A stretch of DNA of 64,000 nucleotides, from positions 1-64,000 of the IMG/VR virus record IMGVR_UViG_3300042892_002528. The stretch is one strand, 5' to 3'. Within the stretch, counting starts at the first letter, position 1; each line of letters opens with the position of its first letter. Source of the stretch: a virus. The translations under genes were made by a program, and so were the position numbers. The notes under the pieces are model-generated. The model was not told the DNA's origin. It did no database searches and saw nothing but the letters and a program-made list of their open reading frames with translations. Shown piece by piece: positions 1 through 64,000 of the stretch.

Positions 1-1
1 A

Positions 2-193
2 GGCGTGATAGATAGTGGTTATCGTGACACAATTAAAGTTTTGTTAAAAAATATCGGTGATGACCCTTATAAAATTACAACTGGTGATAGAATTGCCCAG
101 TTGGTTATTCAGAAGGTTGAACTAGTAGGCTTTAAAGATATTTGGAACGACTCTACCCGAGGCACAGGAGGCTTCGGTTCAACAGGAACATAA
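2..193 (+). CDS. dut: dUTPase (dUTP diphosphatase), C-terminal part
   Basis: This is the 3' end of a trimeric dUTPase, which hydrolyses dUTP to dUMP and PPi, keeps uracil out of DNA and supplies dTMP synthesis. The reading frame is open to the left edge (the codons for G-V-I-D-S-G-Y-R begin at base 2), so the gene is cut by the window and the GTG at 5 is not its start. Three of the five family motifs are visible: motif 3 (GVIDSGYRD, with the substrate-contacting Asp and Tyr), motif 4 (GDRIAQLVI) and the glycine-rich C-terminal motif 5 (RGTGGFGSTG), which closes over the nucleotide. It is followed after 7 bases by nrdJ, making a nucleotide-metabolism pair. The identification rests on these family motifs. 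Confidence 0.93.
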   Translation, partial: GVIDSGYRDTIKVLLKNIGDDPYKITTGDRIAQLVIQKVELVGFKDIWNDSTRGTGGFGSTGT

Positions 194-200
194 GGAAATC

Positions 201-2165
201 ATGGCATTTAGCACAAGAGCGCAAGTAATAACACGTCGTACATATAATAGACCAACTTCAGACGACGGAAAACAATTTGAAACGTGGCAAGAAACAGTAG
301 CCCGAGTTATTGATCACCAAGAATGGTTGTGGCAACGTGCTGCAAAACGAGATTTAACAGATGTAGAATACGCAGAACTTTATGATCTTGAACAGCTGAT
401 GCTGGATCGTAAAGTAGCTATGAGTGGTCGTACACTTTGGTTAGGTGGCACAGACGTAGCTAAAACTCGTGAAGCATCACAATTTAATTGCAGCTTCACA
501 CACGTAGAAACTGTATATGACGTAGTAGACTGCTTATGGCTTTTACTACAAGGATGCGGAGTAGGATTTAAACCAATTGTTGGTACACTAAATGGTTTTT
601 CAAAGCCAATTAAAAATATCCGTGTAGTACGTAGTACTCGCACAGCTAAAGGTGGATTAGAACACAATGTTGAAACATTTGATCAAGAAACTAAGACATG
701 GACTATACAGGTTGGGGATTCTGCCGAAGCCTGGGCAAAATCTATCGGTAAGCTTATTGCTGGTAAGTATGCTGCTGATACTCTCGTACTCGACTTTAGT
801 CAGTTACGCCCTGCTGGGGAAAGGCTAAAAGGTTATGGGTGGATTTCAAGTGGAGACACTGCTATATCAACTGCATATGTGGCTATTGCAAACATCCTTA
901 ATGGCCGTGCTGATAGTTTACTTACTAGGATGGATATTCTCGACATTGTTAATCATCTTGGCACTATTCTTAGCAGTCGCCGTAGTGCAGAAATTGCTTT
1001 GTTCGACTATGGACAACCCGAATGGGAAGAATTTGCTGTAGCTAAAAAAGACTGGTGGTTGTACAATAACTCACACCGCCAACAATCTAACAATTCACTA
1101 GTATTTAAAGAAAAACCGCTAAAAGCTGACTTGCAAAAGATTTTTGATCTAATGCTAGAAGCAGGTGGATCAGAACCAGGATTTATCAATGAAGTTGAAG
1201 CTTTACGACGTGCCCCTTGGTTCAAAGGTGCAAATCCCTGTGTTGAAATATTGCTTGGAAATAAGTCCTTCTGTAACCTTACAGAAACAGATATTGCCAA
1301 GTTCAAAGGAGACACTGCAGGACTTCACAATGCCATTCGCTTGGCCGCTAGAGCCAACTACAGACAAACTTGCGTTAACTTACAAGACGGGATTCTACAA
1401 GAATCTTGGCACTTAAACAACTATTTTATGCGACTTTGCGGAGTTGGTTTAACAGGTATTGCTAAGCGCCCTGATATGAATGGTTACGACTATGAGTATT
1501 TGAAGCGTACTGCAACTGGTGCTGCTATTGGTATGGCACAAGAATTAGATTTGCCGTCACCTAAAAATATTACTTGTGTTAAGCCTAGTGGAACACTATC
1601 CAAAATTATGGATACCACAGAAGGAATTCACAAACCCCTAGGAAAGTATATTTTCAATAATGTCCAGTTCAGTAAATTTGATCCTATTGTTGAAGTATTG
1701 CGCGATGCTAATTATAACGTTGTTAATCACCCCACTGATGATAGCGGTGTACTTATTACATTCCCTGTTGAGTGGATTGATGTACCTTTCCATAAAGTTA
1801 GTGGAAAAGAAGTCAACCTTGACACAGCAATCGAACAGCTCGAAAAATACAAGTTAATCCAAACTTCGTGGACTCAGCAAAATACTTCAGTAACAATTAG
1901 TTATGACCCTAGCGAAGTTCCTGCAATTATTGATTGGCTTTTAGATAACTGGGATTGTTATGTGGGTGTTTCATTCATCTATCGTACTGATCCTACTAAA
2001 ACTGCTAAAGATCTCGGATACTTGTACTTACCACAAGAAGTTGTGGATGAGCAAACCTTCCGTACTTATGTTCAACAATTAAGCCCAGTAAGCCTAGAAA
2101 ATGCCAATAGTTTTGATGAAATTATGGGTGAAGAATGTGCTACAGGTGCTTGTCCAATTAGGTAA
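201..2165 (+). CDS. nrdJ: class II adenosylcobalamin-dependent ribonucleotide reductase (RTPR-like)
   Basis: This 654-residue reductase makes deoxyribonucleotides from ribonucleotides for phage DNA synthesis. It resembles the monomeric Lactobacillus-type triphosphate reductase. Visible residues are the first redox Cys in QFNCSF (Cys97), the loop N-P-C-V-E (Asn345, Cys347 as thiyl-radical Cys, Glu349), the partner Cys358 in SFCNL, and the C-terminal shuttle pair in CATGAC (Cys646/Cys651). No separate small subunit or NrdG activase lies nearby, which fits class II chemistry: it needs coenzyme B12 but no oxygen or iron-tyrosyl subunit. The ATG at 201 has AAGGAA upstream. It follows dut by 7 bases and precedes a 56-residue ORF, so the three are probably co-transcribed. 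Host B12 availability would limit its activity. Confidence 0.95.
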   Translation: MAFSTRAQVITRRTYNRPTSDDGKQFETWQETVARVIDHQEWLWQRAAKRDLTDVEYAELYDLEQLMLDRKVAMSGRTLWLGGTDVAKTREASQFNCSFTHVETVYDVVDCLWLLLQGCGVGFKPIVGTLNGFSKPIKNIRVVRSTRTAKGGLEHNVETFDQETKTWTIQVGDSAEAWAKSIGKLIAGKYAADTLVLDFSQLRPAGERLKGYGWISSGDTAISTAYVAIANILNGRADSLLTRMDILDIVNHLGTILSSRRSAEIALFDYGQPEWEEFAVAKKDWWLYNNSHRQQSNNSLVFKEKPLKADLQKIFDLMLEAGGSEPGFINEVEALRRAPWFKGANPCVEILLGNKSFCNLTETDIAKFKGDTAGLHNAIRLAARANYRQTCVNLQDGILQESWHLNNYFMRLCGVGLTGIAKRPDMNGYDYEYLKRTATGAAIGMAQELDLPSPKNITCVKPSGTLSKIMDTTEGIHKPLGKYIFNNVQFSKFDPIVEVLRDANYNVVNHPTDDSGVLITFPVEWIDVPFHKVSGKEVNLDTAIEQLEKYKLIQTSWTQQNTSVTISYDPSEVPAIIDWLLDNWDCYVGVSFIYRTDPTKTAKDLGYLYLPQEVVDEQTFRTYVQQLSPVSLENANSFDEIMGEECATGACPIR

Positions 2166-2167
2166 AT

Positions 2168-2338
2168 ATGGAAGTAACTAAAGACACAGTACTGAAACTT
2201 GAATTGACTATTGAGGAAACAAATCACGTATTAGCAGGATTACAAGAGTTATCTGCTAAAATTTGTAACCCTCTTACAGTTAAGATTCAAAAACAGGCAA
2301 ACGAACAGTTGCCCAAAACAGAAACTCCCAAGGAGTAG
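2168..2338 (+). CDS. small hypothetical protein (56 aa)
   Basis: A short ORF starts at ATG 2168, 2 bases after the nrdJ stop, and ends at TAG 2336-2338. The product begins MEVTKDTVLKLELTIEETN and looks mainly helical and charged, with one Cys and no membrane segment or signal. It is the last gene before a strong terminator, so it belongs to the dut-nrdJ transcript. I do not recognise a family. Position and close spacing support it as a real gene, but no function can be assigned. Confidence 0.7.
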   Translation: MEVTKDTVLKLELTIEETNHVLAGLQELSAKICNPLTVKIQKQANEQLPKTETPKE

Positions 2339-2344
2339 ACAAAG

Positions 2345-2378
2345 AAGCCCCCAAGTTTAACAGCTTGGGGGCTTTTTT
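2345..2378 (+). terminator. intrinsic terminator after nrdJ operon
   Basis: A perfect 10-bp stem (AGCCCCCAAG / CTTGGGGGCT) with an 8-base loop is followed by TTTTTT. It begins 7 bases after the stop of the 56-residue ORF and ends the dut-nrdJ transcript. Confidence 0.93.
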
Positions 2379-2384
2379 CTATTT

Positions 2385-2468
2385 GGAACATAATTTTTCA
2401 GTAACTTGCATTTTAATTCCTGTAGCCGTAAAACTTGGGTTGTACTGGAATACCAACCATGCTATAAT
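2385..2468 (+). promoter_or_regulatory. sigma70-type promoter 1 with conserved upstream box
   Basis: The -35 is TTGTAC (2440-2445), followed by a 17-base spacer and -10 TATAAT (2463-2468). The 55 bases upstream contain GGAACATAATTT, AGTAACTTGCATTT and TCCTGTA. These recur without any indel exactly 403 bases downstream in promoter 2. Position and conservation suggest an activator or UP-like element shared by the two transcription units. It drives the 85-residue ORF at 2502. Confidence 0.85.
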
Positions 2469-2501
2469 ATTAGCAATTCATAAACTTTTAAAGGATAAAT
2501 T

Positions 2502-2759
2502 ATGATAAAACATTACTGGGTTTATAAATACAATGATACCCCTGACAGCGATAGCGTAGAGTATAACGACGAAGCTACTATGGTTGAAAATAATCTAGAA
2601 ACTATGAGACGCGCTATAGAAGGTATAGATGAAGTAATTAATGACAAAGACAATGTGCCTGAATGGGTACAAGAAAAAATTGCTGTAACTAAATCAATGT
2701 TAACTAGTGTTTGGAACTACCTGCAATCAAAACAAAACGGCAAAAAACAAATGTATTAA
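2502..2759 (+). CDS. small conserved phage-type protein (85 aa)
   Basis: The product is acidic and soluble, with no signal or membrane segment. Residues from about 52 on (N-V-P-E-W-V-Q-E-K-I, then a helix ending V-W-N-Y-L) resemble a short motif I associate with small proteins of aquatic phages in which 'PEWVQ-K' is followed by an amphipathic helix and 'YL'. That is memory of a family pattern, not a search result. AAAGGA sits 6 bases before the ATG. It has its own promoter (promoter 1), and promoter 2 follows it, so it may be a monocistronic early or middle gene. Function unknown. Confidence 0.75.
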   Translation: MIKHYWVYKYNDTPDSDSVEYNDEATMVENNLETMRRAIEGIDEVINDKDNVPEWVQEKIAVTKSMLTSVWNYLQSKQNGKKQMY

Positions 2760-2787
2760 TTTTTTGCTTTAGTGGGTTTGTACTGGC

Positions 2788-2871
2788 GGAACATAATTTC
2801 TTAGTAACTTGCATTTCTACTCCTGTAACCAGAAAATTAAGGTTGTGCTAGAGTATCAAACAGTGTATAAT
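2788..2871 (+). promoter_or_regulatory. sigma70-type promoter 2, paralogous to promoter 1
   Basis: The -35 is TTGTGC (2843-2848), followed by a 17-base spacer and -10 TATAAT (2866-2871). The whole 84-base block aligns gaplessly with 2385-2468, with roughly three quarters identity. Identity is strongest in the upstream boxes, not the spacer. It drives the 289-residue gene and possibly the fibre genes beyond the leaky terminator at 3830. Confidence 0.85.
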
Positions 2872-2876
2872 TATCA

Positions 2877-2900
2877 CAGTTGCCAAGGTTTTGGTAACTG
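2877..2900 (+). promoter_or_regulatory. 5'-UTR hairpin at predicted transcript start
   Basis: A 10-bp stem (CAGTTGCCAA / TTGGTAACTG, one G-T pair) with a GGTT loop begins 6 bases after the promoter 2 -10 box, so it would form the very 5' end of the mRNA. No U tract follows, so it is not a terminator. An mRNA-stabilising 5' stem is the likeliest role. Confidence 0.6.
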
Positions 2901-2940
2901 CGCGTGATACGCATTATCATTTCTGCTTTAAAGGAATTAT

Positions 2941-3810
2941 ATGGCAGATGAGAATGGCGTACCAGGTACAGATGCAGTAAATGGTACTGCAGCGTATAAT
3001 ATGAGTGCGCTTCAAAATAAAATTGATCAAGCTAATAACTACTATTCAAAAGTTATGGCAGAGATTACAAAACTAAAGGATACAAAAATGGCAGATATTA
3101 TGACTCCAACAATCCCAATGATGATGGGTGGCGGTGGCGGTGACGGTTTATTCGGTAGCGGCGGTGGCGGTGGATTGATCGGTGGATTGATCTTGGGAAG
3201 TTTGTTACGCAACAACGGTAATTTGTTGGGCGGTGACGGCGCAGGCGGAGCTGCGGGTGCAGTGTTGCGCAGCCCTCCAGAGCAAGTAACAGCTAATATG
3301 AGCTTAATGCAAGCTATCGGCATGGTAGATAAATCAGTAGCAGTAAATGCTGCAGCTTTTGAAGCTAGTCAAGCTACGCAAAGCTTAGGCTTGACAACTC
3401 AGTTTAATAACCAAACTGCTGCGTTATCAACACAATTAATGAATCTTAATAACGAAGTAATGGAAAACCGTTATGAGTTATCAAGAGATATTAGCAATGA
3501 TGGCGAGAAAACTCGTGCATTGATTGTTGCACAATACGAAGCTACATTAAATCGTCAGTTGACAGATGCAAATGCAGAAATTGTTGCGCTAAGAAATCGT
3601 TCAGCACTTGATTCGGCTGCTAGCGGTATTACTCTTACAAATACCAATAACATCAACCAGATGCAACAACAGCAACAACAACAAGCACAGTATGCACAAT
3701 TGGCTCACTTAATCTACGGATTAGGCCAAAACATCACAAACGGTGCAATTAATGTTGGAAGCGGTACATTGACTGCTAACCCAGTAAACACAAATACTGC
3801 TATTCGCTAA
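2941..3810 (+). CDS. glycine- and glutamine-rich coiled-coil protein, possible structural protein
   Basis: The product has 289 residues. Residues about 20-50 are helical. A methionine/glycine-rich stretch follows at about 58-105 (IPMMMGGGGGDG, then GGLIGGLILGSLL, which could insert in or lie on a membrane). A long alanine/glutamine/asparagine-rich helical region (about 115-220) leads to a poly-Q tract near 240 and an Asn/Thr-rich tail. No enzyme motif is visible. It has a strong promoter, a 5' hairpin, an AAAGGAATT ribosome site and its own terminator, all signs of high expression. A virion-associated, scaffold-like or DNA-ejection-related role is possible but only inferred. I do not recognise a family. 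Confidence 0.6.
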   Translation: MADENGVPGTDAVNGTAAYNMSALQNKIDQANNYYSKVMAEITKLKDTKMADIMTPTIPMMMGGGGGDGLFGSGGGGGLIGGLILGSLLRNNGNLLGGDGAGGAAGAVLRSPPEQVTANMSLMQAIGMVDKSVAVNAAAFEASQATQSLGLTTQFNNQTAALSTQLMNLNNEVMENRYELSRDISNDGEKTRALIVAQYEATLNRQLTDANAEIVALRNRSALDSAASGITLTNTNNINQMQQQQQQQAQYAQLAHLIYGLGQNITNGAINVGSGTLTANPVNTNTAIR

Positions 3811-3826
3811 TATTTAGTGTAATTTT

Positions 3827-3861
3827 AAGCCCTCTCAGTCACGAGCCGAGGGGGCTTTTTT
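3827..3861 (+). terminator. intrinsic terminator
   Basis: Stem AAGCCCTCTC / GAGGGGGCTT (one mismatch), 11-base loop, then TTTTTT. It lies just after the 289-residue gene. The mismatch may allow read-through into the fibre genes that start 15 bases later and have no evident promoter of their own. Confidence 0.85.
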
Positions 3862-3875
3862 ATTAAGGAGATTTT

Positions 3876-4370
3876 ATGGTTTATCCAGAACAAACACAAA
3901 CACAAGGACCATTAGGGCAGAGTCAAATGCAAAGGCTACCTCCTTTACTTCCTCCTCTTTTTCCAATATTTCCTGTAATTCCTGATCACGACTTATTTAT
4001 AAATAGTATTATTGGTACAGGAATTCCTGGCCCTCCAGGACCTCCCGGCCCACAAGGTCCAACAGGTCCACAAGGCCCGCCAGGAATTCCAGGTTTAGTG
4101 CCTGTTACAGAAATAACTACTACACCTTTTACAGCTGACTTAACAGACTACTATCTAGCAGTAGATGTACCAACAGCGGCTAGTGTAATACTACCAGTAT
4201 CACCTACTGGAACAGTATTTGTTATAAAAGATATTGACGGAGACGCAGTTACGAATCCCATTACTGTTACTGCATCAACAACTATTGACGGTTCCGCTAA
4301 TGCTGTAATTAACTCAAATTATGGTAGTATTACCTTAATTTTTAATGGTACAGAATGGAATATAGTATGA
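3876..4370 (+). CDS. short collagen-like appendage protein (164 aa)
   Basis: Order: a proline/leucine-rich N-terminus (about 20-45), a short collagen-like Gly-X-Y run (about 48-72, G-P-P-G-P-P-G-P-Q-G...), and a C-terminal beta domain (about 80-164). The last 55 residues follow a pattern: F-V-I-K-D, then N-P-I-T-V-T, then T-I-D-G, then Y-G-S-I, then N-G-T-E-W-N. The same C-terminal pattern is present in the proteins at 4918 and 5337, so the three are paralogs in this domain. Collagen repeats trimerise, so a trimeric fibre or capsid decoration is plausible. AAGGAG precedes the ATG; the stop overlaps the next start (ATGA). Confidence 0.7.
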   Translation: MVYPEQTQTQGPLGQSQMQRLPPLLPPLFPIFPVIPDHDLFINSIIGTGIPGPPGPPGPQGPTGPQGPPGIPGLVPVTEITTTPFTADLTDYYLAVDVPTAASVILPVSPTGTVFVIKDIDGDAVTNPITVTASTTIDGSANAVINSNYGSITLIFNGTEWNIV

Positions 4371-4918
4371 GTTATAAAGCACCACTAGCCTCAACAGCTG
4401 ACTATGGATTAATGAAAGTAGGTACAGGATTAAGTGTAACTGATGGAACTGTTAGCGCATCAACAGGCTTACTTAACTACGGTTTCTTTACTGATGGTAC
4501 ACAAATCAATCCTGTTGCTGACACAGTTAATCTTATCACTTTTAATAATACTGGACCAGCAAATGGAGTTAGCATAGTTGCAGGTACTCAACTTACTGTT
4601 GCTAATGCTGGAACTTATAATACAGTATTCACGCTGAATGTTAATAAAACTTCTGGAGGCTCAAGTACCATTACAATTTGGATGCGTCTTAATGGAGTTG
4701 ATATTGTAGGCTCAACTCAAGACTTGATTTTAACAGGCGCATTAGATACAGTTTTTGTAACAGGTAATTTTACCCTAAATATTCCTGCAGGCGGTAACGT
4801 AGAGCTGTGCTGGAGCAGCGCAGACATTACCATGCAGTTATTAGCATTACCACCAAGAGTTCTACCACTCAGACCTTCAGGTTCTAGCGCAAAAGTAACC
4901 CTAACAAGGATTTCATAA
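4367..4918 (+). CDS. fibre protein with TNF/C1q-like jelly-roll domain (183 aa)
   Basis: I start this at ATG 4367, overlapping the previous stop as ATGA, rather than at the ATG 12 bases upstream. The N-terminus (S-T-A-D-Y-G-L-M-K-V-G-T-G-L) is a pattern common at segment joints of phage fibres. Residues about 35-183 look like a BclA/C1q/TNF-like jelly roll: alternating beta strands with F-N-N-T-G, A-G-T-Y and I-P-A-G-G. Such domains form tight trimers and bind surface glycans. It sits in a translationally coupled block (ATGA before, TAATG after) with two paralogous beta-domain proteins. The fold assignment comes from sequence texture only. Confidence 0.65.
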   Translation: MSYKAPLASTADYGLMKVGTGLSVTDGTVSASTGLLNYGFFTDGTQINPVADTVNLITFNNTGPANGVSIVAGTQLTVANAGTYNTVFTLNVNKTSGGSSTITIWMRLNGVDIVGSTQDLILTGALDTVFVTGNFTLNIPAGGNVELCWSSADITMQLLALPPRVLPLRPSGSSAKVTLTRIS

Positions 4919-5295
4919 TGTCCTCAAATCTAACTACAAAAATTGTAACTACAACTCCATACAATGTTTTAAATACTGACGAAGTAATTTTTATTAACAT
5001 AACATCAGGTTTTGCTTCTGTTATATTACCTTCATCTGGTAATGCAACTGGAGAAGATTGCTGTGGAAATAAAGATAAAGATAAAGATGATGATGATGAT
5101 AAAAAGTCCAATTCAAACGTATTAAAACGTAGTTTTTATATCAAAGATTTCAGCGGCACTGCTGCAACCAATACAATTACCATTACATCAGCAGGAGGAA
5201 AAACCATTGACGGCAATCCCTTTGCACTGATAAATGGAGGATACGCCCATATACAAGTAGTATATGATGGTACAAACTGGAAGATTATAGGATAA
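4918..5295 (+). CDS. small beta-domain appendage protein with acidic linker (125 aa)
   Basis: The start overlaps the previous stop (TAATG). Residues 1-45 form a beta strand module; residues about 46-66 hold a Cys pair (D-C-C-G-N) and a Lys/Asp-rich linker (DKDKDDDDDKK). Residues 70-125 repeat the F-x-I-K-D ... I-T-I-T ... T-I-D-G ... G-T-N-W pattern shared with the proteins at 3876 and 5337. The acidic linker interrupts the domain and is absent from the other two copies. Probably a structural or appendage protein; no enzymatic residues are seen. Confidence 0.65.
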   Translation: MSSNLTTKIVTTTPYNVLNTDEVIFINITSGFASVILPSSGNATGEDCCGNKDKDKDDDDDKKSNSNVLKRSFYIKDFSGTAATNTITITSAGGKTIDGNPFALINGGYAHIQVVYDGTNWKIIG

Positions 5296-5336
5296 TCTTT
5301 CCAAATAAAATTAGTCAATTTCACAAAAGGAAAATT

Positions 5337-5738
5337 ATGTCATATACAAATAACCCTACCTCAATCCTAGCCGGATCAGGTATTACCGTAGCTCCAACAA
5401 CAGGTACAGGAGCTAATACAATAACCATCAGCGCAAGCGGCGGTGGATTTGTTGATATTAGAACTGCCGTTGCAACTCCTATTACAGTAGTTGCTGCAAC
5501 CGATAACGTCATTGACGTAGCAGTGCCTGGGCCAGTAGCCGTTGCAGTAACTTTACCCGCAGGCGTATTAGGTCAACAATTTACAATTAAAGATGGATTA
5601 GGATTAGCAGCGCCTGCAACCCCTATTACTATTACACCAACTGCCGGTACTATTGATGGTGCAGCTACTGCAACCATCAATGCACCTTATGGTTCATTAA
5701 CTTTTGTGTATAACGGTACACAGTGGCTAATCTTATAA
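5337..5738 (+). CDS. small beta-domain appendage protein (133 aa)
   Basis: This is the third member of the local paralogous set. The N-terminus (N-P-T-S-I-L-A-G-S-G-I-T) looks like a fibre joint. Residues about 78-133 give the shared pattern F-T-I-K-D, T-P-I-T-I-T-P, T-I-D-G, Y-G-S-L, N-G-T-Q-W. AAAGGA precedes the ATG. It is followed after 4 bases by the Dps-like gene and probably shares its transcript. Assigned as a virion appendage by similarity to its neighbours; exact location in the particle is unknown. Confidence 0.65.
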   Translation: MSYTNNPTSILAGSGITVAPTTGTGANTITISASGGGFVDIRTAVATPITVVAATDNVIDVAVPGPVAVAVTLPAGVLGQQFTIKDGLGLAAPATPITITPTAGTIDGAATATINAPYGSLTFVYNGTQWLIL

Positions 5739-5742
5739 TTCT

Positions 5743-6183
5743 ATGGAAGAATTAAACAAAGCACTTAAATGTGCATTTGCTACTACTTATGCATTTTTAG
5801 TAAAAGCGGAAAACTTTCACTGGAATGTAACTGGCAGTGACTTTTTACAATATCACGAACTTTTTGGTAAAATATACGATGAAGTTGAAGATGAACTAGA
5901 TGACTTTGCTGAAAAACTGCGAGCGCACAGTATTTACGTGCCTGCTAGTTTTACACAGCTTAAAGACCACTCTACAATTACAGATACCTTAGAAGTATTA
6001 CCAAAAAATGAAATGGTACGTACTTTATATATAGACAATATTAAAGTACACGACTGTTTGTTACTAGCTTATCAACTTGCCGAAGCTAATAAATATCCAG
6101 GATTAGGTGCGTTTTTAAGTGAACGCATTGATGCACACCATAAACATGGTTGGATGCTTTTTTCAAGTATGCAACCAACATGA
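5743..6183 (+). CDS. dps: Dps-like ferroxidase / DNA-protection protein
   Basis: This 146-residue protein belongs to the Dps/ferritin-like superfamily. Dps dodecamers oxidise Fe(II) with peroxide, store iron and can coat DNA. All four conserved ferroxidase ligands are present with family spacing: His26 (in N-F-H-W-N-V-T-G), His38, Asp53 and Glu57, i.e. +12, +15 and +4 as in E. coli Dps. The C-terminus carries H-H-K-H-G rather than the usual basic N-terminal DNA-binding tail, which is short here (M-E-E-L-N-K-A-L-K). It is the last gene of the plus-strand block, just before the bidirectional terminator. Protection of phage or host DNA from oxidative damage, or iron handling, is inferred. Confidence 0.85.
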   Translation: MEELNKALKCAFATTYAFLVKAENFHWNVTGSDFLQYHELFGKIYDEVEDELDDFAEKLRAHSIYVPASFTQLKDHSTITDTLEVLPKNEMVRTLYIDNIKVHDCLLLAYQLAEANKYPGLGAFLSERIDAHHKHGWMLFSSMQPT

Positions 6184-6226
6184 AAAAAGCCCCTACAGAT
6201 TGCTCTGTAGGGGCTTTTTTTTTTTT
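6183..6226. terminator. bidirectional intrinsic terminator between convergent operons
   Basis: Perfect stem AAAAAAGCCCCTACAGA / TCTGTAGGGGCTTTTTT with a TTGC loop and T tracts on both strands. It closes the plus-strand block (dps stop at 6183) and the minus-strand phoH transcript (stop at 6257). Confidence 0.96.
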
Positions 6227-6256
6227 ATTTACGAAGTTTATACATTTCTGCCATAG

Positions 6257-6943
6257 TTAGTCTCGATAAGCTAAAATAATTTGTTTACACATTTTAGATC
6301 TAACAATATCGTCATCCATAAATCTAACGACTTCAATGTCTGGGATACAGTCTAGCCTGTGAATTGCGTCTGATAGTCCTGAATCAGGAATATCGCTTTG
6401 ATCTACATCCCCTGATATAATCATTTTACAGTTTTTACCAATGCGTGATAAAAGCATTTTCATTTCTTCTTTAGTAGCATTTTGTGCTTCATCTAAAAGA
6501 ACGATGCAATTATCAAATGTTGCACCTCGCATAAAGCCCAGTGGTTTAGGCTCAATTGTTTTTGCTTTTAGTGCGTACTCATAGAAACCTTTTCCTAGGC
6601 TACGAGTAAACACATTGTCAAAAGGTTCTAGATAAGGAGCATATTTCTCCTCTAGTGTACCTGGTAAAAATCCTAGCCCACGTCCTGTTTCTACGTTGGG
6701 TCTAGTCAGAATTATTTTCTGAATACGTCTATGAAAGAGTTCTCCCGCAGCATAAGTTGCTGCTACATACGTCTTACCTGTTCCAGCACTTCCTACACCA
6801 AATACTATTTGATTAGATTGAATTGCTCTTAGATACTCTGCCTGTATAAAGTTTAAAGGTTTTACATCAGTAAATCCATACTCTACTGGGTTACGTTCCA
6901 ATTGAATTACATTGTCGCGTCTTGCTCTTTTACCACTTGCCAT
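6257..6943 (-). CDS. phoH: PhoH-family ATPase
   Basis: A 228-residue P-loop ATPase of the PhoH family. The Walker A is G-S-A-G-T-G-K-T (residues about 51-58) and the Walker B is I-V-L-L-D-E-A-Q-N, followed by the family Q-S-D and sensor-like residues in I-S-G-D-V-D-Q-S-D. Length and domain extent match the compact phage/bacterial PhoH core. phoH is widespread in aquatic phages; its role (RNA or phosphate metabolism) is unsettled. It is the last gene on the minus strand and has a private consensus promoter upstream, so it can be expressed apart from the late operon. The ATG has AAGGAAG upstream. Confidence 0.93.
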   Translation of the reverse strand: MASGKRARRDNVIQLERNPVEYGFTDVKPLNFIQAEYLRAIQSNQIVFGVGSAGTGKTYVAATYAAGELFHRRIQKIILTRPNVETGRGLGFLPGTLEEKYAPYLEPFDNVFTRSLGKGFYEYALKAKTIEPKPLGFMRGATFDNCIVLLDEAQNATKEEMKMLLSRIGKNCKMIISGDVDQSDIPDSGLSDAIHRLDCIPDIEVVRFMDDDIVRSKMCKQIILAYRD

Positions 6944-6970
6944 AAACTTCCTTGTAAGGTTGATAAAATT

Positions 6971-7014
6971 GGTCTGCCTGTTTATATTATAGCAGACCTA
7001 GGTTTGCTTGTCAA
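6971..7014 (-). promoter_or_regulatory. consensus sigma70 promoter of phoH with flanking inverted repeat
   Basis: On the minus strand -35 TTGACA (7009-7014), a 17-base spacer and -10 TATAAT (6986-6991) match the consensus exactly. A perfect 7-bp inverted repeat (GGTCTGC at the -10 upstream edge, GCAGACC at 6971-6977) brackets the -10 box and transcription start. It could be an operator or a 5' hairpin. Confidence 0.9.
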
Positions 7015-7022
7015 ATATAAAT

Positions 7023-7238
7023 TTACTTCTTCTTGGCTTCTTCAACTTTAGTACCTTCAAGTTTTTGGTGCACTTTAATAGTTTTGCACTCTTCTTGAGG
7101 TTTACCTGCTTTATCTAAGATAACTTTACCAGCTTTATCTGTTTTTTCTTTACAGACTTTTTTAGTTTCTGCAGCTTCGCAAGCTAATGCAGAAACAAGT
7201 GCAAAACTAGCAATAACGGCTACAATAATTTTTTTCAT
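7023..7238 (-). CDS. small secreted protein with signal peptide (71 aa)
   Basis: The N-terminus M-K-K-I-I-V-A-V-I-A-S-F-A-L is a clear Sec signal peptide, ending near A-L-A. The mature part is lysine-rich with three Cys (one at the cleavage region, then V-C-K-E-K and E-E-C-K-T) and repeated D-K-A-G-K units. The sequence before Cys (A-L-A-C) fits a lipobox only poorly, so I favour a periplasmic protein. It looks like a small bacterial periplasmic protein rather than a phage core gene, so host origin is possible. It starts within the stop of the upstream two-TM gene (overlap of 4 bases). Confidence 0.65.
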   Translation of the reverse strand: MKKIIVAVIASFALVSALACEAAETKKVCKEKTDKAGKVILDKAGKPQEECKTIKVHQKLEGTKVEEAKKK

Positions 7239-7453
7239 TTAATTTCCTTAGTTGGTGCAAACTTTTCGCTTGCTGTAAATCCTAATCCTGCAATTACAAT
7301 ATACATCATAGAATCAAATAATTTTGTGTCTATTGTATGACCAAGTACCATTGCTATAAAAGCACCAGCACATAATAAAAATGCTAAAAAGGTAACTACT
7401 CGTTTACTGCTAACAGTATGGTCTTGTGATAACATGCACTTTAATGGTTCCAT
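7235..7453 (-). CDS. two-TM membrane protein, holin candidate (72 aa)
   Basis: A 72-residue protein with two hydrophobic segments (about 19-37, R-V-V-T-F-L-A-F-L-L, and about 46-61, M-M-Y-I-V-I-A-G-L-G-F) joined by a short polar loop and ending in a charged tail. Size, topology and position in the lysis region beside a second membrane protein fit a small class II-type holin. There is no diagnostic motif, so holin is a context call; the protein at 7454 competes for the role. Confidence 0.6.
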   Translation of the reverse strand: MEPLKCMLSQDHTVSSKRVVTFLAFLLCAGAFIAMVLGHTIDTKLFDSMMYIVIAGLGFTASEKFAPTKEIK

Positions 7454-7909
7454 TTAAATCTCCGGATGCGGTGCTTGTTGAGGAGCAGGCTTACCATTAA
7501 TGTAAATAATGTTAGTACTAGGAGCGCTAGTTCCATTAAAACCTTGAGTAGTAGAAAATCCTGGATTAAATGTAGGTTCTATTTTTACTGGATTAGCTTT
7601 AGCATAAGTATTTGAATTTTCTTGTGCTTGTTTAATCATGTCGCGTTTCATGTCCATTTCTTCTTTGCTACCACCAGCTAACATAATTCCTGACAATGTA
7701 CCTGTTAAGAAAGTAGCAATTGGAATAATCATTTCAAAAAATTTCTGGTCAATAGGACTAATAGCGTTTAATGGCTGAGTAATAAAAATAATTGAGTATA
7801 GCACTACAAACACAATGCCAGTTAGCGTAAGCGCAAGACAAATGCCAATAAAGAATTTTAAGCGCGCCATTAGCTGATCTTCAGTATAGATAATTGGATT
7901 ACTTTCCAC
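7454..7909 (-). CDS. membrane protein with two TM segments (151 aa), holin candidate
   Basis: I choose the GTG at 7909 (protein begins V-E-S-N-P-I-I-Y-T-E-D-Q). It has GGAG 6 bases upstream and overlaps the previous stop by only 11 bases. The ATG at 7987 has no Shine-Dalgarno and would overlap the upstream gene by 89 bases. Two membrane segments follow (F-F-I-G-I-C-L-A-L-T-L-T-G-I-V-F-V-V-L-Y and I-I-P-I-A-T-F-L-T-G-T-L-S-G-I). A cytoplasm-like charged helix and a Pro/Gln/Asn-rich C-terminal tail come after. Larger than a usual holin. Lysis-region position suggests a holin or antiholin function, unproven. Confidence 0.6.
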   Translation of the reverse strand: MESNPIIYTEDQLMARLKFFIGICLALTLTGIVFVVLYSIIFITQPLNAISPIDQKFFEMIIPIATFLTGTLSGIMLAGGSKEEMDMKRDMIKQAQENSNTYAKANPVKIEPTFNPGFSTTQGFNGTSAPSTNIIYINGKPAPQQAPHPEI

Positions 7910-8204
7910 AGTTAGCTCCTTGTTTTTGTTGTACCACGCAAGCACCTGTTGGTGCAACTGATTGATTAAATGTTTGAGTTTGTCCATCTTTGGGAGGTCC
8001 TAATCTTGGATCACGTTGGCCTTTAAAAATATGCTCTGGACAAGTTCGGGTAACGTCACATACAGGTACTTTACAAAAATCTTTTTCCCAGTTTGCAGGG
8101 TCTTGACATGGGTATCGAAAGCTATCTTTACCAAAAAATGCTAAACCTACAGGTATTAACAATAGAGCTATCGCCCATTTAAATAATTTTAAATCATTGT
8201 GCAT
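7899..8204 (-). CDS. membrane-anchored, cysteine-containing protein (101 aa)
   Basis: A single N-terminal hydrophobic segment (W-A-I-A-L-L-L-I-P-V-G-L-A-F-F, about 10-24) is followed by a soluble domain with seven Cys (Y-P-C-Q-D, F-C-K-V-P-V-C-D, R-T-C-P, G-A-C-V, N-C-G-K). This is consistent with a periplasmic disulfide-containing domain. No family recognised. It lies in a coupled run of small membrane genes: its start directly follows the stop at 8205, and its end carries the ribosome site of the next gene. Confidence 0.6.
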   Translation of the reverse strand: MHNDLKLFKWAIALLLIPVGLAFFGKDSFRYPCQDPANWEKDFCKVPVCDVTRTCPEHIFKGQRDPRLGPPKDGQTQTFNQSVAPTGACVVQQKQGANCGK

Positions 8205-8354
8205 TTATAGTCCAATTTTTCCTAATAGTAAGTTAACGATTTTGTCTGATAGATCATCTGGTAAGAATTTTAAAAATCCTAAGAAGTATAGTGCTACACA
8301 TCCGTATACAAATATTTTTAAGCACATATCAAAGGTTTTTTGATACTCATTCAT
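8205..8354 (-). CDS. small single-TM protein (49 aa)
   Basis: The ATG at 8354 overlaps the upstream stop as ATGA, and TAA at 8207-8205 abuts the next ATG. The product begins MNEYQKTFDMC and has one hydrophobic segment (about 13-27, I-F-V-Y-G-C-V-A-L-Y-F-L-G-F), then a short acidic and amphipathic tail. Translational coupling on both sides supports it strongly as a gene. Function unknown; it lies in the lysis region. Confidence 0.7.
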   Translation of the reverse strand: MNEYQKTFDMCLKIFVYGCVALYFLGFLKFLPDDLSDKIVNLLLGKIGL

Positions 8355-8848
8355 CTGCCACACCTATTACCTGTTTGGCAATATTGCATTAGTTCGTACC
8401 CGCCAATAAACATTATAAATAAAACAAAAGCGGTTCCGCCAAGTATCATGGCCCATTCATTAAGCTCTTCTTCTTTTTGTTTACGCTTGCGTTCTTGCGC
8501 ATTAAAAAGTCTTATGTCATTAGCGTCATCAGCATCCATTTCTGCTTGGCGTGCTTTGATCTTGTTCCAAACATCAATTTTGCCTGTTTGCATAAATAGC
8601 ATTTTGAGTTCTTCTTCAAAAGCTCTGGCTTGTTCTAGTGCCATCTCAATTTGAAGGGCCGTGCCCATGTTGTTGCCTTTTTTACTACTTTTAGCTTCCA
8701 TTAAAGCTTTAGTAGCTGTACTCTTAGCATCAAACATTTTGCCAATCATTGGGGCCAATGACCCTAAATCGTTAGCAACTGCGCTTGCTTTTTTAACCAT
8801 TGAAATGGCTGATTGTATCCCCGCTAGTGCGGTCATCGGATCTATCAT
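8351..8848 (-). CDS. helical protein with C-terminal membrane segment (165 aa)
   Basis: N-terminal residues (D-P-M-T-A-L-A-G-I-Q-S-A-I) start a long, largely helical, alanine/lysine-rich region with a predicted coiled coil (about 60-130). A membrane segment follows at about 134-152 (I-L-G-G-T-A-F-V-L-F-I-M-F-I-G-G) and then a short tail with two Cys. This architecture recurs in small phage proteins of lysis or virion-internal regions; I cannot name the family. GGAG lies 6 bases before the ATG and the end overlaps the next start (ATGA). Confidence 0.6.
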   Translation of the reverse strand: MIDPMTALAGIQSAISMVKKASAVANDLGSLAPMIGKMFDAKSTATKALMEAKSSKKGNNMGTALQIEMALEQARAFEEELKMLFMQTGKIDVWNKIKARQAEMDADDANDIRLFNAQERKRKQKEEELNEWAMILGGTAFVLFIMFIGGYELMQYCQTGNRCGR

Positions 8849-8857
8849 ATTTATCTC

Positions 8858-8995
8858 CTATCGGCGCTTTTTACGCCATTCTAAACAAATTACTTTTCTT
8901 GAGTATACGTCTCCAGTCCATGCCCACCTAACACATTCATATTCGTCAGGTTTGGCATAACTTAATGTTATTGAAATTAGCAAAGCGGAAAGCAC
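8858..8995 (-). CDS. small secreted W/C-motif protein (45 aa)
   Basis: A short ORF starts at GTG 8995, with AGGAG 8 bases upstream inside the end of the endolysin gene, and ends at TAG 8858. An N-terminal hydrophobic signal (V-L-S-A-L-L-I-S-I-T-L-S-Y-A) is followed by E-C-V-R-W-A-W-T-G-D-V-Y and V-I-C-L-E-W-R. The C-x-x-W-x-W-T-G-D-V-Y ... V-x-C-L-E-W pattern is one I associate with small phage proteins beside lysis genes; that is recollection. The two Cys may form a periplasmic disulfide. Function unknown. Confidence 0.65.
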   Translation of the reverse strand: MLSALLISITLSYAKPDEYECVRWAWTGDVYSRKVICLEWRKKRR

Positions 8996-8998
8996 CGC

Positions 8999-9613
8999 TT
9001 AGGCTCCTAGTACATGCTTGGCATGTTCATAATGTTTTTTACGATCTTCTAGACCGATAGTACCGCCGTTGATACGTTTAGTTAGGGTTAAAATGTCGTC
9101 GGCATCTGCCCACTGATTTAATTTGTTTGTTTCCCAAAACCAGCACGCTGACTGTGCAGCACCTTCAAAGGTTTCCATATATTCCGAAGCTTCTTCAGGT
9201 GAAATTTCTAATGAACTAGCAAACCAAAAGTAGTTATCCTTGCCAGTTAACTGAATAAGACCGCGACCGCAGTAACGATAACCGTCTCCAGACTCTTCAG
9301 GACCATTACCCATTCTGTTGCAATATACTTTATTTGCGATTGCTTGGGGCTTGTTGGCAAACTGTGCTGCCATCTCGTCTGTTGGGAAATACTTAGGAAA
9401 AATTTTACGTAATGTGACTGCACGATAGTTTAAATTTTCTTTGATTGCACGAAATCCGCCCGACTCATGAGCACATTGCGCTAAAAATGCAGCCATACGT
9501 TGTGGAGTATTGATTTCGTAATCTGGTAATAGTTGTACTAAGGCTTTGTGCCAGTACTCTATATAAGGATTCTTTTCAACAATTTGCTTTAGTTGATCTA
9601 ATGTTAGTTCCAT
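8999..9613 (-). CDS. endolysin, glycoside hydrolase family 19 (chitinase/muramidase-like)
   Basis: A 204-residue GH19-type lysozyme that cleaves peptidoglycan glycan strands at the end of infection. Family signs are the catalytic Glu50 in C-A-H-E-S-G-G-F, the segment N-Y-R-A, the substrate-cleft motif Y-C-G-R-G-L-I-Q-L-T-G, and W-F-W-E near residue 160. No signal peptide or separate cell-wall-binding domain is present, so export would depend on a holin. It overlaps the o-spanin stop/start by one base and carries the ribosome site of the next small gene in its last codons. Confidence 0.93.
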   Translation of the reverse strand: MELTLDQLKQIVEKNPYIEYWHKALVQLLPDYEINTPQRMAAFLAQCAHESGGFRAIKENLNYRAVTLRKIFPKYFPTDEMAAQFANKPQAIANKVYCNRMGNGPEESGDGYRYCGRGLIQLTGKDNYFWFASSLEISPEEASEYMETFEGAAQSACWFWETNKLNQWADADDILTLTKRINGGTIGLEDRKKHYEHAKHVLGA

Positions 9614-9876
9614 TACTTTACGCTTTCATAAATAATTTTTTGTTCACGATACCAGCGCTGCCAAGCTTCTAGTTTAACAGCACACATATAGTATTCCGTG
9701 TAATTAACTGTTACAGTTTTTGCTACATCTGACAACTTAACCTCGTCTGCTAATTTTTGCAAGTTAGGGCAAGGTTCTTGTACTAGTGTACCAGGCGCTT
9801 GCGGAAACTTTGCTGTAATTGGAACAGTTGTACAAGCACCGAGTAGTAAAATTAGTGGGATTAATAAAAACTTCAT
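9613..9876 (-). CDS. o-spanin-type outer-membrane lipoprotein (Rz1-like)
   Basis: An 87-residue lipoprotein. The signal (M-K-F-L-L-I-P-L-I-L-L-L-G-A-C) ends in a lipobox L-G-A-C with Cys15 as the lipidated residue. The mature part is about 73 residues with three further Cys or aromatic-rich stretches, larger than lambda Rz1. It begins inside the end of the membrane/coiled-coil protein (ATGA), the arrangement of an i-spanin/o-spanin pair that fuses inner and outer membranes at the last lysis step. The o-spanin call comes from lipobox plus context. Confidence 0.85.
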   Translation of the reverse strand: MKFLLIPLILLLGACTTVPITAKFPQAPGTLVQEPCPNLQKLADEVKLSDVAKTVTVNYTEYYMCAVKLEAWQRWYREQKIIYESVK

Positions 9877-10292
9877 TTCTTTGGTGCCTCTGCTGCTTGA
9901 TTATGTACTACAACAAATTCTTTGGGAACAACACAATTAGCGTCAAACTTAACGACTTCACGATCTACATACTTAATTATGTCTTGACCACGTTGTTTTA
10001 CTATTTGAGTTTTTACAAGTGTTTTTTCCACAATCTCGCTATTAGCAGTTGCTGATTTAGCTTCTGCCTCAGCTACTTTTACCTCTAGATCTTTTATTTT
10101 AGCTAGCCATGCATCGTTGTTTGATATAGCACCTATCATGTAAACACTTATAACAACTGCTGCAACGCTTGCTAGTTGAATTAACTGTGCATTTGGCAGC
10201 AGTTTAACAAACTTAGTAACTAAAAATGCAGCTACGCCTGCTAATAGCAGTGCATAAAATATCCAGTTGGGTAAAAATTGTAATATCCACAT
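9873..10292 (-). CDS. i-spanin-type membrane coiled-coil protein (Rz-like)
   Basis: A 139-residue protein with two hydrophobic N-terminal segments (about 6-24 and 40-57), then a coiled coil rich in Ala/Glu/Lys (about 62-110). The C-terminus is C-V-V-P-K-E-F-V-V-V-H-N-Q-A-A, a pattern typical of i-spanin periplasmic ends. Classical Rz has one membrane segment, so the second is unusual. The stop overlaps the lipoprotein start by 4 bases, as expected for adjacent spanin genes. Confidence 0.8.
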   Translation of the reverse strand: MWILQFLPNWIFYALLLAGVAAFLVTKFVKLLPNAQLIQLASVAAVVISVYMIGAISNNDAWLAKIKDLEVKVAEAEAKSATANSEIVEKTLVKTQIVKQRGQDIIKYVDREVVKFDANCVVPKEFVVVHNQAAEAPKK

Positions 10293-10293
10293 A

Positions 10294-11340
10294 TTATTCC
10301 ATTAATTTAAGATTACTAAGTAATCGTGTATCACTAGGAGCAAACTCTAGTGCTTTCTTTATAAATTCTACAGCTTCTTCTTTAAAACCTAAGTTCCAAG
10401 CTGCAATAGAAGCATAATCATATGGTTTTTCAGTCCAAACACTTGGATCCATAGTGTACACTAATGCTTTATCTTTAATTGCTAGTGCTGATTTACACGC
10501 AGAGTAACAATCTAACCACATATTAAGCCTATAAGATGTTTCTGCTAAGCCTACCCAAGGCTCACGAGTATTAGGCGCTTCAGCAATAGCTAAACGGAAC
10601 ATCTTAATTGACATTTCCCAATTACCCAATTCTGAATAACATTTACCTAATAGTCTATAAGCATAGCAACGTTCGTTTACCCAGGTTGCTTCTGGCATTG
10701 CTAAATATTTATTAAGATAAATAATAGCTTCATCCCAATTACTGTAAAAAGTCAACTCTCGTGCGTGATAAAACGCATTACGAGGACAATGTGGATCTTC
10801 TGCAATAGCCAGTTTTAGTAATGGCATATACTGTCCACGTGACTTAGTATTGTCAGGATGATGGCTAACTAACAACATGTCAGTTTGCGCGTATATTTCT
10901 TTTGTGCGATTGTCTGGGCGAGGATATTCGTGAACTGGATGATGCCAGTGGTAGCCTGTTCTATGATGGATCTTTTCATAGAAAAAACTAATACCTTGAC
11001 CCCAGTCAAATTTATAACGAAGTCGAGTTGTTTCTGTTGTCCATACTCGTTCGATTTCTTCTCGCCAACCTGGCTCTAAGACTTCGTCTAAGTCTAGCGA
11101 AATGCACACGTCGTAATCCCCAGGGATTAAATTTAGTGCTGTATCGCGTGCTTTGTCAAATCGCCAAGGCTTAACTGAAATGTTGTATACCTCAGCACCA
11201 TATTTTTTGGCTTCAGCAACTGTGTTGTCTGTGGAGCCAGTATCCGCAATTAGGATAAGATCAGCATCTATTGCGGATTTACAAAAACGTTCAACAAATT
11301 GTTCTTCGTTTTTACTGATAGCGTAAACTGCTATTTTCAT
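10294..11340 (-). CDS. GT2-family glycosyltransferase with C-terminal TPR repeats
   Basis: A 348-residue protein. Residues 1-130 are a GT-A fold: A-I-S-K-N-E-E start, A-D-T-G-S-T-D-N-T nucleotide-sugar loop, and S-L-D-L-D-E-V-L-E-P-G-W carrying the metal-binding acidic motif. Residues about 180-345 look like tetratricopeptide repeats (A-F-Y-H-A-R-E, L-L-G-K-C-Y-S-E-L-G-N-W, A-L-E-F-A-P-S-D). This GT2-TPR architecture is known in bacteria and phages and usually adds sugars to proteins or surface glycans. Here it may glycosylate phage structural proteins or modify the host surface. It lies between the lysis and fibre genes; a weak promoter candidate precedes it. Confidence 0.88.
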   Translation of the reverse strand: MKIAVYAISKNEEQFVERFCKSAIDADLILIADTGSTDNTVAEAKKYGAEVYNISVKPWRFDKARDTALNLIPGDYDVCISLDLDEVLEPGWREEIERVWTTETTRLRYKFDWGQGISFFYEKIHHRTGYHWHHPVHEYPRPDNRTKEIYAQTDMLLVSHHPDNTKSRGQYMPLLKLAIAEDPHCPRNAFYHARELTFYSNWDEAIIYLNKYLAMPEATWVNERCYAYRLLGKCYSELGNWEMSIKMFRLAIAEAPNTREPWVGLAETSYRLNMWLDCYSACKSALAIKDKALVYTMDPSVWTEKPYDYASIAAWNLGFKEEAVEFIKKALEFAPSDTRLLSNLKLME

Positions 11341-11365
11341 TTTTATTATTTTGGTTAGTTAAAAA

Positions 11366-11394
11366 ATTATAGTACAAATATTTTCATATTAGAA
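11366..11394 (-). promoter_or_regulatory. weak promoter candidate before GT2-TPR gene
   Basis: On the minus strand a perfect -10 TATAAT (11366-11371) lies 17 bases from TTCTAA (11389-11394), which matches the -35 consensus at only 3 of 6 positions and overlaps the fibre gene's end. Suggestive only; this is the one gap in the lysis-fibre region large enough for a start site. Confidence 0.35.
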
Positions 11395-13647
11395 TGTTAC
11401 TACAGTAGGAGTACCTGTACCTGCTGCATCAGGTAACGCAATATCAGATAATGTTAAATAACTGGTTGCTGCGCTTAGTGATCCAATATTGTCAGCTAAT
11501 GTACTTGTTGCAGGTGTAAGTGCACTTGCGGCATAGGTATAGCTGGATCCACCCAGTGAATATGTTCCAGTTAACGTACCGTCACTAGGAAACTTGGTTA
11601 ATATTGCAGTACCATTTGTGTCTCCAATAGTGTACATACTGCCGGAGGAATCTAGTGTTATATTGTTAAATATATTGCTGACAGTAGTAGAAAAATTTCT
11701 TTGCCATTGTAGCGTACCAGCTGAATTGTATTTAGCAGTAAAATTTTCATACTTTCCACTGATGTTTCCGTTGGCAGTAATATAAACATTGTTGGAGGAA
11801 TCCACTGCTATTCCATAACCACCTAGTGATGCACTTCCAGTCAAACTTCTTTGCCATTGAAGCGTACCACTAGAATTATACTTGACCACAAGGATCGCTG
11901 ATTGATCTGCCATTCCCACAACATAGATATTGTCGGAAGAATCAACCGCTACATTGTTACCAGTGTCACTTCCTCCATAATTATTTCCCAGCACTTTTTG
12001 CCATTGTAACGTACCCGAGTTATTATATTTGGCAAGCACAAGATCAAATGTACCATTATTGTCGGAATATCCAGTAGTATACACATTGCTGGCAGAATCT
12101 AGTGCTATACTAATTCCAAAATCCATACTGCTTGTGCTGGTGCCGCTCAAACTGCGTTGCCATGACATACTACCAAAACTGTCTAATTTAAATGTTAAAA
12201 AATCAAAATTGCCGCCACCTGCATTTGCATTTGAATAGGCACTAACATAGACGTTACTGGCAGAATCTACTGCTATACCTACTCCATATTCATTTCTAGA
12301 AGTGCCACCTGATAATTGTTTTTGCCATTGAATAGTACCACTAGTATTGTATTTAACTATAATAACATTATTATATTGGCTGTATGGGGCAGAAACAGTA
12401 GAAGAACCGTTACTCTCAGAGTAACCAGTAATATATACATTTTCAGATGAGTCTATTGCTATTCCCAAACCTTCTTCAGCGGGGGAGATCTCGCCCAACG
12501 ATCTTTGCCATTGTAGTGTACCAGAACTGTTATATTTGGCTATCAGTATGAAAGCAGACACATTTCCCACTATATAAATATTACCTGATGCTGCAACTGC
12601 CACATCTTTACCACGAGCACTAGATAATTGTGCTATAAAATACGTGGGAGGGGGTTCATTTATGGTAAAACTAAACGTTCCTATTATTGGGCCCTCTGCA
12701 TAGGCTTCTCTAAGTTGTACTGTATGAGTAGTGGGGCCTTCGGTTACACCATCGTTGCGTGGTTGTATATAAAATTTGCCTGAACCAAAAGTCTCTTTTC
12801 TGGTAGTATTTGTTGGGCTACCATATCCAGGTCGTACTACATTATCAAAGTACTCTGCATTTTTAACGTATATTTTTCCTGCAGGTAAAACTTGTGACCA
12901 TTGCGTACCCTCATCTTTATTAAAAGCGTAAGTATAATACTGCGGGCTTGGATAGTTATAATTAATTGTAGTATTGTCAATACTATAGTATATAAAATGA
13001 CCATCAGGTGCTATAACTGGATACTCTTCACCAGTTGACAAATTAATTCCGTTAACTCTAAATTCGTAAGTAGTTCCTTCATTTAAACTATTTTGAGTAA
13101 TAGTATTATTCCAAGCAGTATCAAAACTAAATGTTGCAGGTGCGCTAGTATCTGCTATACTAATTACGGGGCTTGTGAGCACTACAGGGCCACTAAGAGA
13201 GGCTTCTCGGATTTCTATTTGAAAAGTTTCGGTACCTTCAGTAACATTTTCAGCAATTGTATATACTCCAAAACGACCTAGTTCTTCTCCGTATGGGTTA
13301 TTGTACCAAGAACCTGGCGACGGATACGCAGTTGTCCCCCAATTGTTGGAAGCAAATGTACCTGAAACTTCACCAAAATCAGCTGCAGTTGTTGTTATGT
13401 GTTTGATTCTCCAGAACAGCGGTCTGACTCCAGCGCCTGAACCATGTACATAAAATGTAAAACTTTGGGCATTCAAGTTGTTACTAGTTTCTAGTAAAAC
13501 AGGTGGTACGGGAACCATAGGGTTGTAAACACTGTTTGCACCAAAAGGACTATTAACAAAACTATACACGGCGCCTGATGGAAGTACTGCAGTTGAACCT
13601 GTAAAACCCAGTGCTTTACTACCACCTGTTGAAAAAGATAATGGCAT
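11389..13647 (-). CDS. tail appendage: Calx-beta-like domains plus beta-propeller (SBBP) repeats
   Basis: A 752-residue protein. Residues about 40-335 contain two to three Calx-beta-like units (V-T-E-G-T-E-T-F-Q-I-E-I-R, L-N-E-G-T-T-Y-E-F, V-T-E-G-P-T-T-H-T-V). Residues about 340-690 hold seven or so repeats of about 48 residues with the core D-S-S-x-N-V-Y-I-T-G followed by K-Y-N-S-S-G-T-L-Q-W-Q-R. This is the SBBP-type beta-propeller pattern, seen more often in secreted bacterial proteins than in phages. Both domain types bind ligands or surfaces, so receptor recognition is likely. AAGGA lies 6 bases before the ATG. It heads the left-hand fibre block. Confidence 0.8.
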   Translation of the reverse strand: MPLSFSTGGSKALGFTGSTAVLPSGAVYSFVNSPFGANSVYNPMVPVPPVLLETSNNLNAQSFTFYVHGSGAGVRPLFWRIKHITTTAADFGEVSGTFASNNWGTTAYPSPGSWYNNPYGEELGRFGVYTIAENVTEGTETFQIEIREASLSGPVVLTSPVISIADTSAPATFSFDTAWNNTITQNSLNEGTTYEFRVNGINLSTGEEYPVIAPDGHFIYYSIDNTTINYNYPSPQYYTYAFNKDEGTQWSQVLPAGKIYVKNAEYFDNVVRPGYGSPTNTTRKETFGSGKFYIQPRNDGVTEGPTTHTVQLREAYAEGPIIGTFSFTINEPPPTYFIAQLSSARGKDVAVAASGNIYIVGNVSAFILIAKYNSSGTLQWQRSLGEISPAEEGLGIAIDSSENVYITGYSESNGSSTVSAPYSQYNNVIIVKYNTSGTIQWQKQLSGGTSRNEYGVGIAVDSASNVYVSAYSNANAGGGNFDFLTFKLDSFGSMSWQRSLSGTSTSSMDFGISIALDSASNVYTTGYSDNNGTFDLVLAKYNNSGTLQWQKVLGNNYGGSDTGNNVAVDSSDNIYVVGMADQSAILVVKYNSSGTLQWQRSLTGSASLGGYGIAVDSSNNVYITANGNISGKYENFTAKYNSAGTLQWQRNFSTTVSNIFNNITLDSSGSMYTIGDTNGTAILTKFPSDGTLTGTYSLGGSSYTYAASALTPATSTLADNIGSLSAATSYLTLSDIALPDAAGTGTPTVVTF

Positions 13648-13656
13648 TACGTGTCC

Positions 13657-15081
13657 TTATCCAAACTTTGTTTGCGAAACATACACTCTCCAATCCCCAG
13701 GAACTTTAACCATAAACATTACATAAAGATCACTAGCATTAGCACTAACAATAGTAGCACCTCCTTGAAATTGCGGTGTTACGGTTACACCATCAATTTT
13801 GAAAGCAGTAGGATAATAATTAGTAGTAGTTAAATTTTTAACAAAAAAGTTCATTGTTATAGATTCATTATTAGCAAGAAGTGAGCCTAGTGTAGTATTA
13901 ACGTCACCACGTACATTTATAATAAAATTACTTGTTGCCTGATTGCTAAAAATTTTAATAGGTGCTTCGAGAACATCAAGATTTACTTGTGATGCTTGTG
14001 ACCAATTAGACGGATCAGTTATAGATACGTTTTCTTTAAAAGTTTTAATTGTTTTATTAGATACTGATTGCGAACCTGTTAAAGTAACAAAATTACTAGT
14101 ATCAGGAGTACTTACTGTAATTGCGGCATAGCCACCACCACTTGTACTCTGTGTTGTTGCAGTAACCGCGGAACCAACAAAGTTGAGATTAGTGAATGTA
14201 CCTACAAAACCATCTTCATCCCAAACTGCTACACCTGTTTGTGAACCTGTAGGCCCTGTAATACCTTGGATACCTTGAGGACCTGTAGGGCCTGCTACTG
14301 TTGATGCAGCTCCTGTAGGGCCTGTAACACCTTGAATACCTTGAATACCTTGAATACCTTGTACGCCTTGAACGCCTGTTGGTCCTTGAATACCTTGAAT
14401 ACCTTGAATTCCCTGAGTACCTGTAGGTCCTGCTACTATTGAATCTGCTCCTGCTAAACCCTGAGCACCCGTTGGTCCTGTAACACCTTGTATACCTTGA
14501 GTACCTGTAGGACCAGTAGTACCTTGAATTCCTTGAATGCCTTGAATTCCCTGAGCACCTGTAGGTCCTGTAGGTCCTGTAGGGCCCGTAACACCTTGGA
14601 TACCTTGAATTCCCTGAGCACCTGTAGGACCGGTAGGACCTGTAACGCCTTGTAGACCTTGAGGACCTTGAAGTCCGCTAGCACCGCTTAAATCTGTTGT
14701 ATAAGTGTATGTTGAACCATTCCAAAGATACAGTTTTGAATCATCTGGATTCTCTACATTACCTGTATCAATAATTGCAAACTGTCCTGCTATAATTCCA
14801 CTAGGAGAAGTATCAGCAGTTAATGCAGCAACACTAACGTAAATTTTTGCAATTGTAAAACCTAAACCTGTTGTTCCTGTAGGACCTGTAGGTCCCGTAA
14901 CACCTTGAACACCTGTAGGTCCAATAAGAGTTGCGGGTCCTGCAATTGTTTGATTTGGCCAAGCTCCTGTAATTGTAACATTAGTACCTGCTACGAGTCC
15001 TGGAGTAGGTGTACCTGTGCCTCCCTTGGCTATAGGTAGTACCAGTGTAGGGTCAAGTGCGTTCTGAACAATTAAGGTCAT
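13657..15081 (-). CDS. collagen-like tail fibre (474 aa)
   Basis: Order: N-terminal joint ([10 protein letters not shown]), short collagen run, a module of about 70 residues (L-G-F-T-I-A-K-I-Y ... [13 protein letters not shown]) shared with the 1547-residue fibre, a longer Gly-X-Y region rich in G-P-T-G and Q-G-I-Q-G (about 130-270), and a C-terminal beta-rich domain (about 280-474). Collagen triplets predict a trimeric rod. The C-terminal domain is the likely receptor-contacting tip and is not recognised. AAGGA precedes the ATG by 6 bases. Confidence 0.85.
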
Positions 15082-15090
15082 AAATATTCC

Positions 15091-15459
15091 TTATAATACT
15101 TGCGTATTGTTGATTTCAATCCAAGATTTTGTTTCTTCGTTCCAGCCAAATATCTTACCTTCTTCAACTGGTATTGGTATTGGGGCTTCCCAAAGGCAAG
15201 TAGTTTCATTTAATATCCATGAAAGAAATGGTTTTGGTGGAATAAATGCATCACGTAAAACATTGTATGCATAACCAATACCTGCATAATTCTTGCGTAA
15301 TGGAGTGCCACCTAAAGTATGAACACCACCAATTGTATTATAGCTTGTTTGAACCCAAGATGCTGGATCACCAAACATACCTGTATCAATTACGTCTTGC
15401 TCGATAGCTAAAACTCTTGTAACAATATTGTTTACATCAATTTGTGCAAAATGACTCAT
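15091..15459 (-). CDS. conserved aquatic-phage structural protein (122 aa)
   Basis: Starts M-S-H-F-A-Q-I-D and contains S-W-V-Q-T-S-Y-N-T, then G-G-T-P-L-R-K-N-Y-A-G-I-G-Y, then F-I-P-P-K-P-F-L-S-W and E-T-C-L-W-E-A-P. This exact succession of motifs is one I know from many cyanophage and other aquatic phage genomes, usually beside fibre genes, with no assigned biochemical function. Here it sits between two fibre genes. Probably a fibre-associated or attachment component; length is typical. Confidence 0.8.
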   Translation of the reverse strand: MSHFAQIDVNNIVTRVLAIEQDVIDTGMFGDPASWVQTSYNTIGGVHTLGGTPLRKNYAGIGYAYNVLRDAFIPPKPFLSWILNETTCLWEAPIPIPVEEGKIFGWNEETKSWIEINNTQVL

Positions 15460-15471
15460 TGTTAAATTTCC

Positions 15472-17265
15472 TTAAAATGTAATTGAACCAGAATTTATCC
15501 ATTTATATATTCTGTATCCGCCAGAGACTGTAATTGTTGGTGAACCTGTTGTCGCACTTGCTGGACCATATGTATCTGAATACCGAACAATTACAACACC
15601 AGAACCGCCGTTACTTCCTGGATTTGCATCACTGCCACCAGCACCACCACCACCACGATATTCTTCAGCATTAGATGGTGTTGTTCTTGTTGCATTTGCA
15701 CCACCATCACGACCAATTGCAAGATTTGTAGGATAAGGTCTAACAGAACTACTATAAGTTCCACCACCGCCACCTCCTGAGTAAGTTGTTGCTGTTCCAG
15801 AATAAGAACTACTTAAACCTGCACCACCATTGCCGTTGCCTTCCACATCAATTGAATTACCAGCAGAACCCATGCCACCGCCACCGCCACCAGCAGTCAG
15901 ATTATCAGCTGTTAACCCATAACGACCCTTACCACCATTAAATCCTAATGTTCCTGTACCACCATAGCCAGCAAAATTTGCCCATGGGTATGTTCCTGCA
16001 CCACTAGAAGAAGCATAAGTTGCACCACCACCACCAGTAGCACCATTACCGCCTTGACCACCAACTGTAAAATTAGGTCCACCGCCACCACCGCCAGTTG
16101 CTGTTATCGTAGCAAAAGTTGATGGATTTCCTTGACTAGGTGTACCTTGTGCCGCAGACGCTGGGCCACCAGAACCAACTGTAACTGTGTATTCTAAACC
16201 TGCTGTTACTCCATAACCTGATGTAGTGCGAAGTCCACCGCCTCCACCGCCTCCACCGCCTGAACCAAATCCGCCACCACCACCCCCTGCAACTACTAGA
16301 TAGTCAACAGATATTGGTGCTGTGGGTGCTGCCGTGGTAGTAATACTATTACTTGCTGAGCTTGGTAGACTAGTGCCTATATTATTTGTAGCAGTTACAG
16401 TAAATGTATAACCTGTACCTGCTGTTAATCCTGTAACATTAATAGTACCGCTACCTGCTTGGCTTAATGTACCTGTAATACCGCCAGGACTACTTGTTGC
16501 TGTATAGCTTGTTATAGCAGCACCACCATTATTAGCAGGAGCAATAAATGCAACTGTAGCTGTTGTTTGACCAGTAGATGTAGCAGTTCCTATTGTAGGT
16601 GCGTCAGGAGCCGAAATGGCTACTACAGTTAAACTAAACGCTCTATTAGTATCTTGATTTTGCGCATCTGTAGCACGTACAGTAAAGTTATAAGTAGTAG
16701 AGCTAGCAATATTAGGAGTAGTACCACTAATAACTCCTGTGCTGGTATTAAGACTAATGCCAGCAGGTAGTGCTCCACTAACTACTAAATAAGAAACGGG
16801 TGCATCACCTGTTGCGGCTATAGTAGTTGAGAAACTTGTAGAAGTATCTGGAGTACCTAAACTACCTGATGCAGTAGACCAAGCAGGTACACCAGAGTAT
16901 TGCACTCCAGGTACACTAATAGCTGAACTACCATCTGTATTAATAACATAAAGAATATAACTTCCTGCAGTGTTTGCAGGTGCTACAAAAGTAAGTTGAG
17001 TTGCTGAAACACGAGTTACTTGGGTTACTTGTACATCTCCAACTAATACAGTAACTCCAGTATTAAAGTTAGTACCGTTTAGGGTAACAGTATCACCGCC
17101 TGCTGTATTAGTAGCAGTATCGTTACCTGTGTAAACAATAGAGGTAATAGTTGGAGAGTTGCCACCACCGCCAGTAGTAGTGCCTGTGCCCCCTTTTTCA
17201 GGCGCAATAATTCCGGAAGAGTTTACACCCAACCCAAGTTTTGCTAAATTTGTTGCTATACTCAT
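15472..17265 (-). CDS. tail fibre with IPT/TIG, Ig-like, FN3 and glycine-rich domains (597 aa)
   Basis: Domain order by texture: fibre joint (1-35), IPT/TIG-like domain (about 38-125; P-T-I-T-S-I-V-Y-T-G-N-D), cadherin/Ig-like putative domain (about 128-215; G-A-L-P-A-G-I-S-L-N-T-S-T-G-V-I-S-G), FN3 domain (about 218-315; P-D-A-P-T-I-G-T-A-T-S), then a glycine-rich domain (about 320-560) with runs such as G-G-G-G-G-G-F-G-S-G, and a C-terminal G-Y-R-I-Y-K-W motif. The glycine-rich part is of the type found in distal receptor-binding ends of other phage fibres and resembles the fold of the two Cys-rich proteins at 23911 and 25679, minus the Cys. Confidence 0.8.
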   Translation of the reverse strand: MSIATNLAKLGLGVNSSGIIAPEKGGTGTTTGGGGNSPTITSIVYTGNDTATNTAGGDTVTLNGTNFNTGVTVLVGDVQVTQVTRVSATQLTFVAPANTAGSYILYVINTDGSSAISVPGVQYSGVPAWSTASGSLGTPDTSTSFSTTIAATGDAPVSYLVVSGALPAGISLNTSTGVISGTTPNIASSTTYNFTVRATDAQNQDTNRAFSLTVVAISAPDAPTIGTATSTGQTTATVAFIAPANNGGAAITSYTATSSPGGITGTLSQAGSGTINVTGLTAGTGYTFTVTATNNIGTSLPSSASNSITTTAAPTAPISVDYLVVAGGGGGGFGSGGGGGGGGGLRTTSGYGVTAGLEYTVTVGSGGPASAAQGTPSQGNPSTFATITATGGGGGGPNFTVGGQGGNGATGGGGATYASSSGAGTYPWANFAGYGGTGTLGFNGGKGRYGLTADNLTAGGGGGGMGSAGNSIDVEGNGNGGAGLSSSYSGTATTYSGGGGGGTYSSSVRPYPTNLAIGRDGGANATRTTPSNAEEYRGGGGAGGSDANPGSNGGSGVVIVRYSDTYGPASATTGSPTITVSGGYRIYKWINSGSITF

Positions 17266-17349
17266 ATAGACTATACCTTTACTTAATTAAGGGATTTATG
17301 TACCTAGACCCAATAAACCATTGCTGCTAAACAGCGCAAATATTCTGTA

Positions 17350-18042
17350 CTATACTGAGATTTCAGGAAATAACTCTTTGTGTATGTACTCATGTACTTG
17401 ATCATCGTTGAATCCTAATGTTTTTAATACTCTTGGAGTATGCGGATTACATTTTTGTTGCTGACAATAATAATTTTGCTTGTCAGTAAAATTGTGTTGT
17501 GCTACCATATCTTCATATTTTAACGCTGGGCGATATTTTGATATACTATCTAAGTAGTAAATAAGCGACTTCCTAGAAATCTCTAATAATACCGCTAGTT
17601 CAAAATCAGTATTAATATTACCGGCAGCAACCATACGATTGCTAAATATATTTCTTGCCCACTCGGGTAATTCACGAGGTTTTGCCCACGAAGTTGGTTC
17701 TACTAACTCTTGAAAATACTTGCATAAGGGATGTTCTGGGTCGCCTATAGGTGAAAAATCTAAAAACGCACCTGTAATTTTATTTGTACCAGCTATAATA
17801 TCAAACCCGTATATAGGTGCTGTATCATATGTATGTGGAAATATACACAAGTGCATCATATACAATTTTTTGGATTCCGATACATCAATAACGTCTAAGT
17901 TGGCTCTGCGAACCCAGGCACTTGAAAAATTCTTAGTGTACCATTCTGAGGTGATTTCGCTTGGCGAAGAAAAAGCCCTTGCAGCAAGAATTGCTTCCAA
18001 CTCCGCTGCATGAGCTTTTAATTTATTGAATATTGTGCTCAT
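17350..18042 (-). CDS. ferredoxin-dependent bilin reductase (PcyA/PebS/PcyX/HY2 family)
   Basis: A 230-residue protein, the usual length for the family. It contains the signature block P-I-Y-G-F-D-I-I-A-G (76-85) followed by K-I-T-G-A-F-L-D-F-S-P-I-G-D (88-101), where Asp95 is the candidate for the conserved substrate-protonating Asp. It also has the preceding M-H-L-C-I-F-P (63-69) and a C-terminal segment Y-C-Q-Q-Q-K-C-N-P-H-T-P-R-V-L followed by L-F-P-E-I. FDBRs reduce biliverdin IX-alpha with electrons from ferredoxin to phycobilins. The gene overlaps the heme oxygenase gene by 20 bases, so substrate supply and use are coupled. Which bilin it makes cannot be told from sequence by eye. It ends the metabolic island; a fibre gene follows. 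Confidence 0.85.
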   Translation of the reverse strand: MSTIFNKLKAHAAELEAILAARAFSSPSEITSEWYTKNFSSAWVRRANLDVIDVSESKKLYMMHLCIFPHTYDTAPIYGFDIIAGTNKITGAFLDFSPIGDPEHPLCKYFQELVEPTSWAKPRELPEWARNIFSNRMVAAGNINTDFELAVLLEISRKSLIYYLDSISKYRPALKYEDMVAQHNFTDKQNYYCQQQKCNPHTPRVLKTLGFNDDQVHEYIHKELFPEISV

Positions 18043-18562
18043 TGGCTAACTCTGTAAATAGTTCGATAGCAAAGGCAAAACACTCATTTGCTTCCGCAGC
18101 CATGTTAACGTCTAGTTTTTGACGTAATGCACTAATCAACTCACTACGATTGCTAAATTCGTACATAGTAGCTGCGCCAGGAACAACTTTCTTAATCATC
18201 TGACCACCGTACAGGTCGCCCATATGACGAACATATAAGTGAGCTAAAATCTGATTATCACTTAAATTTCTATTGGTTATGTAATTGATATATTTTAATG
18301 TACTAGGATACAATGTTGTTTTGCATTTTGGTAAATTATCAAAATCAATGCCAATTTGCTCACTACGCTCTATGCCATTTAAGCCGTTTAAAAGGTTTTT
18401 TCTTTTAGCCACTGCTTCAAGAGAATAATAAATTGCTTGCTGATTATATAAAAAGTCAGCATAAACATTTTCAGGAATATTACCACCTAATAACAGCTTG
18501 GTAAAAGGATGAGCTTCTGCAAGTTCATGGTTATCGTGGGTTAATTCTTTTAGAGTGGTCAT
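18023..18562 (-). CDS. ho1: heme oxygenase (biliverdin-forming)
   Basis: A 179-residue all-helical heme oxygenase. His12 is the predicted axial heme ligand, in H-x-x-A-E-x-x-x-F (His12, Ala15, Glu16, Phe20) with the same spacing as human HO-1 His25/Ala28/Glu29/Phe33. The distal-helix signature is V-R-H-M-G-D-L-Y-G-G-Q (111-121; Gly115, Asp116, Gly119, Gly120). The enzyme opens heme to biliverdin, CO and Fe2+. It is shorter than typical bacterial or cyanophage enzymes (over 200 residues), mainly at the C-terminus. It overlaps the HldD-like gene by 32 bases and the bilin reductase by 20, forming one translational unit. Confidence 0.9.
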   Translation of the reverse strand: MTTLKELTHDNHELAEAHPFTKLLLGGNIPENVYADFLYNQQAIYYSLEAVAKRKNLLNGLNGIERSEQIGIDFDNLPKCKTTLYPSTLKYINYITNRNLSDNQILAHLYVRHMGDLYGGQMIKKVVPGAATMYEFSNRSELISALRQKLDVNMAAEANECFAFAIELFTELANEHNIQ

Positions 18563-19316
18563 AAACTTTGTTGGTTTTAGTCATGTCAGCACAAGTATAC
18601 TTTTGATAACTTGCTTTTAACTGTTCGGGCATTGGTATTGTTTGTATAGGAACACCAAAAATTTCAGCTACTTCTAAGAAGCTCTGTGTAGTGCCAGTAC
18701 CAATGTTAAATATGCCTGATTCTTGACTGTTTAAAAAAGCCAGATGAGTAGCAATTACTTGCTCAACTGGTACAAAATCTCTGCGGTATTCGTGACTGTT
18801 TTCAAACACTTTTATTTCGCCAAACTCATTAGCTTGTTTTGCAAATTGGTAGTGTGGGCTAGCTTGTGAGCCTTTATGATTTTCACCTAAACCATATACA
18901 TTAAAGTATCTGAATCCTTGTACTACGTTACCACCTTGGTGTTGTTGGTGATAGCGTTCAAACATATACTTTGACCAAGCGTATGCATTACGTGGGTCTA
19001 CAGGTGCAGTTTCTGAAAAGTCCGTTCCTAAACCGTATACGCTGGCGCTACTTGAGTACTGCAAGTTTACTCCGTAAACTTTACAAGCAGCAAAAAGTTG
19101 ACGACTAAAATCATAATTTTGTCGCATAATTTTGTCAACATCACGCTCTGTGGTTGAGCTGATTCCACCAATGTGAATAACCCAGTCTTGTTCCATAACA
19201 CTAGGCATATTGCCGTCATCCCACTCAAAAACGCTAATCTCGTGGTTAGCATTTTCTAAGGCTTTGAGCATATTTTTGCCGATAAAGCCTTTATGCCCTG
19301 TTAGTAAAATTTTCAT
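18531..19316 (-). CDS. hldD: NAD-dependent sugar epimerase, HldD/RfaD-like
   Basis: A 261-residue extended SDR. The nucleotide motif is G-H-K-G-F-I-G (7-13); the catalytic elements are the Ser cluster S-S-S-A-S-V-Y-G (88-95) and Tyr112-x-x-x-Lys116 in Y-A-W-S-K. R-Y-F-N-V-Y-G-L-G-E-N-H-K-G (136-149) is the block typical of ADP-L-glycero-D-manno-heptose 6-epimerase. It is about 50 residues shorter than E. coli HldD. In LPS biosynthesis HldD epimerises ADP-D-heptose to the L form. Neighbouring kinase and nucleotidyltransferase genes support this substrate, but another NDP-sugar is possible. Start overlaps the HAD gene stop (ATGA). Confidence 0.8.
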   Translation of the reverse strand: MKILLTGHKGFIGKNMLKALENANHEISVFEWDDGNMPSVMEQDWVIHIGGISSTTERDVDKIMRQNYDFSRQLFAACKVYGVNLQYSSSASVYGLGTDFSETAPVDPRNAYAWSKYMFERYHQQHQGGNVVQGFRYFNVYGLGENHKGSQASPHYQFAKQANEFGEIKVFENSHEYRRDFVPVEQVIATHLAFLNSQESGIFNIGTGTTQSFLEVAEIFGVPIQTIPMPEQLKASYQKYTCADMTKTNKVYDHSKRINPR

Positions 19317-19606
19317 TTAAAATATGTGTCTGCGTTAATTGCTTTGTCATCAATCCAAATATCGTACGCAGGTTTTCCTGTTTTAGCAGAGGTGTATTTA
19401 CAACCCCAGCTTGTTAATTGTTTAAGTGTTAAAGGCAACCAGTCAATTCCACTGTTGCTACCACGTGCTGTCCAATAATGTATTTCGTGTCCAGCATCGT
19501 ATAATTCATTAATTTTTAGAATACGATTTGGTAGGGGCTGACTATTTTCATAATCGTTACCTTGAGTTTCACAAATAGTATTGTCAATGTCTACAATATA
19601 TCTCAT
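19313..19606 (-). CDS. small HAD-type phosphatase (97 aa)
   Basis: The Asp nucleophile motif is V-D-I-D-N-T-I-C (Asp6 and Asp8), motif II is in Y-W-T-A-R-G-S, and the metal-binding C-terminal motif is D-I-W-I-D-D-K-A. At 97 residues it is a minimal HAD core without a cap, like the small phosphatases of capsule/LPS gene clusters. In the ADP-heptose pathway a HAD enzyme (GmhB) removes the 7-phosphate between kinase and nucleotidyltransferase steps; this protein could fill that slot but is much shorter than GmhB. Start and stop overlap the neighbours by 4 bases each. Confidence 0.78.
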   Translation of the reverse strand: MRYIVDIDNTICETQGNDYENSQPLPNRILKINELYDAGHEIHYWTARGSNSGIDWLPLTLKQLTSWGCKYTSAKTGKPAYDIWIDDKAINADTYFK

Positions 19607-19959
19607 TGTTGGCTGTCACCTTTGCCAACACGATAATTATCTTCTACTGAATCTGGTGTTGAAACTTCAATAATTGTGCCTGCTTCTAAGCAAATTAACT
19701 GATGCGGTAAAAGTACTGGATTATGCCAAGTATCGCCAACACTAAGTTCGTGCTCTGTTTGCGAAGCATCAGCTGTGTTAATAACTACGACTTTAAACTT
19801 GCCACTAAGCACATACCAAGTTTCATCTTTGTGGGCATGAAAGTGCATTGAAAATTTAGCATTTTGATTAAACTGCAGTAGTTTACCACAATACTTGTCG
19901 TTGGTAGCCCAAATATTTTCTGAACCCCAGCCTTTTTCCACAAAACCTTCAAGCCTCAT
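19603..19959 (-). CDS. cupin-domain protein, sugar-phosphate isomerase-like (118 aa)
   Basis: A single cupin barrel with motif 1 H-F-H-A-H-K-D-E-T-W-Y-V-L-S-G-K (metal ligands His39, His41, Glu46) and motif 2 L-P-H-Q-L (His86). It resembles the C-terminal cupin of type II phosphomannose isomerase/mannose-1-P guanylyltransferase and WbuC-like proteins. Embedded in a sugar nucleotide cassette, it probably isomerises or binds a sugar phosphate. The heptose pathway needs a sedoheptulose-7-P isomerase (GmhA) that is otherwise missing here. I only note the gap; a cupin is not a known GmhA. Overlaps the kinase gene by 11 bases. Confidence 0.75.
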   Translation of the reverse strand: MRLEGFVEKGWGSENIWATNDKYCGKLLQFNQNAKFSMHFHAHKDETWYVLSGKFKVVVINTADASQTEHELSVGDTWHNPVLLPHQLICLEAGTIIEVSTPDSVEDNYRVGKGDSQQ

Positions 19960-20734
19960 TTATTTCTTTCAGTGTAGGTGCGTATACGCCCATGTGTTTT
20001 ACTGTTATTGCAGCTGCTTTGTTAGCAAACTCAATAGATTTAGCCATGTCTTTGGTATTTAAAAACTCGTAAGTTAGTGCTGCCAGAAACGTGTCGCCTG
20101 CTCCGCAAACATCTGCTACTTCTACAACTGGTGCAGGGTAAACAACATCATTATATCGTGTACCATTTTTACCAAGTGTTACAATTAACTGACTAGGAAT
20201 TGTTTTAGCTAATGAGTTTTCTAGGCTATTGATTTTTACAAATGTTCCTTCAAACCTAGCTAAATCTGTTTTCTTAGTGTCAACAAATATAGGGCAAGAG
20301 AACATCCTTATTAGTTGTTCAACTAGTTCATAACTAACGCAGCCTTTGTTGTAGTCACTAATAACTACCGCATCAAAAATAGGAGGCAGCGGGTACTCAA
20401 TCTCAAAAGGCCCGCCAGTAGCGTCTTGATCTAAACGCATAATATGTTGGTTAGAACGAGTGTCTATAAATCTAGTTTTTACGCTACCTTTTATAGTTAA
20501 TAGCTGTACCGTACAACCTAAAGATTTTAAATTTTCTTCTACATTTCCTGCCATACCTCTACGAGTTTCTTCGTGCTCAGGTACAAACACAGGAACTGGA
20601 GCTTCAGGGCTCAGCCTATCAATGTGACCATATACGTATTGGTCAACACAAGTGTCGCCTACTAATAAAATCTTCCAAGATTTGGGTACTTGAGAAAGGT
20701 GTTGTTCTATTATAGAATCTAAGTTGCTTTGCAT
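19949..20734 (-). CDS. PfkB-family sugar kinase, HldE/HldA-like (heptose kinase)
   Basis: A 261-residue ribokinase-fold protein. The N-terminal block L-L-V-G-D-T-C-V-D-Q-Y-V-Y-G followed by R-L-S-P-E-A-P-V-P-V-F is characteristic of the HldE kinase domain. G-M-A-G-N-V replaces the usual G-G-A-A-N-V. The PfkB signature 2 is D-V-C-G-A-G-D-T-F near residue 215. The reaction would be D-glycero-D-manno-heptose 7-phosphate to the 1,7-bisphosphate. I prefer ATG 20734 over the in-frame TTG 12 bases upstream; either way the first 30 codons overlap the nucleotidyltransferase gene in another frame. About 50 residues shorter than the E. coli domain. Confidence 0.85.
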   Translation of the reverse strand: MQSNLDSIIEQHLSQVPKSWKILLVGDTCVDQYVYGHIDRLSPEAPVPVFVPEHEETRRGMAGNVEENLKSLGCTVQLLTIKGSVKTRFIDTRSNQHIMRLDQDATGGPFEIEYPLPPIFDAVVISDYNKGCVSYELVEQLIRMFSCPIFVDTKKTDLARFEGTFVKINSLENSLAKTIPSQLIVTLGKNGTRYNDVVYPAPVVEVADVCGAGDTFLAALTYEFLNTKDMAKSIEFANKAAAITVKHMGVYAPTLKEINEA

Positions 20735-21050
20735 ATTCCGAACCAATTACGGTTTTATCTTTATAATCTGACCCTACAATCATTATATCAGGTCTAAGTA
20801 TTTTTACTGTTTGTGTTAATTCTATGTCGCTATCAAAAATCACTACTTCATCTACTGCTTTTAGATTTTCTAATAATTTCATTCTATTATATTGTGGGTT
20901 GACAGGTCTATCCAAACCCTTTTTGCTGGCGACTCGGCTGTCCGAATCTATTGCCACCAGTAAAAAGTCACCTAGACTTTTTGCGTAGTTCAGCAAGTCT
21001 AGGTGTCCTGGATGTAAAACGTCAAAAGTGCCGTTTACAAATATTTTCAT
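20643..21050 (-). CDS. heptose-1-phosphate nucleotidyltransferase, HldE C-terminal/HldC-like
   Basis: A 135-residue cytidylyltransferase-fold protein. The nucleotide motif is G-T-F-D-V-L-H-P-G-H (His-x-Gly-His), then R-P-V-N-P-Q-Y-N-R and R-P-D-I-M-I-V-G-S-D-Y, and the C-terminal S-S-T-Q-I-L of the family. The inferred reaction is ATP plus D-beta-D-heptose 1-phosphate to ADP-heptose. A glycerol-3-phosphate cytidylyltransferase-like activity is the alternative. In E. coli this domain is the C-terminal half of HldE after the kinase. Here the order is reversed and the genes are split, with a 92-base out-of-frame overlap. The start overlaps the carbamoyltransferase stop (ATGA). Confidence 0.85.
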   Translation of the reverse strand: MKIFVNGTFDVLHPGHLDLLNYAKSLGDFLLVAIDSDSRVASKKGLDRPVNPQYNRMKLLENLKAVDEVVIFDSDIELTQTVKILRPDIMIVGSDYKDKTVIGSEYAKQLRFYNRTTPFSSTQILEDFISRRHLC

Positions 21051-22846
21051 TTTTTAATTTTAACTGTTAAAAGCTTATTATACTCTGGTAAATACAAATA
21101 GTCAATACCAGATTTACTCAAGGTCCACAGAGCATCCTCTAGGGTTTCCACCAGAGGTTCGCCTCCCAAATTAAAACTTGTGTTAAAAATAATGGGAACA
21201 CCCGTTTTATCTTTAAATGCTTTAATTACATCATAGTAATGTGGATTTTCTTCTCGTGTAACTGTTTGAATACGGCAAGTACCATCAACGTGAATAATTG
21301 AAGGAATTTTTTCTTCGATACCAGGCTGACAATTAACAGCATACATCATGTGTGGGCTGTTTGGCATACCACGAAGATCAAACCATTCGTGAACATCTTC
21401 TTCTAAAATAGAACCTGCAAAAGGTCTAAAGTATTCGCGATGTTTAATTTCATTTACAAAATCTTTGCCGTCTGGGAACGTAGGGTCAAACATCAAACTA
21501 CGATTGCCTAGTGCACGAGGACCATTCTCTGAACGACCTTGGAACATTGCAACAATGTTCTTTTCTGTCATTAAGTTAATTACGTCTTCTTTAGTAGCAT
21601 CACTAATTTCTGCATCATACTCAGCAGCAATGCGCTCAATGTCTTCTTCAGAGTAGTTATATTGTGGGCCTAAATAAATTTCACGTGGGTGTTTAGCATT
21701 AACTGCATCAGGCTCTGTCATATGATAGAATACCAGTGCAGCGCCAATAGCAGTACCGCCATCATTAGATACTGGCTCAACATACAGTTCAATACCACGT
21801 TTAGATAGCTCTGTTAAGTAAAAGTAATTTGCTACACAATTTAAAGCGTAACCGCCACTTAATACTACTTTATCTTTACCAGTAGTTTCTACAGCTTTTA
21901 GGATAAGATTAAGAACTTGTTCTTGAGTCTGTGTTTGACAAGCATAAGCAAGATCTCTACGATTTTGTAGTAGTGTAGGATTATCAATATGAAATGCTGA
22001 ACATAGTTCAGGATATGCCATATGACTAACTTCTGCTCCATTAGGCATTTGTGGTACAACTACATTAGCATTTGAAAGAGGTACTATAGTACCAGAGCTA
22101 AATAGCTTTGGAATATTATCGTTGGGTTTACCATATGGAAATAATCCCATAGTCTTTCCAGCTTCAATACCTTCAAAGCCACAGTATTCTGTAACAGCTT
22201 CATAAACTTTAGTAATTCCTGCATGTCCGCTGAATACTACTTCATGTGTGCCTTCTTCACCTAGTTTCTCGCTAGACTCTTCTAAGCTATGATATACAGG
22301 TATGGCCATTCTAGAAGCGTAGTGTTTATACAGCGTTTTAAAAGGTTTTGTATATTCACAGTCAAAAATAGACTCTACTTCCCATAACACAATAGGTTCA
22401 TTTTTATAAACAGCTGGCATGGCACTACCAGCACCATCTACAATAACTGCTACAGCATCTTCAAAGCCGCTACGATAAAATGCAGCAGCAGCATGAATTT
22501 TGTGGTGTTGACTACTAAGATCAATTACTTGAGGATGTCCCTCAGGCGTTCCTAGTTTACCGTCAATTAAACCTAATTTTCGTGCAAGTCCTGTATAAAC
22601 AAAATCACCGTAAAAATCTACTTTGCCACAAGTTTCTACTAAGCTTTGAGTATGTGAAACTACAATAAAGTCTACTTTTTTAGTATATTCTTTTACTTTA
22701 ATCATAGCAGCATAGGGACCACCATCATACTTAGCTCTACTTAATCGTTCTTCTTCGATAGCAAATACAATTTTACCATCTTTTAATAAACATACTCCTG
22801 CGTTATGTCCACGACTAATTCCAAGTATATATCCTGTTTTTTCCAT
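21047..22846 (-). CDS. carbamoyltransferase (NodU/CmcH/TobZ family)
   Basis: A 599-residue two-domain enzyme transferring carbamoyl from carbamoyl phosphate, via carbamoyl-AMP, to a hydroxyl group. The N-terminal ASKHA/TsaD-like domain shows I-S-R-G-H-N-A-G-V, the metal-binding H-H-K-I-H-A-A-A-A-F-Y near residue 115 and V-D-G-A-G-S-A. The C-terminal domain carries F-Q-G-R-S-E-N-G-P-R-A-L-G-N-R-S and later F-N-T-S-F-N-L-G-G-E-P-L-V. The length is full for the family. Known relatives carbamoylate sugars, antibiotics and Nod factors. Beside heptose enzymes and a GT9 transferase, a carbamoylated sugar on LPS or on a phage component is the natural inference. A DNA-base substrate cannot be excluded. 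Confidence 0.93.
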   Translation of the reverse strand: MEKTGYILGISRGHNAGVCLLKDGKIVFAIEEERLSRAKYDGGPYAAMIKVKEYTKKVDFIVVSHTQSLVETCGKVDFYGDFVYTGLARKLGLIDGKLGTPEGHPQVIDLSSQHHKIHAAAAFYRSGFEDAVAVIVDGAGSAMPAVYKNEPIVLWEVESIFDCEYTKPFKTLYKHYASRMAIPVYHSLEESSEKLGEEGTHEVVFSGHAGITKVYEAVTEYCGFEGIEAGKTMGLFPYGKPNDNIPKLFSSGTIVPLSNANVVVPQMPNGAEVSHMAYPELCSAFHIDNPTLLQNRRDLAYACQTQTQEQVLNLILKAVETTGKDKVVLSGGYALNCVANYFYLTELSKRGIELYVEPVSNDGGTAIGAALVFYHMTEPDAVNAKHPREIYLGPQYNYSEEDIERIAAEYDAEISDATKEDVINLMTEKNIVAMFQGRSENGPRALGNRSLMFDPTFPDGKDFVNEIKHREYFRPFAGSILEEDVHEWFDLRGMPNSPHMMYAVNCQPGIEEKIPSIIHVDGTCRIQTVTREENPHYYDVIKAFKDKTGVPIIFNTSFNLGGEPLVETLEDALWTLSKSGIDYLYLPEYNKLLTVKIKK

Positions 22847-23887
22847 TTATGCCTCTTTAGCAATTACATCTTCAATCAAACTAGTAGGCTTTTTTGCAAA
22901 GTTTGGCATACTTTGAGTTTGAGTGTTTATTGGTTTAACGTTTGTTGTAAAGTCTTTTTTGGCTTTACTAACACCTAGTTTATTTTCTACACTTTTAATA
23001 ATTTTAGTGTAAGTATCAGTACTAAGAATCATTGAATCTTCATTGGTTCTTTCAGCGTCTATATCATGAGTTAACCTGATTGGAGTATATGTTCTTGTTG
23101 CTTTTCCATTATCAATAATAGTAAAGTTTTTGTTGTCTGGATAAGATATATTTTCAGGAAATGTTGAACCTATTACGACTGTAGTAGGCTTATCTAAAGC
23201 ATGAGCAAAATGTTGCCCTACACTATCACATCCTAAAAAGTAGTCACAGGCTTTAATAATTCCTGCCCATTTAACTAAATCTATATTTTCTGGAATTGCT
23301 GCTGGTATATCCTTGTCTGTAGGCACTTTAAAAGGTAACATTAATATTACCGCGTAATTTTTGCTTAAATCAGTTACTAGTTTAATAGTATCGTTTAATT
23401 CAAAACTTCTACCAGTAGTATCAAATACAAAATTGCCTTCTAGTTTTACACCGCTTCCAAACGGCTGTACAACTACGCATTTTTCTTTACCAAGTTGCGC
23501 TTTTACTTGATTTACTAAATTATACCCATATACTTGTTCAGCTTTGCCAAGTTCTAAATTGATCGGTTTAGAACTTGGTACGCTTTCTAAGTTGTTTATA
23601 ATTTTGTCAAATGCTTGAATAAGATTAGCTTTTTGGTTAAAATAAGCATTTAATCTATAAGGTTCAGGACATTCAATTTCTCTATCTTTAAGTTTTTGTT
23701 CAAAAAGATTTTTATGGGCAACATGATATACGTTATTTCTTAAAGTTGGACTGAGTAAAAATAACTCAGGCCATGCTTCGGCAATAATAACTACATCTTT
23801 ATCGATATTATTTTTATAGTACTCTAGAGCAGGAAGTGCACATAGTACTCTTCCTGCTCCCCCATTTATTGCAAATGCTTTTTTCAT
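22847..23887 (-). CDS. GT9-like (heptosyltransferase-type) glycosyltransferase
   Basis: A 346-residue GT-B protein. Residues about 140-160 give V-V-V-Q-P-F-G-S-G after a first Rossmann half (I-N-G-G-A-G-R-V-L-C-A-L-P-A). The second half shows D-Y-F-L-G-C-D-S-V-G-Q-H-F-A-H-A-L followed by P-T-T-V-V-I-G, the pattern of the donor-binding site of ADP-heptose:LPS heptosyltransferases. The C-terminal 50 residues are Lys/Thr/Asn-rich and probably disordered. Together with the kinase, nucleotidyltransferase and epimerase genes it would complete a pathway that makes and transfers ADP-heptose. Adjacent to the carbamoyltransferase with no gap. Confidence 0.8.
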   Translation of the reverse strand: MKKAFAINGGAGRVLCALPALEYYKNNIDKDVVIIAEAWPELFLLSPTLRNNVYHVAHKNLFEQKLKDREIECPEPYRLNAYFNQKANLIQAFDKIINNLESVPSSKPINLELGKAEQVYGYNLVNQVKAQLGKEKCVVVQPFGSGVKLEGNFVFDTTGRSFELNDTIKLVTDLSKNYAVILMLPFKVPTDKDIPAAIPENIDLVKWAGIIKACDYFLGCDSVGQHFAHALDKPTTVVIGSTFPENISYPDNKNFTIIDNGKATRTYTPIRLTHDIDAERTNEDSMILSTDTYTKIIKSVENKLGVSKAKKDFTTNVKPINTQTQSMPNFAKKPTSLIEDVIAKEA

Positions 23888-23910
23888 AAATAATTATTAA
23901 ATTTTTGTTT

Positions 23911-24990
23911 TTAATTCCAACTAACACAAACCATACCAAATCGTCCAGCATCTCCGCCATATGCACTCTGTCCGCCCTCCGCTACTAAGCCTGCTCCGCC
24001 TGCTCCAGGAATACGTAAGAATCCATTTGGCGCACCGTAATAACATCCTCCAAAACTACCGCCTTGGCAACTATTACCCCAAGGGTATGCAAATTCCAGC
24101 ACACATTTTTCAAATCCAACTACGGGTGTAGATACTGAGCACCAACACATGCTAGTTCCAATTTGCATTGCGGGCCATAAACCTTGTACGCCCCAATAGT
24201 TTTGATTTCGGGATGTATCGGCACACTTTACAAACCAGTTCGCCTCTCCGGAAAATGCGTGAGGTATATAGGTGTTATCATCAGTACTGTCATAGCACCA
24301 ATTCCATCCCGAACACTGAGTAGGAGCACAATTATCTTGCGCAGGATATTGAGTATTGTTAGCCGTTGTTGTAGAACCAACATCTTTAGACCAACAAGTT
24401 GCACAACTTTTAGCACCATTGGCGCAAATACTTAGACCTGGGCCAGTAATGTAGGTAGGTGTATTATTAAGTCCTGGAGTTGTTTGGTCAGCATAGCAGC
24501 AGTAAGAACATCCGGCGCATAGTGTATACACAGCACCAGCAGTTACCTCCATTTTTGTTAACATATATGCACCACTTGGTCCAAAAGGCGCACCACCACA
24601 GCAACACTGCGAACTAGTACTTCCGCCTGGCCCCCATATTTGAAACTGTACACTAGTTACACCTGCAGGTACAGTCCACGTACAAGAAGCATCACATCTC
24701 CAATAACTTCCGTCAGTATTGCATACTTTAAGACCATTAGTCCGTGTTTCAATATTTGGGCTAACCCAGCACTTCCAAGCGTCTGTTACTACTTGCTGGG
24801 TCCCTGAAATTGGCATACTGCACCAGCATTTACTTGTTAGAAGAGGCCAACCTGTTAAAGTTCCTGTAGTACCTCTAAAACCGGCATCATTTGGTAAACT
24901 GGGAATTCCAGTCGAACTTTGTGTTTTTAAGTAGGCAACCAAAGTTTTTTGATTTTCAATCATTGCCGAACTTGTTAATATATCGCTCAT
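23911..24990 (-). CDS. cysteine-rich, glycine-rich tail appendage protein (359 aa)
   Basis: 26 of 359 residues are Cys, many in C-W-C, C-C-C and C-x-x-C settings. An N-terminal segment (S-D-I-L-T-S-S-A-M) matches that of the protein at 25679. A domain starting C-T-W-T-V-P-A-G-V-T-S-V and ending G-M-V-C-V-S-W-N is the glycine-rich receptor-binding type (T-W-T-V-P-A-G-V-T core, W-G-P-G-G, G-G-A-G-G). In ordinary members these loops hold glycine without Cys. The number of Cys suggests metal clusters or a dense disulfide network in the assembled particle. It is the last fibre gene before the metabolic island. Confidence 0.7.
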   Translation of the reverse strand: MSDILTSSAMIENQKTLVAYLKTQSSTGIPSLPNDAGFRGTTGTLTGWPLLTSKCWCSMPISGTQQVVTDAWKCWVSPNIETRTNGLKVCNTDGSYWRCDASCTWTVPAGVTSVQFQIWGPGGSTSSQCCCGGAPFGPSGAYMLTKMEVTAGAVYTLCAGCSYCCYADQTTPGLNNTPTYITGPGLSICANGAKSCATCWSKDVGSTTTANNTQYPAQDNCAPTQCSGWNWCYDSTDDNTYIPHAFSGEANWFVKCADTSRNQNYWGVQGLWPAMQIGTSMCWCSVSTPVVGFEKCVLEFAYPWGNSCQGGSFGGCYYGAPNGFLRIPGAGGAGLVAEGGQSAYGGDAGRFGMVCVSWN

Positions 24991-24999
24991 ATTTATTCC

Positions 25000-25668
25000 T
25001 TAAGTTTGTACTGGGGCTGGTATAGCCACAGGAGTTAGTGTATTAAATAAAGCCATCAACTCACCAGGTATTTCTGGAACATCGTTTGCAATAGTAATAA
25101 ATTTCCACTTATATGCAGGTTTAACTTTATTTACATAAGCTGAAATAACAGTTAAATAAGCTTCTACTTTTGTACGATCTTCTGCACTAAATTCGTGATC
25201 AGCTAAATATTTTTCTACTAACTGTTGTTTTTGTAGTGCAGGCATTAAATTAGGATTTGGCTCATTCTTTGCTATTGATATCAAAGATAGCACCCCTGTT
25301 TGACTGCTTACTACATCATAGTAGTCACTTAGCTTAGGATTACTTATTGCATAATATACGCTATCATCATAGTTTATTTGTTTGGTATGAGTGTATACAT
25401 GTGGTGTTAATTCTGGTTGTAAAATAATTGCTGCCGCTAGTTCGACTTCGGTTGCAGTAGCAATTTCAACAGGTACAGCAACTTGATTTTCATTTACTTG
25501 TGGTTCTGATGTATATGTAACAGGACTAACTATTACACTAACGCCTGTTTTTTCAACTAAGAACCAGACTTTGTCAGGTCCTGAGTAGGTAAAATCAGCT
25601 GTTTTATTTTCTGAAAAATCGTTTACCCAAAGTTCATTGGGTATTTTTATTGTTAAAGTTTTTTCCAT
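25000..25668 (-). CDS. fibre-associated protein of unknown function (222 aa)
   Basis: A soluble, acidic protein with no signal or membrane segment. The N-terminal half is beta-rich with V-W-F-L-V-E-K; the C-terminal half is helical (L-Q-K-Q-Q-L-V-E-K-Y-L, A-Y-L-T-V-I-S-A-Y-V-N-K-V) and ends Y-K-W-K-F-I-T-I-A-N-D-V-P-E-I-P-G-E-L-M-A-L. Endings of this W-K-F ... P-x-I-P-x-x-L type occur in small proteins beside fibre genes of aquatic phages. Its place between the two Cys-rich proteins suggests a fibre assembly chaperone or cap; this is inference. AAGG lies 8 bases before the ATG. Confidence 0.55.
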   Translation of the reverse strand: MEKTLTIKIPNELWVNDFSENKTADFTYSGPDKVWFLVEKTGVSVIVSPVTYTSEPQVNENQVAVPVEIATATEVELAAAIILQPELTPHVYTHTKQINYDDSVYYAISNPKLSDYYDVVSSQTGVLSLISIAKNEPNPNLMPALQKQQLVEKYLADHEFSAEDRTKVEAYLTVISAYVNKVKPAYKWKFITIANDVPEIPGELMALFNTLTPVAIPAPVQT

Positions 25669-25678
25669 GATTTATACC

Positions 25679-26659
25679 TTATGCCCAGCTAACTTTTACC
25701 ATACCGGTTCTACCCCAGTCACCATATAAACTTGTACATCCGCCAAAAGCGCTGTTAAACATTCCGCCATGACCAGGAATTAAATTACATCCTGCACAAG
25801 CCATTACACCTCGACCACCGCAGCAAGTAGTTGTAAAACAATCACACGTAATTGAACTCATATTTCCATTTGGTAATGGTAGTGAATATGTGCAAACATT
25901 ACCATACGAGCTTGCGTTTAGCATCATAGCAGCATTTTGGCTTTTAAGGCCATAAACTGTAGCATTAGTAGCTGTACCAAAAAAGCTTGCTGCAGCTAAA
26001 AAGTCTCTGCGCAGTGGGCCAGTTGGGTAACCGTTCATACAAGTAGAGGCAAGACCAAGTCCACATATACAAGCACCACTTGCACCGCCACCGTAACCTT
26101 GTCCAGCCCACCTAGTACAACCAGTAGCCCATTGATTTCCTAGTTGGCACATAGTATACACCAAGTTAGCGCAACCACCCATAGCACAAAAATTTGTTAA
26201 ACCTGCGCCAGTAACAAAACTAGGGCATCCGCTTACATCACACTGTTGTGTGCAATATGACTGTATTAAGTGTGCAGCTCCTGCACACAGTACATATGCG
26301 TTTCCTGGTGTTACAGTCATGCAAACACTAGCGTAAGCACCTGAATTACCTGTGGGTGCAAATCCGCAACAAAGACCTGCTTGGCTGCCTGCTCCAGCTC
26401 CCCAAAGTTCAAATCGAGCTTTAGTTACACCTGCGGGTACAGTCCAGGTACATGTTCCTCCGTCTCTGAAGTAAGTACCTGCGTCATATACACATATTTG
26501 ACCTACTGGTGCAGGTATTTTTGGTAGTACTGCTGACCAAAAAGAGTAACACAAAGGATTATTTAATATTGGTATAATTTCTGTAGGTTCTCCTAAGAGC
26601 TCTACTCGCATATCTCTAGTTCCTTTAGAGATAGCGTTATGCATTAATATATCTGACAT
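25679..26659 (-). CDS. cysteine-rich, glycine-rich tail appendage protein (326 aa), paralog of the 359-aa protein
   Basis: 25 of 326 residues are Cys. It shares with its neighbour at 23911 the start S-D-I-L, the core C-T-W-T-V-P-A-G-V-T, paired Cys after W-G-A-G-A-G, the C-A-G-A-A/C-A-G-C motifs and the end G-M-V-K-V-S-W-A. The two are diverged paralogs flanking the 222-residue gene. The glycine-rich fold suggests a fibre tip. Cys spacing is irregular rather than zinc-finger-like. AAGGAA lies 9 bases before the ATG. Confidence 0.7.
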   Translation of the reverse strand: MSDILMHNAISKGTRDMRVELLGEPTEIIPILNNPLCYSFWSAVLPKIPAPVGQICVYDAGTYFRDGGTCTWTVPAGVTKARFELWGAGAGSQAGLCCGFAPTGNSGAYASVCMTVTPGNAYVLCAGAAHLIQSYCTQQCDVSGCPSFVTGAGLTNFCAMGGCANLVYTMCQLGNQWATGCTRWAGQGYGGGASGACICGLGLASTCMNGYPTGPLRRDFLAAASFFGTATNATVYGLKSQNAAMMLNASSYGNVCTYSLPLPNGNMSSITCDCFTTTCCGGRGVMACAGCNLIPGHGGMFNSAFGGCTSLYGDWGRTGMVKVSWA

Positions 26660-26670
26660 ATATAATTTCC

Positions 26671-29547
26671 TTAAACTACGGTAATGGTTTTTATACTACC
26701 ATCAGTTTCGTTGTATGTAAGAGATACTGATTTAGTAACCCCCGCCTTTATTTCTTGATAGCTATTAACTACGGTTTGTAATTGTACATTACCAAATGTA
26801 CCATAAACAACATTAGTAAAATTAATGCCTGTGGTATCTTGCATTGCAGTTACCCTTGGAGCACCACGAATAGTACTATAAGCAACAGTATCTACGCTAG
26901 TATAATTTACTGTTTTATCACCTGAATTGTTGTCTACATAAGTTTTTACAGCAAATTCAGTAGGTACAGCATTATTTGAATTACCACTCATTGTACCATC
27001 ACTGGAGAACTCATTAATAAGTTCGCCAAGCTGAGCACCAATTGATCCTAGTTTCAAACTAGTTAAACCTGCCAAATCGAAAGCAGAGGCATTTAGAGTT
27101 GCACGTCCAGTAGCTTGATCAATACGGAAGTATTCACCTACGCGGAAATTACCATCTTGGTCAGTAGACACAAAGTAAACACGACCAGGGTATGCTTCAT
27201 CAACTTCGTTGCCTTGAGCAGATGGTTGAGTAGGAGTATTTGGGTAATTAGTAGTAGCTGTTCCACCTGTACCAATACTTAAAAAGTCATGTCCTGTTAA
27301 ACGAATTTGTGAATATTTATATCTTATTGTAACAGAAGAACCACTTGCACTTCCAGTCGGTTTTTCTTGTGCTAATACTATAGCTATTTTACTTGTAGCA
27401 TCTACATAAGTACCTGTTACACTTTGTATAACATAGCTAATCGTATCGCCTGCAATACTAATAGAGGCTCCGGGGGTAGGTAAAGTAGCTAAACCTGTTA
27501 CTACTAGTATAAATCCTTTTTGATCTTCTAAAGCACCAGCACTTACAACACCAGTTCCGCCACTTGTAAATGTTAGTGGATTACCTAATGTAAATGTTCC
27601 AGTAGCGCTAGTAACATAAATTTTATTAGCGTTAGACTGTACATTAGTTACTGTGGCTGTAGCACCTGTAGCAGTATTAGTAACTGTATCACCTACTACA
27701 ATGTTACCACCAGTATACAAGAAGTTTAATTGTTGTCCAAATACACTTCCAGTTACAGGTGTTTCACCTGCTAAAAAGCCTCGGCTGGTTGCTCCCCAGG
27801 TTCCGTAACTGTTGTTACCATTAAGTGAGCGAATAAATCCACCACCAGTAGCAGTATATCCAAAATAATTATAATAAGTAAAACAACTAACAATTTCAGC
27901 TTTACCACCATCTTTTACCCAAAAGCCTACACCGTTGTCGTTAATACAAGTGAATGCATGGAAGATCATACTCTTATTACCTTGTGCATTAACACTACCG
28001 TCAACTAAGGCAGCAATAGCACCTGATCCAATAAAAGAACACTCTAATACATAAGGAGATTTAAACAATATAGGAGCACTAGGATTTAATCTTACTACTA
28101 CACCTCTAATAGTAGAAGTAGTAATGTCTGCGGCAGTAGTTCCAGGAACCCAGCCAGTCATACCTTTAAACGTCATCCTATTTAAAATAGAACCATCGTT
28201 CATTAAAAACATAGAAGAATTAATGTTTAAAACAGAACCGTCATCGCTAAAACCGCTTTTAGGTTGAACAACTACAGTACGTTGATTGTCTCCGACAATA
28301 GCTACGTTTGCTGGAACTGTTATAGGTAATTGTTCGTTATAAACACCTGTACTAACAAAAATTGTACCACCATTAGTGCCAATATTATCACAAGCATAGC
28401 GAATAGAAGCATAAGGAGTAGCTAAATTTTTACCAGCAGCTGCTGTATCTGTTCCGTGTGGCGCTACATATCTGACGTTTAGACTCTCAGTAGCCCCTAT
28501 CCAGTCTACACCGTTACCAGCTGCATTAACTGTTAAACTTCTACCAGAATCTCCTGCTTCAAGAGCAGGCAATAAATCTGAAGCACCTACTACAAATTCT
28601 TGCCATTTACCAGCTGTAAAATCAACAGTAAAATCAGAGCCAGCAGTATGATCTTGAGCAGCTATGTAAACACTACCTGTTGCACTTTTAACAATATCAT
28701 CTTTAACATAAACTGTAGTAGCTGTCCAAGCATTTTTCCACTGAAGACCACTTGCAAATCGTGCCCATCTAGAAGCAGACAAATCAGTAGCAAAAGTTGT
28801 GGCTGTGTGTCTTAAAAGACATATATAGCTTGTTCCGCCACGAATAACAATATCATTTATAAAGTATTCTGTACCAACTGTCCAAGTACCTTTTGTACGG
28901 AAACCTTCCGTAAATACTTCCCAGTAACCCGAATTTAAACTACCATTAGCTAATGTAGGTAATTGATTAGTTGAATTAGTAGTTGCTTTAAAAGTATTAG
29001 CACCGTAGCTAACAACTCTTCCTGCAGCATAAGCTGTTGCTGAATTCCATGCTCCTGCAAAAGATATACCGTCTACTAGTTTATCCCAATAAGTTGCATT
29101 TATAGGATTATTTCCAGTACTATCTATTTTAGCTATATATGCCGATCCACCATATGTTACAACGTCATTTCTTTGATATGCAGTTGCATCTGAGTAGCTA
29201 GCTTCATATTGAATACCGTCAGCAAATTGCGACCAGTATGTAGTGTTAGGAGGTGTGTTTGCACTACCATCAGCAATAGCAATATATACTCTACCACCAT
29301 ATGCAATACCATCACCAACTTTATAAGCTGTTGAGGCGCTGTATACGCCTGTAAACTTTATACCCTCTACCAACAAAGACCAAAAATTGGTAAGAGTTGG
29401 TATACGTCCGGCCTCATTAACAGGATAAACGTAAACGTAAACATTTCCACCGTAACGAACGCAATCGTTGTATTCGTATATAGTAGTTGACGACCAATTG
29501 CCCTGAAATGATAGGCGTAATTTTCCTAAGTCAAGAATTTGTCCCAT
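26671..29547 (-). CDS. tail fibre with six CBM-like repeats and a beta-helix (958 aa)
   Basis: Residues about 15-325 contain six repeats of about 50 residues with the pattern W/Y-x-S-x-T-x-Y-x-x-x-D-x-V-x-Y-G-G-x-x-Y, ending Y-W-x-x-x-x-x-G-I-x-F. This resembles carbohydrate-binding modules of the chitin-binding (CBM5/12) type. Residues about 355-560 start V-R-Y-V-A-P-H-G-T-D and continue T-I-F-V-S-T-G-V-Y-N-E, a right-handed beta-helix (pectate-lyase-like) pattern. The rest is beta-rich with a C-terminal segment (F-R-V-G-E-Y-F-R-I-D-Q-A-T-G-R-A) seen in virion structural proteins of aquatic myoviruses. Probably a glycan-binding or depolymerising spike; no catalytic triad could be picked out. 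It overlaps the previous gene by one base (TAATG). Confidence 0.82.
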   Translation of the reverse strand: MGQILDLGKLRLSFQGNWSSTTIYEYNDCVRYGGNVYVYVYPVNEAGRIPTLTNFWSLLVEGIKFTGVYSASTAYKVGDGIAYGGRVYIAIADGSANTPPNTTYWSQFADGIQYEASYSDATAYQRNDVVTYGGSAYIAKIDSTGNNPINATYWDKLVDGISFAGAWNSATAYAAGRVVSYGANTFKATTNSTNQLPTLANGSLNSGYWEVFTEGFRTKGTWTVGTEYFINDIVIRGGTSYICLLRHTATTFATDLSASRWARFASGLQWKNAWTATTVYVKDDIVKSATGSVYIAAQDHTAGSDFTVDFTAGKWQEFVVGASDLLPALEAGDSGRSLTVNAAGNGVDWIGATESLNVRYVAPHGTDTAAAGKNLATPYASIRYACDNIGTNGGTIFVSTGVYNEQLPITVPANVAIVGDNQRTVVVQPKSGFSDDGSVLNINSSMFLMNDGSILNRMTFKGMTGWVPGTTAADITTSTIRGVVVRLNPSAPILFKSPYVLECSFIGSGAIAALVDGSVNAQGNKSMIFHAFTCINDNGVGFWVKDGGKAEIVSCFTYYNYFGYTATGGGFIRSLNGNNSYGTWGATSRGFLAGETPVTGSVFGQQLNFLYTGGNIVVGDTVTNTATGATATVTNVQSNANKIYVTSATGTFTLGNPLTFTSGGTGVVSAGALEDQKGFILVVTGLATLPTPGASISIAGDTISYVIQSVTGTYVDATSKIAIVLAQEKPTGSASGSSVTIRYKYSQIRLTGHDFLSIGTGGTATTNYPNTPTQPSAQGNEVDEAYPGRVYFVSTDQDGNFRVGEYFRIDQATGRATLNASAFDLAGLTSLKLGSIGAQLGELINEFSSDGTMSGNSNNAVPTEFAVKTYVDNNSGDKTVNYTSVDTVAYSTIRGAPRVTAMQDTTGINFTNVVYGTFGNVQLQTVVNSYQEIKAGVTKSVSLTYNETDGSIKTITVV

Positions 29548-29816
29548 TATAGAATCCTCATTAATAATTTATTTTTCCATACTGTACTATTATCACCCCA
29601 GTAAAATAGTACGCTGTTCTTTGACCAAAACCATGCTTGGTATTGATTTCTATCTATGTTATATACTGGTTGTGGTAAACTAACAGGCTCATTGCCGTCT
29701 AGAATATTCATATATAATTTCCCAGTTGTGGGATTAAAATTAAAACCGTAAAATACCTTGTCAGCTATTTCTGTAGCTGTGTCAAGAAACGTATCTGGTT
29801 CAAAAGTTCCAGCCAT
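29547..29816 (-). CDS. small structural/fibre-associated protein (89 aa)
   Basis: A beta-rich, Trp/Tyr-rich protein (F-Y-G-F-N-F-N-P-T-T-G-K-L-Y, Q-A-W-F-W-S-K-N, F-Y-W-G-D-N). Both ends are coupled through TAATG overlaps with fibre genes, so it is almost certainly translated with them. No family recognised. A joint or adaptor between fibre segments is plausible. Confidence 0.6.
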   Translation of the reverse strand: MAGTFEPDTFLDTATEIADKVFYGFNFNPTTGKLYMNILDGNEPVSLPQPVYNIDRNQYQAWFWSKNSVLFYWGDNSTVWKNKLLMRIL

Positions 29817-30136
29817 TATGCTACTCCTTGTAATATAGAAAAGACAGCATCTATACTGGATGCTAATCCAGAAGAGATAACTAATGTATCTCCTGCCGCA
29901 AGTACTAGTTTAGTACCCTTGAATACGTCAAAAGCATCGCCCGCCTCAATACGTTTATTTTTTTGAAGATAAGTATCTGTAGTACCTCTGCGAAGTATTA
30001 AATTAATAGGTACTGATGTAGTCAAAAGATTACTTAGATTACCTCCAATAACAATTGACTTTTCAGTAGCAGTAAAATTAATTACTTCAGTAGTACCTAC
30101 ACCCCTTGAAATTGCATTTATAAATATTGTTGCCAT
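29816..30136 (-). CDS. small beta-rich virion protein (106 aa)
   Basis: Starts M-A-T-I-F-I-N-A-I-S-R-G-V-G-T and contains L-R-R-G-T-T-D-T-Y-L, I-E-A-G-D-A-F-D-V-F-K-G and G-D-T-L-V-I-S-S. The pattern (short beta strands, a receptacle-like 'L-x-A-G-D-x-L' repeat) is like small tail proteins that cap or connect fibres in aquatic phages. AGGA lies 7 bases before the ATG and the stop overlaps the next start. No enzymatic motif. Confidence 0.6.
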   Translation of the reverse strand: MATIFINAISRGVGTTEVINFTATEKSIVIGGNLSNLLTTSVPINLILRRGTTDTYLQKNKRIEAGDAFDVFKGTKLVLAAGDTLVISSGLASSIDAVFSILQGVA

Positions 30137-30140
30137 ATTT

Positions 30141-31598
30141 TTATCCTAACGCTATTGCATAGACGGTTGCTGCATTTGTAGCAACTTCTTCTATCGATTG
30201 AGCACTTACTGAGTCACCTAATAGCTCTCGGACAATTATTTGAGCTCCACTATTTAGTGTCGGGGAAGTAATTGTTAAAGTAGTTCCAGAAACAGTATAA
30301 TCAGTAGTAGGTCTTATTACTACACCATTAACTACCACAAAAATAGTATTAGCAGTTAGTCCAGCATTAATTGTAAAAGTATTTGTACTTCCATTTGCCG
30401 TAAAAGATTCTGTTACCATGCTGTAAGGAGTAGTACCTACTGGACCAGTTGGTCCTTGAGCACCTTGTACTCCTTGAATACCTTGTGGCCCTTGTAATCC
30501 TGTTGCTCCTTGTAGTCCTATTGGTCCTGTAGGGCCTACTATTGTTGAAGCAGCCCCTGTAGGGCCTTGAAGACCTTGAGGTCCTGTTGCGCCTGTATCG
30601 CCTATAAGACCTTGAGGTCCTGGAATTATTGATGCAGGACCTTGAGGGCCTGTTGGACCATCACCAAGCATTTCTCTAATTACAATTTGACTTGCAGGAC
30701 CTGGAGTTACTGTAAATCCTAAATTAGTACCAAGAACTGTATAGTCTGCACCTGGTCTTAATATTGTATTATTAACAATTACTAATAAATTATTAACACT
30801 AAGATTTGGACCTATAGCAAATGTAGCTGTAGTACCGTCCCCTGTATAAGTTTTAGTAGTAATTATAAAGGGGAATCCGTTACCTATAGGTCCTTGTATA
30901 CCTTGGTCACCTTTGACACCTTGAGTACCTTGAGTACCCTGTGGACCTGTAGGTCCTTGAAAACCTTGAAGACCTTGAGGACCCTGGATACCTTGAGCTC
31001 CCTGAGGACCTTGTGCTCCCTGAATACCTGTTCTAGCAAAGGTAATAAGTATATCTTCAGAATTTACAAAGGGAGTATTACTGCTTCCACTAACAAAAGA
31101 ACAACCTATATTGAAGAAACCTTGCTCTTCGGAAATTGAAGTTATTGTAAATAATCCAAATACTGAAAGATTAGACTTCTTAGAAATTCTAAAGTGACCT
31201 TTTATAGAGGCAGAAGAATTGTTAATTCCTCTTACGTATTCTTGAATATCTGACGAACTATCATCTAGATCATCAATTCGCAGTATTGTTGCGAGATTGA
31301 GAGAAGCATTATTGAATTTTAACTTTCCTGGTCCAGGATCACTATTTGCTACACTAGTATCAAATGTATAATCAAATGATGCACCACCAAAGTTACCGTC
31401 ATTACCTTGTACACCTTGTGCTCCCGTGGGACCTATTGCTCCTGAAGAATATGGCAAGGAGTTCCAAGCGGATACTCCGTTACCAATCTTAAACTTTTCT
31501 GTGTCTAATTCTACACAAAGCTCACCTTCTACAAGAACAGGATTAACACTAGCCCACTGTGCCGCGGTGCCGCGTCTTAGTTGAACGTGAATTGCCAT
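30141..31598 (-). CDS. collagen-like tail fibre (485 aa)
   Basis: The N-terminal domain ([12 protein letters not shown], then G-E-L-C-V-E-L-D-T, then F-K-I-G-N-G) is the attachment domain common at the base of phage tail fibres. Two collagen regions (about 190-240 and 325-385) each lead into a beta module with the [13 protein letters not shown] pattern or a close variant, ending R-E-L-L-G-D or R-E-M-L-G-D. These modules are shared with the 1547-residue fibre next door. A trimeric rod is expected. The start overlaps the previous stop (TAATG). Confidence 0.85.
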
Positions 31599-34500
31599 TA
31601 AATTACTCCTCCCCCATCAATTAAGGGTAAACCACCATAAACAGAATCAGGACGTCCGCCGTCTAAATTGATTCCTTCGAGTGTACTTGTTAGTGTTAAA
31701 CTTTTTGGACTTGTTGCGTTATTAGTATTAAGTATAATACCCGGTCCTGCAACAAATTGTAACGTTGATTGTCCTGTTGCTACTAAACTTGTTTGCCCAT
31801 TAACTGCTAAAGTGCTAAATGCGTCAGATAGACCCCCACCACCACCACCACCTGCTAGTGCGTTTAGAGTACCATCTTCAGTTATTGTTAAATTATTACC
31901 AACTTTAATACCGCCTAAGGCAGTTGTAGTTGCTGGTGAAAGTGTTGCTGTGCCGTTTTGACCGGCAGGTCCTTGGGCACCTGTAGGTCCCGTAGTACCT
32001 ACTCCTGTAGCACCTGTAGGCCCAGTTAAACCTGTAGCACCTGTAGGTCCAGTTAAACCTGTAGCACCCGTAGGTCCTGCTACCGTTGAATCTAAACCAT
32101 TTGCACCTTGTGCACCTGTTGGTCCTACAATACCTTGAGCACCTGTTGGTCCTGTATTACCTTGAACACCTGTTGGACCCGCTATTGTTGAATCAGCACC
32201 TGTAGGTCCTGCAATACCTTGCGAACCAGTGGGTCCTTGAATACCTTGTGAACCAGTGGGGCCTGTAGTACCTTGAACACCTTGTGAACCAGTAGGTCCT
32301 GCAACTGTTGAGTCAGCACCTGTAGGACCTGTAATACCTTGTGAGCCCGTAGGACCTGCAGTACCTTGATCGCCCTGGATACCTTGAATTCCTTGTGCAC
32401 CTGTTGGACCTGCAGTACCTTGTATACCTTGAGCACCTGCGAGACCCGTAATACCTTGATCGCCTTGTGCACCTTGAATACCTTGAATACCTTGTGAGCC
32501 AGTAGGACCTGTAGCACCTTGTGACCCTGTAGGTCCTGCAACGCCTTGTAAGCCAGTAGGACCTGCAACTGTTGAGTCAGCACCTGTAGGACCTTGAATA
32601 CCTTGAATACCTTGTAGACCTTGAGGACCTTGTAGTCCGCTTGCACCACTTAAATCTGTTGTATAAGTATAGTTTGTACCATTCCACAAGTACAATCGTG
32701 CATTGTCTGTGTCGCTAACGTTTCCTGTATCAATAACTGCGAACTGACCTGCTACAATTCCTGTAGGAGCTGTGTCTGCAGTTAATGCAGCAACACTATC
32801 ATAAATTTTTGCAATTGTAAAACCAAGACCTGTAGAACCAGTAGGGCCTGTGACACCTTGAATACCTTGTGTACCTTGTGTACCTTGTATACCTTGAAGA
32901 CCTGTCGGCCCTGTTGCTCCTGCAGTACCTTGATTGCCTGTAGGACCTGCAACACCTTGAGTACCTGTAGGTCCCTGTATACCTTGAATACCTTGAATAC
33001 CTTGAGTACCCTGAATACCTTGAGCACCTGCAGGACCTGCTACTGTTGATGCAGCTCCTTGAATACCTTGAATACCTTGTGCACCTGTTGGCCCTGTAGG
33101 ACCTGTAGCGCCATAACCAATACTTGTACCACCAACAGATAAAAATCCACCACTAACACTAATTGGCGTACCGCCTAGGTCAATAGTATCAGCAGCAAAG
33201 TAACCAGTTTTCCAACGTTTTGTTGGAGAACCAATATTATATACTTGATCTAATGCAGGTATAATATGGCTACTAACGTTAGTTAAGTCAATTGAGGGGC
33301 CTGTAGGACCTGTTGGGCCATCACCAATCATTTGTCTAACAACAATTTCTTCACCAGTAAAAGGTGCTGCTGTAAACGTTAGTGTTGTTCCGCTTAGTGT
33401 ATAATCTGTTATTGGTTTTAATACTAAACCATTAGAAATAACTATTATACTGTCAACAGTATATCCGCTATCAATAGTAAAATTAGTAGTACTGCTATCA
33501 CCTGTATAAGTTTTAGTAGTAATTATAAAAGGGAATCCGTTACCTGTGGGTCCTGTTACACCTTGAATACCCTGAATACCTTGAATACCTTGAGCACCAG
33601 TAGGTCCTACAATACCTTGTATACCTTGTGACCCTGTAGGTCCTGCAACTGTTGATGCGGCTCCTGTAGGTCCTACAATACCTTGTGTACCTGTAGGACC
33701 TGTAGGACCTGCTACTGTTGATGCAACTCCTGTAGGTCCTTGTGTACCTTGTGTACCTTGAGGACCTGTAGGACCGTCACCAATCATTTGTCTAACAACA
33801 ATTTCTTCACCAGTAAAAGGTGCTGCTGTAAACGTTAGTGTTGTTCCGCTTAGTGTATAATCTGTTATTGGTTTTAATACTAAACCATTAGAAATAACTA
33901 TTATACTGTCAACAGTATATCCGCTATCAATAGTAAAATTAGTAGTACTGCTATCACCTGTATAAGTTTTAGTAGTAATTATAAAAGGGAATCCGTTACC
34001 TATAGGTCCTTGAATACCTTGTGAGCCCTGAATACCTTGAATACCTTGTGACCCTGTAGGTCCTGCAACGCCTTGTAAGCCTGTTGACCCTGTAGCACCT
34101 GTTGGGCCTACTACTGTTGATGCAGCCCCTGTAGGTCCTTGATCACCTGTTGGACCTGTAACACCTTGAATACCTTGTCCACCTGTAGGTCCTGTAATAC
34201 CTTGAATACCTTGTATTCCTTGAGCACCTGTAGGGCCTGTAACACCTTGAATTCCTTGAATTCCTTGAACACCTTGAATTCCTTGAGTACCTGTGGGGCC
34301 TACAACACCTTGAATACCTTGATCGCCTTGTACACCTGTTGGTCCTGTAACACCTTGTATTCCTTGATCGCCTTGTGCACCTGTTGGTCCTGTAACACCT
34401 TGAACACCTTGTATACCTGTTGGTCCTGTAACACCTTGAACACCTTGTGCACCTGTTGGTCCTGTAACACCTTGTATACCTTGATCACCTTGTATACCTG

Positions 34501-36241
34501 TTGGTCCTACAACACCTTGAACACCTTGTGCACCTGTTGGTCCTGTAACACCTTGAATACCTTGAATACCTTGTATTCCTTGATCGCCTTGTGCACCTGT
34601 TGGGCCTGTAACACCTTGAATACCCTGAATACCTTGGGCACCTGTTGGGCCTGTTACTGTTGATGCAGCTCCTTGAATACCTTGTACACCTGTAGGTCCT
34701 TGAGGACCCTGTAGTCCACTAGCACCGCTAAGGTCTGTTGTGTATGTATATGTTGTGCCACTCCAAAGATACAGTTTTGAATCATCTGGATTCTCTACAT
34801 TACCTGTATCAATAATTGCGAATTGTCCTGCTACAATTCCGGTTGGTGCAGTATCAGCTACTAAAGCAGCGACACTATCATAAATTTTTGCAATTGCAAA
34901 ACCAAGACCAGTAGAACCAGTAGGGCCTGTGATACCTTGTATACCTTGTATACCTTGATCACCTGTTGGGCCTGTTGGGCCTGTAACACCTTGTATACCT
35001 TGATCACCTGTTGGGCCTGTAACACCTTGAATTCCTTGAATTCCTGTTGGGCCTGTAACACCTTGTATACCTTGATCACCTGTTGGGCCTGTAACACCTT
35101 GTATTCCCTGAGCACCTGTAGGTCCTGTAACACCTTGAATACCTTGAATACCTTGAATTCCTTGAATTCCTTGATCACCTGTTGGGCCTGTAACACCTTG
35201 AATTCCTTGAATTCCTTGAATTCCTGTTGGGCCTACAACACCTTGTATTCCTTGATCACCTGTTGGGCCTACAATACCTTGTATTCCCTGAGCACCTGTA
35301 GGTCCTGTAACACCTTGAATACCTTGAATACCCTGAATTCCTTGAATTCCTTGATCACCTGTTGGGCCTACAATACCTTGTATTCCCTGAGCACCTGTTG
35401 GACCTACAATACCTTGTATTCCTTGATCACCTGTTGGGCCTACAATACCTTGTATTCCCTGAGCACCTGTTGGACCTACAATACCTTGTATTCCTTGAAT
35501 TCCTGTTGGACCTGTAACACCTTGTATACCTTGTATACCTTGTATTCCTTGATCACCTGTTGGGCCTACAACACCTTGAATTCCTTGATCACCTGTTGGG
35601 CCTACAACACCTTGAATTCCTTGAATTCCTGTGGGGCCCGTAACACCTTGAATACCTTGAACACCTTGAACACCTGTTGGGCCTGCAACTGTTGAATCAG
35701 CACCTGTTGGACCTTGGGCACCTGTTGGACCTACAACAGTAGATGCAGCACCTGTAGGCCCTACATCTCCATATCCAGATATTTCTCTGATTACTACCTG
35801 CAATCCTGCTGGAGGAGCAGTATTAAATATTACATTACTATTTAATACTGCATAATCAGTAGTAGATTGGGCAATTCCGCCCATAAAAACTAAAACATTA
35901 CTAGCACCTAGACCACTGCTAATTGCAAAAGTAACATTTGATCCGTCTGCTATATACTGTCTTGTAGTTGCGCTAAAAGGAATATTTCCGCTATTATTAC
36001 TATTAATCCATTCAGTACCAGTATACTGTAGTGATTGTCCTACTACTGGATTTACAATATTTACGTCTAGTAAATCATCAAGTCTAAGTATGTCTTTAAA
36101 ATATTTAACTGAGTTGTTAGATGCTTTAAAATATATTTTGCCATCTGCATAGTTAATGGCTAACTCGCCATAGTCGAGATCACCAGCAAGTGGGACTTTG
36201 TCCACTACTGACGATTTCTTAAGAATAATCTTATTTGCCAT
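31598..36241 (-). CDS. giant collagen-like tail fibre (1547 aa)
   Basis: Base domain: N-terminal [14 protein letters not shown], then [15 protein letters not shown]. The bulk is collagen-like triplets (G-P-T-G, Q-G-I-Q-G, V-G-P-T-G) in five or more blocks, interrupted by beta modules. Two copies are of the [14 protein letters not shown] module (nearly identical), two of the I-A-K-I-Y ... D-L-S-G-A-S-G module, and one contains [15 protein letters not shown]. The C-terminus has a Gly run and a beta domain. If all triplets form a triple helix, the rod would be on the order of a few hundred nanometres (inference). AGGG lies 6 bases before the ATG. Confidence 0.88.
33321..33545. repeat. 225-bp exact direct repeat, copy 1
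   Basis: Identical base for base to 33777-34001 (offset 456). It encodes the [14 protein letters not shown] beta module of the giant fibre. The flanks are only collagen-type low complexity, so the copied unit is the module itself. Confidence 0.95.
33777..34001. repeat. 225-bp exact direct repeat, copy 2
   Basis: Second copy of the repeat at 33321-33545. Perfect identity, including synonymous positions, implies recent duplication or ongoing gene conversion. Confidence 0.95.
34000..35740. repeat. collagen-coding low-complexity tandem repeat
   Basis: Degenerate tandem array of 9- and 27-base units encoding G-P-T-G, Q-G-I-Q-G and V-G/T-G on the minus strand, broken by one beta module near 34710-34920. 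Unit order varies in blocks, a pattern expected from slippage and unequal recombination. Further, shorter arrays of the same type lie at 31960-32630, 32840-33120 and 14240-14680. Confidence 0.85.
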
Positions 36242-36260
36242 AGTTAGCCCTAAAAAGGAT

Positions 36261-36284
36261 AGGGAAACTTATAGAAGTTTCCCT
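36261..36284 (-). terminator. candidate terminator/attenuator between fibre genes
   Basis: Perfect 10-bp stem AGGGAAACTT / AAGTTTCCCT with a 4-base loop, 5 bases after the stop of the GNVTGN-repeat fibre. On the minus strand it is followed by ATCCTTTTTA, a weak T tract, so it may attenuate rather than stop transcription into the giant collagen gene. Confidence 0.6.
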
Positions 36285-36288
36285 TTTA

Positions 36289-38064
36289 TTAAAACGATCC
36301 GCCGTCAATTGCTGTTAATGTTACTGCACCTGAAGTAATTGTAAATTGAGTAGAATCAAAACTTGCTAGACCTTTTACGCTAGTAGAAGCATAAGGAATT
36401 GCACTAGATCCAGCGGCAGTAATTAAACCTTTAGCATTTACAGTAAAGTTAGGAACTGTTACTGAATTTCCGTAACTTCCGACGTTACTATTAACAGTTG
36501 CTAATGTAAGTGCTCCTGAAACATTTGCCGAACCATTAACACTTGTTAATGTTGCTGATGCATCCCCAGTTAAACTTAAGTCGCGAGCAGTAGCCCATAT
36601 AGTAGCTGTTGAAGCATTACCAACCAAAGCACCGTAAACATTGGCAACCGTAAGGTCTTTATTTAAATTCCAGCGATTGTCAATAGCTGAATATGTTAAT
36701 GTTGCTGCTGTAAAGCCATCTAAGGTATTACCTACTGTTAATCCGCCACCGTCACTCAAGATTGCTGTATTTGCACCTTGTGCTAATTGCAAGTTTTTAT
36801 CAGTAATTGTAACAGTTGTAGAATTTACAGCTGTCATTGTACCGTTTACTGTTAAATTACCAGTAATGGTTGCGTTACCATTTACAGAAATATCATTAAC
36901 AGTGGTATTACCAGCACTAAGAGTTGTAGTAACTGTAAATGAATTAGCTGCTAAAGCACCTGTTAATGTCAATGCATCAAGTTGTGCAGAACCTTCAAGT
37001 TCAATTAGTAAAGAATTTGTAGTATCATTAAAAGAAGTTTTTAATCCTGATCCAGCAGTAACGTTTAAAGTATCAGTTAGTAAATTTAAACTGCCTGCTG
37101 CTCCTGTTGATCCAGCGACACCAAGTGTCGTAGCAATATTAGCTGTTGTTACAGCAGTTACTAAACCTTTTTCATTAACTGTAACAACTGGAATTGCTGT
37201 TGCAGAACCAAAACTACCAATATTAGTATTAACAGTTGCTAATGTAAGTGCTGCTGAAACATTTGCTGCACCGTTAACACTTGCAAGAGTAGCAGTACCA
37301 TCGCCAGTCAAGCTAAGATTACGAGAGTTTAACCAACTAGTTGCAGTATCTGCATTACCAGTTAAGTTACCTGTTACATTACCTGTTACGTTACCAGTTA
37401 CAGCACCTGTGTGAATACCGGCACTATTACCTGTAAGATCACCAGTTACATTGCCAGTTACATTGCCAGTTACATTGCCAGTTACATTACCCGTTAAAGC
37501 ACCAGTTACATTACCTGTTACATTACCAGTTAAATTTCCAACAACTCCTGTAGTAGCAGTAATTGTAGTACCAGTAATTGTAGAAGCTGTTGTTGCGCCA
37601 ATAGCTGTACCGTCTATACTTCCACCAGTAACCGTTGCATTAGTAAAAGAACTTGCTCCAGTACTCGTTACATTACCAGTTACATTACCAGTTATATTAC
37701 CAGTTATATTACCAGTTACATTACCTGTTAAATTACCTGTTACATCTCCGCTAATTCCACCAGTAACACTACCAGTTACATTACCAATAATGTTTAAATA
37801 TGCAGTATTAGTACCATTGCGTTTGACAATAGTATTATTAGTGCCAACACTAGTAGCTGCGTCAACCATGTCCGTATAGCGCTTACCGCCAACGATAATG
37901 TGATTTACAGCATTGTTGGCAGTTTCAGTGCCCATACCAATGTATAAGCGATCCCCACCATTTGATCCATTATCTAATAAAGCTGAGTATGCAAGCTCAC
38001 CTGCTGCAAGTTCCGAGGGGTTTCCGCCGGTCTCACTACGTTTAATTCTTAAAATAGAAGCCAT
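36289..38064 (-). CDS. tail fibre with V-T-G-N repeat stalk (591 aa)
   Basis: The N-terminal attachment domain is I-L-R-I-K-R-S-E-T-G-G-N-P-S-E-L, then A-G-E-L-A-Y-S, then R-L-Y-I-G-M-G, common to marine and freshwater phage fibres. Two stalk regions of G-N-V-T-G-N-type tetrapeptide repeats (about 90-140 and 170-245) should form a beta-solenoid stalk. Distal duplicated domains share S-L-T-G-D-G-T-A-T-L-x-S-V-N-G and V-N-x-K-G-L-x-T-A (about 250-330 and 500-560), flanking a segment with T-V-N-D-I-S-V-N-G-N-A-T-I-T-G-N-L. AAAGGAA lies 7 bases before the ATG. Confidence 0.85.
   Translation of the reverse strand: MASILRIKRSETGGNPSELAAGELAYSALLDNGSNGGDRLYIGMGTETANNAVNHIIVGGKRYTDMVDAATSVGTNNTIVKRNGTNTAYLNIIGNVTGSVTGGISGDVTGNLTGNVTGNITGNITGNVTGNVTSTGASSFTNATVTGGSIDGTAIGATTASTITGTTITATTGVVGNLTGNVTGNVTGALTGNVTGNVTGNVTGNVTGDLTGNSAGIHTGAVTGNVTGNVTGNLTGNADTATSWLNSRNLSLTGDGTATLASVNGAANVSAALTLATVNTNIGSFGSATAIPVVTVNEKGLVTAVTTANIATTLGVAGSTGAAGSLNLLTDTLNVTAGSGLKTSFNDTTNSLLIELEGSAQLDALTLTGALAANSFTVTTTLSAGNTTVNDISVNGNATITGNLTVNGTMTAVNSTTVTITDKNLQLAQGANTAILSDGGGLTVGNTLDGFTAATLTYSAIDNRWNLNKDLTVANVYGALVGNASTATIWATARDLSLTGDASATLTSVNGSANVSGALTLATVNSNVGSYGNSVTVPNFTVNAKGLITAAGSSAIPYASTSVKGLASFDSTQFTITSGAVTLTAIDGGSF
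37366..37760. repeat. 12-bp tandem repeats coding V-T-G-N
   Basis: Two clusters of near-perfect 12-base units (ACCAGTTACATT and variants on the plus strand) encode the Gly-Asn-Val-Thr stalk. Copy number is likely unstable by slippage. Confidence 0.8.
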
Positions 38065-38076
38065 AATTATATTCCT

Positions 38077-38340
38077 TTAAAACTGACCGGACTCAAAAAC
38101 TTGCTGTTCTAGCTTGTTTGTTGCGTGCCATTTTTCTGTTCCGGCATTGTAAACTAATAAGCTTCCTGCCGCTAATTGGGTTAGATCTAAGTCGGCCAAC
38201 CCTTTTAATGTAGTAGGAGTTGGGCCAATCATGCCGCCTACAACTACTTTAGTTTGCGATTGCGAAGAAACAACAACAGGTTCCTTCTTTTCTATAATAA
38301 CTGTATTATTAACTTCGGTTACAATTATTTCAGTTGTCAT
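38077..38340 (-). CDS. small fibre-joint protein (87 aa)
   Basis: The N-terminal half is charged and beta-like (I-I-V-T-E-V-N-N-T-V-I-I-E-K-K-E-P). The C-terminal half L-A-D-L-D-L-T-Q-L-A-A-G-S-L-L-V-Y-N-A-G-T-E-K is the short joint motif usually found inside larger phage fibres ('D-x-S-x-L-A-D-G-x-x-L-x-Y-x-x-x-x-x-x-W'). As a stand-alone gene it probably forms a collar or connector. It is coupled by ATGA to the 198-residue gene. Confidence 0.65.
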   Translation of the reverse strand: MTTEIIVTEVNNTVIIEKKEPVVVSSQSQTKVVVGGMIGPTPTTLKGLADLDLTQLAAGSLLVYNAGTEKWHATNKLEQQVFESGQF

Positions 38341-38933
38341 CTTGTAACCTCCTTGGTTAAGCTAATACTTCCGCTTAAGAAAGGTATTACATTATTTTGG
38401 TTATCAGTTAATTCCATTGAATATACTGCTGAATCAAAAGTAAATGTGCCTGTGATTGTTGCGGGTAATTTTATTAAAACAGTAAAATTTATTGGATCAA
38501 TAATAATCCGATTATTTGCCGTGGATAGTTCGGCAATAACTGCTGTAGACTCTAAAGTTTCACGAATCTGCATTAGTGCAGTATATCCAGTTAAGGGTAT
38601 AGGGGTATTCCAAGATAAAATACCTCCGCTAGCGTATGCTCCATATGCTGCCGAATTTACTTGGTTTAAGGTTACTGAATTAGAAGTCTTGCTAGTTACT
38701 AAATAGTATGCGTCATCTGCAACGGTATTAATATCTTTCATACCATTAACGCCAGTTACTCGTACTCGCCAATTTAGGGGCACTGAATGAGTTCCACTAG
38801 TAGTAATTACACAAGGGGCTGCTTGAGTAATTGCTGAAATTGGCATATATTGTTTTGTTTCAGACTCCCAGCGAAGAGTCTCTTCAAAGGTACTACCTTG
38901 GTAAATTTTATAATTAATCTTTGCTGGTTCCAT
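38337..38933 (-). CDS. tail/fibre-base protein (198 aa)
   Basis: Begins I-N-Y-K-I-Y-Q-G-S-T-F-E-E-T-L-R-W and has beta-rich texture throughout, with a segment like an Ig-fold with an inserted loop (about 30-105) and P-L-T-G-Y-T-A-L-M-Q-I-R-E, then a second strand pattern ending T-G-T-F-T-F-D-S-A-V-Y-S-M-E-L-T-D. The Y-Q-G-S-T-F-x-x-x-L-x-W plus A-x-x-Q-I-R pattern recurs in small phage proteins beside fibre genes and resembles the N-terminal part of baseplate upper proteins. Likely structural; specific role unknown. Confidence 0.65.
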   Translation of the reverse strand: MEPAKINYKIYQGSTFEETLRWESETKQYMPISAITQAAPCVITTSGTHSVPLNWRVRVTGVNGMKDINTVADDAYYLVTSKTSNSVTLNQVNSAAYGAYASGGILSWNTPIPLTGYTALMQIRETLESTAVIAELSTANNRIIIDPINFTVLIKLPATITGTFTFDSAVYSMELTDNQNNVIPFLSGSISLTKEVTR

Positions 38934-38937
38934 TATA

Positions 38938-39288
38938 TTACCTTACTTTCTTTGCTGCTGCAAGCGTAGCCGATACTCTAAACTTATTTACTTCTTCGGT
39001 TAGTGCAACAACTTCGGTTTGTAGGTGCTGATTCTCAAGGCATAACTGTGCTAGTTGTGCATTTAATAAAATCATTTCTTGTTGCAAGCGGTTTAATTCG
39101 GTTGCTAGTAAGCCATTTTGTTGGCTCATACGCTCTAGCTCTGTATGCATTAAAGTAATTACGCTAGTTTCAGCATTAGTACTTTTCCAGTCTTTTAACA
39201 ATTTCTGAATTCCAACTGAGAAAGCAACAACTGCTAACGCAACTAGTGAAACGGTCTGTATGAAACTGTGGTTATCTATCTCCACCAT
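38938..39288 (-). CDS. single-TM coiled-coil protein (116 aa)
   Basis: One N-terminal membrane segment (about 10-28, T-V-S-L-V-A-L-A-V-V-A-F-S-V-G) is followed by a long heptad-repeat coiled coil (about 35-105, L-x-x-E-L-x-x-L rich in Gln/Glu/Leu). The topology resembles an i-spanin or a holin-associated protein, but no lipoprotein gene is paired with it and the true lysis genes are 30 kb away. It has its own exact-consensus promoter and AAGGAG ribosome site, so it is independently and probably strongly expressed. It may tether fibres to the envelope or act in superinfection; unknown. Confidence 0.6.
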   Translation of the reverse strand: MVEIDNHSFIQTVSLVALAVVAFSVGIQKLLKDWKSTNAETSVITLMHTELERMSQQNGLLATELNRLQQEMILLNAQLAQLCLENQHLQTEVVALTEEVNKFRVSATLAAAKKVR

Positions 39289-39412
39289 AATCAGATCTCC
39301 TTATTAGCAGGGGGTTGTATATTTAATTATAATCTAAACGGCGAGTCTGCCTTTTGGATCTAGGTAAAAGCTTGTCAAGAAAAAATATTGAAACGTTCTG
39401 ACATTTTGGTAT

Positions 39413-39441
39413 ATTATACCACAAGGGCGGGGTATTGTCAA
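39413..39441 (-). promoter_or_regulatory. exact consensus sigma70 promoter inside the late region
   Basis: On the minus strand: TTGACA (39436-39441), 17-base spacer, TATAAT (39413-39418). It lies between the terminator after the 1704-residue gene and the coiled-coil gene at 39288, giving a leader of about 115 bases. Confidence 0.92.
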
Positions 39442-39444
39442 TGC

Positions 39445-39479
39445 AAAAAAATACCCTGCCCAAAGAATGGACAGGGTAT
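39445..39479 (-). terminator. intrinsic terminator after Calx-beta protein gene
   Basis: Stem ATACCCTGTCC / GGCAGGGTAT (one bulged or mismatched base), 7-8-base loop, then TTTTTT on the minus strand. It lies 22 bases after the stop of the 1704-residue gene and touches the next promoter's -35. Confidence 0.92.
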
Positions 39480-39501
39480 AGTTTTTGCGAAGGTTTAGGT
39501 T

Positions 39502-42500
39502 TTATGGTGAAACACCTGTCTCTAGTCTAAAGGTGCTGCTTTGAATATATGCTTGTCTGTCACTACCACCGCTAGCAGCAGTTACTGTTTTTGCAGAAAT
39601 TTGAGCGTTTCCAACGTACACTTGACCAGGGTTTCCTGGACCTGTGTAAAAAGCACTTGTAGCACCTACTAACATTTCAACGTTTTCTCCGAAACCTCCA
39701 TAGCCGTAAGAAGGAGCAAAACCTCCAGTAATTGTGCCGTTTGGAACATACAAACTACCGTATGCGCCTGCAAATAATCGTACATTTAGATAAGTATTTG
39801 CAGTTATTGGTCCACTAAAATTAATAATAGCCTCTACCACGTCTCCTGAATAGTATGTACCACTAAGAACACTTACAGACGTTACTAATGGAGCACCAGC
39901 TGCTGGCGGAACATATCCACAATAAGCAGCATTATATTCAATAACTTGAGTATAGCTACCACCACTACCATTAGCGTAAGTTCCAATCCTTGTATAGTTT
40001 CCATCGCATGCTTGACTTAACAAAGTTCCTGCCACAGGATAAGAGATACTAGTGTCTATAATCTGGACATATACTGAAGCTTTGCCGTTATCCAGTGTAA
40101 AAGTAAAATACTCCCTGCCTTCAGTAGTAGTATCTGCAGTTACAGTGTATGTTATTACACTACCATTACTGACATTTCCGCTTAATGGCGCACCATTAAG
40201 ATCTGCTGAAGTGACATTTGCAAGTTGATAACCAAAATTACCTGGTCTATTAGTACTAAAACTAATTGTAAAGCTACCGCCTTCATTAACCTCACCAAAA
40301 TTACCAACAGAAGATGTTAATGTATATGTTGGTGTTGTATATCCGCAAGTAGGACTATCAGGAGTACTTTCAGTATAAGTACCACCACTTCCGTTAGCGT
40401 ATACTTTATTTAAGGTATAAGGTTCTGTACCATATGCTGCACAAGATTGACTTATAAAAGTTCCTGCAGCAGGATAACTAGTAGTACTAGTATCATTTAC
40501 AGTTGTTTGTCCAACGTATCCTATAAAATCGCCGTTATAACCAGCATTGTCGTAAAAGAATATCCAAACAGTTTCTTCGCCTTCTGTGGTAGCGTCGTTT
40601 CTTAGCTGTCTATTAAAACTACCGCTGTTGTTGTTTATTGTTACAAAACCTTCATCAGTAAATGATGTAAAATCATTGGCATCTGTGCTACCATAGTTAA
40701 CCCAATATATACGAGTACCGTTTGCAACATTAGTAGTTGTAACAGTATAAGTAATAACTTCGCCTTCGTTTCTTAAACTTTGATCCCTATAAAATGAATA
40801 AGTTGGTGCTGGTGATGTAACGGTCCAGGCTGAAGTTTGACGAGTATGACCATTGTCTATAAAATAAAAATAAATTGTATACGTTCCAGGATTAAATCCT
40901 GGCGCTGCGTTAGGATTACTCCAATTACCACTAGCGTCTAAATAATAAACAGCACTATCATAATTAGTGTTATTAACACTAAATCTAAAGCTTCCATTTG
41001 GTGTGCCTCCGGTAATACTAACACTAACGGCACTTGGATAAACTACAGAAGTTGGGGTAACTGATACTGTTTCGTTATATACTGTTGTACTAGTGTCATT
41101 AAAAGTAACATATGCTGAGGCGGGTCTATCATTTAATGTAATAGTAAAGTACTGTGTACCTTCAGTACTACTATCTGCAGTTACATTATAAGTCAATACA
41201 GCACCGTTACTAATGCTTCCGCTTAAAGCTGCACCGTTTATATCCGCTGATTCAACACCTGTAATAGTATAAGCAAAGCTACCTGCTTGATTGGTACTAA
41301 AACTAATTGTAAAACTACCACCTTCATTAACACTATTAACAGAAGATGTTAATGCATAGGTTGCTGCTGCTACTACTGTCCAAGAAGCTTGTCGAGTATT
41401 TTGTGTAGAGTCGAATTTTACATACACTGTATGTGATCCAACAACTTCACCAGGTCCTGCATTAGGATTATAGTAACTACCATTTGCGTCTAGTGTAAGA
41501 GATGCTGGATAATTAAGGTTATCTAAACCGTAACGAAAAACAGTATTAGGAGTGCCTCCAGTAATTGAAAGTGTTGTTGCGTTAGGGTATGTTACTAGTG
41601 AAGGACTAATAGTTAATACTTCGTTCTGATATATTACACTAGTATCGTTAATAGTTACTGTATTAGGGTAATTTGCTAAAGGAACTATTGTGCCGCCTGG
41701 TCCATAGGTAAATAAACTCATACCTGCTGTTTCAGGCCCTTCATAAGCGGCCGCATCTGCTTTAACTACACGTGTTATTGTTGCTGTATTATTAATAATA
41801 TTAATAGTACTATAACTAAGATTGTCGTTATAATCAGCAGCTGTATTAGTTCCTGTTTGTTGCCAATATATTGTTGTTCCGTCTACAACATTCTCACTTG
41901 TAATTGTCCAGATAAGAGTACCACCCTCATTTATACTTGTAACATTTGGAGCAACACTATAAGTAACTATAGGCACATCTCGTATAAAAAATCCAGTAGA
42001 ACCATTAATTGACCCAGTATATCCACCTATGGGTCGTAGATATAGTTGTCCGTATTCTGGCTGTTCTGTAACACCATCGTTATTAAGTATAAACTCTATA
42101 GCAAGCTGTAAATTGCTGGATTTAAGTCCAGACGTTGGAAAGCTAAATGTTCCTTGAGTACTAGGAGTAAAATTAGTATACTGAGCACCTCCGCTAATAT
42201 TAGTTTCTGGATCATAGTACCTCATACTAGAAATGTCGGCTAGGCTGATTTCACCATAAGAAGTTCCTAGATCTACCCCTTCCCAGTTCCAATGTACTGG
42301 ATGAGCATAATCTAAACTAGAAGTAATTGTAATACGTAGTATTTCATTTTCATTAGTAAATTGATTACTAACACTTAGACTATATACTTCTGGGGGCTTG
42401 GAAGTATCATTAATAAATACTGTTCCAGGATAAGTGTGTACTCTTGTACCTAATGGATAATCTAATGCTACTGTAAAGTTTTCTGTACCTTCTAATAGTA

Positions 42501-44616
42501 AGTCAGCTACAGGAGTCATTCTAAATACTGCTGCGCCACCACTACCTAATGCAACTCCGTTATAGCTACCGCTCGTATACCAAGGGCTTAAGTCAAGATC
42601 TGCAAATTGTGCTGTGTTTGCTATAATTCTTGGATATACCACAGTACCGGCAGGAAGGTTTGTAGCAGTTATAACCCATGCGTATTCTGTGCCCTCATCT
42701 AAGTAGACAGCACCAGTAGTATTACCACTTGGATTAAACATATTAAATACTGGTATTGGGGTAGTTGAGTTGTCTATGATATCAAAATTTAAGTAAACCG
42801 AAGGCATATCAGTTAATCTTATTCTAGCATTTTCTGTACCTTCTGTTTTTAGATCTCTTTTTAGTATTATTGCTCCAGCATCTTGACCATTAAAACCATC
42901 TATTTGAGCATTTCCAACAGGTCTAGCTTCAATAATGAAGTCACCACTAGTTCCTTGAGTAAAATCGTCTGCATCTGTTGAAAGATTTAAAATACTCCAA
43001 GGAATATATGTGCCTGTTGCAACATTTTTTGTTTTTAGTTGAAATACTACTGCTCGATTATTGCCATTAATATCTTCATTAAATCCAGGTACTCCTGCTG
43101 TAGTTGTATCTGGTGCGGTTATAAATGATAGGCTATATGCTTTATCTTCTGTTAAAGAAACAGAAGCGCTAGATAGTCCATTATTCAAAGATAAAGTTAA
43201 AGTTTCATTACCTTCTGTTATGTAGTCTTCTGCTATATTTATGGTAATAGTACCAATATTATTAATTATTCTAAAATAACCTGTCAAGGACCAAGGGTAT
43301 ACTATTTCCTCACTACTAGGAAGAGTAGTACCATAATTAGCACCACTTCGTCTAACTTGACTAATATCATCAACAGTAATATTAGTTCCTGTAATAGTAT
43401 AATTAATTTGAGAGTTATCCTCTACTCGGGCAGTAGTTAAAGTAAAAACTATTTGATTACTTGAAGTTACACCATTATTTTCGGGTACTGTTGTTCTATT
43501 TACAGTAACACTGAAAGTAGCAGGGAAATCACTACCAGTATATCCTCGTTCAAGTGGGGTAGTATCTATTGCCAAGACACTCATTTTGTATTGTGCACCT
43601 GCCCAGCTACTATAAGAATTACTACCATAATTCCACAAAGTTCCGGAGGCTAATCCTGGTATTGTATCACCTAACTGTAATGCTTGAGTACTTTGGCTAG
43701 TTACTTTAATGGTCCTAGTTCGTATTGTGCTATTAGTTCCTGTATCTGTTCCACCGTCTACCCTTTGAACCATGGTTCTGTAAATATCAAAAACGCCAAG
43801 TCCATTGCTGATTCTATAATAAATCTGAGATGCTGTAGGTATTAAAAAAGCAGTATTACTAGGTGGGGAAGTAGTAGTTATTGGAAACGATCTAATATCG
43901 GCTCCATTATAATCAGGTCCTGGTGTACCTGTAGGAGGCGGTACTTGCCACTCTTGAAAAGAGTAATTTTTTAATTGAATATGTATTTTTGCAGAATCAT
44001 ACATACATTTAGCTGTACTGTCAAATACTTGCATACCATATCCGCTGCTAAGTATGTTATTGCTTACTTCTTTATTTGAAAAAAAGTATACTTTTGGTAT
44101 AGTTGCTATTGCTTGAGCACTAGTTGCTGTTGCAAACCAACGATCTGGAACTATTGCAAATATTGAAACATAATTTTGACCTGTTCCTGGATAAGGTATA
44201 GTATCTATCTTAGGATTATTTAATAAGTGTATTGGGCCTGCTCCAGCAGTACTACTGTTTGGTTGATTTATTCCTACATCTTGTGTAAAATACCAAACAC
44301 CACTGTCATTGCTGCGAGGTAGTGTATATACAAAAAAACAATCACTAATATTTGGAGCTATATATCGTAACTCGTAAACTTTCCAAGTATCGCCTGTATA
44401 ATAGGGTTGATTAACATAACTACTTGGTTGGAGTGGGGCATTATTTGCAAAAGTATTAAACTCATAAGCGTTTGCAGTAACATCTACGTTTTTATAATTT
44501 TGCCCAAAAAAGTTATTAGTACCAGCAACTGATCCGGTAAAATACCAAGGTTTAACATTAGAATCGTCAATAACTAATTCACCATTATTATTATTAAATT
44601 TAAATCCGTAAGTCAT
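39502..44616 (-). CDS. very large Calx-beta repeat adhesin/tail fibre (1704 aa)
   Basis: The N-terminal domain (about 1-360) begins Y-G-F-K-F-N-N-N-N-G-E-L-V-I-D-D. It is followed by repeated units of about 100 residues of Calx-beta type (Y-S-L-S-V-S-N ... N-E-N-E-I-L-R-I-T-I-T; S-I-N-E-G-G-T-L-I-W-T-I-T; S-V-N-E-G-G-S-F-T-I-S-F), most ending in T-E-G-x-E-x-x and I-N-D-T-S. Two inserts carry C-x-N-x-T-R-x ... Y-A-N-G-S-G-G-S-Y-T ... C-G-Y motifs. Calx-beta units bind Ca2+ in other proteins, so calcium-dependent adhesion is possible. It is the largest protein here and is coupled by ATGA to the 106-residue protein upstream. Confidence 0.82.
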   Translation of the reverse strand: MTYGFKFNNNNGELVIDDSNVKPWYFTGSVAGTNNFFGQNYKNVDVTANAYEFNTFANNAPLQPSSYVNQPYYTGDTWKVYELRYIAPNISDCFFVYTLPRSNDSGVWYFTQDVGINQPNSSTAGAGPIHLLNNPKIDTIPYPGTGQNYVSIFAIVPDRWFATATSAQAIATIPKVYFFSNKEVSNNILSSGYGMQVFDSTAKCMYDSAKIHIQLKNYSFQEWQVPPPTGTPGPDYNGADIRSFPITTTSPPSNTAFLIPTASQIYYRISNGLGVFDIYRTMVQRVDGGTDTGTNSTIRTRTIKVTSQSTQALQLGDTIPGLASGTLWNYGSNSYSSWAGAQYKMSVLAIDTTPLERGYTGSDFPATFSVTVNRTTVPENNGVTSSNQIVFTLTTARVEDNSQINYTITGTNITVDDISQVRRSGANYGTTLPSSEEIVYPWSLTGYFRIINNIGTITINIAEDYITEGNETLTLSLNNGLSSASVSLTEDKAYSLSFITAPDTTTAGVPGFNEDINGNNRAVVFQLKTKNVATGTYIPWSILNLSTDADDFTQGTSGDFIIEARPVGNAQIDGFNGQDAGAIILKRDLKTEGTENARIRLTDMPSVYLNFDIIDNSTTPIPVFNMFNPSGNTTGAVYLDEGTEYAWVITATNLPAGTVVYPRIIANTAQFADLDLSPWYTSGSYNGVALGSGGAAVFRMTPVADLLLEGTENFTVALDYPLGTRVHTYPGTVFINDTSKPPEVYSLSVSNQFTNENEILRITITSSLDYAHPVHWNWEGVDLGTSYGEISLADISSMRYYDPETNISGGAQYTNFTPSTQGTFSFPTSGLKSSNLQLAIEFILNNDGVTEQPEYGQLYLRPIGGYTGSINGSTGFFIRDVPIVTYSVAPNVTSINEGGTLIWTITSENVVDGTTIYWQQTGTNTAADYNDNLSYSTINIINNTATITRVVKADAAAYEGPETAGMSLFTYGPGGTIVPLANYPNTVTINDTSVIYQNEVLTISPSLVTYPNATTLSITGGTPNTVFRYGLDNLNYPASLTLDANGSYYNPNAGPGEVVGSHTVYVKFDSTQNTRQASWTVVAAATYALTSSVNSVNEGGSFTISFSTNQAGSFAYTITGVESADINGAALSGSISNGAVLTYNVTADSSTEGTQYFTITLNDRPASAYVTFNDTSTTVYNETVSVTPTSVVYPSAVSVSITGGTPNGSFRFSVNNTNYDSAVYYLDASGNWSNPNAAPGFNPGTYTIYFYFIDNGHTRQTSAWTVTSPAPTYSFYRDQSLRNEGEVITYTVTTTNVANGTRIYWVNYGSTDANDFTSFTDEGFVTINNNSGSFNRQLRNDATTEGEETVWIFFYDNAGYNGDFIGYVGQTTVNDTSTTSYPAAGTFISQSCAAYGTEPYTLNKVYANGSGGTYTESTPDSPTCGYTTPTYTLTSSVGNFGEVNEGGSFTISFSTNRPGNFGYQLANVTSADLNGAPLSGNVSNGSVITYTVTADTTTEGREYFTFTLDNGKASVYVQIIDTSISYPVAGTLLSQACDGNYTRIGTYANGSGGSYTQVIEYNAAYCGYVPPAAGAPLVTSVSVLSGTYYSGDVVEAIINFSGPITANTYLNVRLFAGAYGSLYVPNGTITGGFAPSYGYGGFGENVEMLVGATSAFYTGPGNPGQVYVGNAQISAKTVTAASGGSDRQAYIQSSTFRLETGVSP

Positions 44617-44933
44617 CGTGCCATTACCATTAAAATTGTTCCACGTCTAATGGACGGTGAAATAGTTGGGTTGATTTCGTTATATCTTATTTGTGGGTAT
44701 CCGCTGACGCCGTTATCTATACCCTCATACCAATGATCACCACCGTATAAAGTTATTATTTTTAATTTTAATCCTTGTAAGCTTGCTTTACCGCCTACAC
44801 CATTATAAGTAACATATCTATCGGCAGAGCTGCCTGTTATAAATAGTGTTAAAAACTCAACAAAAACTCCAGCCTCACTACTTGAATCGTAGTAAACATT
44901 GCCTAAAGCATCATTAATCTGCATACCGTACAT
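44613..44933 (-). CDS. small tail-tip associated protein (106 aa)
   Basis: Starts Y-G-M-Q-I-N-D-A-L-G-N-V-Y-Y-D-S-S and continues as a beta-rich protein ending I-R-R-G-T-I-L-M-V-M. The opening motif resembles that of the following gene's product (Y-G-F-K-F-N-N-N) and is common in short proteins beside the tail tip genes of siphoviruses. Coupled to the 1704-residue gene by ATGA. Likely a minor tail protein. Confidence 0.65.
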   Translation of the reverse strand: MYGMQINDALGNVYYDSSSEAGVFVEFLTLFITGSSADRYVTYNGVGGKASLQGLKLKIITLYGGDHWYEGIDNGVSGYPQIRYNEINPTISPSIRRGTILMVMAR

Positions 44934-44942
44934 AAATATTCC

Positions 44943-46298
44943 TTAGGATAATTTACCAATTTTAACTCGTGGCTTGCCGCTGTTACTGTTGTCCCAGACT
45001 TCAAGTCTGTCATTAAACAAAATAAGTCTATTGACAGTTGATGTATTATTAGTATCGCCTATAACTAACTTTGATGCGTCAATAGTGCCTGTTACTATTC
45101 TATCGCTAGTAATAGTATTTTGAACAATTAAACTACCTGGAATATATGTAGTCATTATTGCCCAAGTTGTGACCAATGTATTGGGATCAATACTAGTAGC
45201 TTGATAAACTTTAGCACCATTATAGTTGTTATAACTAACAGTTGCAAGATCGCCGAGTACTGGGCTTCTGCCAATTACTGCAATTACTTCTGCGTTTGTA
45301 GGTGAGGCATCTGAAGAACCTACAGCAGGTCGTTGAATTATATAACTTGCCGCACCTGGTCCTCCGGTAGTACCTAGTGTGCCATTAAAAGAAATGGCTC
45401 TAATAGGATAACTAGTGCTTGCCCAATTAAGTGGGCTTGTTAGAGTTGTACCAGCAACAGAAAGTGGAATAGTTATTGACCACAAAGTAGCTCCAGGAGT
45501 GCTATTTATAGGAACAGTTGTTTCCCAGCCTCCGCCTACTACAAAGTCGATACTACCCCACGTATAAGTACCCGCAGTTGGACGGGCAGGAGGACTAGAG
45601 CCGGTAGTCCATTGGTAAATAGTCGGAAAAGCAGACATTTTGCCAGCAATACCTACTTCACCTTTTGCCCCATTATACAATATAGGCAGTGTAATAGTTT
45701 TAGTTAAATTAGTTACTAAATTACCCGCGCTAACAGTTAGTGTAACTGTTACATAAAGTGCAGTTTCATCAGGAGTTATTGTAATGCTTTCACCTGTACC
45801 ACTGCTAGGACTGGCACCTGTAACTACCCAGGCATATTCAGGTGAAGTTATATTTTGCGTTACTGCTGTTAAAGTGGCGTTTAAAGGTGTGAAAACAAGT
45901 GATGCATTTTGTACAAAACTAGTGTATCCTGAAATATCAATAACTTGTGCAGTAGCAGATATTGGCGTAGCAGTTAACTGATTAGAAACAGTATATACCT
46001 CTTCCTCAATATCACTAATAAAGGCATATTTGACATAATAAGGTGTGCCTGATACAAACGGAATTGCTGTAGCTTGACCATTAGGTAACCCAGATATAGT
46101 AATAGACAGACTTAATCCATCAAATACCAAGTTGGCATCTGATGGAGTAAAGCCTACTCCAGAAGGTCCTGCTACTGCAGAACACCATACTTTTACTTTA
46201 ATTAAATCATCTCTAACATCGTCTGTTCTAATTGTATCGTATGGGGTATCTAGTTTTAATATTAACGAGTTTACGCCTGGAAATAAGGTTCCTGCCAT
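44943..46298 (-). CDS. tail-tip fibre protein, J C-terminal-like (451 aa)
   Basis: FN3/Ig-like beta domains (about 10-215) precede a G-A-K-G-E-V-G-I-A-G-K collagen-like linker. A central beta domain follows, and a C-terminal stretch L-I-V-Q-N-T-I-T-S-D-R-I-V-T-G-T-I-D-A-S-K-L, then N-D-R-L-E-V-W-D-N-S. The I-T-S-D-R-I ... I-D-A-S-K-L motif is typical of the distal central-fibre part of lambda J-like proteins. Since the J-like protein is the next gene upstream, this looks like a split-off J tail. Confidence 0.78.
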   Translation of the reverse strand: MAGTLFPGVNSLILKLDTPYDTIRTDDVRDDLIKVKVWCSAVAGPSGVGFTPSDANLVFDGLSLSITISGLPNGQATAIPFVSGTPYYVKYAFISDIEEEVYTVSNQLTATPISATAQVIDISGYTSFVQNASLVFTPLNATLTAVTQNITSPEYAWVVTGASPSSGTGESITITPDETALYVTVTLTVSAGNLVTNLTKTITLPILYNGAKGEVGIAGKMSAFPTIYQWTTGSSPPARPTAGTYTWGSIDFVVGGGWETTVPINSTPGATLWSITIPLSVAGTTLTSPLNWASTSYPIRAISFNGTLGTTGGPGAASYIIQRPAVGSSDASPTNAEVIAVIGRSPVLGDLATVSYNNYNGAKVYQATSIDPNTLVTTWAIMTTYIPGSLIVQNTITSDRIVTGTIDASKLVIGDTNNTSTVNRLILFNDRLEVWDNSNSGKPRVKIGKLS

Positions 46299-46307
46299 GT
46301 CTATTCC

Positions 46308-49300
46308 TTAAACAATTGTTTTAATTTTAATTAAAGCATATGAACTTGCAGCACTGTAGTTATTAGTTTTATCTAATATCCTACACTCTACCTTATAGTC
46401 AATACCACCCTCAGAAATACGAGGTATTGCTACCTTTTCTAAATCTAGAAAGCCTTGTCCTTGACTTTGTACTTCTGGTATAATTGGTGTAGTATCCCAT
46501 AAGTCTGTAGTAACAGTACTTTTGTATAACCTATATGCATAAGCTTTAAAATCACTCTGTTGATTTACAATAGTAGGAGTTGCTACAATATAAGTTTGTT
46601 GTAAATCTATTGCAAGTGTTGGAGACGCTGCAAAGTTAGTAGTTTTACCACCATTTGTAAACCAATACGTGTCAGACCAAGGACCTACAATATTTCCAGA
46701 ATTATTAGTATATCTAGCTCTAATTTTATAAAGAAGACCTGTTGTAAGTTGTTGTACAATAATACTTGAAGAATCTTTAGTACCGTAGTATGATGGAGAA
46801 GCTGCATCAAATAACCCATTTCCAGGAATCACTTGTAGTTGCACTCTTTCAGCACTTACACTAAGTTTACTAGAGTTAGTATAACTAATAATAGCCGTAT
46901 TTGTAAATGTACCATTAGCAATTGTATCACTAATAGCACTATCACTGTTTACAGAAACAATAGTAGGGGCTTCGTTAATTATTGCACTAACTAAATAATT
47001 TCCAGTAGTTGTAATATTTGAATTATACGCTAAATAACCAGATAAATCTGCTGTGTAAATTTGTGGAGAGTAATCAGCTAGCGTAAGTTTTGCACTAATA
47101 TTGCTGTTGGCTTCTATACTTAATACTATTAGTTCTTGTGATTCTTTACTAACTTCTCCTAGCATAAACAAGTCATCAATATTTATATTGTCACCACTTA
47201 TTAGTGCTCCAGATAGTGTAATACTAGTATAATATCCTGTTGTAGCTACAGGCGCTAAAGTTTTTAGTGCGCTGCTACCTGTATTAGTTCTAACCCTGAT
47301 ATTGTAAGTTTTTGCTGTTTCTAAATAAATTTCTTCACTTAAAGTTATAACTGCACTGCCTACTGTGCAGTTGTTAATTCTACCACTGCCATTGCCCCAA
47401 AGTGGAACATCATGTGTAACTCGTACTAAATCTCCGCGATTACAAACTAAGTACTCAAAGTCTACATTTAATGAAAACATTTCTGGGCGCAACTTTAGCT
47501 GCGCCATATGCCATTGAGCAATATGCTTTGCTTGAGCAAAATTAGTTACACCAGGTAAGCTAAGTTCTTCAAATAACTCTGCATTACTTTCGTTTTTACC
47601 AAGATTAAACACTCGGTACTCATTTGCTTGATAGCCTTTTTCTTCATCCGCAATAGTAATACGAAATGCATCAGGTATACGAGGAAGTATTTTTGTAGCT
47701 TCAAAGCCCCAGCTATTATGTGGAGTAAAGTGCTGTACTACTCCAGTACGTGGTTTATCCACTACTACTGTCCACTTACCGTCTATGTAGTTAGGACTTG
47801 CTTTACCAGCTGAACATATATCTTTTAATACATCCATAACACTGGTAACATTGGTTACTACTGCATTATAGGTAAGCCAAGGTTTGGTACTATCTCTGGT
47901 ATACTTATTATTTGCATAAGTCATAGGCTCACAAAATTTATACCAATCAGCTAGTGCGTTTAAATCTACATACTTTGCAGCATCTATAATGTTGTCAGCT
48001 ACTCTGTAAGCATTGGCAGGATGCATTAACACATAAAGAAATAATGCTGCAGGATTGTTAGTAACATCTACAGTTTTCCAATCGTTTGTTGCTCTATTTA
48101 ATACATTAGCTTTAGTTTGTACTAAAGCGTTCACTCCCTCTAAACTGCCGTTTATTTTATTAGTGCTTTGCAGTTTAATAAAAGTTCGTGCAAGATGACA
48201 CTTAGGTGGATTTTTTACAACACGAATAGGAACTAATTGATTATTAGCGTTTAGTGTTTGTTTATTAAACCCAGTAACTGCATACAAAATTACCTTACTG
48301 TAATATCTATAATCGGGATCTTCTTCTTTTTCTGTGACGTCGTCGTTTGTTCTAATTACTTGAATAGAGTATTTTGCTCGCGGTAAACCACGCATTTTAT
48401 AAACATAGTTAAAAGCGTCTTTTCTTTGTGAAAAGAATCCGTTTTTGCCAAATATTAACTCCGTACCCATAGAGCCAGCAATATTTAATCCAGCATCTTT
48501 AGTGTATGTAATAGTCAAAGCTGCTGCTGCTGCACCGCTTCCAGAATTTACACCTTTCATTCTTACTGTATGAACACTGTTAGCTTCAGCATAGAACCAT
48601 GTTACAGCTACTTGATCGTAAGCATTTTTAGGTATAGTAATTAAACGAGCACCGTCAATTAGTACTGATCCTTCATCGTCAATAGCTGCTGAGATTTCAT
48701 AGTATCCTGCTTCTGGGAAAGTTACTTGTGCAGTTTTATCAAACTCAATGTTGGCTGTTTGACCTGTGTATGACCATCTTCCGTTATTTGTTAAAAATAA
48801 ATTCCAGCCTCCCCAACCGCCATAGGGACCGCCTACGCCTGGAAATTGAGCAGTAGTAAATATAGTCTGTGGTGTGCCTGCGGCACCCGAATTATTTACA
48901 ATTCGTCCTGCTCCTATAACAATGTCATAATCAGCTGTAGGCATCTGATTACCACTATCAGGATCTAAAATAGCTGCACCCGCTGAATTACGCTGCACTG
49001 CTCGAGTAACAGATGTAAGCAATAATCCTTCTATGGTAGTGCTAGCAGTACTGGCTAAATGTGATACTGTAGAGGTGTCTAAATAATTTACACCAAAAAA
49101 GCAAATACTATGAAGCTTTACATATCCATTAGGAATAGTAGGTAGTCTTAGTATTGCGTTATTATTTGTACCTACAAAAGACGCATACGATCCTTGTGTA
49201 GATAAAGTTTTTAAATAAGGAGATGGGTCTGCATACTGGTTATCAGTGGCAGCTCCGCTAAATACTGATATACCACCACCTGGTGCCATAGCAAGTACGT

Positions 49301-50855
49301 ACCACTTGTAAAGATTCTGTAAATCACCATTACCATCAGTATAAGTAGGAGCTGAGCCAATAGTAACTTTAAAGGCTGTGTCACTAGGTGTTGGTGAGTT
49401 GTAGTTGCCTAGGTGATAGGCAGGTACTGTTGACCAAGCTGTTTCGCCTTCTTTACGTAGACGAATTTGAACTCCGCAAGTAGCATCACTAATTTTTCCG
49501 TCTTTGGTACTAATTTTGCGCATACCTTCTGGAAAAGTAAATGCTATGTCAATATCTTCAGCAAAATCTGCTAATGTAATAATTGCTGGAGGATTGCCAT
49601 CTACGCTATTTTTAACTAATTCAATTTGTGGGAATTGTTGCTCTACGTCAGTTGGATATAGTTTATCAAAGGCATCTAATCTACCGTTTGTAGTTTCTTG
49701 AGGCACGCCTAACAAAGTGTCTGGTACAGGAGTATCTTGCCCGACGCCAGCTTGACTAGTATAGTAAACTTCGTTTAAAGTTTTTGCACCTACGCGAATG
49801 TCATCAACTGCTAGTGGGCCGAATCCCCATACAAGGGATAAATGTAATAGGCTAGTATCTGTTAATGTTTCTACGTAAGGCATTGCTCCAAGCATTGCAT
49901 TCATACGCATTTTTCCTAGCACAACTGGAATTGCATTATAGCGATTTGCTTGATTTGCTGCACCACTAAAAGCGTTTACAGGGGCAGAACTTCCTGGGTC
50001 TTTACCATTTAATGGGCGAATAGGAAAGGCGGCGTTAATAAGCGCCATACCTGCCATATTAATAGCCATAGTACCAACTATTTTGCCAGTTGCAGTAGTA
50101 ACCATAGTGCCTTCAGCAACACCTACTCCTGCTTCCGTCATGCCCAAGGCACTGCCAACGTCTGCACCATAATTTACGGCTATATACAATACAACAAGCG
50201 TAAGTATTAAACGTTGAGTACTTTTACCTTCTGGTACTACTTTATAAACAACGTTCTGTCCTGCTTGTACACGCACAGTACTCCACTCGGATTGCGGGAT
50301 TTTAACGCCATCTAAAAATAAAATTAATTTTTTAGCAAAGTAATCACTAATTTTATATGTATCTATTAAGTTTCGAGATACGTCGGCTAGTGTAGAGCCA
50401 GCTATAGCTAACTCTGTATATTTTGTTTGTTTAAAGGGATGTGGTCTACCTACCAGCATTGTGTTAGCTTGTGTACTATATTTATAGTAACCTTCGATAC
50501 GTTTAGACCATTTTGGACTGTTAACAGACTCTACAACGCTATCCATGCCGTCACGAGCATGAATAAATTTATCTTCCCCAATATAAATTCCAACGTGAAA
50601 AGGCTCACCTAATATATTGAATACTATAACGGAGCCGGTTTCTGGTGTTTGAACTTGTGACCAATTGTTTTTATACTGATCCATCATTTCAAGAATACGC
50701 GTATCGTATGCCCCTGAATACTCTTCAGTATAGCTGGGCAATTCAATAGCATATTCCTGTTTATAAAATAAACGTACTAATCCCCAGCAGTCAATACCAC
50801 TCTCATCTCTGCCATTTGTGGCATAAGGTAATCCAATATACTTATTATAATTCAT
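46308..50855 (-). CDS. tail tip: NlpC/P60 peptidase - I-like - J-like fusion (1515 aa)
   Basis: Order: NlpC/P60 peptidase (1-125) with catalytic Cys23 in G-I-D-C-W-G-L, His86 in F-H-V-G-I-Y-I-G and His99; this matches the peptidase half of lambda K. Next is a lambda I-like ubiquitin-fold segment (about 140-212). Then a hydrophobic segment at about 215-229 (R-L-I-L-T-L-V-V-L-Y-I-A-V). The J-like central hub runs from about 270 to the end, with G-F-G-P-L-A-V-D-D-I-R-V-G near 355 and FN3-like domains after residue 1200. Lambda encodes K, I and J separately. The peptidase would open peptidoglycan during DNA entry. The start overlaps the previous stop (TAATG). Confidence 0.9.
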   Translation of the reverse strand: MNYNKYIGLPYATNGRDESGIDCWGLVRLFYKQEYAIELPSYTEEYSGAYDTRILEMMDQYKNNWSQVQTPETGSVIVFNILGEPFHVGIYIGEDKFIHARDGMDSVVESVNSPKWSKRIEGYYKYSTQANTMLVGRPHPFKQTKYTELAIAGSTLADVSRNLIDTYKISDYFAKKLILFLDGVKIPQSEWSTVRVQAGQNVVYKVVPEGKSTQRLILTLVVLYIAVNYGADVGSALGMTEAGVGVAEGTMVTTATGKIVGTMAINMAGMALINAAFPIRPLNGKDPGSSAPVNAFSGAANQANRYNAIPVVLGKMRMNAMLGAMPYVETLTDTSLLHLSLVWGFGPLAVDDIRVGAKTLNEVYYTSQAGVGQDTPVPDTLLGVPQETTNGRLDAFDKLYPTDVEQQFPQIELVKNSVDGNPPAIITLADFAEDIDIAFTFPEGMRKISTKDGKISDATCGVQIRLRKEGETAWSTVPAYHLGNYNSPTPSDTAFKVTIGSAPTYTDGNGDLQNLYKWYVLAMAPGGGISVFSGAATDNQYADPSPYLKTLSTQGSYASFVGTNNNAILRLPTIPNGYVKLHSICFFGVNYLDTSTVSHLASTASTTIEGLLLTSVTRAVQRNSAGAAILDPDSGNQMPTADYDIVIGAGRIVNNSGAAGTPQTIFTTAQFPGVGGPYGGWGGWNLFLTNNGRWSYTGQTANIEFDKTAQVTFPEAGYYEISAAIDDEGSVLIDGARLITIPKNAYDQVAVTWFYAEANSVHTVRMKGVNSGSGAAAAALTITYTKDAGLNIAGSMGTELIFGKNGFFSQRKDAFNYVYKMRGLPRAKYSIQVIRTNDDVTEKEEDPDYRYYSKVILYAVTGFNKQTLNANNQLVPIRVVKNPPKCHLARTFIKLQSTNKINGSLEGVNALVQTKANVLNRATNDWKTVDVTNNPAALFLYVLMHPANAYRVADNIIDAAKYVDLNALADWYKFCEPMTYANNKYTRDSTKPWLTYNAVVTNVTSVMDVLKDICSAGKASPNYIDGKWTVVVDKPRTGVVQHFTPHNSWGFEATKILPRIPDAFRITIADEEKGYQANEYRVFNLGKNESNAELFEELSLPGVTNFAQAKHIAQWHMAQLKLRPEMFSLNVDFEYLVCNRGDLVRVTHDVPLWGNGSGRINNCTVGSAVITLSEEIYLETAKTYNIRVRTNTGSSALKTLAPVATTGYYTSITLSGALISGDNINIDDLFMLGEVSKESQELIVLSIEANSNISAKLTLADYSPQIYTADLSGYLAYNSNITTTGNYLVSAIINEAPTIVSVNSDSAISDTIANGTFTNTAIISYTNSSKLSVSAERVQLQVIPGNGLFDAASPSYYGTKDSSSIIVQQLTTGLLYKIRARYTNNSGNIVGPWSDTYWFTNGGKTTNFAASPTLAIDLQQTYIVATPTIVNQQSDFKAYAYRLYKSTVTTDLWDTTPIIPEVQSQGQGFLDLEKVAIPRISEGGIDYKVECRILDKTNNYSAASSYALIKIKTIV

Positions 50856-51382
50856 TAAAATAGTCCTGGAAAGTTAGCTGGAGTAAACGTAAAACAAGGA
50901 AATGGTTCACGACTAAGGCTAACCATATTTAAGTCAAATGTAATTTGATCCGCGTTATAAGTAACATTCGTTATTTTGAAACCTGTAAAAGTAGCTTCAA
51001 CAGTATTAGGGCTACTAGCTAGTACTAGATCTATTTGTACACTAACGGGGCTTGTTAAATGAGTACGGATAAGATCAATAGCTTCACGAGTAACAAAGTT
51101 TAATACTAAACTACACTGCCCTGCTCCTGCTTCTTCTTCCCCTGGCAAAGCTATTTGCATAGGTAAGAAAATATAATCTTTTGAATTACTAGTTACACCA
51201 TATACGATTTCTGCATCTGTTGTTAAAGAAGTAAGTCTATTAGTGTAGCCGTCTGCTAAACGAACAGGATTTGCAGCATCCGCAGGATTAGTAATAGTAA
51301 CAAGTAAAATTACTGCTTCAGGTGTTTCTGAAGCAAACATTGCCCTAACGGCTGATTGTGATAAACTATTTAGTCTGCTCAT
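50855..51382 (-). CDS. minor tail protein, DUF1833/lambda L-like (175 aa)
   Basis: Starts M-S-R-L-N-S-L-S-Q-S-A-V-R-A-M-F-A-S-E-T and proceeds through a beta-rich core to a C-terminal F-P-C-F-T-F-T-P-A-N-F-P-G-L-F, which matches the DUF1833 tail family. It sits between the M-like protein and the K-I-J hub, the position of lambda gpL, which joins the distal tail to the tip. One Cys near the end; no metal motif as in lambda L. Coupled on both sides (ATGA, TAATG). Confidence 0.8.
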   Translation of the reverse strand: MSRLNSLSQSAVRAMFASETPEAVILLVTITNPADAANPVRLADGYTNRLTSLTTDAEIVYGVTSNSKDYIFLPMQIALPGEEEAGAGQCSLVLNFVTREAIDLIRTHLTSPVSVQIDLVLASSPNTVEATFTGFKITNVTYNADQITFDLNMVSLSREPFPCFTFTPANFPGLF

Positions 51383-51771
51383 GGCATCACTTCTAATTTA
51401 AGACTGGTAGACCAGTATCCTGGTGCCATATATTGTAAGTTAAAGAATTCGCCATCACTACCTGGTATAATACGCACATCTATAATTGTACCAAGTATTC
51501 GTGGATGTGGAAAAGTAAAACGATTAACACCAGCAATACCAGGAATTAACGGCAGAGTAGCGGTAGGTAAATTTTTAATAAAAGCTTCTAATGTTTGTGT
51601 TTGTGCGGTAGTCATTAAAAAGTTTACATTCAATACATTAGGACGCGAGGCCCTGCGTCTTTGCTTCGCAGGGCCAGCATCTGTAGCTGAACGTATAACA
51701 GTAATTCCAACCGATTCAGTAAAGCCTTTTTGAGGCACTTGCGGAAGCGATGCTGGCCATGCTATTGGCAT
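51379..51771 (-). CDS. minor tail protein, lambda M/distal tail-like (130 aa)
   Basis: Starts P-I-A-W-P-A-S-L-P-Q-V-P, then R-R-R-A-S-R-P-N-V-L-N-V-N-F-L-M and ends with P-G-Y-W-S-T-S-L-K-L-E. The W-P-x-S-L-P-Q opening and the length fit the small tail protein that directly follows the tape measure in lambda-like tails (gpM). GGAG lies 8 bases before the ATG and it follows the tape measure by 3 bases. Confidence 0.78.
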   Translation of the reverse strand: MPIAWPASLPQVPQKGFTESVGITVIRSATDAGPAKQRRRASRPNVLNVNFLMTTAQTQTLEAFIKNLPTATLPLIPGIAGVNRFTFPHPRILGTIIDVRIIPGSDGEFFNLQYMAPGYWSTSLKLEVMP

Positions 51772-51774
51772 ATA

Positions 51775-54700
51775 TTATCTCCTTGCCAGTAATGGTGTTG
51801 TACCATAGTTGGCTGTCATTGCTTGTTGAGTATTTGAGCCTACGCGATTTAGTTCGCCTGCTACCATATCTCCAACCATTACTTCAATACGACGATTTCC
51901 ACGTGAATCCATAGTCTCTTTAGTAGTTGCTTTTTCGCTGCCATAGTTGTTAACAACTACGTCTACATTGCCGCCACCACCCCCACCACGAACTCCAAGA
52001 TTACCGTTGTTGTCACGCTTTAGGGGCATGATAGCTTCGGGACCTGCTTCGCCCATTAATCCAGTACCTTTTGCAAATTTAAATAGTGTAGGTTGATCGA
52101 CAACTGAATTTGTAAACATTCCGCCTTTGGCATACATTTTTAGTCCAGCATCGTATACTCCGCCTTTGGCCGAAAGAGTTAGAGGCCCAATCATACTTTC
52201 TGGTAAAGGTCCTACAAAACTATTGCTACCTGGAACACCTACACCAGTAAGCATACCAAGCATACCACTTAGTCCACCTGCACCAGCAAATAGTGCGGAC
52301 ATTTGTGCACGCATTTCAAATCTAATTAAATCTACTAGCATTTGGTCTACTAGACTTTTAAAATCCAGCTTACCTGTTCTGGCAAATTCAGCTAAAGCAT
52401 CTCCCATACTTTGAAAACTATTTTCTACAATCTTAGAGAAACCAGTCATTTTACTACCAAGTTTTTCGTTTAGATCAATAGCATTCATCTTTTGTAAGTT
52501 AGTGGCTCTTAAAGCTTCACTTTGACCATTAATAGCCCTAGTCATGTTTTCTACTGCTTCGTAATCCCCTGCTAAAGCAGAGTCACCGCTGGCTTCAATA
52601 GCCAGAATTTTTTGTTCTATTAGGCTTTTCTTAGCTATTTCTTTATCTATTTTTGATTGTTCTTCAGCACTTTCTCTAGATACTCGTCCCCTGTCTAAGT
52701 TTGCTTTTTCTTTGACAGCGTCAAAACTAGTTACTAAACCTAATTCTTTTCTATAATTTAATTCGTCTTCTGCCTGGCTGCTTTGAGCATCTGCTGTAGT
52801 TTTCTTAAACGCAGCTAGTTTTTGCTCTATATCAAAGCGTGCTTCTATAAGTTTTAATTGGTCTTGCAAACCCTTATTATCTTTTTCTTTTTCTTGCCTA
52901 GCTATGACTAGTTGTAAATTTACTTCTGCTAAAGCTATGCTTTTAGTATCTGCTGGTGAAGCTAATTTAAGTGCCTCAATATCGTTTATTATCTTTTGAC
53001 GCTCTAGTAGGAATTTATTATTTAACTTTTCAGTTTCAAGTAGTGCTGTTACTTTTACATTCTGCTCTGAAGAGAATCCAACTAAACTACTAATTATACC
53101 TAATCTAGCTATATCTTGATCAAGCAATGCTTCGTTTAAACTATTTAAAGTTGTAGCTTGCTGCAGTTCTTGGGCTTTAAGTCTAATTCTATTCTCGACA
53201 CCTTTATTGTCTTTTTCTTTTTCTTGTCTTTCTTTAACTTTGTCCAATAAAAATTGTTGCTTATCAACTTCTAAAACTCCTTGAGCCGAGTTATCCAGTT
53301 TTGCATTTTTTATTGCTGTTTCGTATCCAAGTATTTCTTGATTAAACTTACTTTCTAACAGCTGCATGTCTAACATTTGTTTTTGTGCAAGATTTTCTGA
53401 GCCATTAAGTGTATTAATGCTCATTAAAATATCTTGTCTTGCTATATCTTGTTGCAGTATAGAATCTTTAACAGCTGCTATTTGCTTTTGATTAGCAAGT
53501 TCACCTAAGTTTACTTTTTGTGCAGTATCTAAAACGTTTGCTTTCTTTTCGCCCTGTTTTAATGTTAAAGCGGCAAACTGTGGGCCCAGCATATTATTTA
53601 ATTTAGCAGCAAGATCTTTTTCATATTTAGTTTGTGGATTAGCTGGATCTCTTGCATCTAGTCTACCAGACGCTGAGAGATCTTCAGGTTTAATCATACC
53701 AGTAGTACCAGCAACTATATTTTTAAAACTTGTAGTACCTGCTAACCTGGCTTCTAGTTCTCTTATTATTTCTGGAGATTTATTAGAATCTTTAGCTTCT
53801 TGCAAAGCCATTCTAGCATTAGATTCTGCTATTGTTAGTTCTAATTCAGTATTAGATCTAATTAACGCCATAGTAGTAGTTATTGCGTCAATTTGAACTT
53901 TTATTTCTTGATCTTTTAACTGTCCAGAACGTGTTGCAGCTTCTGCTCCAGATAGTGCACTAACCGTAGCTTGCGCAATAGTTAATGCAGCTTTTTGAGA
54001 AGCTTGACCAAGCGCAATATCTATATATTTTGCACCATTTTTAAAAGCAAGATCTGCACCTGTTGCAAATAGCTGTGAGGCTACAACAAAAGATCTAGTG
54101 TCTAATCCGATTTGTAAAGCTTTAACTTCTTCCTTTTTACCTTCAAGCTCTACTATTCTACTTTGAGCTATTGCTTTTCGTGGTACAGACTTAGTCTCTC
54201 TTTTTATTTGTTCTTGTTTGTCAATATCTTCATTTATTGTAGAGAGCTCTTGTTTATACTTTGCCGCTTGTTGAAGAGTAGTTTGAAATTCTTGTCTTAT
54301 ATCAACAAACTGCTGGACGAATTCAGAACCAAATTGAGCTGTAGCTTTAGGATTATTAGCAAATTGATTGAAAGCTGCATTTATTGCATCTACACCTTTA
54401 TTTGCTACATCTTGCATTGATGAAGATAAAACTTGTAAGTTATCGCCTACTTTAAATAATGGATTACTATTAGCAGTTGACTGAATAAATTCGTCATATG
54501 ACTTAGTAAGTGCATCAATACTATTTTTAAAAGTCTGCAAAGAAGCATTAGTTTCACCTAATTTATTTTGTAGGATTTTAACACTAGCTGCATATCTGTT
54601 TTGGGCAGCTGTACTAGTTTTAAATCTATCTGTTACAGTTTCAAGATCTAGACTTTGTACGCCTATTGCATCTTTAAAAGCTTTTCCAGCTTCTTCTCCC

Positions 54701-56811
54701 ATTCCTGCTTCACGAAATACTTTTAATTGAGATTGTACTGTTGTTGCTAAAGATTTTGCTCCTTTTGAAGCTATGTCTTGGTTAAATATTCCTGAAAGCA
54801 CATTAGTAAAATCATCCCAGCCACTATCTTTAGTTACTTTTAACAATTCTTTCGTAGTTTTAATTTGTGTTTCAATACTGTCGGTTACTGCCTGACTTGC
54901 ATTTGTTAATGCAAGAAATCCAGCTATTGAAGCTGTACCTATAGCGGGTTGTTTTCTTAAATAATCTATAGTTCTAGTCGCACTTGCAACTGATTCTGTA
55001 ACACCATCTATAGCTCCATTGAAGGCGGTAGTTTCTTTACTTGTTTTTGTAAGTATAGCGTCAAGTATACCAAAAGCTGCAATTGCAGCACCTATAGCCA
55101 TACCATAGGCTCCAAATGCCGAAATAGTTGTACCTAGCTTTTGTACAAACATACCTGCAGTAGCACTAACCCTAACAAGGCCTCTATCAAAGGCAGTTAA
55201 TTTAGGGGCATTTTGCGTTATGGCTTTGCCGTGTTCGTCAACTCCAGTTTTTACTTTTAAATATCCTTCTTTTGATGCCGCAAGGTCTTCATTTAATTTT
55301 TGCCAAGCTGCACGCATACCTAATAATGACTGGGTTTCTGCAACATTAGATCTAATAGTATCTTTTGCTATGTTCTGTAATTTTGATTTATTAATCACGT
55401 CATTTGCAAAAGCAGTACTCCACCACTTTTCAGAACTGTCAATAAGTGTTTTACTGGCCATATCGCCAACTGCAGCTGATTGTGCACGAATAGCTTTTAA
55501 ATTTGCAAGATGTGCTTTAAGTCTGTCTGCTTCTTCTTTATTAGTTTTTGCTAAAGTTTTTGCGCGATTTTCTAGTGATTTTATTTCAGTATCTGTTAAT
55601 GCAAAAGGATCTTTACTTGCTATTCCAGCATAGTCTACTTTTGTACCTTTAGTAAAAGTTTTGCCTGTTGCAGCTAACGCTTGTAACTTACTCTGAGTAT
55701 CTTTTTGCTTTTTAAAATCGCGCTCTGCTACAGCTGCTCGATCTGCTGCCATAGTACTAAAAGCATCTTGTTGATTTGTATACATTCTTGTAAATGCTTC
55801 GGTGCTTTCATTAGCAGTTCTTTTTAAATTTTCTCTGTAATGTCCTAACGCAGGTATAGCACTTTTAACTATTGAAGCACCTATTGCGGTTAATATTGCT
55901 AATAATCCTGCAGGACTTTGTGATAACACACTTACTAGGGGCACAATAATTTTATTAGTTAAGTCTAGTGCTACAAAGCTTAAATTCTTTAAACTTGCTA
56001 ACAACTTATCATAAGGGTTTGCAGGTATATCAATAGAATTAAATTTGTCTATACCTTCTGTTAATACAGCGTTAGCAAATGCTTGACGTCTTTCAAAATC
56101 AGTTAATTGAGACGCAGCTTTTCCTATACTACGAGCGTAGTTTTCAGTAGCAGGACCTATTTTTGTAAATAAACCCAGTTCATCTAACAATTCAGGCTCT
56201 AGTTTACTAATACCACGCGTTAATCTACTAATAGCGTCAGGCATAGCAACACCTAAAGCCTTAGATGCTTTATTGGCTACTTGACCTAATTGTTCCATTT
56301 GTTTACCGGACAATCCAGCAGCAGTACCTTTTGTAGTTGCTTCCATTGCTTCGCGCATACTAATTGCGCCGTCGGTAGCAGTCATTAAATTTTTAGCAAT
56401 ACTGCCTAAAGCTAGTCCAGTAACGGCACCTAATTGATTCATACCTTGAATCATATTACTAGTATCTGCAGCATCACTTAACGCGCGGAAAGCCGCACCT
56501 GCTGCAAACAAATTAGCTGCGTAAGTAGCATATAAACGTACTAGGCCGTCAAGTCCGCGAGCTTGATTTGCAAAGTCACGACCTGATGCGCCAGTAGACC
56601 CGGCACTACCCCTGGCAATATCGTATTCATTGCCACCCATCATAGCGTTTTTCCAACCGCCTTTGCCTTTACCTCCACTGCCGCCTTTGCTCATCTGTTT
56701 TTCAAGTGAGTCATAGGTTCCTCGAACCTTTTTGAGACTCTTGTCAGTATTTTCAATGGATTGACCAACATCTTCTAATTTAATGTGTAAAACTGTCGTA
56801 TTTTCAGCCAT
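51775..56811 (-). CDS. tape measure protein (1678 aa)
   Basis: A long helical protein with extended coiled-coil regions, three hydrophobic patches (about 85-112, 300-320 and 560-590; the last is G-A-Y-G-M-A-I-G-A-A-I-A-A-F-G) and an Ala/Lys/Gln-rich middle. The C-terminal domain contains G-E-A-G-P-E-A-I-M-P-L-K-R, a hallmark of lambda H-like tape measures. At about 0.15 nm per residue, the rule from lambda, the tail would be near 250 nm (inference). Preceded by its own promoter and the tail chaperone frameshift genes; followed by the M-like protein. AGGAG lies 6 bases before the ATG. Confidence 0.93.
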   Translation of the reverse strand: MAENTTVLHIKLEDVGQSIENTDKSLKKVRGTYDSLEKQMSKGGSGGKGKGGWKNAMMGGNEYDIARGSAGSTGASGRDFANQARGLDGLVRLYATYAANLFAAGAAFRALSDAADTSNMIQGMNQLGAVTGLALGSIAKNLMTATDGAISMREAMEATTKGTAAGLSGKQMEQLGQVANKASKALGVAMPDAISRLTRGISKLEPELLDELGLFTKIGPATENYARSIGKAASQLTDFERRQAFANAVLTEGIDKFNSIDIPANPYDKLLASLKNLSFVALDLTNKIIVPLVSVLSQSPAGLLAILTAIGASIVKSAIPALGHYRENLKRTANESTEAFTRMYTNQQDAFSTMAADRAAVAERDFKKQKDTQSKLQALAATGKTFTKGTKVDYAGIASKDPFALTDTEIKSLENRAKTLAKTNKEEADRLKAHLANLKAIRAQSAAVGDMASKTLIDSSEKWWSTAFANDVINKSKLQNIAKDTIRSNVAETQSLLGMRAAWQKLNEDLAASKEGYLKVKTGVDEHGKAITQNAPKLTAFDRGLVRVSATAGMFVQKLGTTISAFGAYGMAIGAAIAAFGILDAILTKTSKETTAFNGAIDGVTESVASATRTIDYLRKQPAIGTASIAGFLALTNASQAVTDSIETQIKTTKELLKVTKDSGWDDFTNVLSGIFNQDIASKGAKSLATTVQSQLKVFREAGMGEEAGKAFKDAIGVQSLDLETVTDRFKTSTAAQNRYAASVKILQNKLGETNASLQTFKNSIDALTKSYDEFIQSTANSNPLFKVGDNLQVLSSSMQDVANKGVDAINAAFNQFANNPKATAQFGSEFVQQFVDIRQEFQTTLQQAAKYKQELSTINEDIDKQEQIKRETKSVPRKAIAQSRIVELEGKKEEVKALQIGLDTRSFVVASQLFATGADLAFKNGAKYIDIALGQASQKAALTIAQATVSALSGAEAATRSGQLKDQEIKVQIDAITTTMALIRSNTELELTIAESNARMALQEAKDSNKSPEIIRELEARLAGTTSFKNIVAGTTGMIKPEDLSASGRLDARDPANPQTKYEKDLAAKLNNMLGPQFAALTLKQGEKKANVLDTAQKVNLGELANQKQIAAVKDSILQQDIARQDILMSINTLNGSENLAQKQMLDMQLLESKFNQEILGYETAIKNAKLDNSAQGVLEVDKQQFLLDKVKERQEKEKDNKGVENRIRLKAQELQQATTLNSLNEALLDQDIARLGIISSLVGFSSEQNVKVTALLETEKLNNKFLLERQKIINDIEALKLASPADTKSIALAEVNLQLVIARQEKEKDNKGLQDQLKLIEARFDIEQKLAAFKKTTADAQSSQAEDELNYRKELGLVTSFDAVKEKANLDRGRVSRESAEEQSKIDKEIAKKSLIEQKILAIEASGDSALAGDYEAVENMTRAINGQSEALRATNLQKMNAIDLNEKLGSKMTGFSKIVENSFQSMGDALAEFARTGKLDFKSLVDQMLVDLIRFEMRAQMSALFAGAGGLSGMLGMLTGVGVPGSNSFVGPLPESMIGPLTLSAKGGVYDAGLKMYAKGGMFTNSVVDQPTLFKFAKGTGLMGEAGPEAIMPLKRDNNGNLGVRGGGGGGNVDVVVNNYGSEKATTKETMDSRGNRRIEVMVGDMVAGELNRVGSNTQQAMTANYGTTPLLARR

Positions 56812-56864
56812 GCTTACTCCTGTTCGGATATTACCAAAATTTTTTGATAACTTAACTAGAGATC

Positions 56865-56893
56865 ATTATACCATGTGACCACGCAGTTGTCAA
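56865..56893 (-). promoter_or_regulatory. exact consensus sigma70 promoter before tape measure
   Basis: On the minus strand TTGACA (56888-56893), 17-base spacer, TATAAT (56865-56870), then about 45 bases to the tape measure ATG. It lies directly downstream of the chaperone terminator, so it restarts transcription for the tail tip and fibre genes. Confidence 0.92.
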
Positions 56894-56912
56894 ACCAAAA
56901 AATTTTTAACGC

Positions 56913-56943
56913 AAAAAAGCCCGCTAATTTTAATTAGCAGGCT
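56913..56943 (-). terminator. intrinsic terminator after tail chaperone genes
   Basis: 11-bp stem (AGCCTGCTAAT / ATTAGCGGGCT on the minus strand, one T-G pair), TAAA loop containing the stop codon at 56930-56932, followed by TTTTTT. Confidence 0.9.
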
Positions 56944-57714
56944 CTTGTGTCTTTTTCTTATTATTGATTTCGTCTGATCTTACGTTGTCAATTATGCGTA
57001 TTAGCATAATTATAAACTTCTGTTCAGAAGGTTCAATCTCTGTTGCTTCTAAAACATCTTTTACACCTATCAAAGACTTACCTAAGTAGTTACCATTCAT
57101 AGTATCCCACTCATCTCGTAACATTCGATAAGCATTAAATGCTTGTTGCACTTCAAATGGAAAATCTTCAAATTCCACCGGTATCTCAGACTCTACTGGA
57201 TCTGAGCCTAACATTTCGCACATTTCAAAATACTGGTCTTTTGTCATTGACACGCCCATATTTTGAATGTAGTTAACCAACTGAGCGTTTACTTGCTGGA
57301 GTTGGTCGTCGAAAAGTTTCCCAAGTCTGTGACCTGTTCACTAATAAATGCATCAAAATTGCTAGAGTTCTTCATTAAGTATAGTGCATTTTCAGCAGTA
57401 TATCCTAGTTCGGCTTCCATGTCTTTACCACTTAAGTCAACTGGTGCTAGTTGTTCAAGATACTTCAGCTTAAAGCCAGACCATCCTTTAACTGCATTTT
57501 CAACATAAAGTTGTAAGAACAAGTCTTCGTTAAATTCTTCCGAAGCTTGACGATTCTTAAAGCTAGTCTTTGTAGACTTTTTGCGAATCGACAAAAGTGT
57601 TTCGCGCGATAAAAATGCCAAATCAATCATAAAACCAGGCATACCAGGGTATTCTACCTGTACTGATTTGGAGGGAACTAACAGTGTTTTTAAAGAGAGA
57701 GTATTAATAGTCAT
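56930..57714 (-). CDS. tail assembly chaperone, GT-type fusion product via -1 frameshift
   Basis: The 141-residue frame (57714-57289) contains G GGA AAC, a standard -1 slippery heptamer, at codons 132-133. After a -1 shift translation continues as L-F-D-D-Q-L-Q-Q-V-N-A-Q and joins, without a stop, the 116-residue frame that would otherwise need a TTG start at 57280. The fusion has about 261 residues. In lambda, G and GT are made the same way from G GGA AAG just before the tape measure gene H; both are needed for tape measure assembly. The downstream half (acidic helices, F-E-M-C-E-M-L-G) is the T-like part. Same position, same logic. Confidence 0.88.
57289..57714 (-). CDS. tail assembly chaperone, G-like (141 aa)
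   Basis: The unshifted product: 141 residues, ending in S-T-T-N-S-S-K soon after the slippery site. Helical texture (T-F-S-like N-terminus with L-S-L-K-T-L-L-V-P-S, then L-S-R-E-T-L-L-S-I-R-K, then W-S-G-F-K-L-K-Y-L) and location between tail tube and tape measure fit lambda G-type chaperones that coat the tape measure during assembly. No recognisable ribosome site; transcription is separated from the tail tube gene by a terminator. Confidence 0.85.
   Translation of the reverse strand: MTINTLSLKTLLVPSKSVQVEYPGMPGFMIDLAFLSRETLLSIRKKSTKTSFKNRQASEEFNEDLFLQLYVENAVKGWSGFKLKYLEQLAPVDLSGKDMEAELGYTAENALYLMKNSSNFDAFISEQVTDLGNFSTTNSSK
57316..57322 (-). other. programmed -1 frameshift slippery heptamer (GGGAAAC)
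   Basis: In the frame of the G-like gene the codons read G GGA AAC (X XXY YYZ). P- and A-site tRNAs can re-pair after a -1 slip, as in lambda. The next frame is open for 128 codons. Confidence 0.85.
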
Positions 57715-57728
57715 TTTATAATAAGATT

Positions 57729-57760
57729 AAAAAGAGAGACTGGAGATCAACCCAGTCTCT
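57729..57760 (-). terminator. intrinsic terminator after tail tube gene
   Basis: Perfect 9-bp stem AGAGACTGG / CCAGTCTCT, 8-base loop, then CTTTTT on the minus strand, 20 bases after the tail tube stop. It would lower chaperone expression relative to tube protein. Confidence 0.85.
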
Positions 57761-57779
57761 ATAAAAGTGCAGCCGTTAA

Positions 57780-59459
57780 TTAAACTGCTGCGCGGTAAAC
57801 GATAGTTGCTTCGTTAGACTCTGTAATATCGTAACCAGTACCTGCAAAACCTTGAGCTGTAAAGTTAATTGTTGTAGAAATAACTTGCTCTGTGTTAATT
57901 GTAGGAATCTGCAACATAGCTGCAGGTAGCTTGATTTCAACACCAGTAGCATTTGTACTAGGTCCGCCAAGTTGTACATTAATTGTAAACTTAGGGTCGA
58001 CTGTTGTAGCTGATTGGGCCAGCAAATCAGATAATAGTCCACCACTTTCAAGACTACCTGTTTTTAGGTATGCATTGATAGTGCCGCTTATAGCGCGCGT
58101 ACCTGTGAAGTACGTAATAGGTAAGTTAACTGTACCTAAGTTAGCAGGTGTCAAATACGTTAAGTTATTAGCAAAAGTGATGTTTCCACCAGTTAAAGCA
58201 ATAGTATACACAGTACCAACATTAGCTGCAATTGTAGGAGTTGCAGCAGCAGCTGAACCGCCACCACCAGTAAAGGTAATTGCTGGTGCAGTCAAATATC
58301 CAGAACCTGCGTTAGTAATTGTAACACCAGTAATAGTAGAAGTACCTATAGTAACTGCACCTGCAGTGGCGCCAGCACCATCACCAGCAATAGTGGCTGT
58401 TGGAGCAGAAGTGTACCCAGTACCAGCTGTTGTAATTACAATAGCTGTTACACCGCCACCAGAAACTGTTGCGGTACCTAGTGCAGTTACACCATTAGCA
58501 ACCTGAGGGGCAGAGAATGTTACTGTTGCAGCTGTGTAGCCAGTTCCAGGAGCAGATACTGCTGCTGCTGTTACACCGCCACCAGACAATACTGCGGTAC
58601 CTGTAGCTGTTACACCATTAGAAGGTGCTGCAGCAAAAGCTACTGTAGGTACAGAGGTATAACCAGAACCAGCGGTACCAACTGTAACGGCCGTTACGGC
58701 TCCGCCAGCAGTGGCAACAAAATCATTGATACCGTCATTAACAATTAAAGTGCTCAACTTGTTAGTAATATAACGAGCTGCGGTATTCTTGGCAAGCGCA
58801 GTATTAGTGCCTGCAAAGCTACTGGTTGAAGTACCTACGTTTGTAAGCGCAACAGGACTTGCTGTATCTGCTGCAGCCTTATCTACTACGCGAATTGCGG
58901 AACCTTTACCGGCCCATGCAACTGCAGCAATAGCGTCAATACCAAAATCAATAGTAGCAGAATCTAAGGCGCAGTTATCAATAACGTAACCAGCATTATC
59001 AAATAGGATAATTAAACCAAAAGGCAATAATTGATGTTTATTAGAATTAGTAAATCCAACAGTACCAGTAGATGCTGTAGAAGTCCAAGCGGCACCAGCG
59101 GCACCAAAGTTAGCTGCACCACCAAAAGCATTCCATAAATACTGCTCTTCGGCAGTAATTGAACTACCTGTGTTATGTGGGCGAATATATGTAGAGAAAG
59201 TAAAGTCTACTGGCTCTAGGGCAGTGTTAAAACTGCGCTGACCACGAACAGGAGCAGCTCCTGCCTCGTTTAGTGTAACTGTATCTACAGTAGTATTTTG
59301 TGAAAAGCTCATGCCTTCCAGCACTTGAATTTCGAAAGTATTAGTTGCGGTCATGGGACTTCCAGCATTTTTGAAGTCACCAATTTTTACACGACCGAAA
59401 CTGTCAATGTTAGTAGTAAAGAAGACTCTACTATTACGAATTAAATTAACTGCTGCCAT
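57780..59459 (-). CDS. major tail tube protein with inserted G-S-G-Y repeats (559 aa)
   Basis: N-terminal tube domain: A-V-N-L-I-R-N-S-R-V-F-F-T-T-N, then G-M-S-F-S-Q-N-T and P-V-D-F-T-F-S-T-Y-I-R-P. Residues about 255-400 hold four or five repeats of about 35 residues with the core G-S-G-Y-T-S-x-P-T-V (G-T-G-Y-T-A, G-S-G-Y-L-T-A-P). These beta repeats are typical of surface decoration domains. The remaining C-terminal part (T-Y-F-T-G-T-R-A-I-S-G-T, then I-N-T-E-Q-V-I-S-T-T-I-N-F) continues the tube fold. Lambda V has one C-terminal Ig domain; here the insert is internal and larger. AAGGAA lies 6 bases before the ATG; abundant expression is expected. Confidence 0.85.
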   Translation of the reverse strand: MAAVNLIRNSRVFFTTNIDSFGRVKIGDFKNAGSPMTATNTFEIQVLEGMSFSQNTTVDTVTLNEAGAAPVRGQRSFNTALEPVDFTFSTYIRPHNTGSSITAEEQYLWNAFGGAANFGAAGAAWTSTASTGTVGFTNSNKHQLLPFGLIILFDNAGYVIDNCALDSATIDFGIDAIAAVAWAGKGSAIRVVDKAAADTASPVALTNVGTSTSSFAGTNTALAKNTAARYITNKLSTLIVNDGINDFVATAGGAVTAVTVGTAGSGYTSVPTVAFAAAPSNGVTATGTAVLSGGGVTAAAVSAPGTGYTAATVTFSAPQVANGVTALGTATVSGGGVTAIVITTAGTGYTSAPTATIAGDGAGATAGAVTIGTSTITGVTITNAGSGYLTAPAITFTGGGGSAAAATPTIAANVGTVYTIALTGGNITFANNLTYLTPANLGTVNLPITYFTGTRAISGTINAYLKTGSLESGGLLSDLLAQSATTVDPKFTINVQLGGPSTNATGVEIKLPAAMLQIPTINTEQVISTTINFTAQGFAGTGYDITESNEATIVYRAAV

Positions 59460-59531
59460 AGCTATTCCTTGTAGTTAGTAACCCAGGAGTACACTTACTA
59501 GACATTTATCTGTATTGGTACTATTAGGTAA

Positions 59532-59969
59532 TTAGAGTGCATAACGCACCTGTAAATTTATTTCACCGACACCATAAGGATTTAATAATCCTTCATCGGT
59601 TGTTATTGACTGAATTAATATTTCAGTAGTTGACAGATTATTAGTAATGTCATATACTAATACTCGGTTAGCATCTATTACATTTTCTAAATCGTCTAGT
59701 AAGTCTTCAAGTAATTGTTGCGCTTCGCTTTCGCTACGAACATAAACTTTTACACTAACGTTTAGGTGTCCCCAGGTAAAATCTCCTGGTAGATATTCTC
59801 TTAGTTCGGAACCAGCTGTAAGATACACACAAGGAAAGTCTTGAACTTCATCCCAGAATTTTAATTTAGGGTAGCTATTGTCAGACAAGTCACTTTTAAA
59901 CTTACCAGTTCCGTCTATTATTTTAAATTTTTCAGCTAAAGCTGTTACAATGCTTATTCTTCTTGTCAT
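59532..59969 (-). CDS. tail terminator/completion protein, lambda U-like (145 aa)
   Basis: Helical N-terminus (R-I-S-I-V-T-A-L-A-E-K-F), a central P-C-V-Y-L-T-A-G-S strand, L-N-V-S-V-K-V-Y-V-R-S-E-S-E, a helix L-L-E-D-L-L-D-D-L, and a last strand G-E-I-N-L-Q-V-R-Y. This alpha/beta order, size and place between connector genes and the tail tube match lambda U, which caps the tube end and joins it to the head. Coupled to the previous gene (ATGA). Confidence 0.72.
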   Translation of the reverse strand: MTRRISIVTALAEKFKIIDGTGKFKSDLSDNSYPKLKFWDEVQDFPCVYLTAGSELREYLPGDFTWGHLNVSVKVYVRSESEAQQLLEDLLDDLENVIDANRVLVYDITNNLSTTEILIQSITTDEGLLNPYGVGEINLQVRYAL

Positions 59970-61666
59970 AGTGCAAATGCCCTTAATCTATTACCTACTG
60001 CTTGTTGCGCAATTTGTCTAATTGAATTAGAGATTAATAACTTAGGGTCTCTGGTTTTTGGATATTGCTGTACACCACCAACGCTAAAAGTTGCATAAGG
60101 GTATTTCATATAATTGTAAAATGCAGTTATCATTCCCTGCTTACTCATTGATAGACGCTCTACAGCAGCTGATTCAGCTAGTCTGCCGGTTCTATAGTTA
60201 AGTATATCTTCTCGAGTACCTTCACCCATATTATCACGAATAGCATTATGCAGTTGTGAATTTATTAAGACTAACAGTTTAGGTAAATTAACTGTGCTTT
60301 GTTCAGCACTAACTTTTAAATTTAAAGCCGGACCGACAGTATCACTAGATTTTTTCTTTACTTGCTTAAGTTTAGATAAGTTACTTTTTACTCTTTTAGC
60401 AGCTTCTTTAATTTCTTTTTCTAACGTATTACCTTTAGTAACAGTGGAACTAAAAGATTTTACGGGTACAGGTTTAACTTTTGCACCAAAAGGTTCAACT
60501 TTTGTTTTACGTAAAGCCGCTAGCTGTGTATCTTTTATATGTTTTCTTAATGTTTTAGAACTTTTTAAGTCTAGCAAAAAATTTGCTATTTCTTTTTTAT
60601 TGTTAGGAAAGCTACTGTTTAAAGCTTTAGTAACTTCTGATAAATTAGCTTTATAGTTTCTATAAATCTCATTAAGTTTAACAGCAATTATTTCACTGTC
60701 TTGACCAATTTTTCTAAGGGCTGTTTTGTCTTCGGAATATATACCTTCGGTACTACCTATATCACGCAAAAGAGCTACAAAGTTTAAAGCTCTTGATAGT
60801 CTTCCAGAACCTTGATTAGTATTAGAAGCTAGTATACCAACTTTAGAATCTCTTTTAGTTTTAGAATCTTTTAGCTGCATTTCTACACTTACAAAAAGAT
60901 TGTTTCTATTTTGTGTACCTTTTAATACAGAAGCAGTTAAAGCCTCATACTCTGGCAATAAGCTACTAGATGCTATATCTAAATACTCGTGTAGTTTAAT
61001 TATTTTGTCAATAAACGTATTATTGTAAAATTCGCCTGCTTGTTTCGTAGTTTTTAATCTTATAAATGCTTGAGATTCTATATGACCTACTTCAAAATTT
61101 TGGCCGTACTCTGAAGCATCTTTCTGACTAAGCCCGCAAGCTTTTAAAAACTCTACCATAACGGTAGCTGTATTAGAGTATGTATCCGAATAGCTAATTC
61201 CTGTAGCTTCTTCTATGTTACCAGTATCGCCGGTATTAGAAAATAACTGTAAAGGATTTTCTTTATAATTTTGATTATACCAAACTATATATGCTTTTAG
61301 TAAGGGTTTATTAGTGTACTTATCTTTGCCTTTAGCAATACCAGTTTCCGTAACTGTTGGCATTTTTAAGCCATAAAATTTCCAATGTCTACGTAATCCT
61401 TCTTCAGTAACTACGGACACATTATTACTTAACGCCTGCCCTAAGTTTCTAAACTGTGAAATAGGTCTTCCATCTAAACTTTTACCATCTTGTATCATTA
61501 AAGATGCTGCTCTACCTAATACTTGTTTATCGATACTAGGAGCATTAGGTAATTTTAAACTACTTTCTAGGGCATCTGTCCACGAGTCTATAGTTAAGAA
61601 AGTACTAGGATTATTATCTAAAGAAGCTCTTGCTCTCATTACTGAGCTAAACTCTGATATACTCAT
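59966..61666 (-). CDS. neck/tail-completion-like protein with large N-terminal extension (566 aa)
   Basis: The C-terminal about 100 residues (Q-L-H-N-A-I-R-D-N-M-G, then Y-R-T-G-R-L-A-E-S-A-A-V, then Y-A-T-F-S-V-G-G) look like HK97 gp10-type neck proteins, in which an R-T-G-R-L-x-x-S segment packs the neck ring. The other about 460 residues, mostly helical with basic patches (K-K-K-S-S-D, K-E-I-K-E-A-A-K-R-V-K), have no family I recognise. Known gp10-like proteins are about 100-150 residues, so this is an unusual extension. It starts at ATGA overlapping the connector stop and ends overlapping the U-like start. Confidence 0.6.
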   Translation of the reverse strand: MSISEFSSVMRARASLDNNPSTFLTIDSWTDALESSLKLPNAPSIDKQVLGRAASLMIQDGKSLDGRPISQFRNLGQALSNNVSVVTEEGLRRHWKFYGLKMPTVTETGIAKGKDKYTNKPLLKAYIVWYNQNYKENPLQLFSNTGDTGNIEEATGISYSDTYSNTATVMVEFLKACGLSQKDASEYGQNFEVGHIESQAFIRLKTTKQAGEFYNNTFIDKIIKLHEYLDIASSSLLPEYEALTASVLKGTQNRNNLFVSVEMQLKDSKTKRDSKVGILASNTNQGSGRLSRALNFVALLRDIGSTEGIYSEDKTALRKIGQDSEIIAVKLNEIYRNYKANLSEVTKALNSSFPNNKKEIANFLLDLKSSKTLRKHIKDTQLAALRKTKVEPFGAKVKPVPVKSFSSTVTKGNTLEKEIKEAAKRVKSNLSKLKQVKKKSSDTVGPALNLKVSAEQSTVNLPKLLVLINSQLHNAIRDNMGEGTREDILNYRTGRLAESAAVERLSMSKQGMITAFYNYMKYPYATFSVGGVQQYPKTRDPKLLISNSIRQIAQQAVGNRLRAFAL

Positions 61667-62229
61667 GTAAAGTCCGCTACATATTGGTCTAAAACACGTT
61701 TAATTGATGCAGGTAAATTAGTTGATGCAACGTAATTAATTTGCGTAGTGTTAGGGTTTAAATCACGAGTACTATGTACAGCACCATTATTGCGTGAATA
61801 ATACTCGAGTAAGTCTAATACTGCTAATTTTAAGTCGCCTGGAATTGGATCAAATCCGCCAAAATAACTTACACGATATCCATTAAGTGTTTCCGGAAAT
61901 CCATTTGGATTAATAGAAATTACTGCGTCACCCTTAGTTACCCAATCAGTAAATTTTACTAAACTTGTATAAGTTTTACCATAATCTGAACTATATGCTA
62001 CTGAAGATACACTTACAACGGGAGTTTCTTTTAATAAGATCTCTTTAAATCCACCATCAAAAACTTCAACCTTTATATCGCTGTAGTAATCTACAAAAGT
62101 GCGACGGCAGTATGATTTTACCAAGTCACTGACTTTAGGTATTAAGAAATCTATTTCTGCGTCTGAATTTGTACTAGTAATCCCCATGTAAGATTTGTAC
62201 TCAGATTTTGTTATTAAATCTATTGCCAT
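61663..62229 (-). CDS. head-tail connector protein, gp6-like (188 aa)
   Basis: I start at ATG 62229 (M-A-I-D-L-I-T-K-S-E-Y-K-S-Y) with GAGG 6-7 bases upstream, not at the in-frame ATG 72 bases earlier, which lies in the terminator region. The helical pattern I-D-F-L-I-P-K-V-S-D-L-V-K-S-Y-C-R-R-T-F, then G-V-S-Y-F-G-G-F-D-P-I-P-G-D-L-K-L-A-V-L-D-L-L-E, fits the HK97 gp6/DNA-packaging connector family. It sits between capsid and neck genes, as expected. Confidence 0.8.
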   Translation of the reverse strand: MAIDLITKSEYKSYMGITSTNSDAEIDFLIPKVSDLVKSYCRRTFVDYYSDIKVEVFDGGFKEILLKETPVVSVSSVAYSSDYGKTYTSLVKFTDWVTKGDAVISINPNGFPETLNGYRVSYFGGFDPIPGDLKLAVLDLLEYYSRNNGAVHSTRDLNPNTTQINYVASTNLPASIKRVLDQYVADFT

Positions 62230-62239
62230 AAATACCTCA

Positions 62240-62278
62240 CTTGTTTTATAAAGGCACAATATACCTTTATAAAACAAG
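62240..62278. repeat. 15-bp perfect inverted repeat, competing with the capsid terminator
   Basis: CTTGTTTTATAAAGG / CCTTTATAAAACAAG with a 9-base spacer. The right arm (62264-62278) overlaps the stem of the adjacent TTCG hairpin by 6 bases, so the two structures exclude each other in minus-strand RNA. Possible attenuator or processing site before the connector gene. Confidence 0.85.
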
Positions 62279-62296
62279 ACCCCGAAGGGTCTTGTT
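62273..62296 (-). terminator. TTCG-tetraloop hairpin after major capsid gene
   Basis: Perfect 10-bp stem AACAAGACCC / GGGTCTTGTT with a TTCG loop on the minus strand, followed by TTATAAAGG. The T tract is weak, so partial termination is expected, giving a high capsid-to-downstream ratio. Confidence 0.75.
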
Positions 62297-62314
62297 AACA
62301 ATTACACTAGCAGA

Positions 62315-64000
62315 TCAGGTTGCTGTGTACTTGTGTGCTGCAACAGCGTTACCTAAATTAGTAGTAACACGTGTCATGCCAGTACGGAGGCTAGCCACCA
62401 TAACGCGACGTTGTGTTTCAACCAACTCTTGGGTATCAATGCGGAGACCGCGCTGATTACCAACGATAAAGTTGCCTGGGTGCAATGCAATAGCGCCTGC
62501 AACACCAGTACCTGGGGAAGCGAACTCTGCAGAGACCAACACAGGGCTTCCACCGATTTGACCGATTTGACCGGTTAACAGTGTAGCTTGTGTACCAACT
62601 TGGTTCATTGTTTGGAAGGTTGTGTCTTCCAGCAATTGGTAATAAGTATCAGTATTAATGATATAAATTACTTCTGATGGATCCAGACCCCATGCACCTA
62701 AACCTTGACGCAATGTGCGAAGCTTAGCAACGTTCATGCCGGCGGCAATAGTGTTACCAGTAGCAGTGGTGTTAGTAGCCCAGTTTGCCAAACCTTTGAC
62801 AGGGTCGGAACCAGAACCAGCACCTAACAAGAAAGCCTTGTCAACGGCGCGAGCAACACGACGAATCATACCGTCACGAATCATTGGCATCAAAGCGATC
62901 AAAGAATCTTCTTCTTCTTCGTATGCTGTATACTCGTTTGTGGCAAGTTTATAAGCATTCAAAGTGATTTCTTTGAAAGCGTGGGTTTGTGTAGCACCAG
63001 CAGAAGCGCCAATAGTTGATGTACCAGGAGCAGCAGCAACGTTACCAAACTCAGCGTTAGTAACCCAAGTAGCAGTTCCTGCTTCTGGATTCACTGGCAT
63101 GGTCATGACATTGGTTTGCATAGCGATGTTGCGGAAAATAGGAGCAACAACTAAACGACGACGAACTTCATTTTCCATGTTTAATGAAACTTCAAGTTCC
63201 CAAGTGCCGGTTGTGCCTGAAGGCTGGTGAGCACCGTATTTTTGTACTAATTCACGACCAAATTTTGTGCCGTCCAATGACTTACCAGCCATTTTAGCCA
63301 ACATAATTGCTTTTTCTTTGTCAGCGTAAGCCAAAACGTCTTTGCTGTCTTGGAAAGACATTTTTGATTTTGTGATTGCTTCGATTTCAGCAGCTTTTTC
63401 TTTCAAAGAAGCCTCTAAACCAGCGATAACTGATTTGCTTGAATCTTCAGCAGCAGCTAAACGCTTCTCAACTTCGGCCATCAAGCGCTCAGCACCTGTG
63501 TCGCCAGTAGAGATAGAAGCAACAGCGGCTTTAACGCGTGCATCTAATTCGGCTTCTGTTTTATCAGCAGCGGCTTTTTCGGCCAATGCTTTTGCCTGTG
63601 AGTCGGCGATGGCTTTAGCAGTGAGCTCAGCCGCTTTGTTAGCTGCATCAGCCAACATTTGTTCTAATTGTTTAGGATCCATTTCCCATTCCTTTTTAAT
63701 TTCGCTGATTGCTTCCGTTGAGGATTCTAGCCCTTTAGCTGAATCGCTTTCGGGTGCAAACTGCTGTTTGAAAGATTTAAATTCTTCGGCTGTATCAAAC
63801 GCCTTAGAAAGACTAAATAGTGTATTTTGATTAGCTGGTACTGACACTACTGAAATTTCGTGCAGTTCTAGCTCTTTTACCACAAACAACTCTTTGGCTG
63901 CATCATATTCCGCATCTACGATTCGGAAGCCGATACTAAATGCCGTTAAGATGCCATCTTTTACAAGATTGAAAACTTCGTCAGCTGCTGAAGAAATACG
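62315..64000 (-). CDS. prohead protease-major capsid protein fusion (5' end outside window)
   Basis: The frame is open to base 64000, so the N-terminus lies beyond the window. The visible upstream part reads G-I-L-T-A-F-S-I-G-F-R and then E-L-H-E-I-S-V-V-S-V-P-A-N-Q-N, both signatures of HK97-type U35 prohead proteases. After it comes an Ala/Glu/Lys coiled coil (delta/scaffold-like, about 130 residues, containing M-D-P-K-Q-L-E-Q-M). Then the HK97-fold capsid: N-E-V-R-R-R-L-V-V-A-P, T-W-V-T-N-A-E-F-G, G-I-L-like P-M-I-R-D-G-M-I-R-R-V-A and V-G-N-Q-R-G-L-R-I-D at the end. The fusion puts protease, scaffold and shell in one chain; maturation would cut them apart. It may also be made as a shorter capsid form from an internal start. 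Confidence 0.9.
   Translation of the reverse strand, partial: RISSAADEVFNLVKDGILTAFSIGFRIVDAEYDAAKELFVVKELELHEISVVSVPANQNTLFSLSKAFDTAEEFKSFKQQFAPESDSAKGLESSTEAISEIKKEWEMDPKQLEQMLADAANKAAELTAKAIADSQAKALAEKAAADKTEAELDARVKAAVASISTGDTGAERLMAEVEKRLAAAEDSSKSVIAGLEASLKEKAAEIEAITKSKMSFQDSKDVLAYADKEKAIMLAKMAGKSLDGTKFGRELVQKYGAHQPSGTTGTWELEVSLNMENEVRRRLVVAPIFRNIAMQTNVMTMPVNPEAGTATWVTNAEFGNVAAAPGTSTIGASAGATQTHAFKEITLNAYKLATNEYTAYEEEEDSLIALMPMIRDGMIRRVARAVDKAFLLGAGSGSDPVKGLANWATNTTATGNTIAAGMNVAKLRTLRQGLGAWGLDPSEVIYIINTDTYYQLLEDTTFQTMNQVGTQATLLTGQIGQIGGSPVLVSAEFASPGTGVAGAIALHPGNFIVGNQRGLRIDTQELVETQRRVMVASLRTGMTRVTTNLGNAVAAHKYTAT
63680..63694 (-). promoter_or_regulatory. candidate internal translation start for capsid alone
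   Basis: Within the fusion frame, ATG at 63682-63680 (Met of M-D-P-K-Q-L-E) is preceded by AAGGAATGGGAA, a good Shine-Dalgarno at the usual distance. It falls exactly at the junction between protease remnant and delta domain, so it could supply excess capsid protein without protease. Confidence 0.65.

Follow-up and report, generated by a model that had tools for sequence, protein, structure and literature searches.

Ferredoxin-dependent bilin reductases (FDBRs) are known as phage auxiliary genes from the PebS and PcyA enzymes of cyanophages. A further type, PcyX, has been described as confined to viruses (literature including PMC11480375), and its representative in the PDB, PcyX_EBK42635 (5owg), was recovered from a viral metagenome, its source being an uncultured marine virus. 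The SAR11 phage Mosig EXVC030M (MT647606), which is in culture, has a heme oxygenase (HO) gene followed by an overlapping FDBR gene. HO genes with PcyA/X-type reductase genes, partly assayed, have also been reported from phages assigned to methanotrophs, and the CB_2 phage, whose putative host is a non-photosynthetic methanotroph, encodes vHemO, vPcyA, and vAlaS; the authors call the purpose of phage bilin genes enigmatic (PMC11480375). Bilin cassettes in phages of non-photosynthetic bacteria are thus known already from Mosig and CB_2, and what the original prediction had presented as a surprise has precedents.

Here, we analyzed a window of 64,000 nucleotides (positions 1 to 64000 of a linear, 71,053-bp IMG/VR virus record) in which an HO gene overlaps an FDBR gene. 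We consider it likely that the two form an auxiliary metabolic cassette converting heme via biliverdin to phycoerythrobilin (PEB) in a probably non-cyanobacterial host, and we tentatively place heme turnover first among its possible roles.

The heme oxygenase and bilin reductase genes

Both genes are on the minus strand. The HO gene (vHemO; 179 aa) occupies positions 18023..18562 and the PcyX-type FDBR gene (230 aa) positions 17350..18042, so that they overlap by 20 nt, with the FDBR start inside the HO gene. Both reading frames were confirmed at these positions with the motifs originally reported, and their assignment to the HO and FDBR families was upheld by Pfam, PDB matches, AlphaFold2 models searched with Foldseek, and an FDBR tree. 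The reductase matched PF05996 at E=2.6e-20 (73.5 bits versus a curated cut-off of 31), placing the 230-aa protein inside the FDBR family, and the HO matched PF01126 at E=1.1e-16 (61.7 bits versus a curated cut-off of 23). AlphaFold2 models built with viral alignments (pLDDT 88.9 for the reductase and 96.2 for the HO) recovered the FDBR and HO folds. The top Foldseek matches were exclusively FDBRs (PcyA and 5owg) for the reductase model, which has the alpha/beta/alpha FDBR fold, and exclusively HOs (HmuO/HO-1, TM about 0.8) for the HO model. Sequence, structure models, and tree are concordant; the pair is genuine, and both of its genes are intact. The pairing of the two genes was likewise borne out, both by the overlap here and by 76 viral loci that carry the pair.

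The top PDB match of the reductase was PcyX_EBK42635 (1e-49), with PcyA second (2.4e-11). In a tree of 41 FDBRs, sampled outside the alphaproteobacterial AX-clade PcyA (Bradyrhizobium) and the CB_2 PcyA and with PebS and the outgroup marked as long-branched, the window reductase fell in a 100/100 clade with 5owg, the pelagiphage Mosig, and 26 more viral sequences, separate from PcyA, PebA, PebB, and PebS. Judged by its sequence and its place in this tree, the reductase is a PcyX rather than a PcyA, PebA, PebB, or PebS, in agreement with the earlier suggestion of PcyX as the closest named type. PDB and tree alignments located the codons (minus strand) of Asp50 (17893..17895; Asp55 in PcyX and Glu76 in PcyA), His64 (17851..17853; His88 in PcyA), and Asp81 (17800..17802; Asp105 in PcyA and Asp86 in PcyX). 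This D-H-D set is kept in 78/78 viral reductases (64 distinct), Asp50 included, and the catalytic Glu76 of PcyA is absent from the window reductase. Asp95, which the original prediction had singled out, is indeed conserved in all FDBRs, but the equivalent of the catalytic Asp is Asp81. The phycocyanobilin (PCB) product of the CB_2 enzyme has been explained by its missing Asp55; because the window enzyme has the Asp55 equivalent, the same rule (PMC11480375) predicts PEB as its product, an outcome that its PcyX-type residues and clade membership would also imply.

A genome scan, limited to two exact peptide patterns, was in keeping with a virus-only distribution of PcyX; it returned two matches, both of them jumbo-phage-like contigs, and a bacterial source of PcyX was rejected within the reach of these patterns. 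Among 385 alphaproteobacterial genomes, two had an FDBR above the cut-off, one being a phage contig. The alphaproteobacterial genome G334 encodes two distant FDBR-family proteins (L314 and L317), above or near the cut-off, that are possibly pre-PcyA or RCCR-like.

In the PDB, the HO matched cyanobacterial HOs, including Synechocystis HO1 (1we1) at 2.7e-8, and also Leptospira and animal HOs. In these alignments, His12 (codon 18527..18529, minus strand) falls at the position of the proximal heme ligand (His17 in Synechocystis HO1 and His20 in HmuO), and this residue is invariant across the viral alignment. The distal-helix motif G-D-L-Y-G-G-Q was placed by PDB and viral alignments (Asp116-Leu-Tyr118, 18209..18217, minus strand). 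Its Asp116 aligns with the catalytic distal Asp and is kept in 76/76 viral HOs, and Tyr118 replaces the Ser of the cellular-HO signature GD[LM]SGG. At the Ser position, 58 of the 76 viral HOs have Tyr, 17 have Phe, and only that of Mosig has Ser; Ser is also retained in the HOs of the jumbo-like contigs L111 and L112. We know of no requirement for this Ser in HO activity. The HO is short, as had been remarked, at ~30 residues below cellular HOs. Its predicted reaction yields biliverdin IXα, CO, and Fe2+ from heme, with a regiospecificity that is uncertain because of the ~30 missing residues and the Tyr in place of the distal-motif Ser.

Phage lineage, host, and genomic setting

Terminase and capsid sequences relate the phage to the T5-like siphophages. 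The terminase (TerL; L093, within the final 7 kb of the record) has 49% identity to Vibrio T5-like phages, and the major capsid protein (MCP) has about 30% identity to T5-like phages. A class II RNR shares up to 69% identity with other aquatic phages, including roseophages, and no tRNA genes, which could have hinted at a host, were found in the window. Large collagen-repeat tail-fibre-like proteins are encoded at positions 31598-36241 and 30141-31598, one with an Mtd (major tropism determinant) N-terminal domain. In a near relative, G001 (128 kb), the reductase is 91% identical and sugar-cassette genes are up to 97% identical to those of the window. The best matches of the IscU of G001 were at 83 to 87% in a sample of non-alphaproteobacterial Pseudomonadota and at 79% in an alphaproteobacterial sample. 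The genomes with these best matches may be Burkholderiales-like; a comparison of their HscB proteins with a plasmid collection gave no close relative with a name. Besides this IscU/NifU-type Fe-S scaffold, which is full length, G001 (L095:1725-2111; also L094/L099) encodes Hsp20, ThyX, and a membrane protein of the Bax inhibitor-1 family.

No Photo_RC genes were found in the 71-kb record and 12 relatives (13 records), which upholds the original observation that photosynthesis genes are missing. Phycobiliprotein (Phycobilisome), phytochrome (PHY), ferredoxin, and ALA-synthase genes were each absent from 17 phage records. Phage-encoded ferredoxin, phytochrome, phycobiliprotein, and photosystem proteins were accordingly rejected as partners within these sets, as was a three-gene alaS cassette. 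The T5-like terminase and capsid, the lack of Photo_RC, Phycobilisome, and PHY genes in these records, and the IscU of G001 support the proposal of a non-cyanobacterial host; a Gram-negative bacterium outside the cyanobacteria is the probable host, perhaps, going by that IscU, a beta- or gammaproteobacterium.

Relatives of the pair were found in 76 IMG/VR loci at 40 to 95% identity. Where both gene ends were present, HO was directly upstream of the reductase, overlapping it in 69/75 loci, within 50 nt in 4, and separated by 559 nt in 2. The carriers are T5-like and T4-like phages and also jumbo-phage-like contigs. In the window lineage, the pair has tail-fibre genes on one side and a GH19-like endolysin block on the other (21 to 23 of 63 non-identical loci, from neighbour clusters), and in a second set of loci, which includes Mosig, it adjoins T4-like neck genes. 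The corresponding lysis-like block of the window (8999..10292, minus strand), downstream of the pair, comprises a GH19-like endolysin (8999-9613, minus strand; PF00182 match weak at 2.9e-5, slightly below the cut-off), an 87-aa ORF with lipoprotein-like relatives, and a 139-aa membrane ORF. Upstream is an optional sugar cassette (18531..23887, minus strand), identified by Pfam and common to only some relatives, with an epimerase, a 97-aa ORF, a cupin, a PfkB kinase, a cytidylyltransferase, a carbamoyltransferase, and a weak GT9-like ORF. Its genes occur in just 8 to 19 of the 74 carrier loci with flanks, and the originally suggested link between the pair and an LPS-sugar cassette was therefore rejected as a general association. 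The pair is not universal among relatives sharing its marker genes; FDBR was present in 4 of 26 further long records chosen by neighbouring marker genes (at least 4, given fragments).

Two GTDB MAG contigs in bacterial bins, L111 (335 kb, from a MAG named Neomarinimicrobiota; 7474-10591) and L112 (7080-10438), look like jumbo phage. Both have consecutive genes for Hsp20, ClpS, HO, a nitrilase-like protein, and PcyX, the nitrilase-like gene lying between HO and PcyX, and both also encode a GMP reductase; L112 has an additional 2OG-oxygenase-like ORF.

Both genes of the pair are under purifying selection, with dN/dS values, where dS was unsaturated, of about 0.05 to 0.10 for the reductase and 0.11 to 0.24 for the HO. 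The two diverge discordantly. Between the window and L001, the reductases are 95% identical (dS 0.57) and the HOs 55% (dS 1.9), whereas between the window and L017/L022, the reductases are 81 to 82% identical (dS 1.3 to 1.6) and the HOs 85% (dS 0.5 to 0.6). HO alleles are therefore swapped without their reductase, and although the genes overlap, this suggests recombination close to the HO/PcyX junction.

Proposed pathway and alternative readings

In the pathway that we propose, the HO, with host reductant, would open host heme to biliverdin IXα, releasing CO and Fe2+, and the PcyX-type reductase would use four electrons from host ferredoxin to reduce biliverdin to PEB. Since the phage records contain no ferredoxin gene, the host must provide the electrons; these enzyme activities and the use of host ferredoxin are predictions from sequence. 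Heme turnover during infection would free iron, and PcyX would pull the reaction by removing biliverdin. The original prediction had offered a bacteriophytochrome, iron release, and an antioxidant function as possible purposes, and all three stay candidates. We place this iron/heme turnover first among the possible roles, as a tentative and weakly held choice, followed by an effect on a host phytochrome and then by an unrecognized cyanobacterial host. A wider iron theme via IscU was rejected as inconsistent, because only 1 of 17 records (G001) has IscU and a second (G005) a partial match.

If the target were a host bacteriophytochrome, loading with PEB instead of biliverdin would make it non-photoswitching and blind the sensor during infection. 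Phytochrome-PEB adducts are fluorescent and lack photoactivity, as this reading would have it, but in bacteriophytochromes that bind biliverdin the chromophore is attached through another cysteine, and PEB may not be accepted. The PcyA product of the CB_2 phage does assemble with phytochrome (PMC11480375); set against the phytochrome gene found in 0/17 phage records, this leaves such an effect unlikely, if still conceivable. With a cyanobacterial host, PEB would sustain phycobilisomes, as proposed for cyanophage HO/PebS. FDBRs do occur in cyanophages, PEB is a chromophore of phycobiliproteins, and psbA is absent from some cyanophages, which would excuse its absence here. However, Photo_RC was found in 0/13 records and a phycobiliprotein gene in 0/17, the head and packaging genes are T5-like, the close relative G001 has a proteobacterial-type IscU, and the single cultured carrier in the PcyX clade, Mosig, infects SAR11, all of which makes this host decidedly unlikely.

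A different product is also conceivable, namely PCB formed by PcyA activity like that of the CB_2 phage enzyme. The CB_2 PcyA is positioned between PcyX and PcyA (PMC11480375), and the two types are not distinguished by fold alone in Foldseek. Yet the CB_2 enzyme lacks the PcyX-specific Asp55, the equivalent of which (Asp50) is present here and in 78/78 viral relatives, and the 100/100 PcyX clade includes the window reductase; we regard PCB formation as very unlikely. The short HO and its highly variable alleles might suggest decaying passengers without function, a reading made highly improbable by the low dN/dS of both genes, the invariant catalytic residues, and the intact frames in almost all 76 loci. 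Our preferred reading remains the heme-to-PEB cassette. We speculate further, and with considerable doubt, that it is a phage-only bilin pathway with a distinct type of HO, by which phages of heterotrophic freshwater beta- or gammaproteobacteria reprogram heme, iron, or phytochrome sensing; if so, the aromatic distal-helix residue (Tyr/Phe) would give an HO with different heme chemistry or a different partner.

Comparison with described phage bilin genes

We found no report of an HO-PcyX pair in T5-like phages in the open-licence literature. What is new is that the cassette occurs in a T5-like background and broadly across IMG/VR, together with the Tyr/Phe motif of the HO and the mosaicism between HO and FDBR. 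The cassette is spread over unrelated phage backgrounds (T5-like, T4-like, and jumbo-like). Because the hosts of T5-like phages are often culturable, the question of why phages of non-photosynthetic hosts make bilin could become testable.

The window resembles Mosig in its gene order, overlap, and PcyX clade. In contrast, its FDBR and HO are only 44% and 35% identical to those of Mosig, which is a T4-like phage with the pair adjoining neck genes and 2OG-Fe(II) oxygenases and with an HO that retains Ser (GDLSGG). With PcyX_EBK42635, the window reductase has the Asp55/His/Asp86 set in common and is 45 to 50% identical over about 195 residues. The CB_2 phage likewise combines HO with an FDBR in a putative non-photosynthetic host, but its reductase is a true PcyA (PCB) without Asp55 and with alaS alongside (PMC11480375), a gene that the window lacks. 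The cyanophage PebS and PcyA share the FDBR family but belong to other FDBR clades and to phages of cyanobacterial hosts, and in PcyA the residue equivalent to Asp50 is Glu. Known before from isolated T4-like cases of marine origin, the HO-PcyX cassette now emerges as a conserved component of a T5-like lineage that is widespread.

Follow-up and report, generated by a model that had tools for sequence, protein, structure and literature searches.

How might a protein that is presumably built into virions in the cytoplasm keep 25–40 cysteines, and could its activity depend on redox state or on metal? This question is raised by a locus in a 64,000-nt stretch of viral DNA (hereafter the window), which belongs to an IMG/VR record of 71,053 bases. 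Genes on the minus strand follow the order tail fiber (26671–29547), a 326-aa protein with 25 Cys (25679–26659), a Cys-free 222-aa protein (25000–25668), a 359-aa protein with 26 Cys (23911–24990), a 346-aa protein, and a carbamoyltransferase. Open reading frame counts put the cysteine content of the two rich proteins at 7.7% (326 aa) and 7.2% (359 aa), in agreement with a preliminary description that had assigned them 25–26 Cys each, or about 7–8%, and had called this load exceptional. Across the window's remaining 48 ORFs, Cys averages 0.52% and never exceeds 2.06%, and the binomial probability of such counts relative to the rest of the window is 2.7e-21 and 1.9e-21, that is, a chance of about 1e-21 for each protein. 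The 597-aa Gly_rich_2 protein that the same description cited as free of cysteine (15472–17265, minus strand; Pfam Gly_rich_2 E 5.9e-18) indeed has none, and it serves as an internal control outside the Cys-rich family. The suspected paralogy of the pair was also borne out, with 34% identity over residues 54–325 (E 6e-18). Of the cysteine motifs attributed to both proteins, however, C-W-C and C-C-C are limited to the 359-aa protein; its 326-aa paralog has C-C, C-x-C, and one C-x-x-C.

Genes for heme oxygenase and ferredoxin-dependent bilin reductase, a phoH gene, and the agreement of the locus order with that of P-SSM2 mark the source virus, on sequence grounds, as a T4-like cyanophage. The heme oxygenase and bilin reductase genes adjoin each other at 17350–18562 (Pfam E 1.1e-16 and 2.6e-20, respectively). 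The 958-aa protein directly upstream of the Cys-rich pair matches a tail fiber profile (phrog_9851, E 4.5e-205), contains six CBM_5_12 stretches, and occupies the same place in P-SSM2; it is the likely carrier of the two proteins.

Structure prediction points to a known kind of fiber tip. The AlphaFold2 model of the 326-aa protein, built with 82 relatives (pLDDT 87.1, pTM 0.86), has an N-terminal helix at residues 4–22, further short helices at 28–32 and 35–44 (pLDDT 65–94 across the three), and a TNF-like/glycine-rich head spanning residues ~50–326. Its best matches among solved folds are the Pam3 tail fiber (Z 12.5 over 182 residues, 3.1 Å) and the Bxb1 tail tip (Z 11.7), followed by the glycine-rich (TG) regions of ALK/LTK (Z 7.4–8.6), which have the same arrangement; unrelated entries score below Z 3. 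The ALK/LTK domains share the combined TNF-like and glycine-rich fold but belong to animal receptor ectodomains, so that the likeness is one of fold only. Among predicted viral structures in BFVD, the model matched P-SSM2 Q58M49 (E 6e-27), many phage 'glycine-rich domain' proteins, and Syn9 gp38. A search of solved structures by sequence with the family profile gave no match. The glycine-rich scaffold of the preliminary description is thus right in fold and weak by sequence: the two window proteins have E values of 0.2 and 0.85 against Gly_rich_2 (PF21722), their scores of 10 and 12.1 bits lie below the gathering cut-off of 24.3 bits, and 11 of 82 relatives match it at E ≤0.1 (best E 1.5e-5). 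The clear family matches are to profiles of unknown function, phrog_35878 (E 3.6e-49 for the 359-aa protein and 1.2e-43 for the 326-aa protein) and phrog_4205.

The Pam3 fiber gp24, whose glycine-rich tip is 39% Gly, also has a TNF-like domain and a helix for docking, and requires the chaperone gp25 (PDB 7ypx, 7yfw; PMC9608196). The predicted fold shares its N-terminal helix, TNF-like domain, and glycine-rich distal domain, but differs in composition, with 13–15% Gly and 7–8% Cys in place of 39% Gly in the distal domain, and in gene arrangement, with two or three copies per genome behind a long fiber gene. Neither cysteine nor disulfide is mentioned in the Pam3 paper (PMC9608196), which reports gp24 to be similar to S16 gp38. 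Adhesins of the S16/T2 gp38 type likewise have a variable glycine-rich tip and a gene adjoining that of the distal fiber; they are absent among the fold matches listed, and the window proteins differ from them in having a TNF-like middle domain rather than a β-helix and in being rich in cysteine. In terms of the polyglycine motif GGGGxGG, neither window protein contains a GGGG run (Gly 12.8% and 15.0%), and because these motifs are lacking we regard the Cys-rich tips as a variant rather than a plain member of the Pam3 gp24 kind. The TNF-like/glycine-rich phage fiber tip is a known kind, and what sets the present proteins apart is extreme cysteine in place of the polyglycine lattice. Typical glycine-rich proteins, such as the 597-aa window protein and Syn9 gp38, have 0–2 Cys, unlike the Cys-rich tips. 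The gene for Syn9 gp38 (2 Cys, 22% Gly) lies four genes after the tail-fiber gene gp34 and adjoins those of other Gly-rich proteins, so that tips of the two kinds, Gly-rich/Cys-poor and Cys-rich, seem to substitute for each other at comparable positions.

Related proteins recur across cyanophages. By tblastn, relatives were found in P-SSM2/P-SSM5, S-SSM7/S-SSM6a, S-CAM1, S-CAM3, Sf-FS3, and single-cell marine viruses, where their annotation is hypothetical or absent. Scans of viral contigs yielded 308 distinct proteins, all of them (308/308) at 6–12% Cys with a median of ~10%; these were fetched through likeness to Cys-rich queries, although neither the final filter nor one of the search patterns required cysteine. 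Comparison ORFs from the same loci have a median of 1.2%, and overall the cysteine content of the tips and their relatives is 10- to 20-fold the usual level. In the loci read, tip genes stand in pairs or triplets just after a tail-fiber gene (as in P-SSM2, S-SSM7, S-CAM1, and Sf-FS3) and beside a nearly Cys-free gene of 210–270 aa. In P-SSM2, for example, a Cys-free protein of 225 aa separates gp304 from gp306, each of which contains 36 Cys (10.1%); in S-SSM7, Sf-FS3, and S-CAM1, three consecutive Cys-rich copies precede a gene of the middle type. Two classes can be distinguished: a long class of ~320–440 aa with two copies, to which the window belongs, and a short class of ~260 aa with three copies. 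Within the long class, upstream and downstream copies are for the most part distinct lineages between which some exchange has occurred (the tree shows 11 label changes versus 27 when labels are shuffled). No true Cys-rich member was found in one scan of genome contigs covering 84,980 prokaryote species; an origin from prophages or bacteria was considered and rejected, the only hit in these species being one short match to an ordinary Gly-rich, Cys-poor protein in an Actinomycetota MAG. We found no description of Cys-rich cyanophage fibers in the open-license literature searched, and this large cyanophage family appears not to have been described previously. In two loci (L020:7344 and L031:8626), a divergent Cys-rich protein (~9.5–9.8% Cys, with 'LYNCNGCWNGS') without the TVPAGVT motif takes the place of the downstream copy and is possibly a further tip type.

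The 222-aa protein between the two tip genes holds a constant position in P-SSM2, S-CAM1, S-SSM7, and >40 contigs, and 34 of its 42 relatives match phrog_9740. Its AlphaFold2 model (pLDDT 92.3) has a β-rich N-terminal half and a helical C-terminal half, and the model had no match among solved folds at E <0.25, the best being an unrelated chain at Z 6.4. Pam3 gp25, whose gene likewise adjoins the fiber gene and which also combines a β N-terminal part with a helical C-terminal part, was considered as a relative and is absent among the fold matches listed. The missing fold match counts against a chaperone, but given its constant position, low cysteine content, and β-plus-helix layout, the 222-aa protein probably helps the tips to fold, perhaps in a role like that of gp25 or Tfa, and the earlier suggestion that the pair flanks a possible fiber chaperone is plausible. 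In S-SSM7 and Sf-FS3, a further protein of 210–219 aa (L003:11260–11919 and L006:7618–8250) lies between the tip genes and a block of sugar genes; in Sf-FS3 it is annotated as prolyl 4-hydroxylase-like.

Cysteines are concentrated in the head of the tips. In the 326-aa protein, 24 of 25 Cys lie from residue 51 onward, and across 269 relatives the head has 11.3% Cys versus 2.3% in the N-terminal part. Six cysteines of the long class are near-invariant (C70, C97, C98, C158, C199, and C207, each in 93–99% of 82 proteins), and the short class has 19 columns with Cys in at least 90% of sequences; outside the near-invariant core, variation is fast. Where the long class has lost a cysteine, R, K, E, and Q are overrepresented among the substitutes and buried residues and His are not, which suggests that the variable sites are exposed. 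The short class instead replaces lost cysteines with W, L, H, or D. Residues 104 and 134 in the short class (L089 and its relatives) show a repeated swap of Cys and an aromatic residue: of 175 sequences, 126 have C-Y/H/F and 34 have W-C, and none has C-C. The two sites changed in opposite directions in 7 independent contrasts, an outcome reached in 0 of 5000 permutations (p <0.0002 among 231 pairs; borderline to significant after correction). This pattern shows that one Cys is retained at one or the other of two positions that probably touch, as expected of a cysteine that has a partner, whether another Cys or a metal, although recombination of a 30-residue block could help to keep the two states linked. 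In the 13 short-class sequences that lack both cysteines, no partner column was lost jointly with them.

What, then, are the cysteines for? We place disulfides as their main role at about even chances, and we consider cross-linking of the loops after release the most likely explanation, with metal binding less likely. Virion proteins fold in a reducing cytoplasm, which counts against disulfides. Precedents nonetheless exist in the Agrobacterium phages Milano and 7-7-1, whose virion proteins are likewise rich in cysteine and whose virion disulfides are known (PMC10811340; PMC12796354). There the content is only 1.4–2.6% Cys, spread across sheath, tube, baseplate, and capsid, whereas here it is 6–12% and confined to putative fiber tips; T4 has 0.9% Cys and Milano 1.4% (2.1% in structural proteins) (PMC10811340). 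Naive co-occurrence of cysteines was strong at several pairs (phi 0.81 for 66–131, 0.64 for 128–132, and 0.62 for 58–322), but we withdrew pairwise covariation as proof of disulfides, because neither tree events nor independent contrasts show an excess (3 Cys pairs at p ≤0.001 versus 3.4 expected). Cysteine parity is random (odd to even 105 to 101 and 55 to 62), and close relatives differ by odd numbers of cysteines as often as by even numbers; thus, not all cysteines can be paired within the chain.

The random parity and the single gains and losses would also suit tips in which only a small core of cysteines is structural and most are free and exposed thiols; these would react with the surface of the host or with further proteins of the virion, giving covalent attachment or cross-links between tips. 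A halo of variable cysteines around a small invariant core and the replacement of lost long-class cysteines by charged residues of an exposed type fit this reading as well. We nevertheless judge it unlikely: exposed thiols should oxidize in oxygenated water, and we know of no acceptor for them. A somewhat better, though still doubtful, case can be made that the same adhesin uses its cysteines to ligate Zn, Cu(I), Fe, or Fe-S clusters acquired in the reducing host cytoplasm, either for folding or as a receptor lure (an iron 'Trojan horse'). High cysteine in a protein that is synthesized under reducing conditions agrees with this proposal, and so does the C-x-x-C-x-x-C-C motif ('LCAGCAYCCY') found in most relatives, which the 359-aa protein keeps and of which the 326-aa protein lacks three of the four cysteines. 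In the short class, moreover, Cys is replaced by His or Asp at ~3.6 times background, and columns 45/79/222/245 are lost jointly as x-W-H-N. No such enrichment at lost cysteines is seen in the long class, that of the window (His 1.16, Asp 1.08); Arg and Lys are enriched there instead, and no sequence feature was found that points to a classical metal site. To our knowledge, no solved relative of the fold binds metal through Cys. Iron in phage tail fibers is itself on record (PMC11705849), which lends the proposal some further support.

All of these readings take the proteins to be part of the virion, and it is very improbable that they are non-structural Cys-rich proteins that merely adjoin the fiber genes. 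We know of no detection of the tip proteins in virions by proteomics, and none was found in the literature searched, as a non-structural role would predict; the proteomes of S-SM1, S-PM2, and Syn9 have been reported (PMC3037559). The predicted fiber-tip fold and the constant place after the tail-fiber gene argue against such a role, as does the position in Syn9 of Gly-rich, Cys-poor proteins, including the BFVD match gp38, just after the tail-fiber gene gp34. We are therefore confident that the two proteins are fiber-tip adhesins, and the earlier view of them as a pair of receptor-binding appendages on a glycine-rich fold is supported.

Returning to disulfide cross-linking, our preferred explanation, we propose that both proteins serve as tips of the long tail fiber in a T4-like cyanophage, either as alternatives or jointly. 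Each tip would probably be a trimer attached through its N-terminal helix to the fiber end (26671–29547), with the TNF-like and glycine-rich head turned outward and, by likeness to Pam3 gp24, binding the host surface; the 222-aa protein would probably assist its folding. In known tips of this fold, long polyglycine runs hold the distal loops together. Since glycine is lower here (13–15%) and the head has 9–11% Cys, we propose that Cys-Cys links between loops and strands take over from the polyglycine lattice and clamp a fast-varying recognition surface. The cross-links would form mainly after lysis, in oxygenated water. More tentatively, and at somewhat less than even chances, the family may represent a widespread class of adhesins in which recognition loops are held by dense Cys cross-links or metal-thiolate sites rather than by a polyglycine lattice, on a hypervariable scaffold that is assembled in the reducing cytoplasm and set on release.

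If the proteins are indeed fiber tips, they would be the first candidate determinants of host range for aquatic viruses of very high abundance. P-SSM2, S-SSM7, S-CAM1, and S-CAM3 are named, isolated cyanophages whose tip proteins are annotated only as hypothetical, and a content of 6–12% Cys exceeds severalfold that of phages in which virion disulfides are known.

Several further features of the window lie near these genes. Downstream of the tips, positions 18531–23887 hold a sugar or surface-polymer block, also present in P-SSM2, S-SSM7, and S-CAM1, with genes for epimerase-like and cupin-like proteins, a kinase, a nucleotidyltransferase, a Nol-like carbamoyltransferase, and a glycosyltransferase-like protein. 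Very long tail proteins of 1547 and 474 aa (31598–36241 and 13657–15081) contain collagen-like GPTG/QGIQG repeats, and a 752-aa protein with five SBBP β-propeller stretches (11389–13647; Pfam E 3.4e-27) adjoins the appendage genes.
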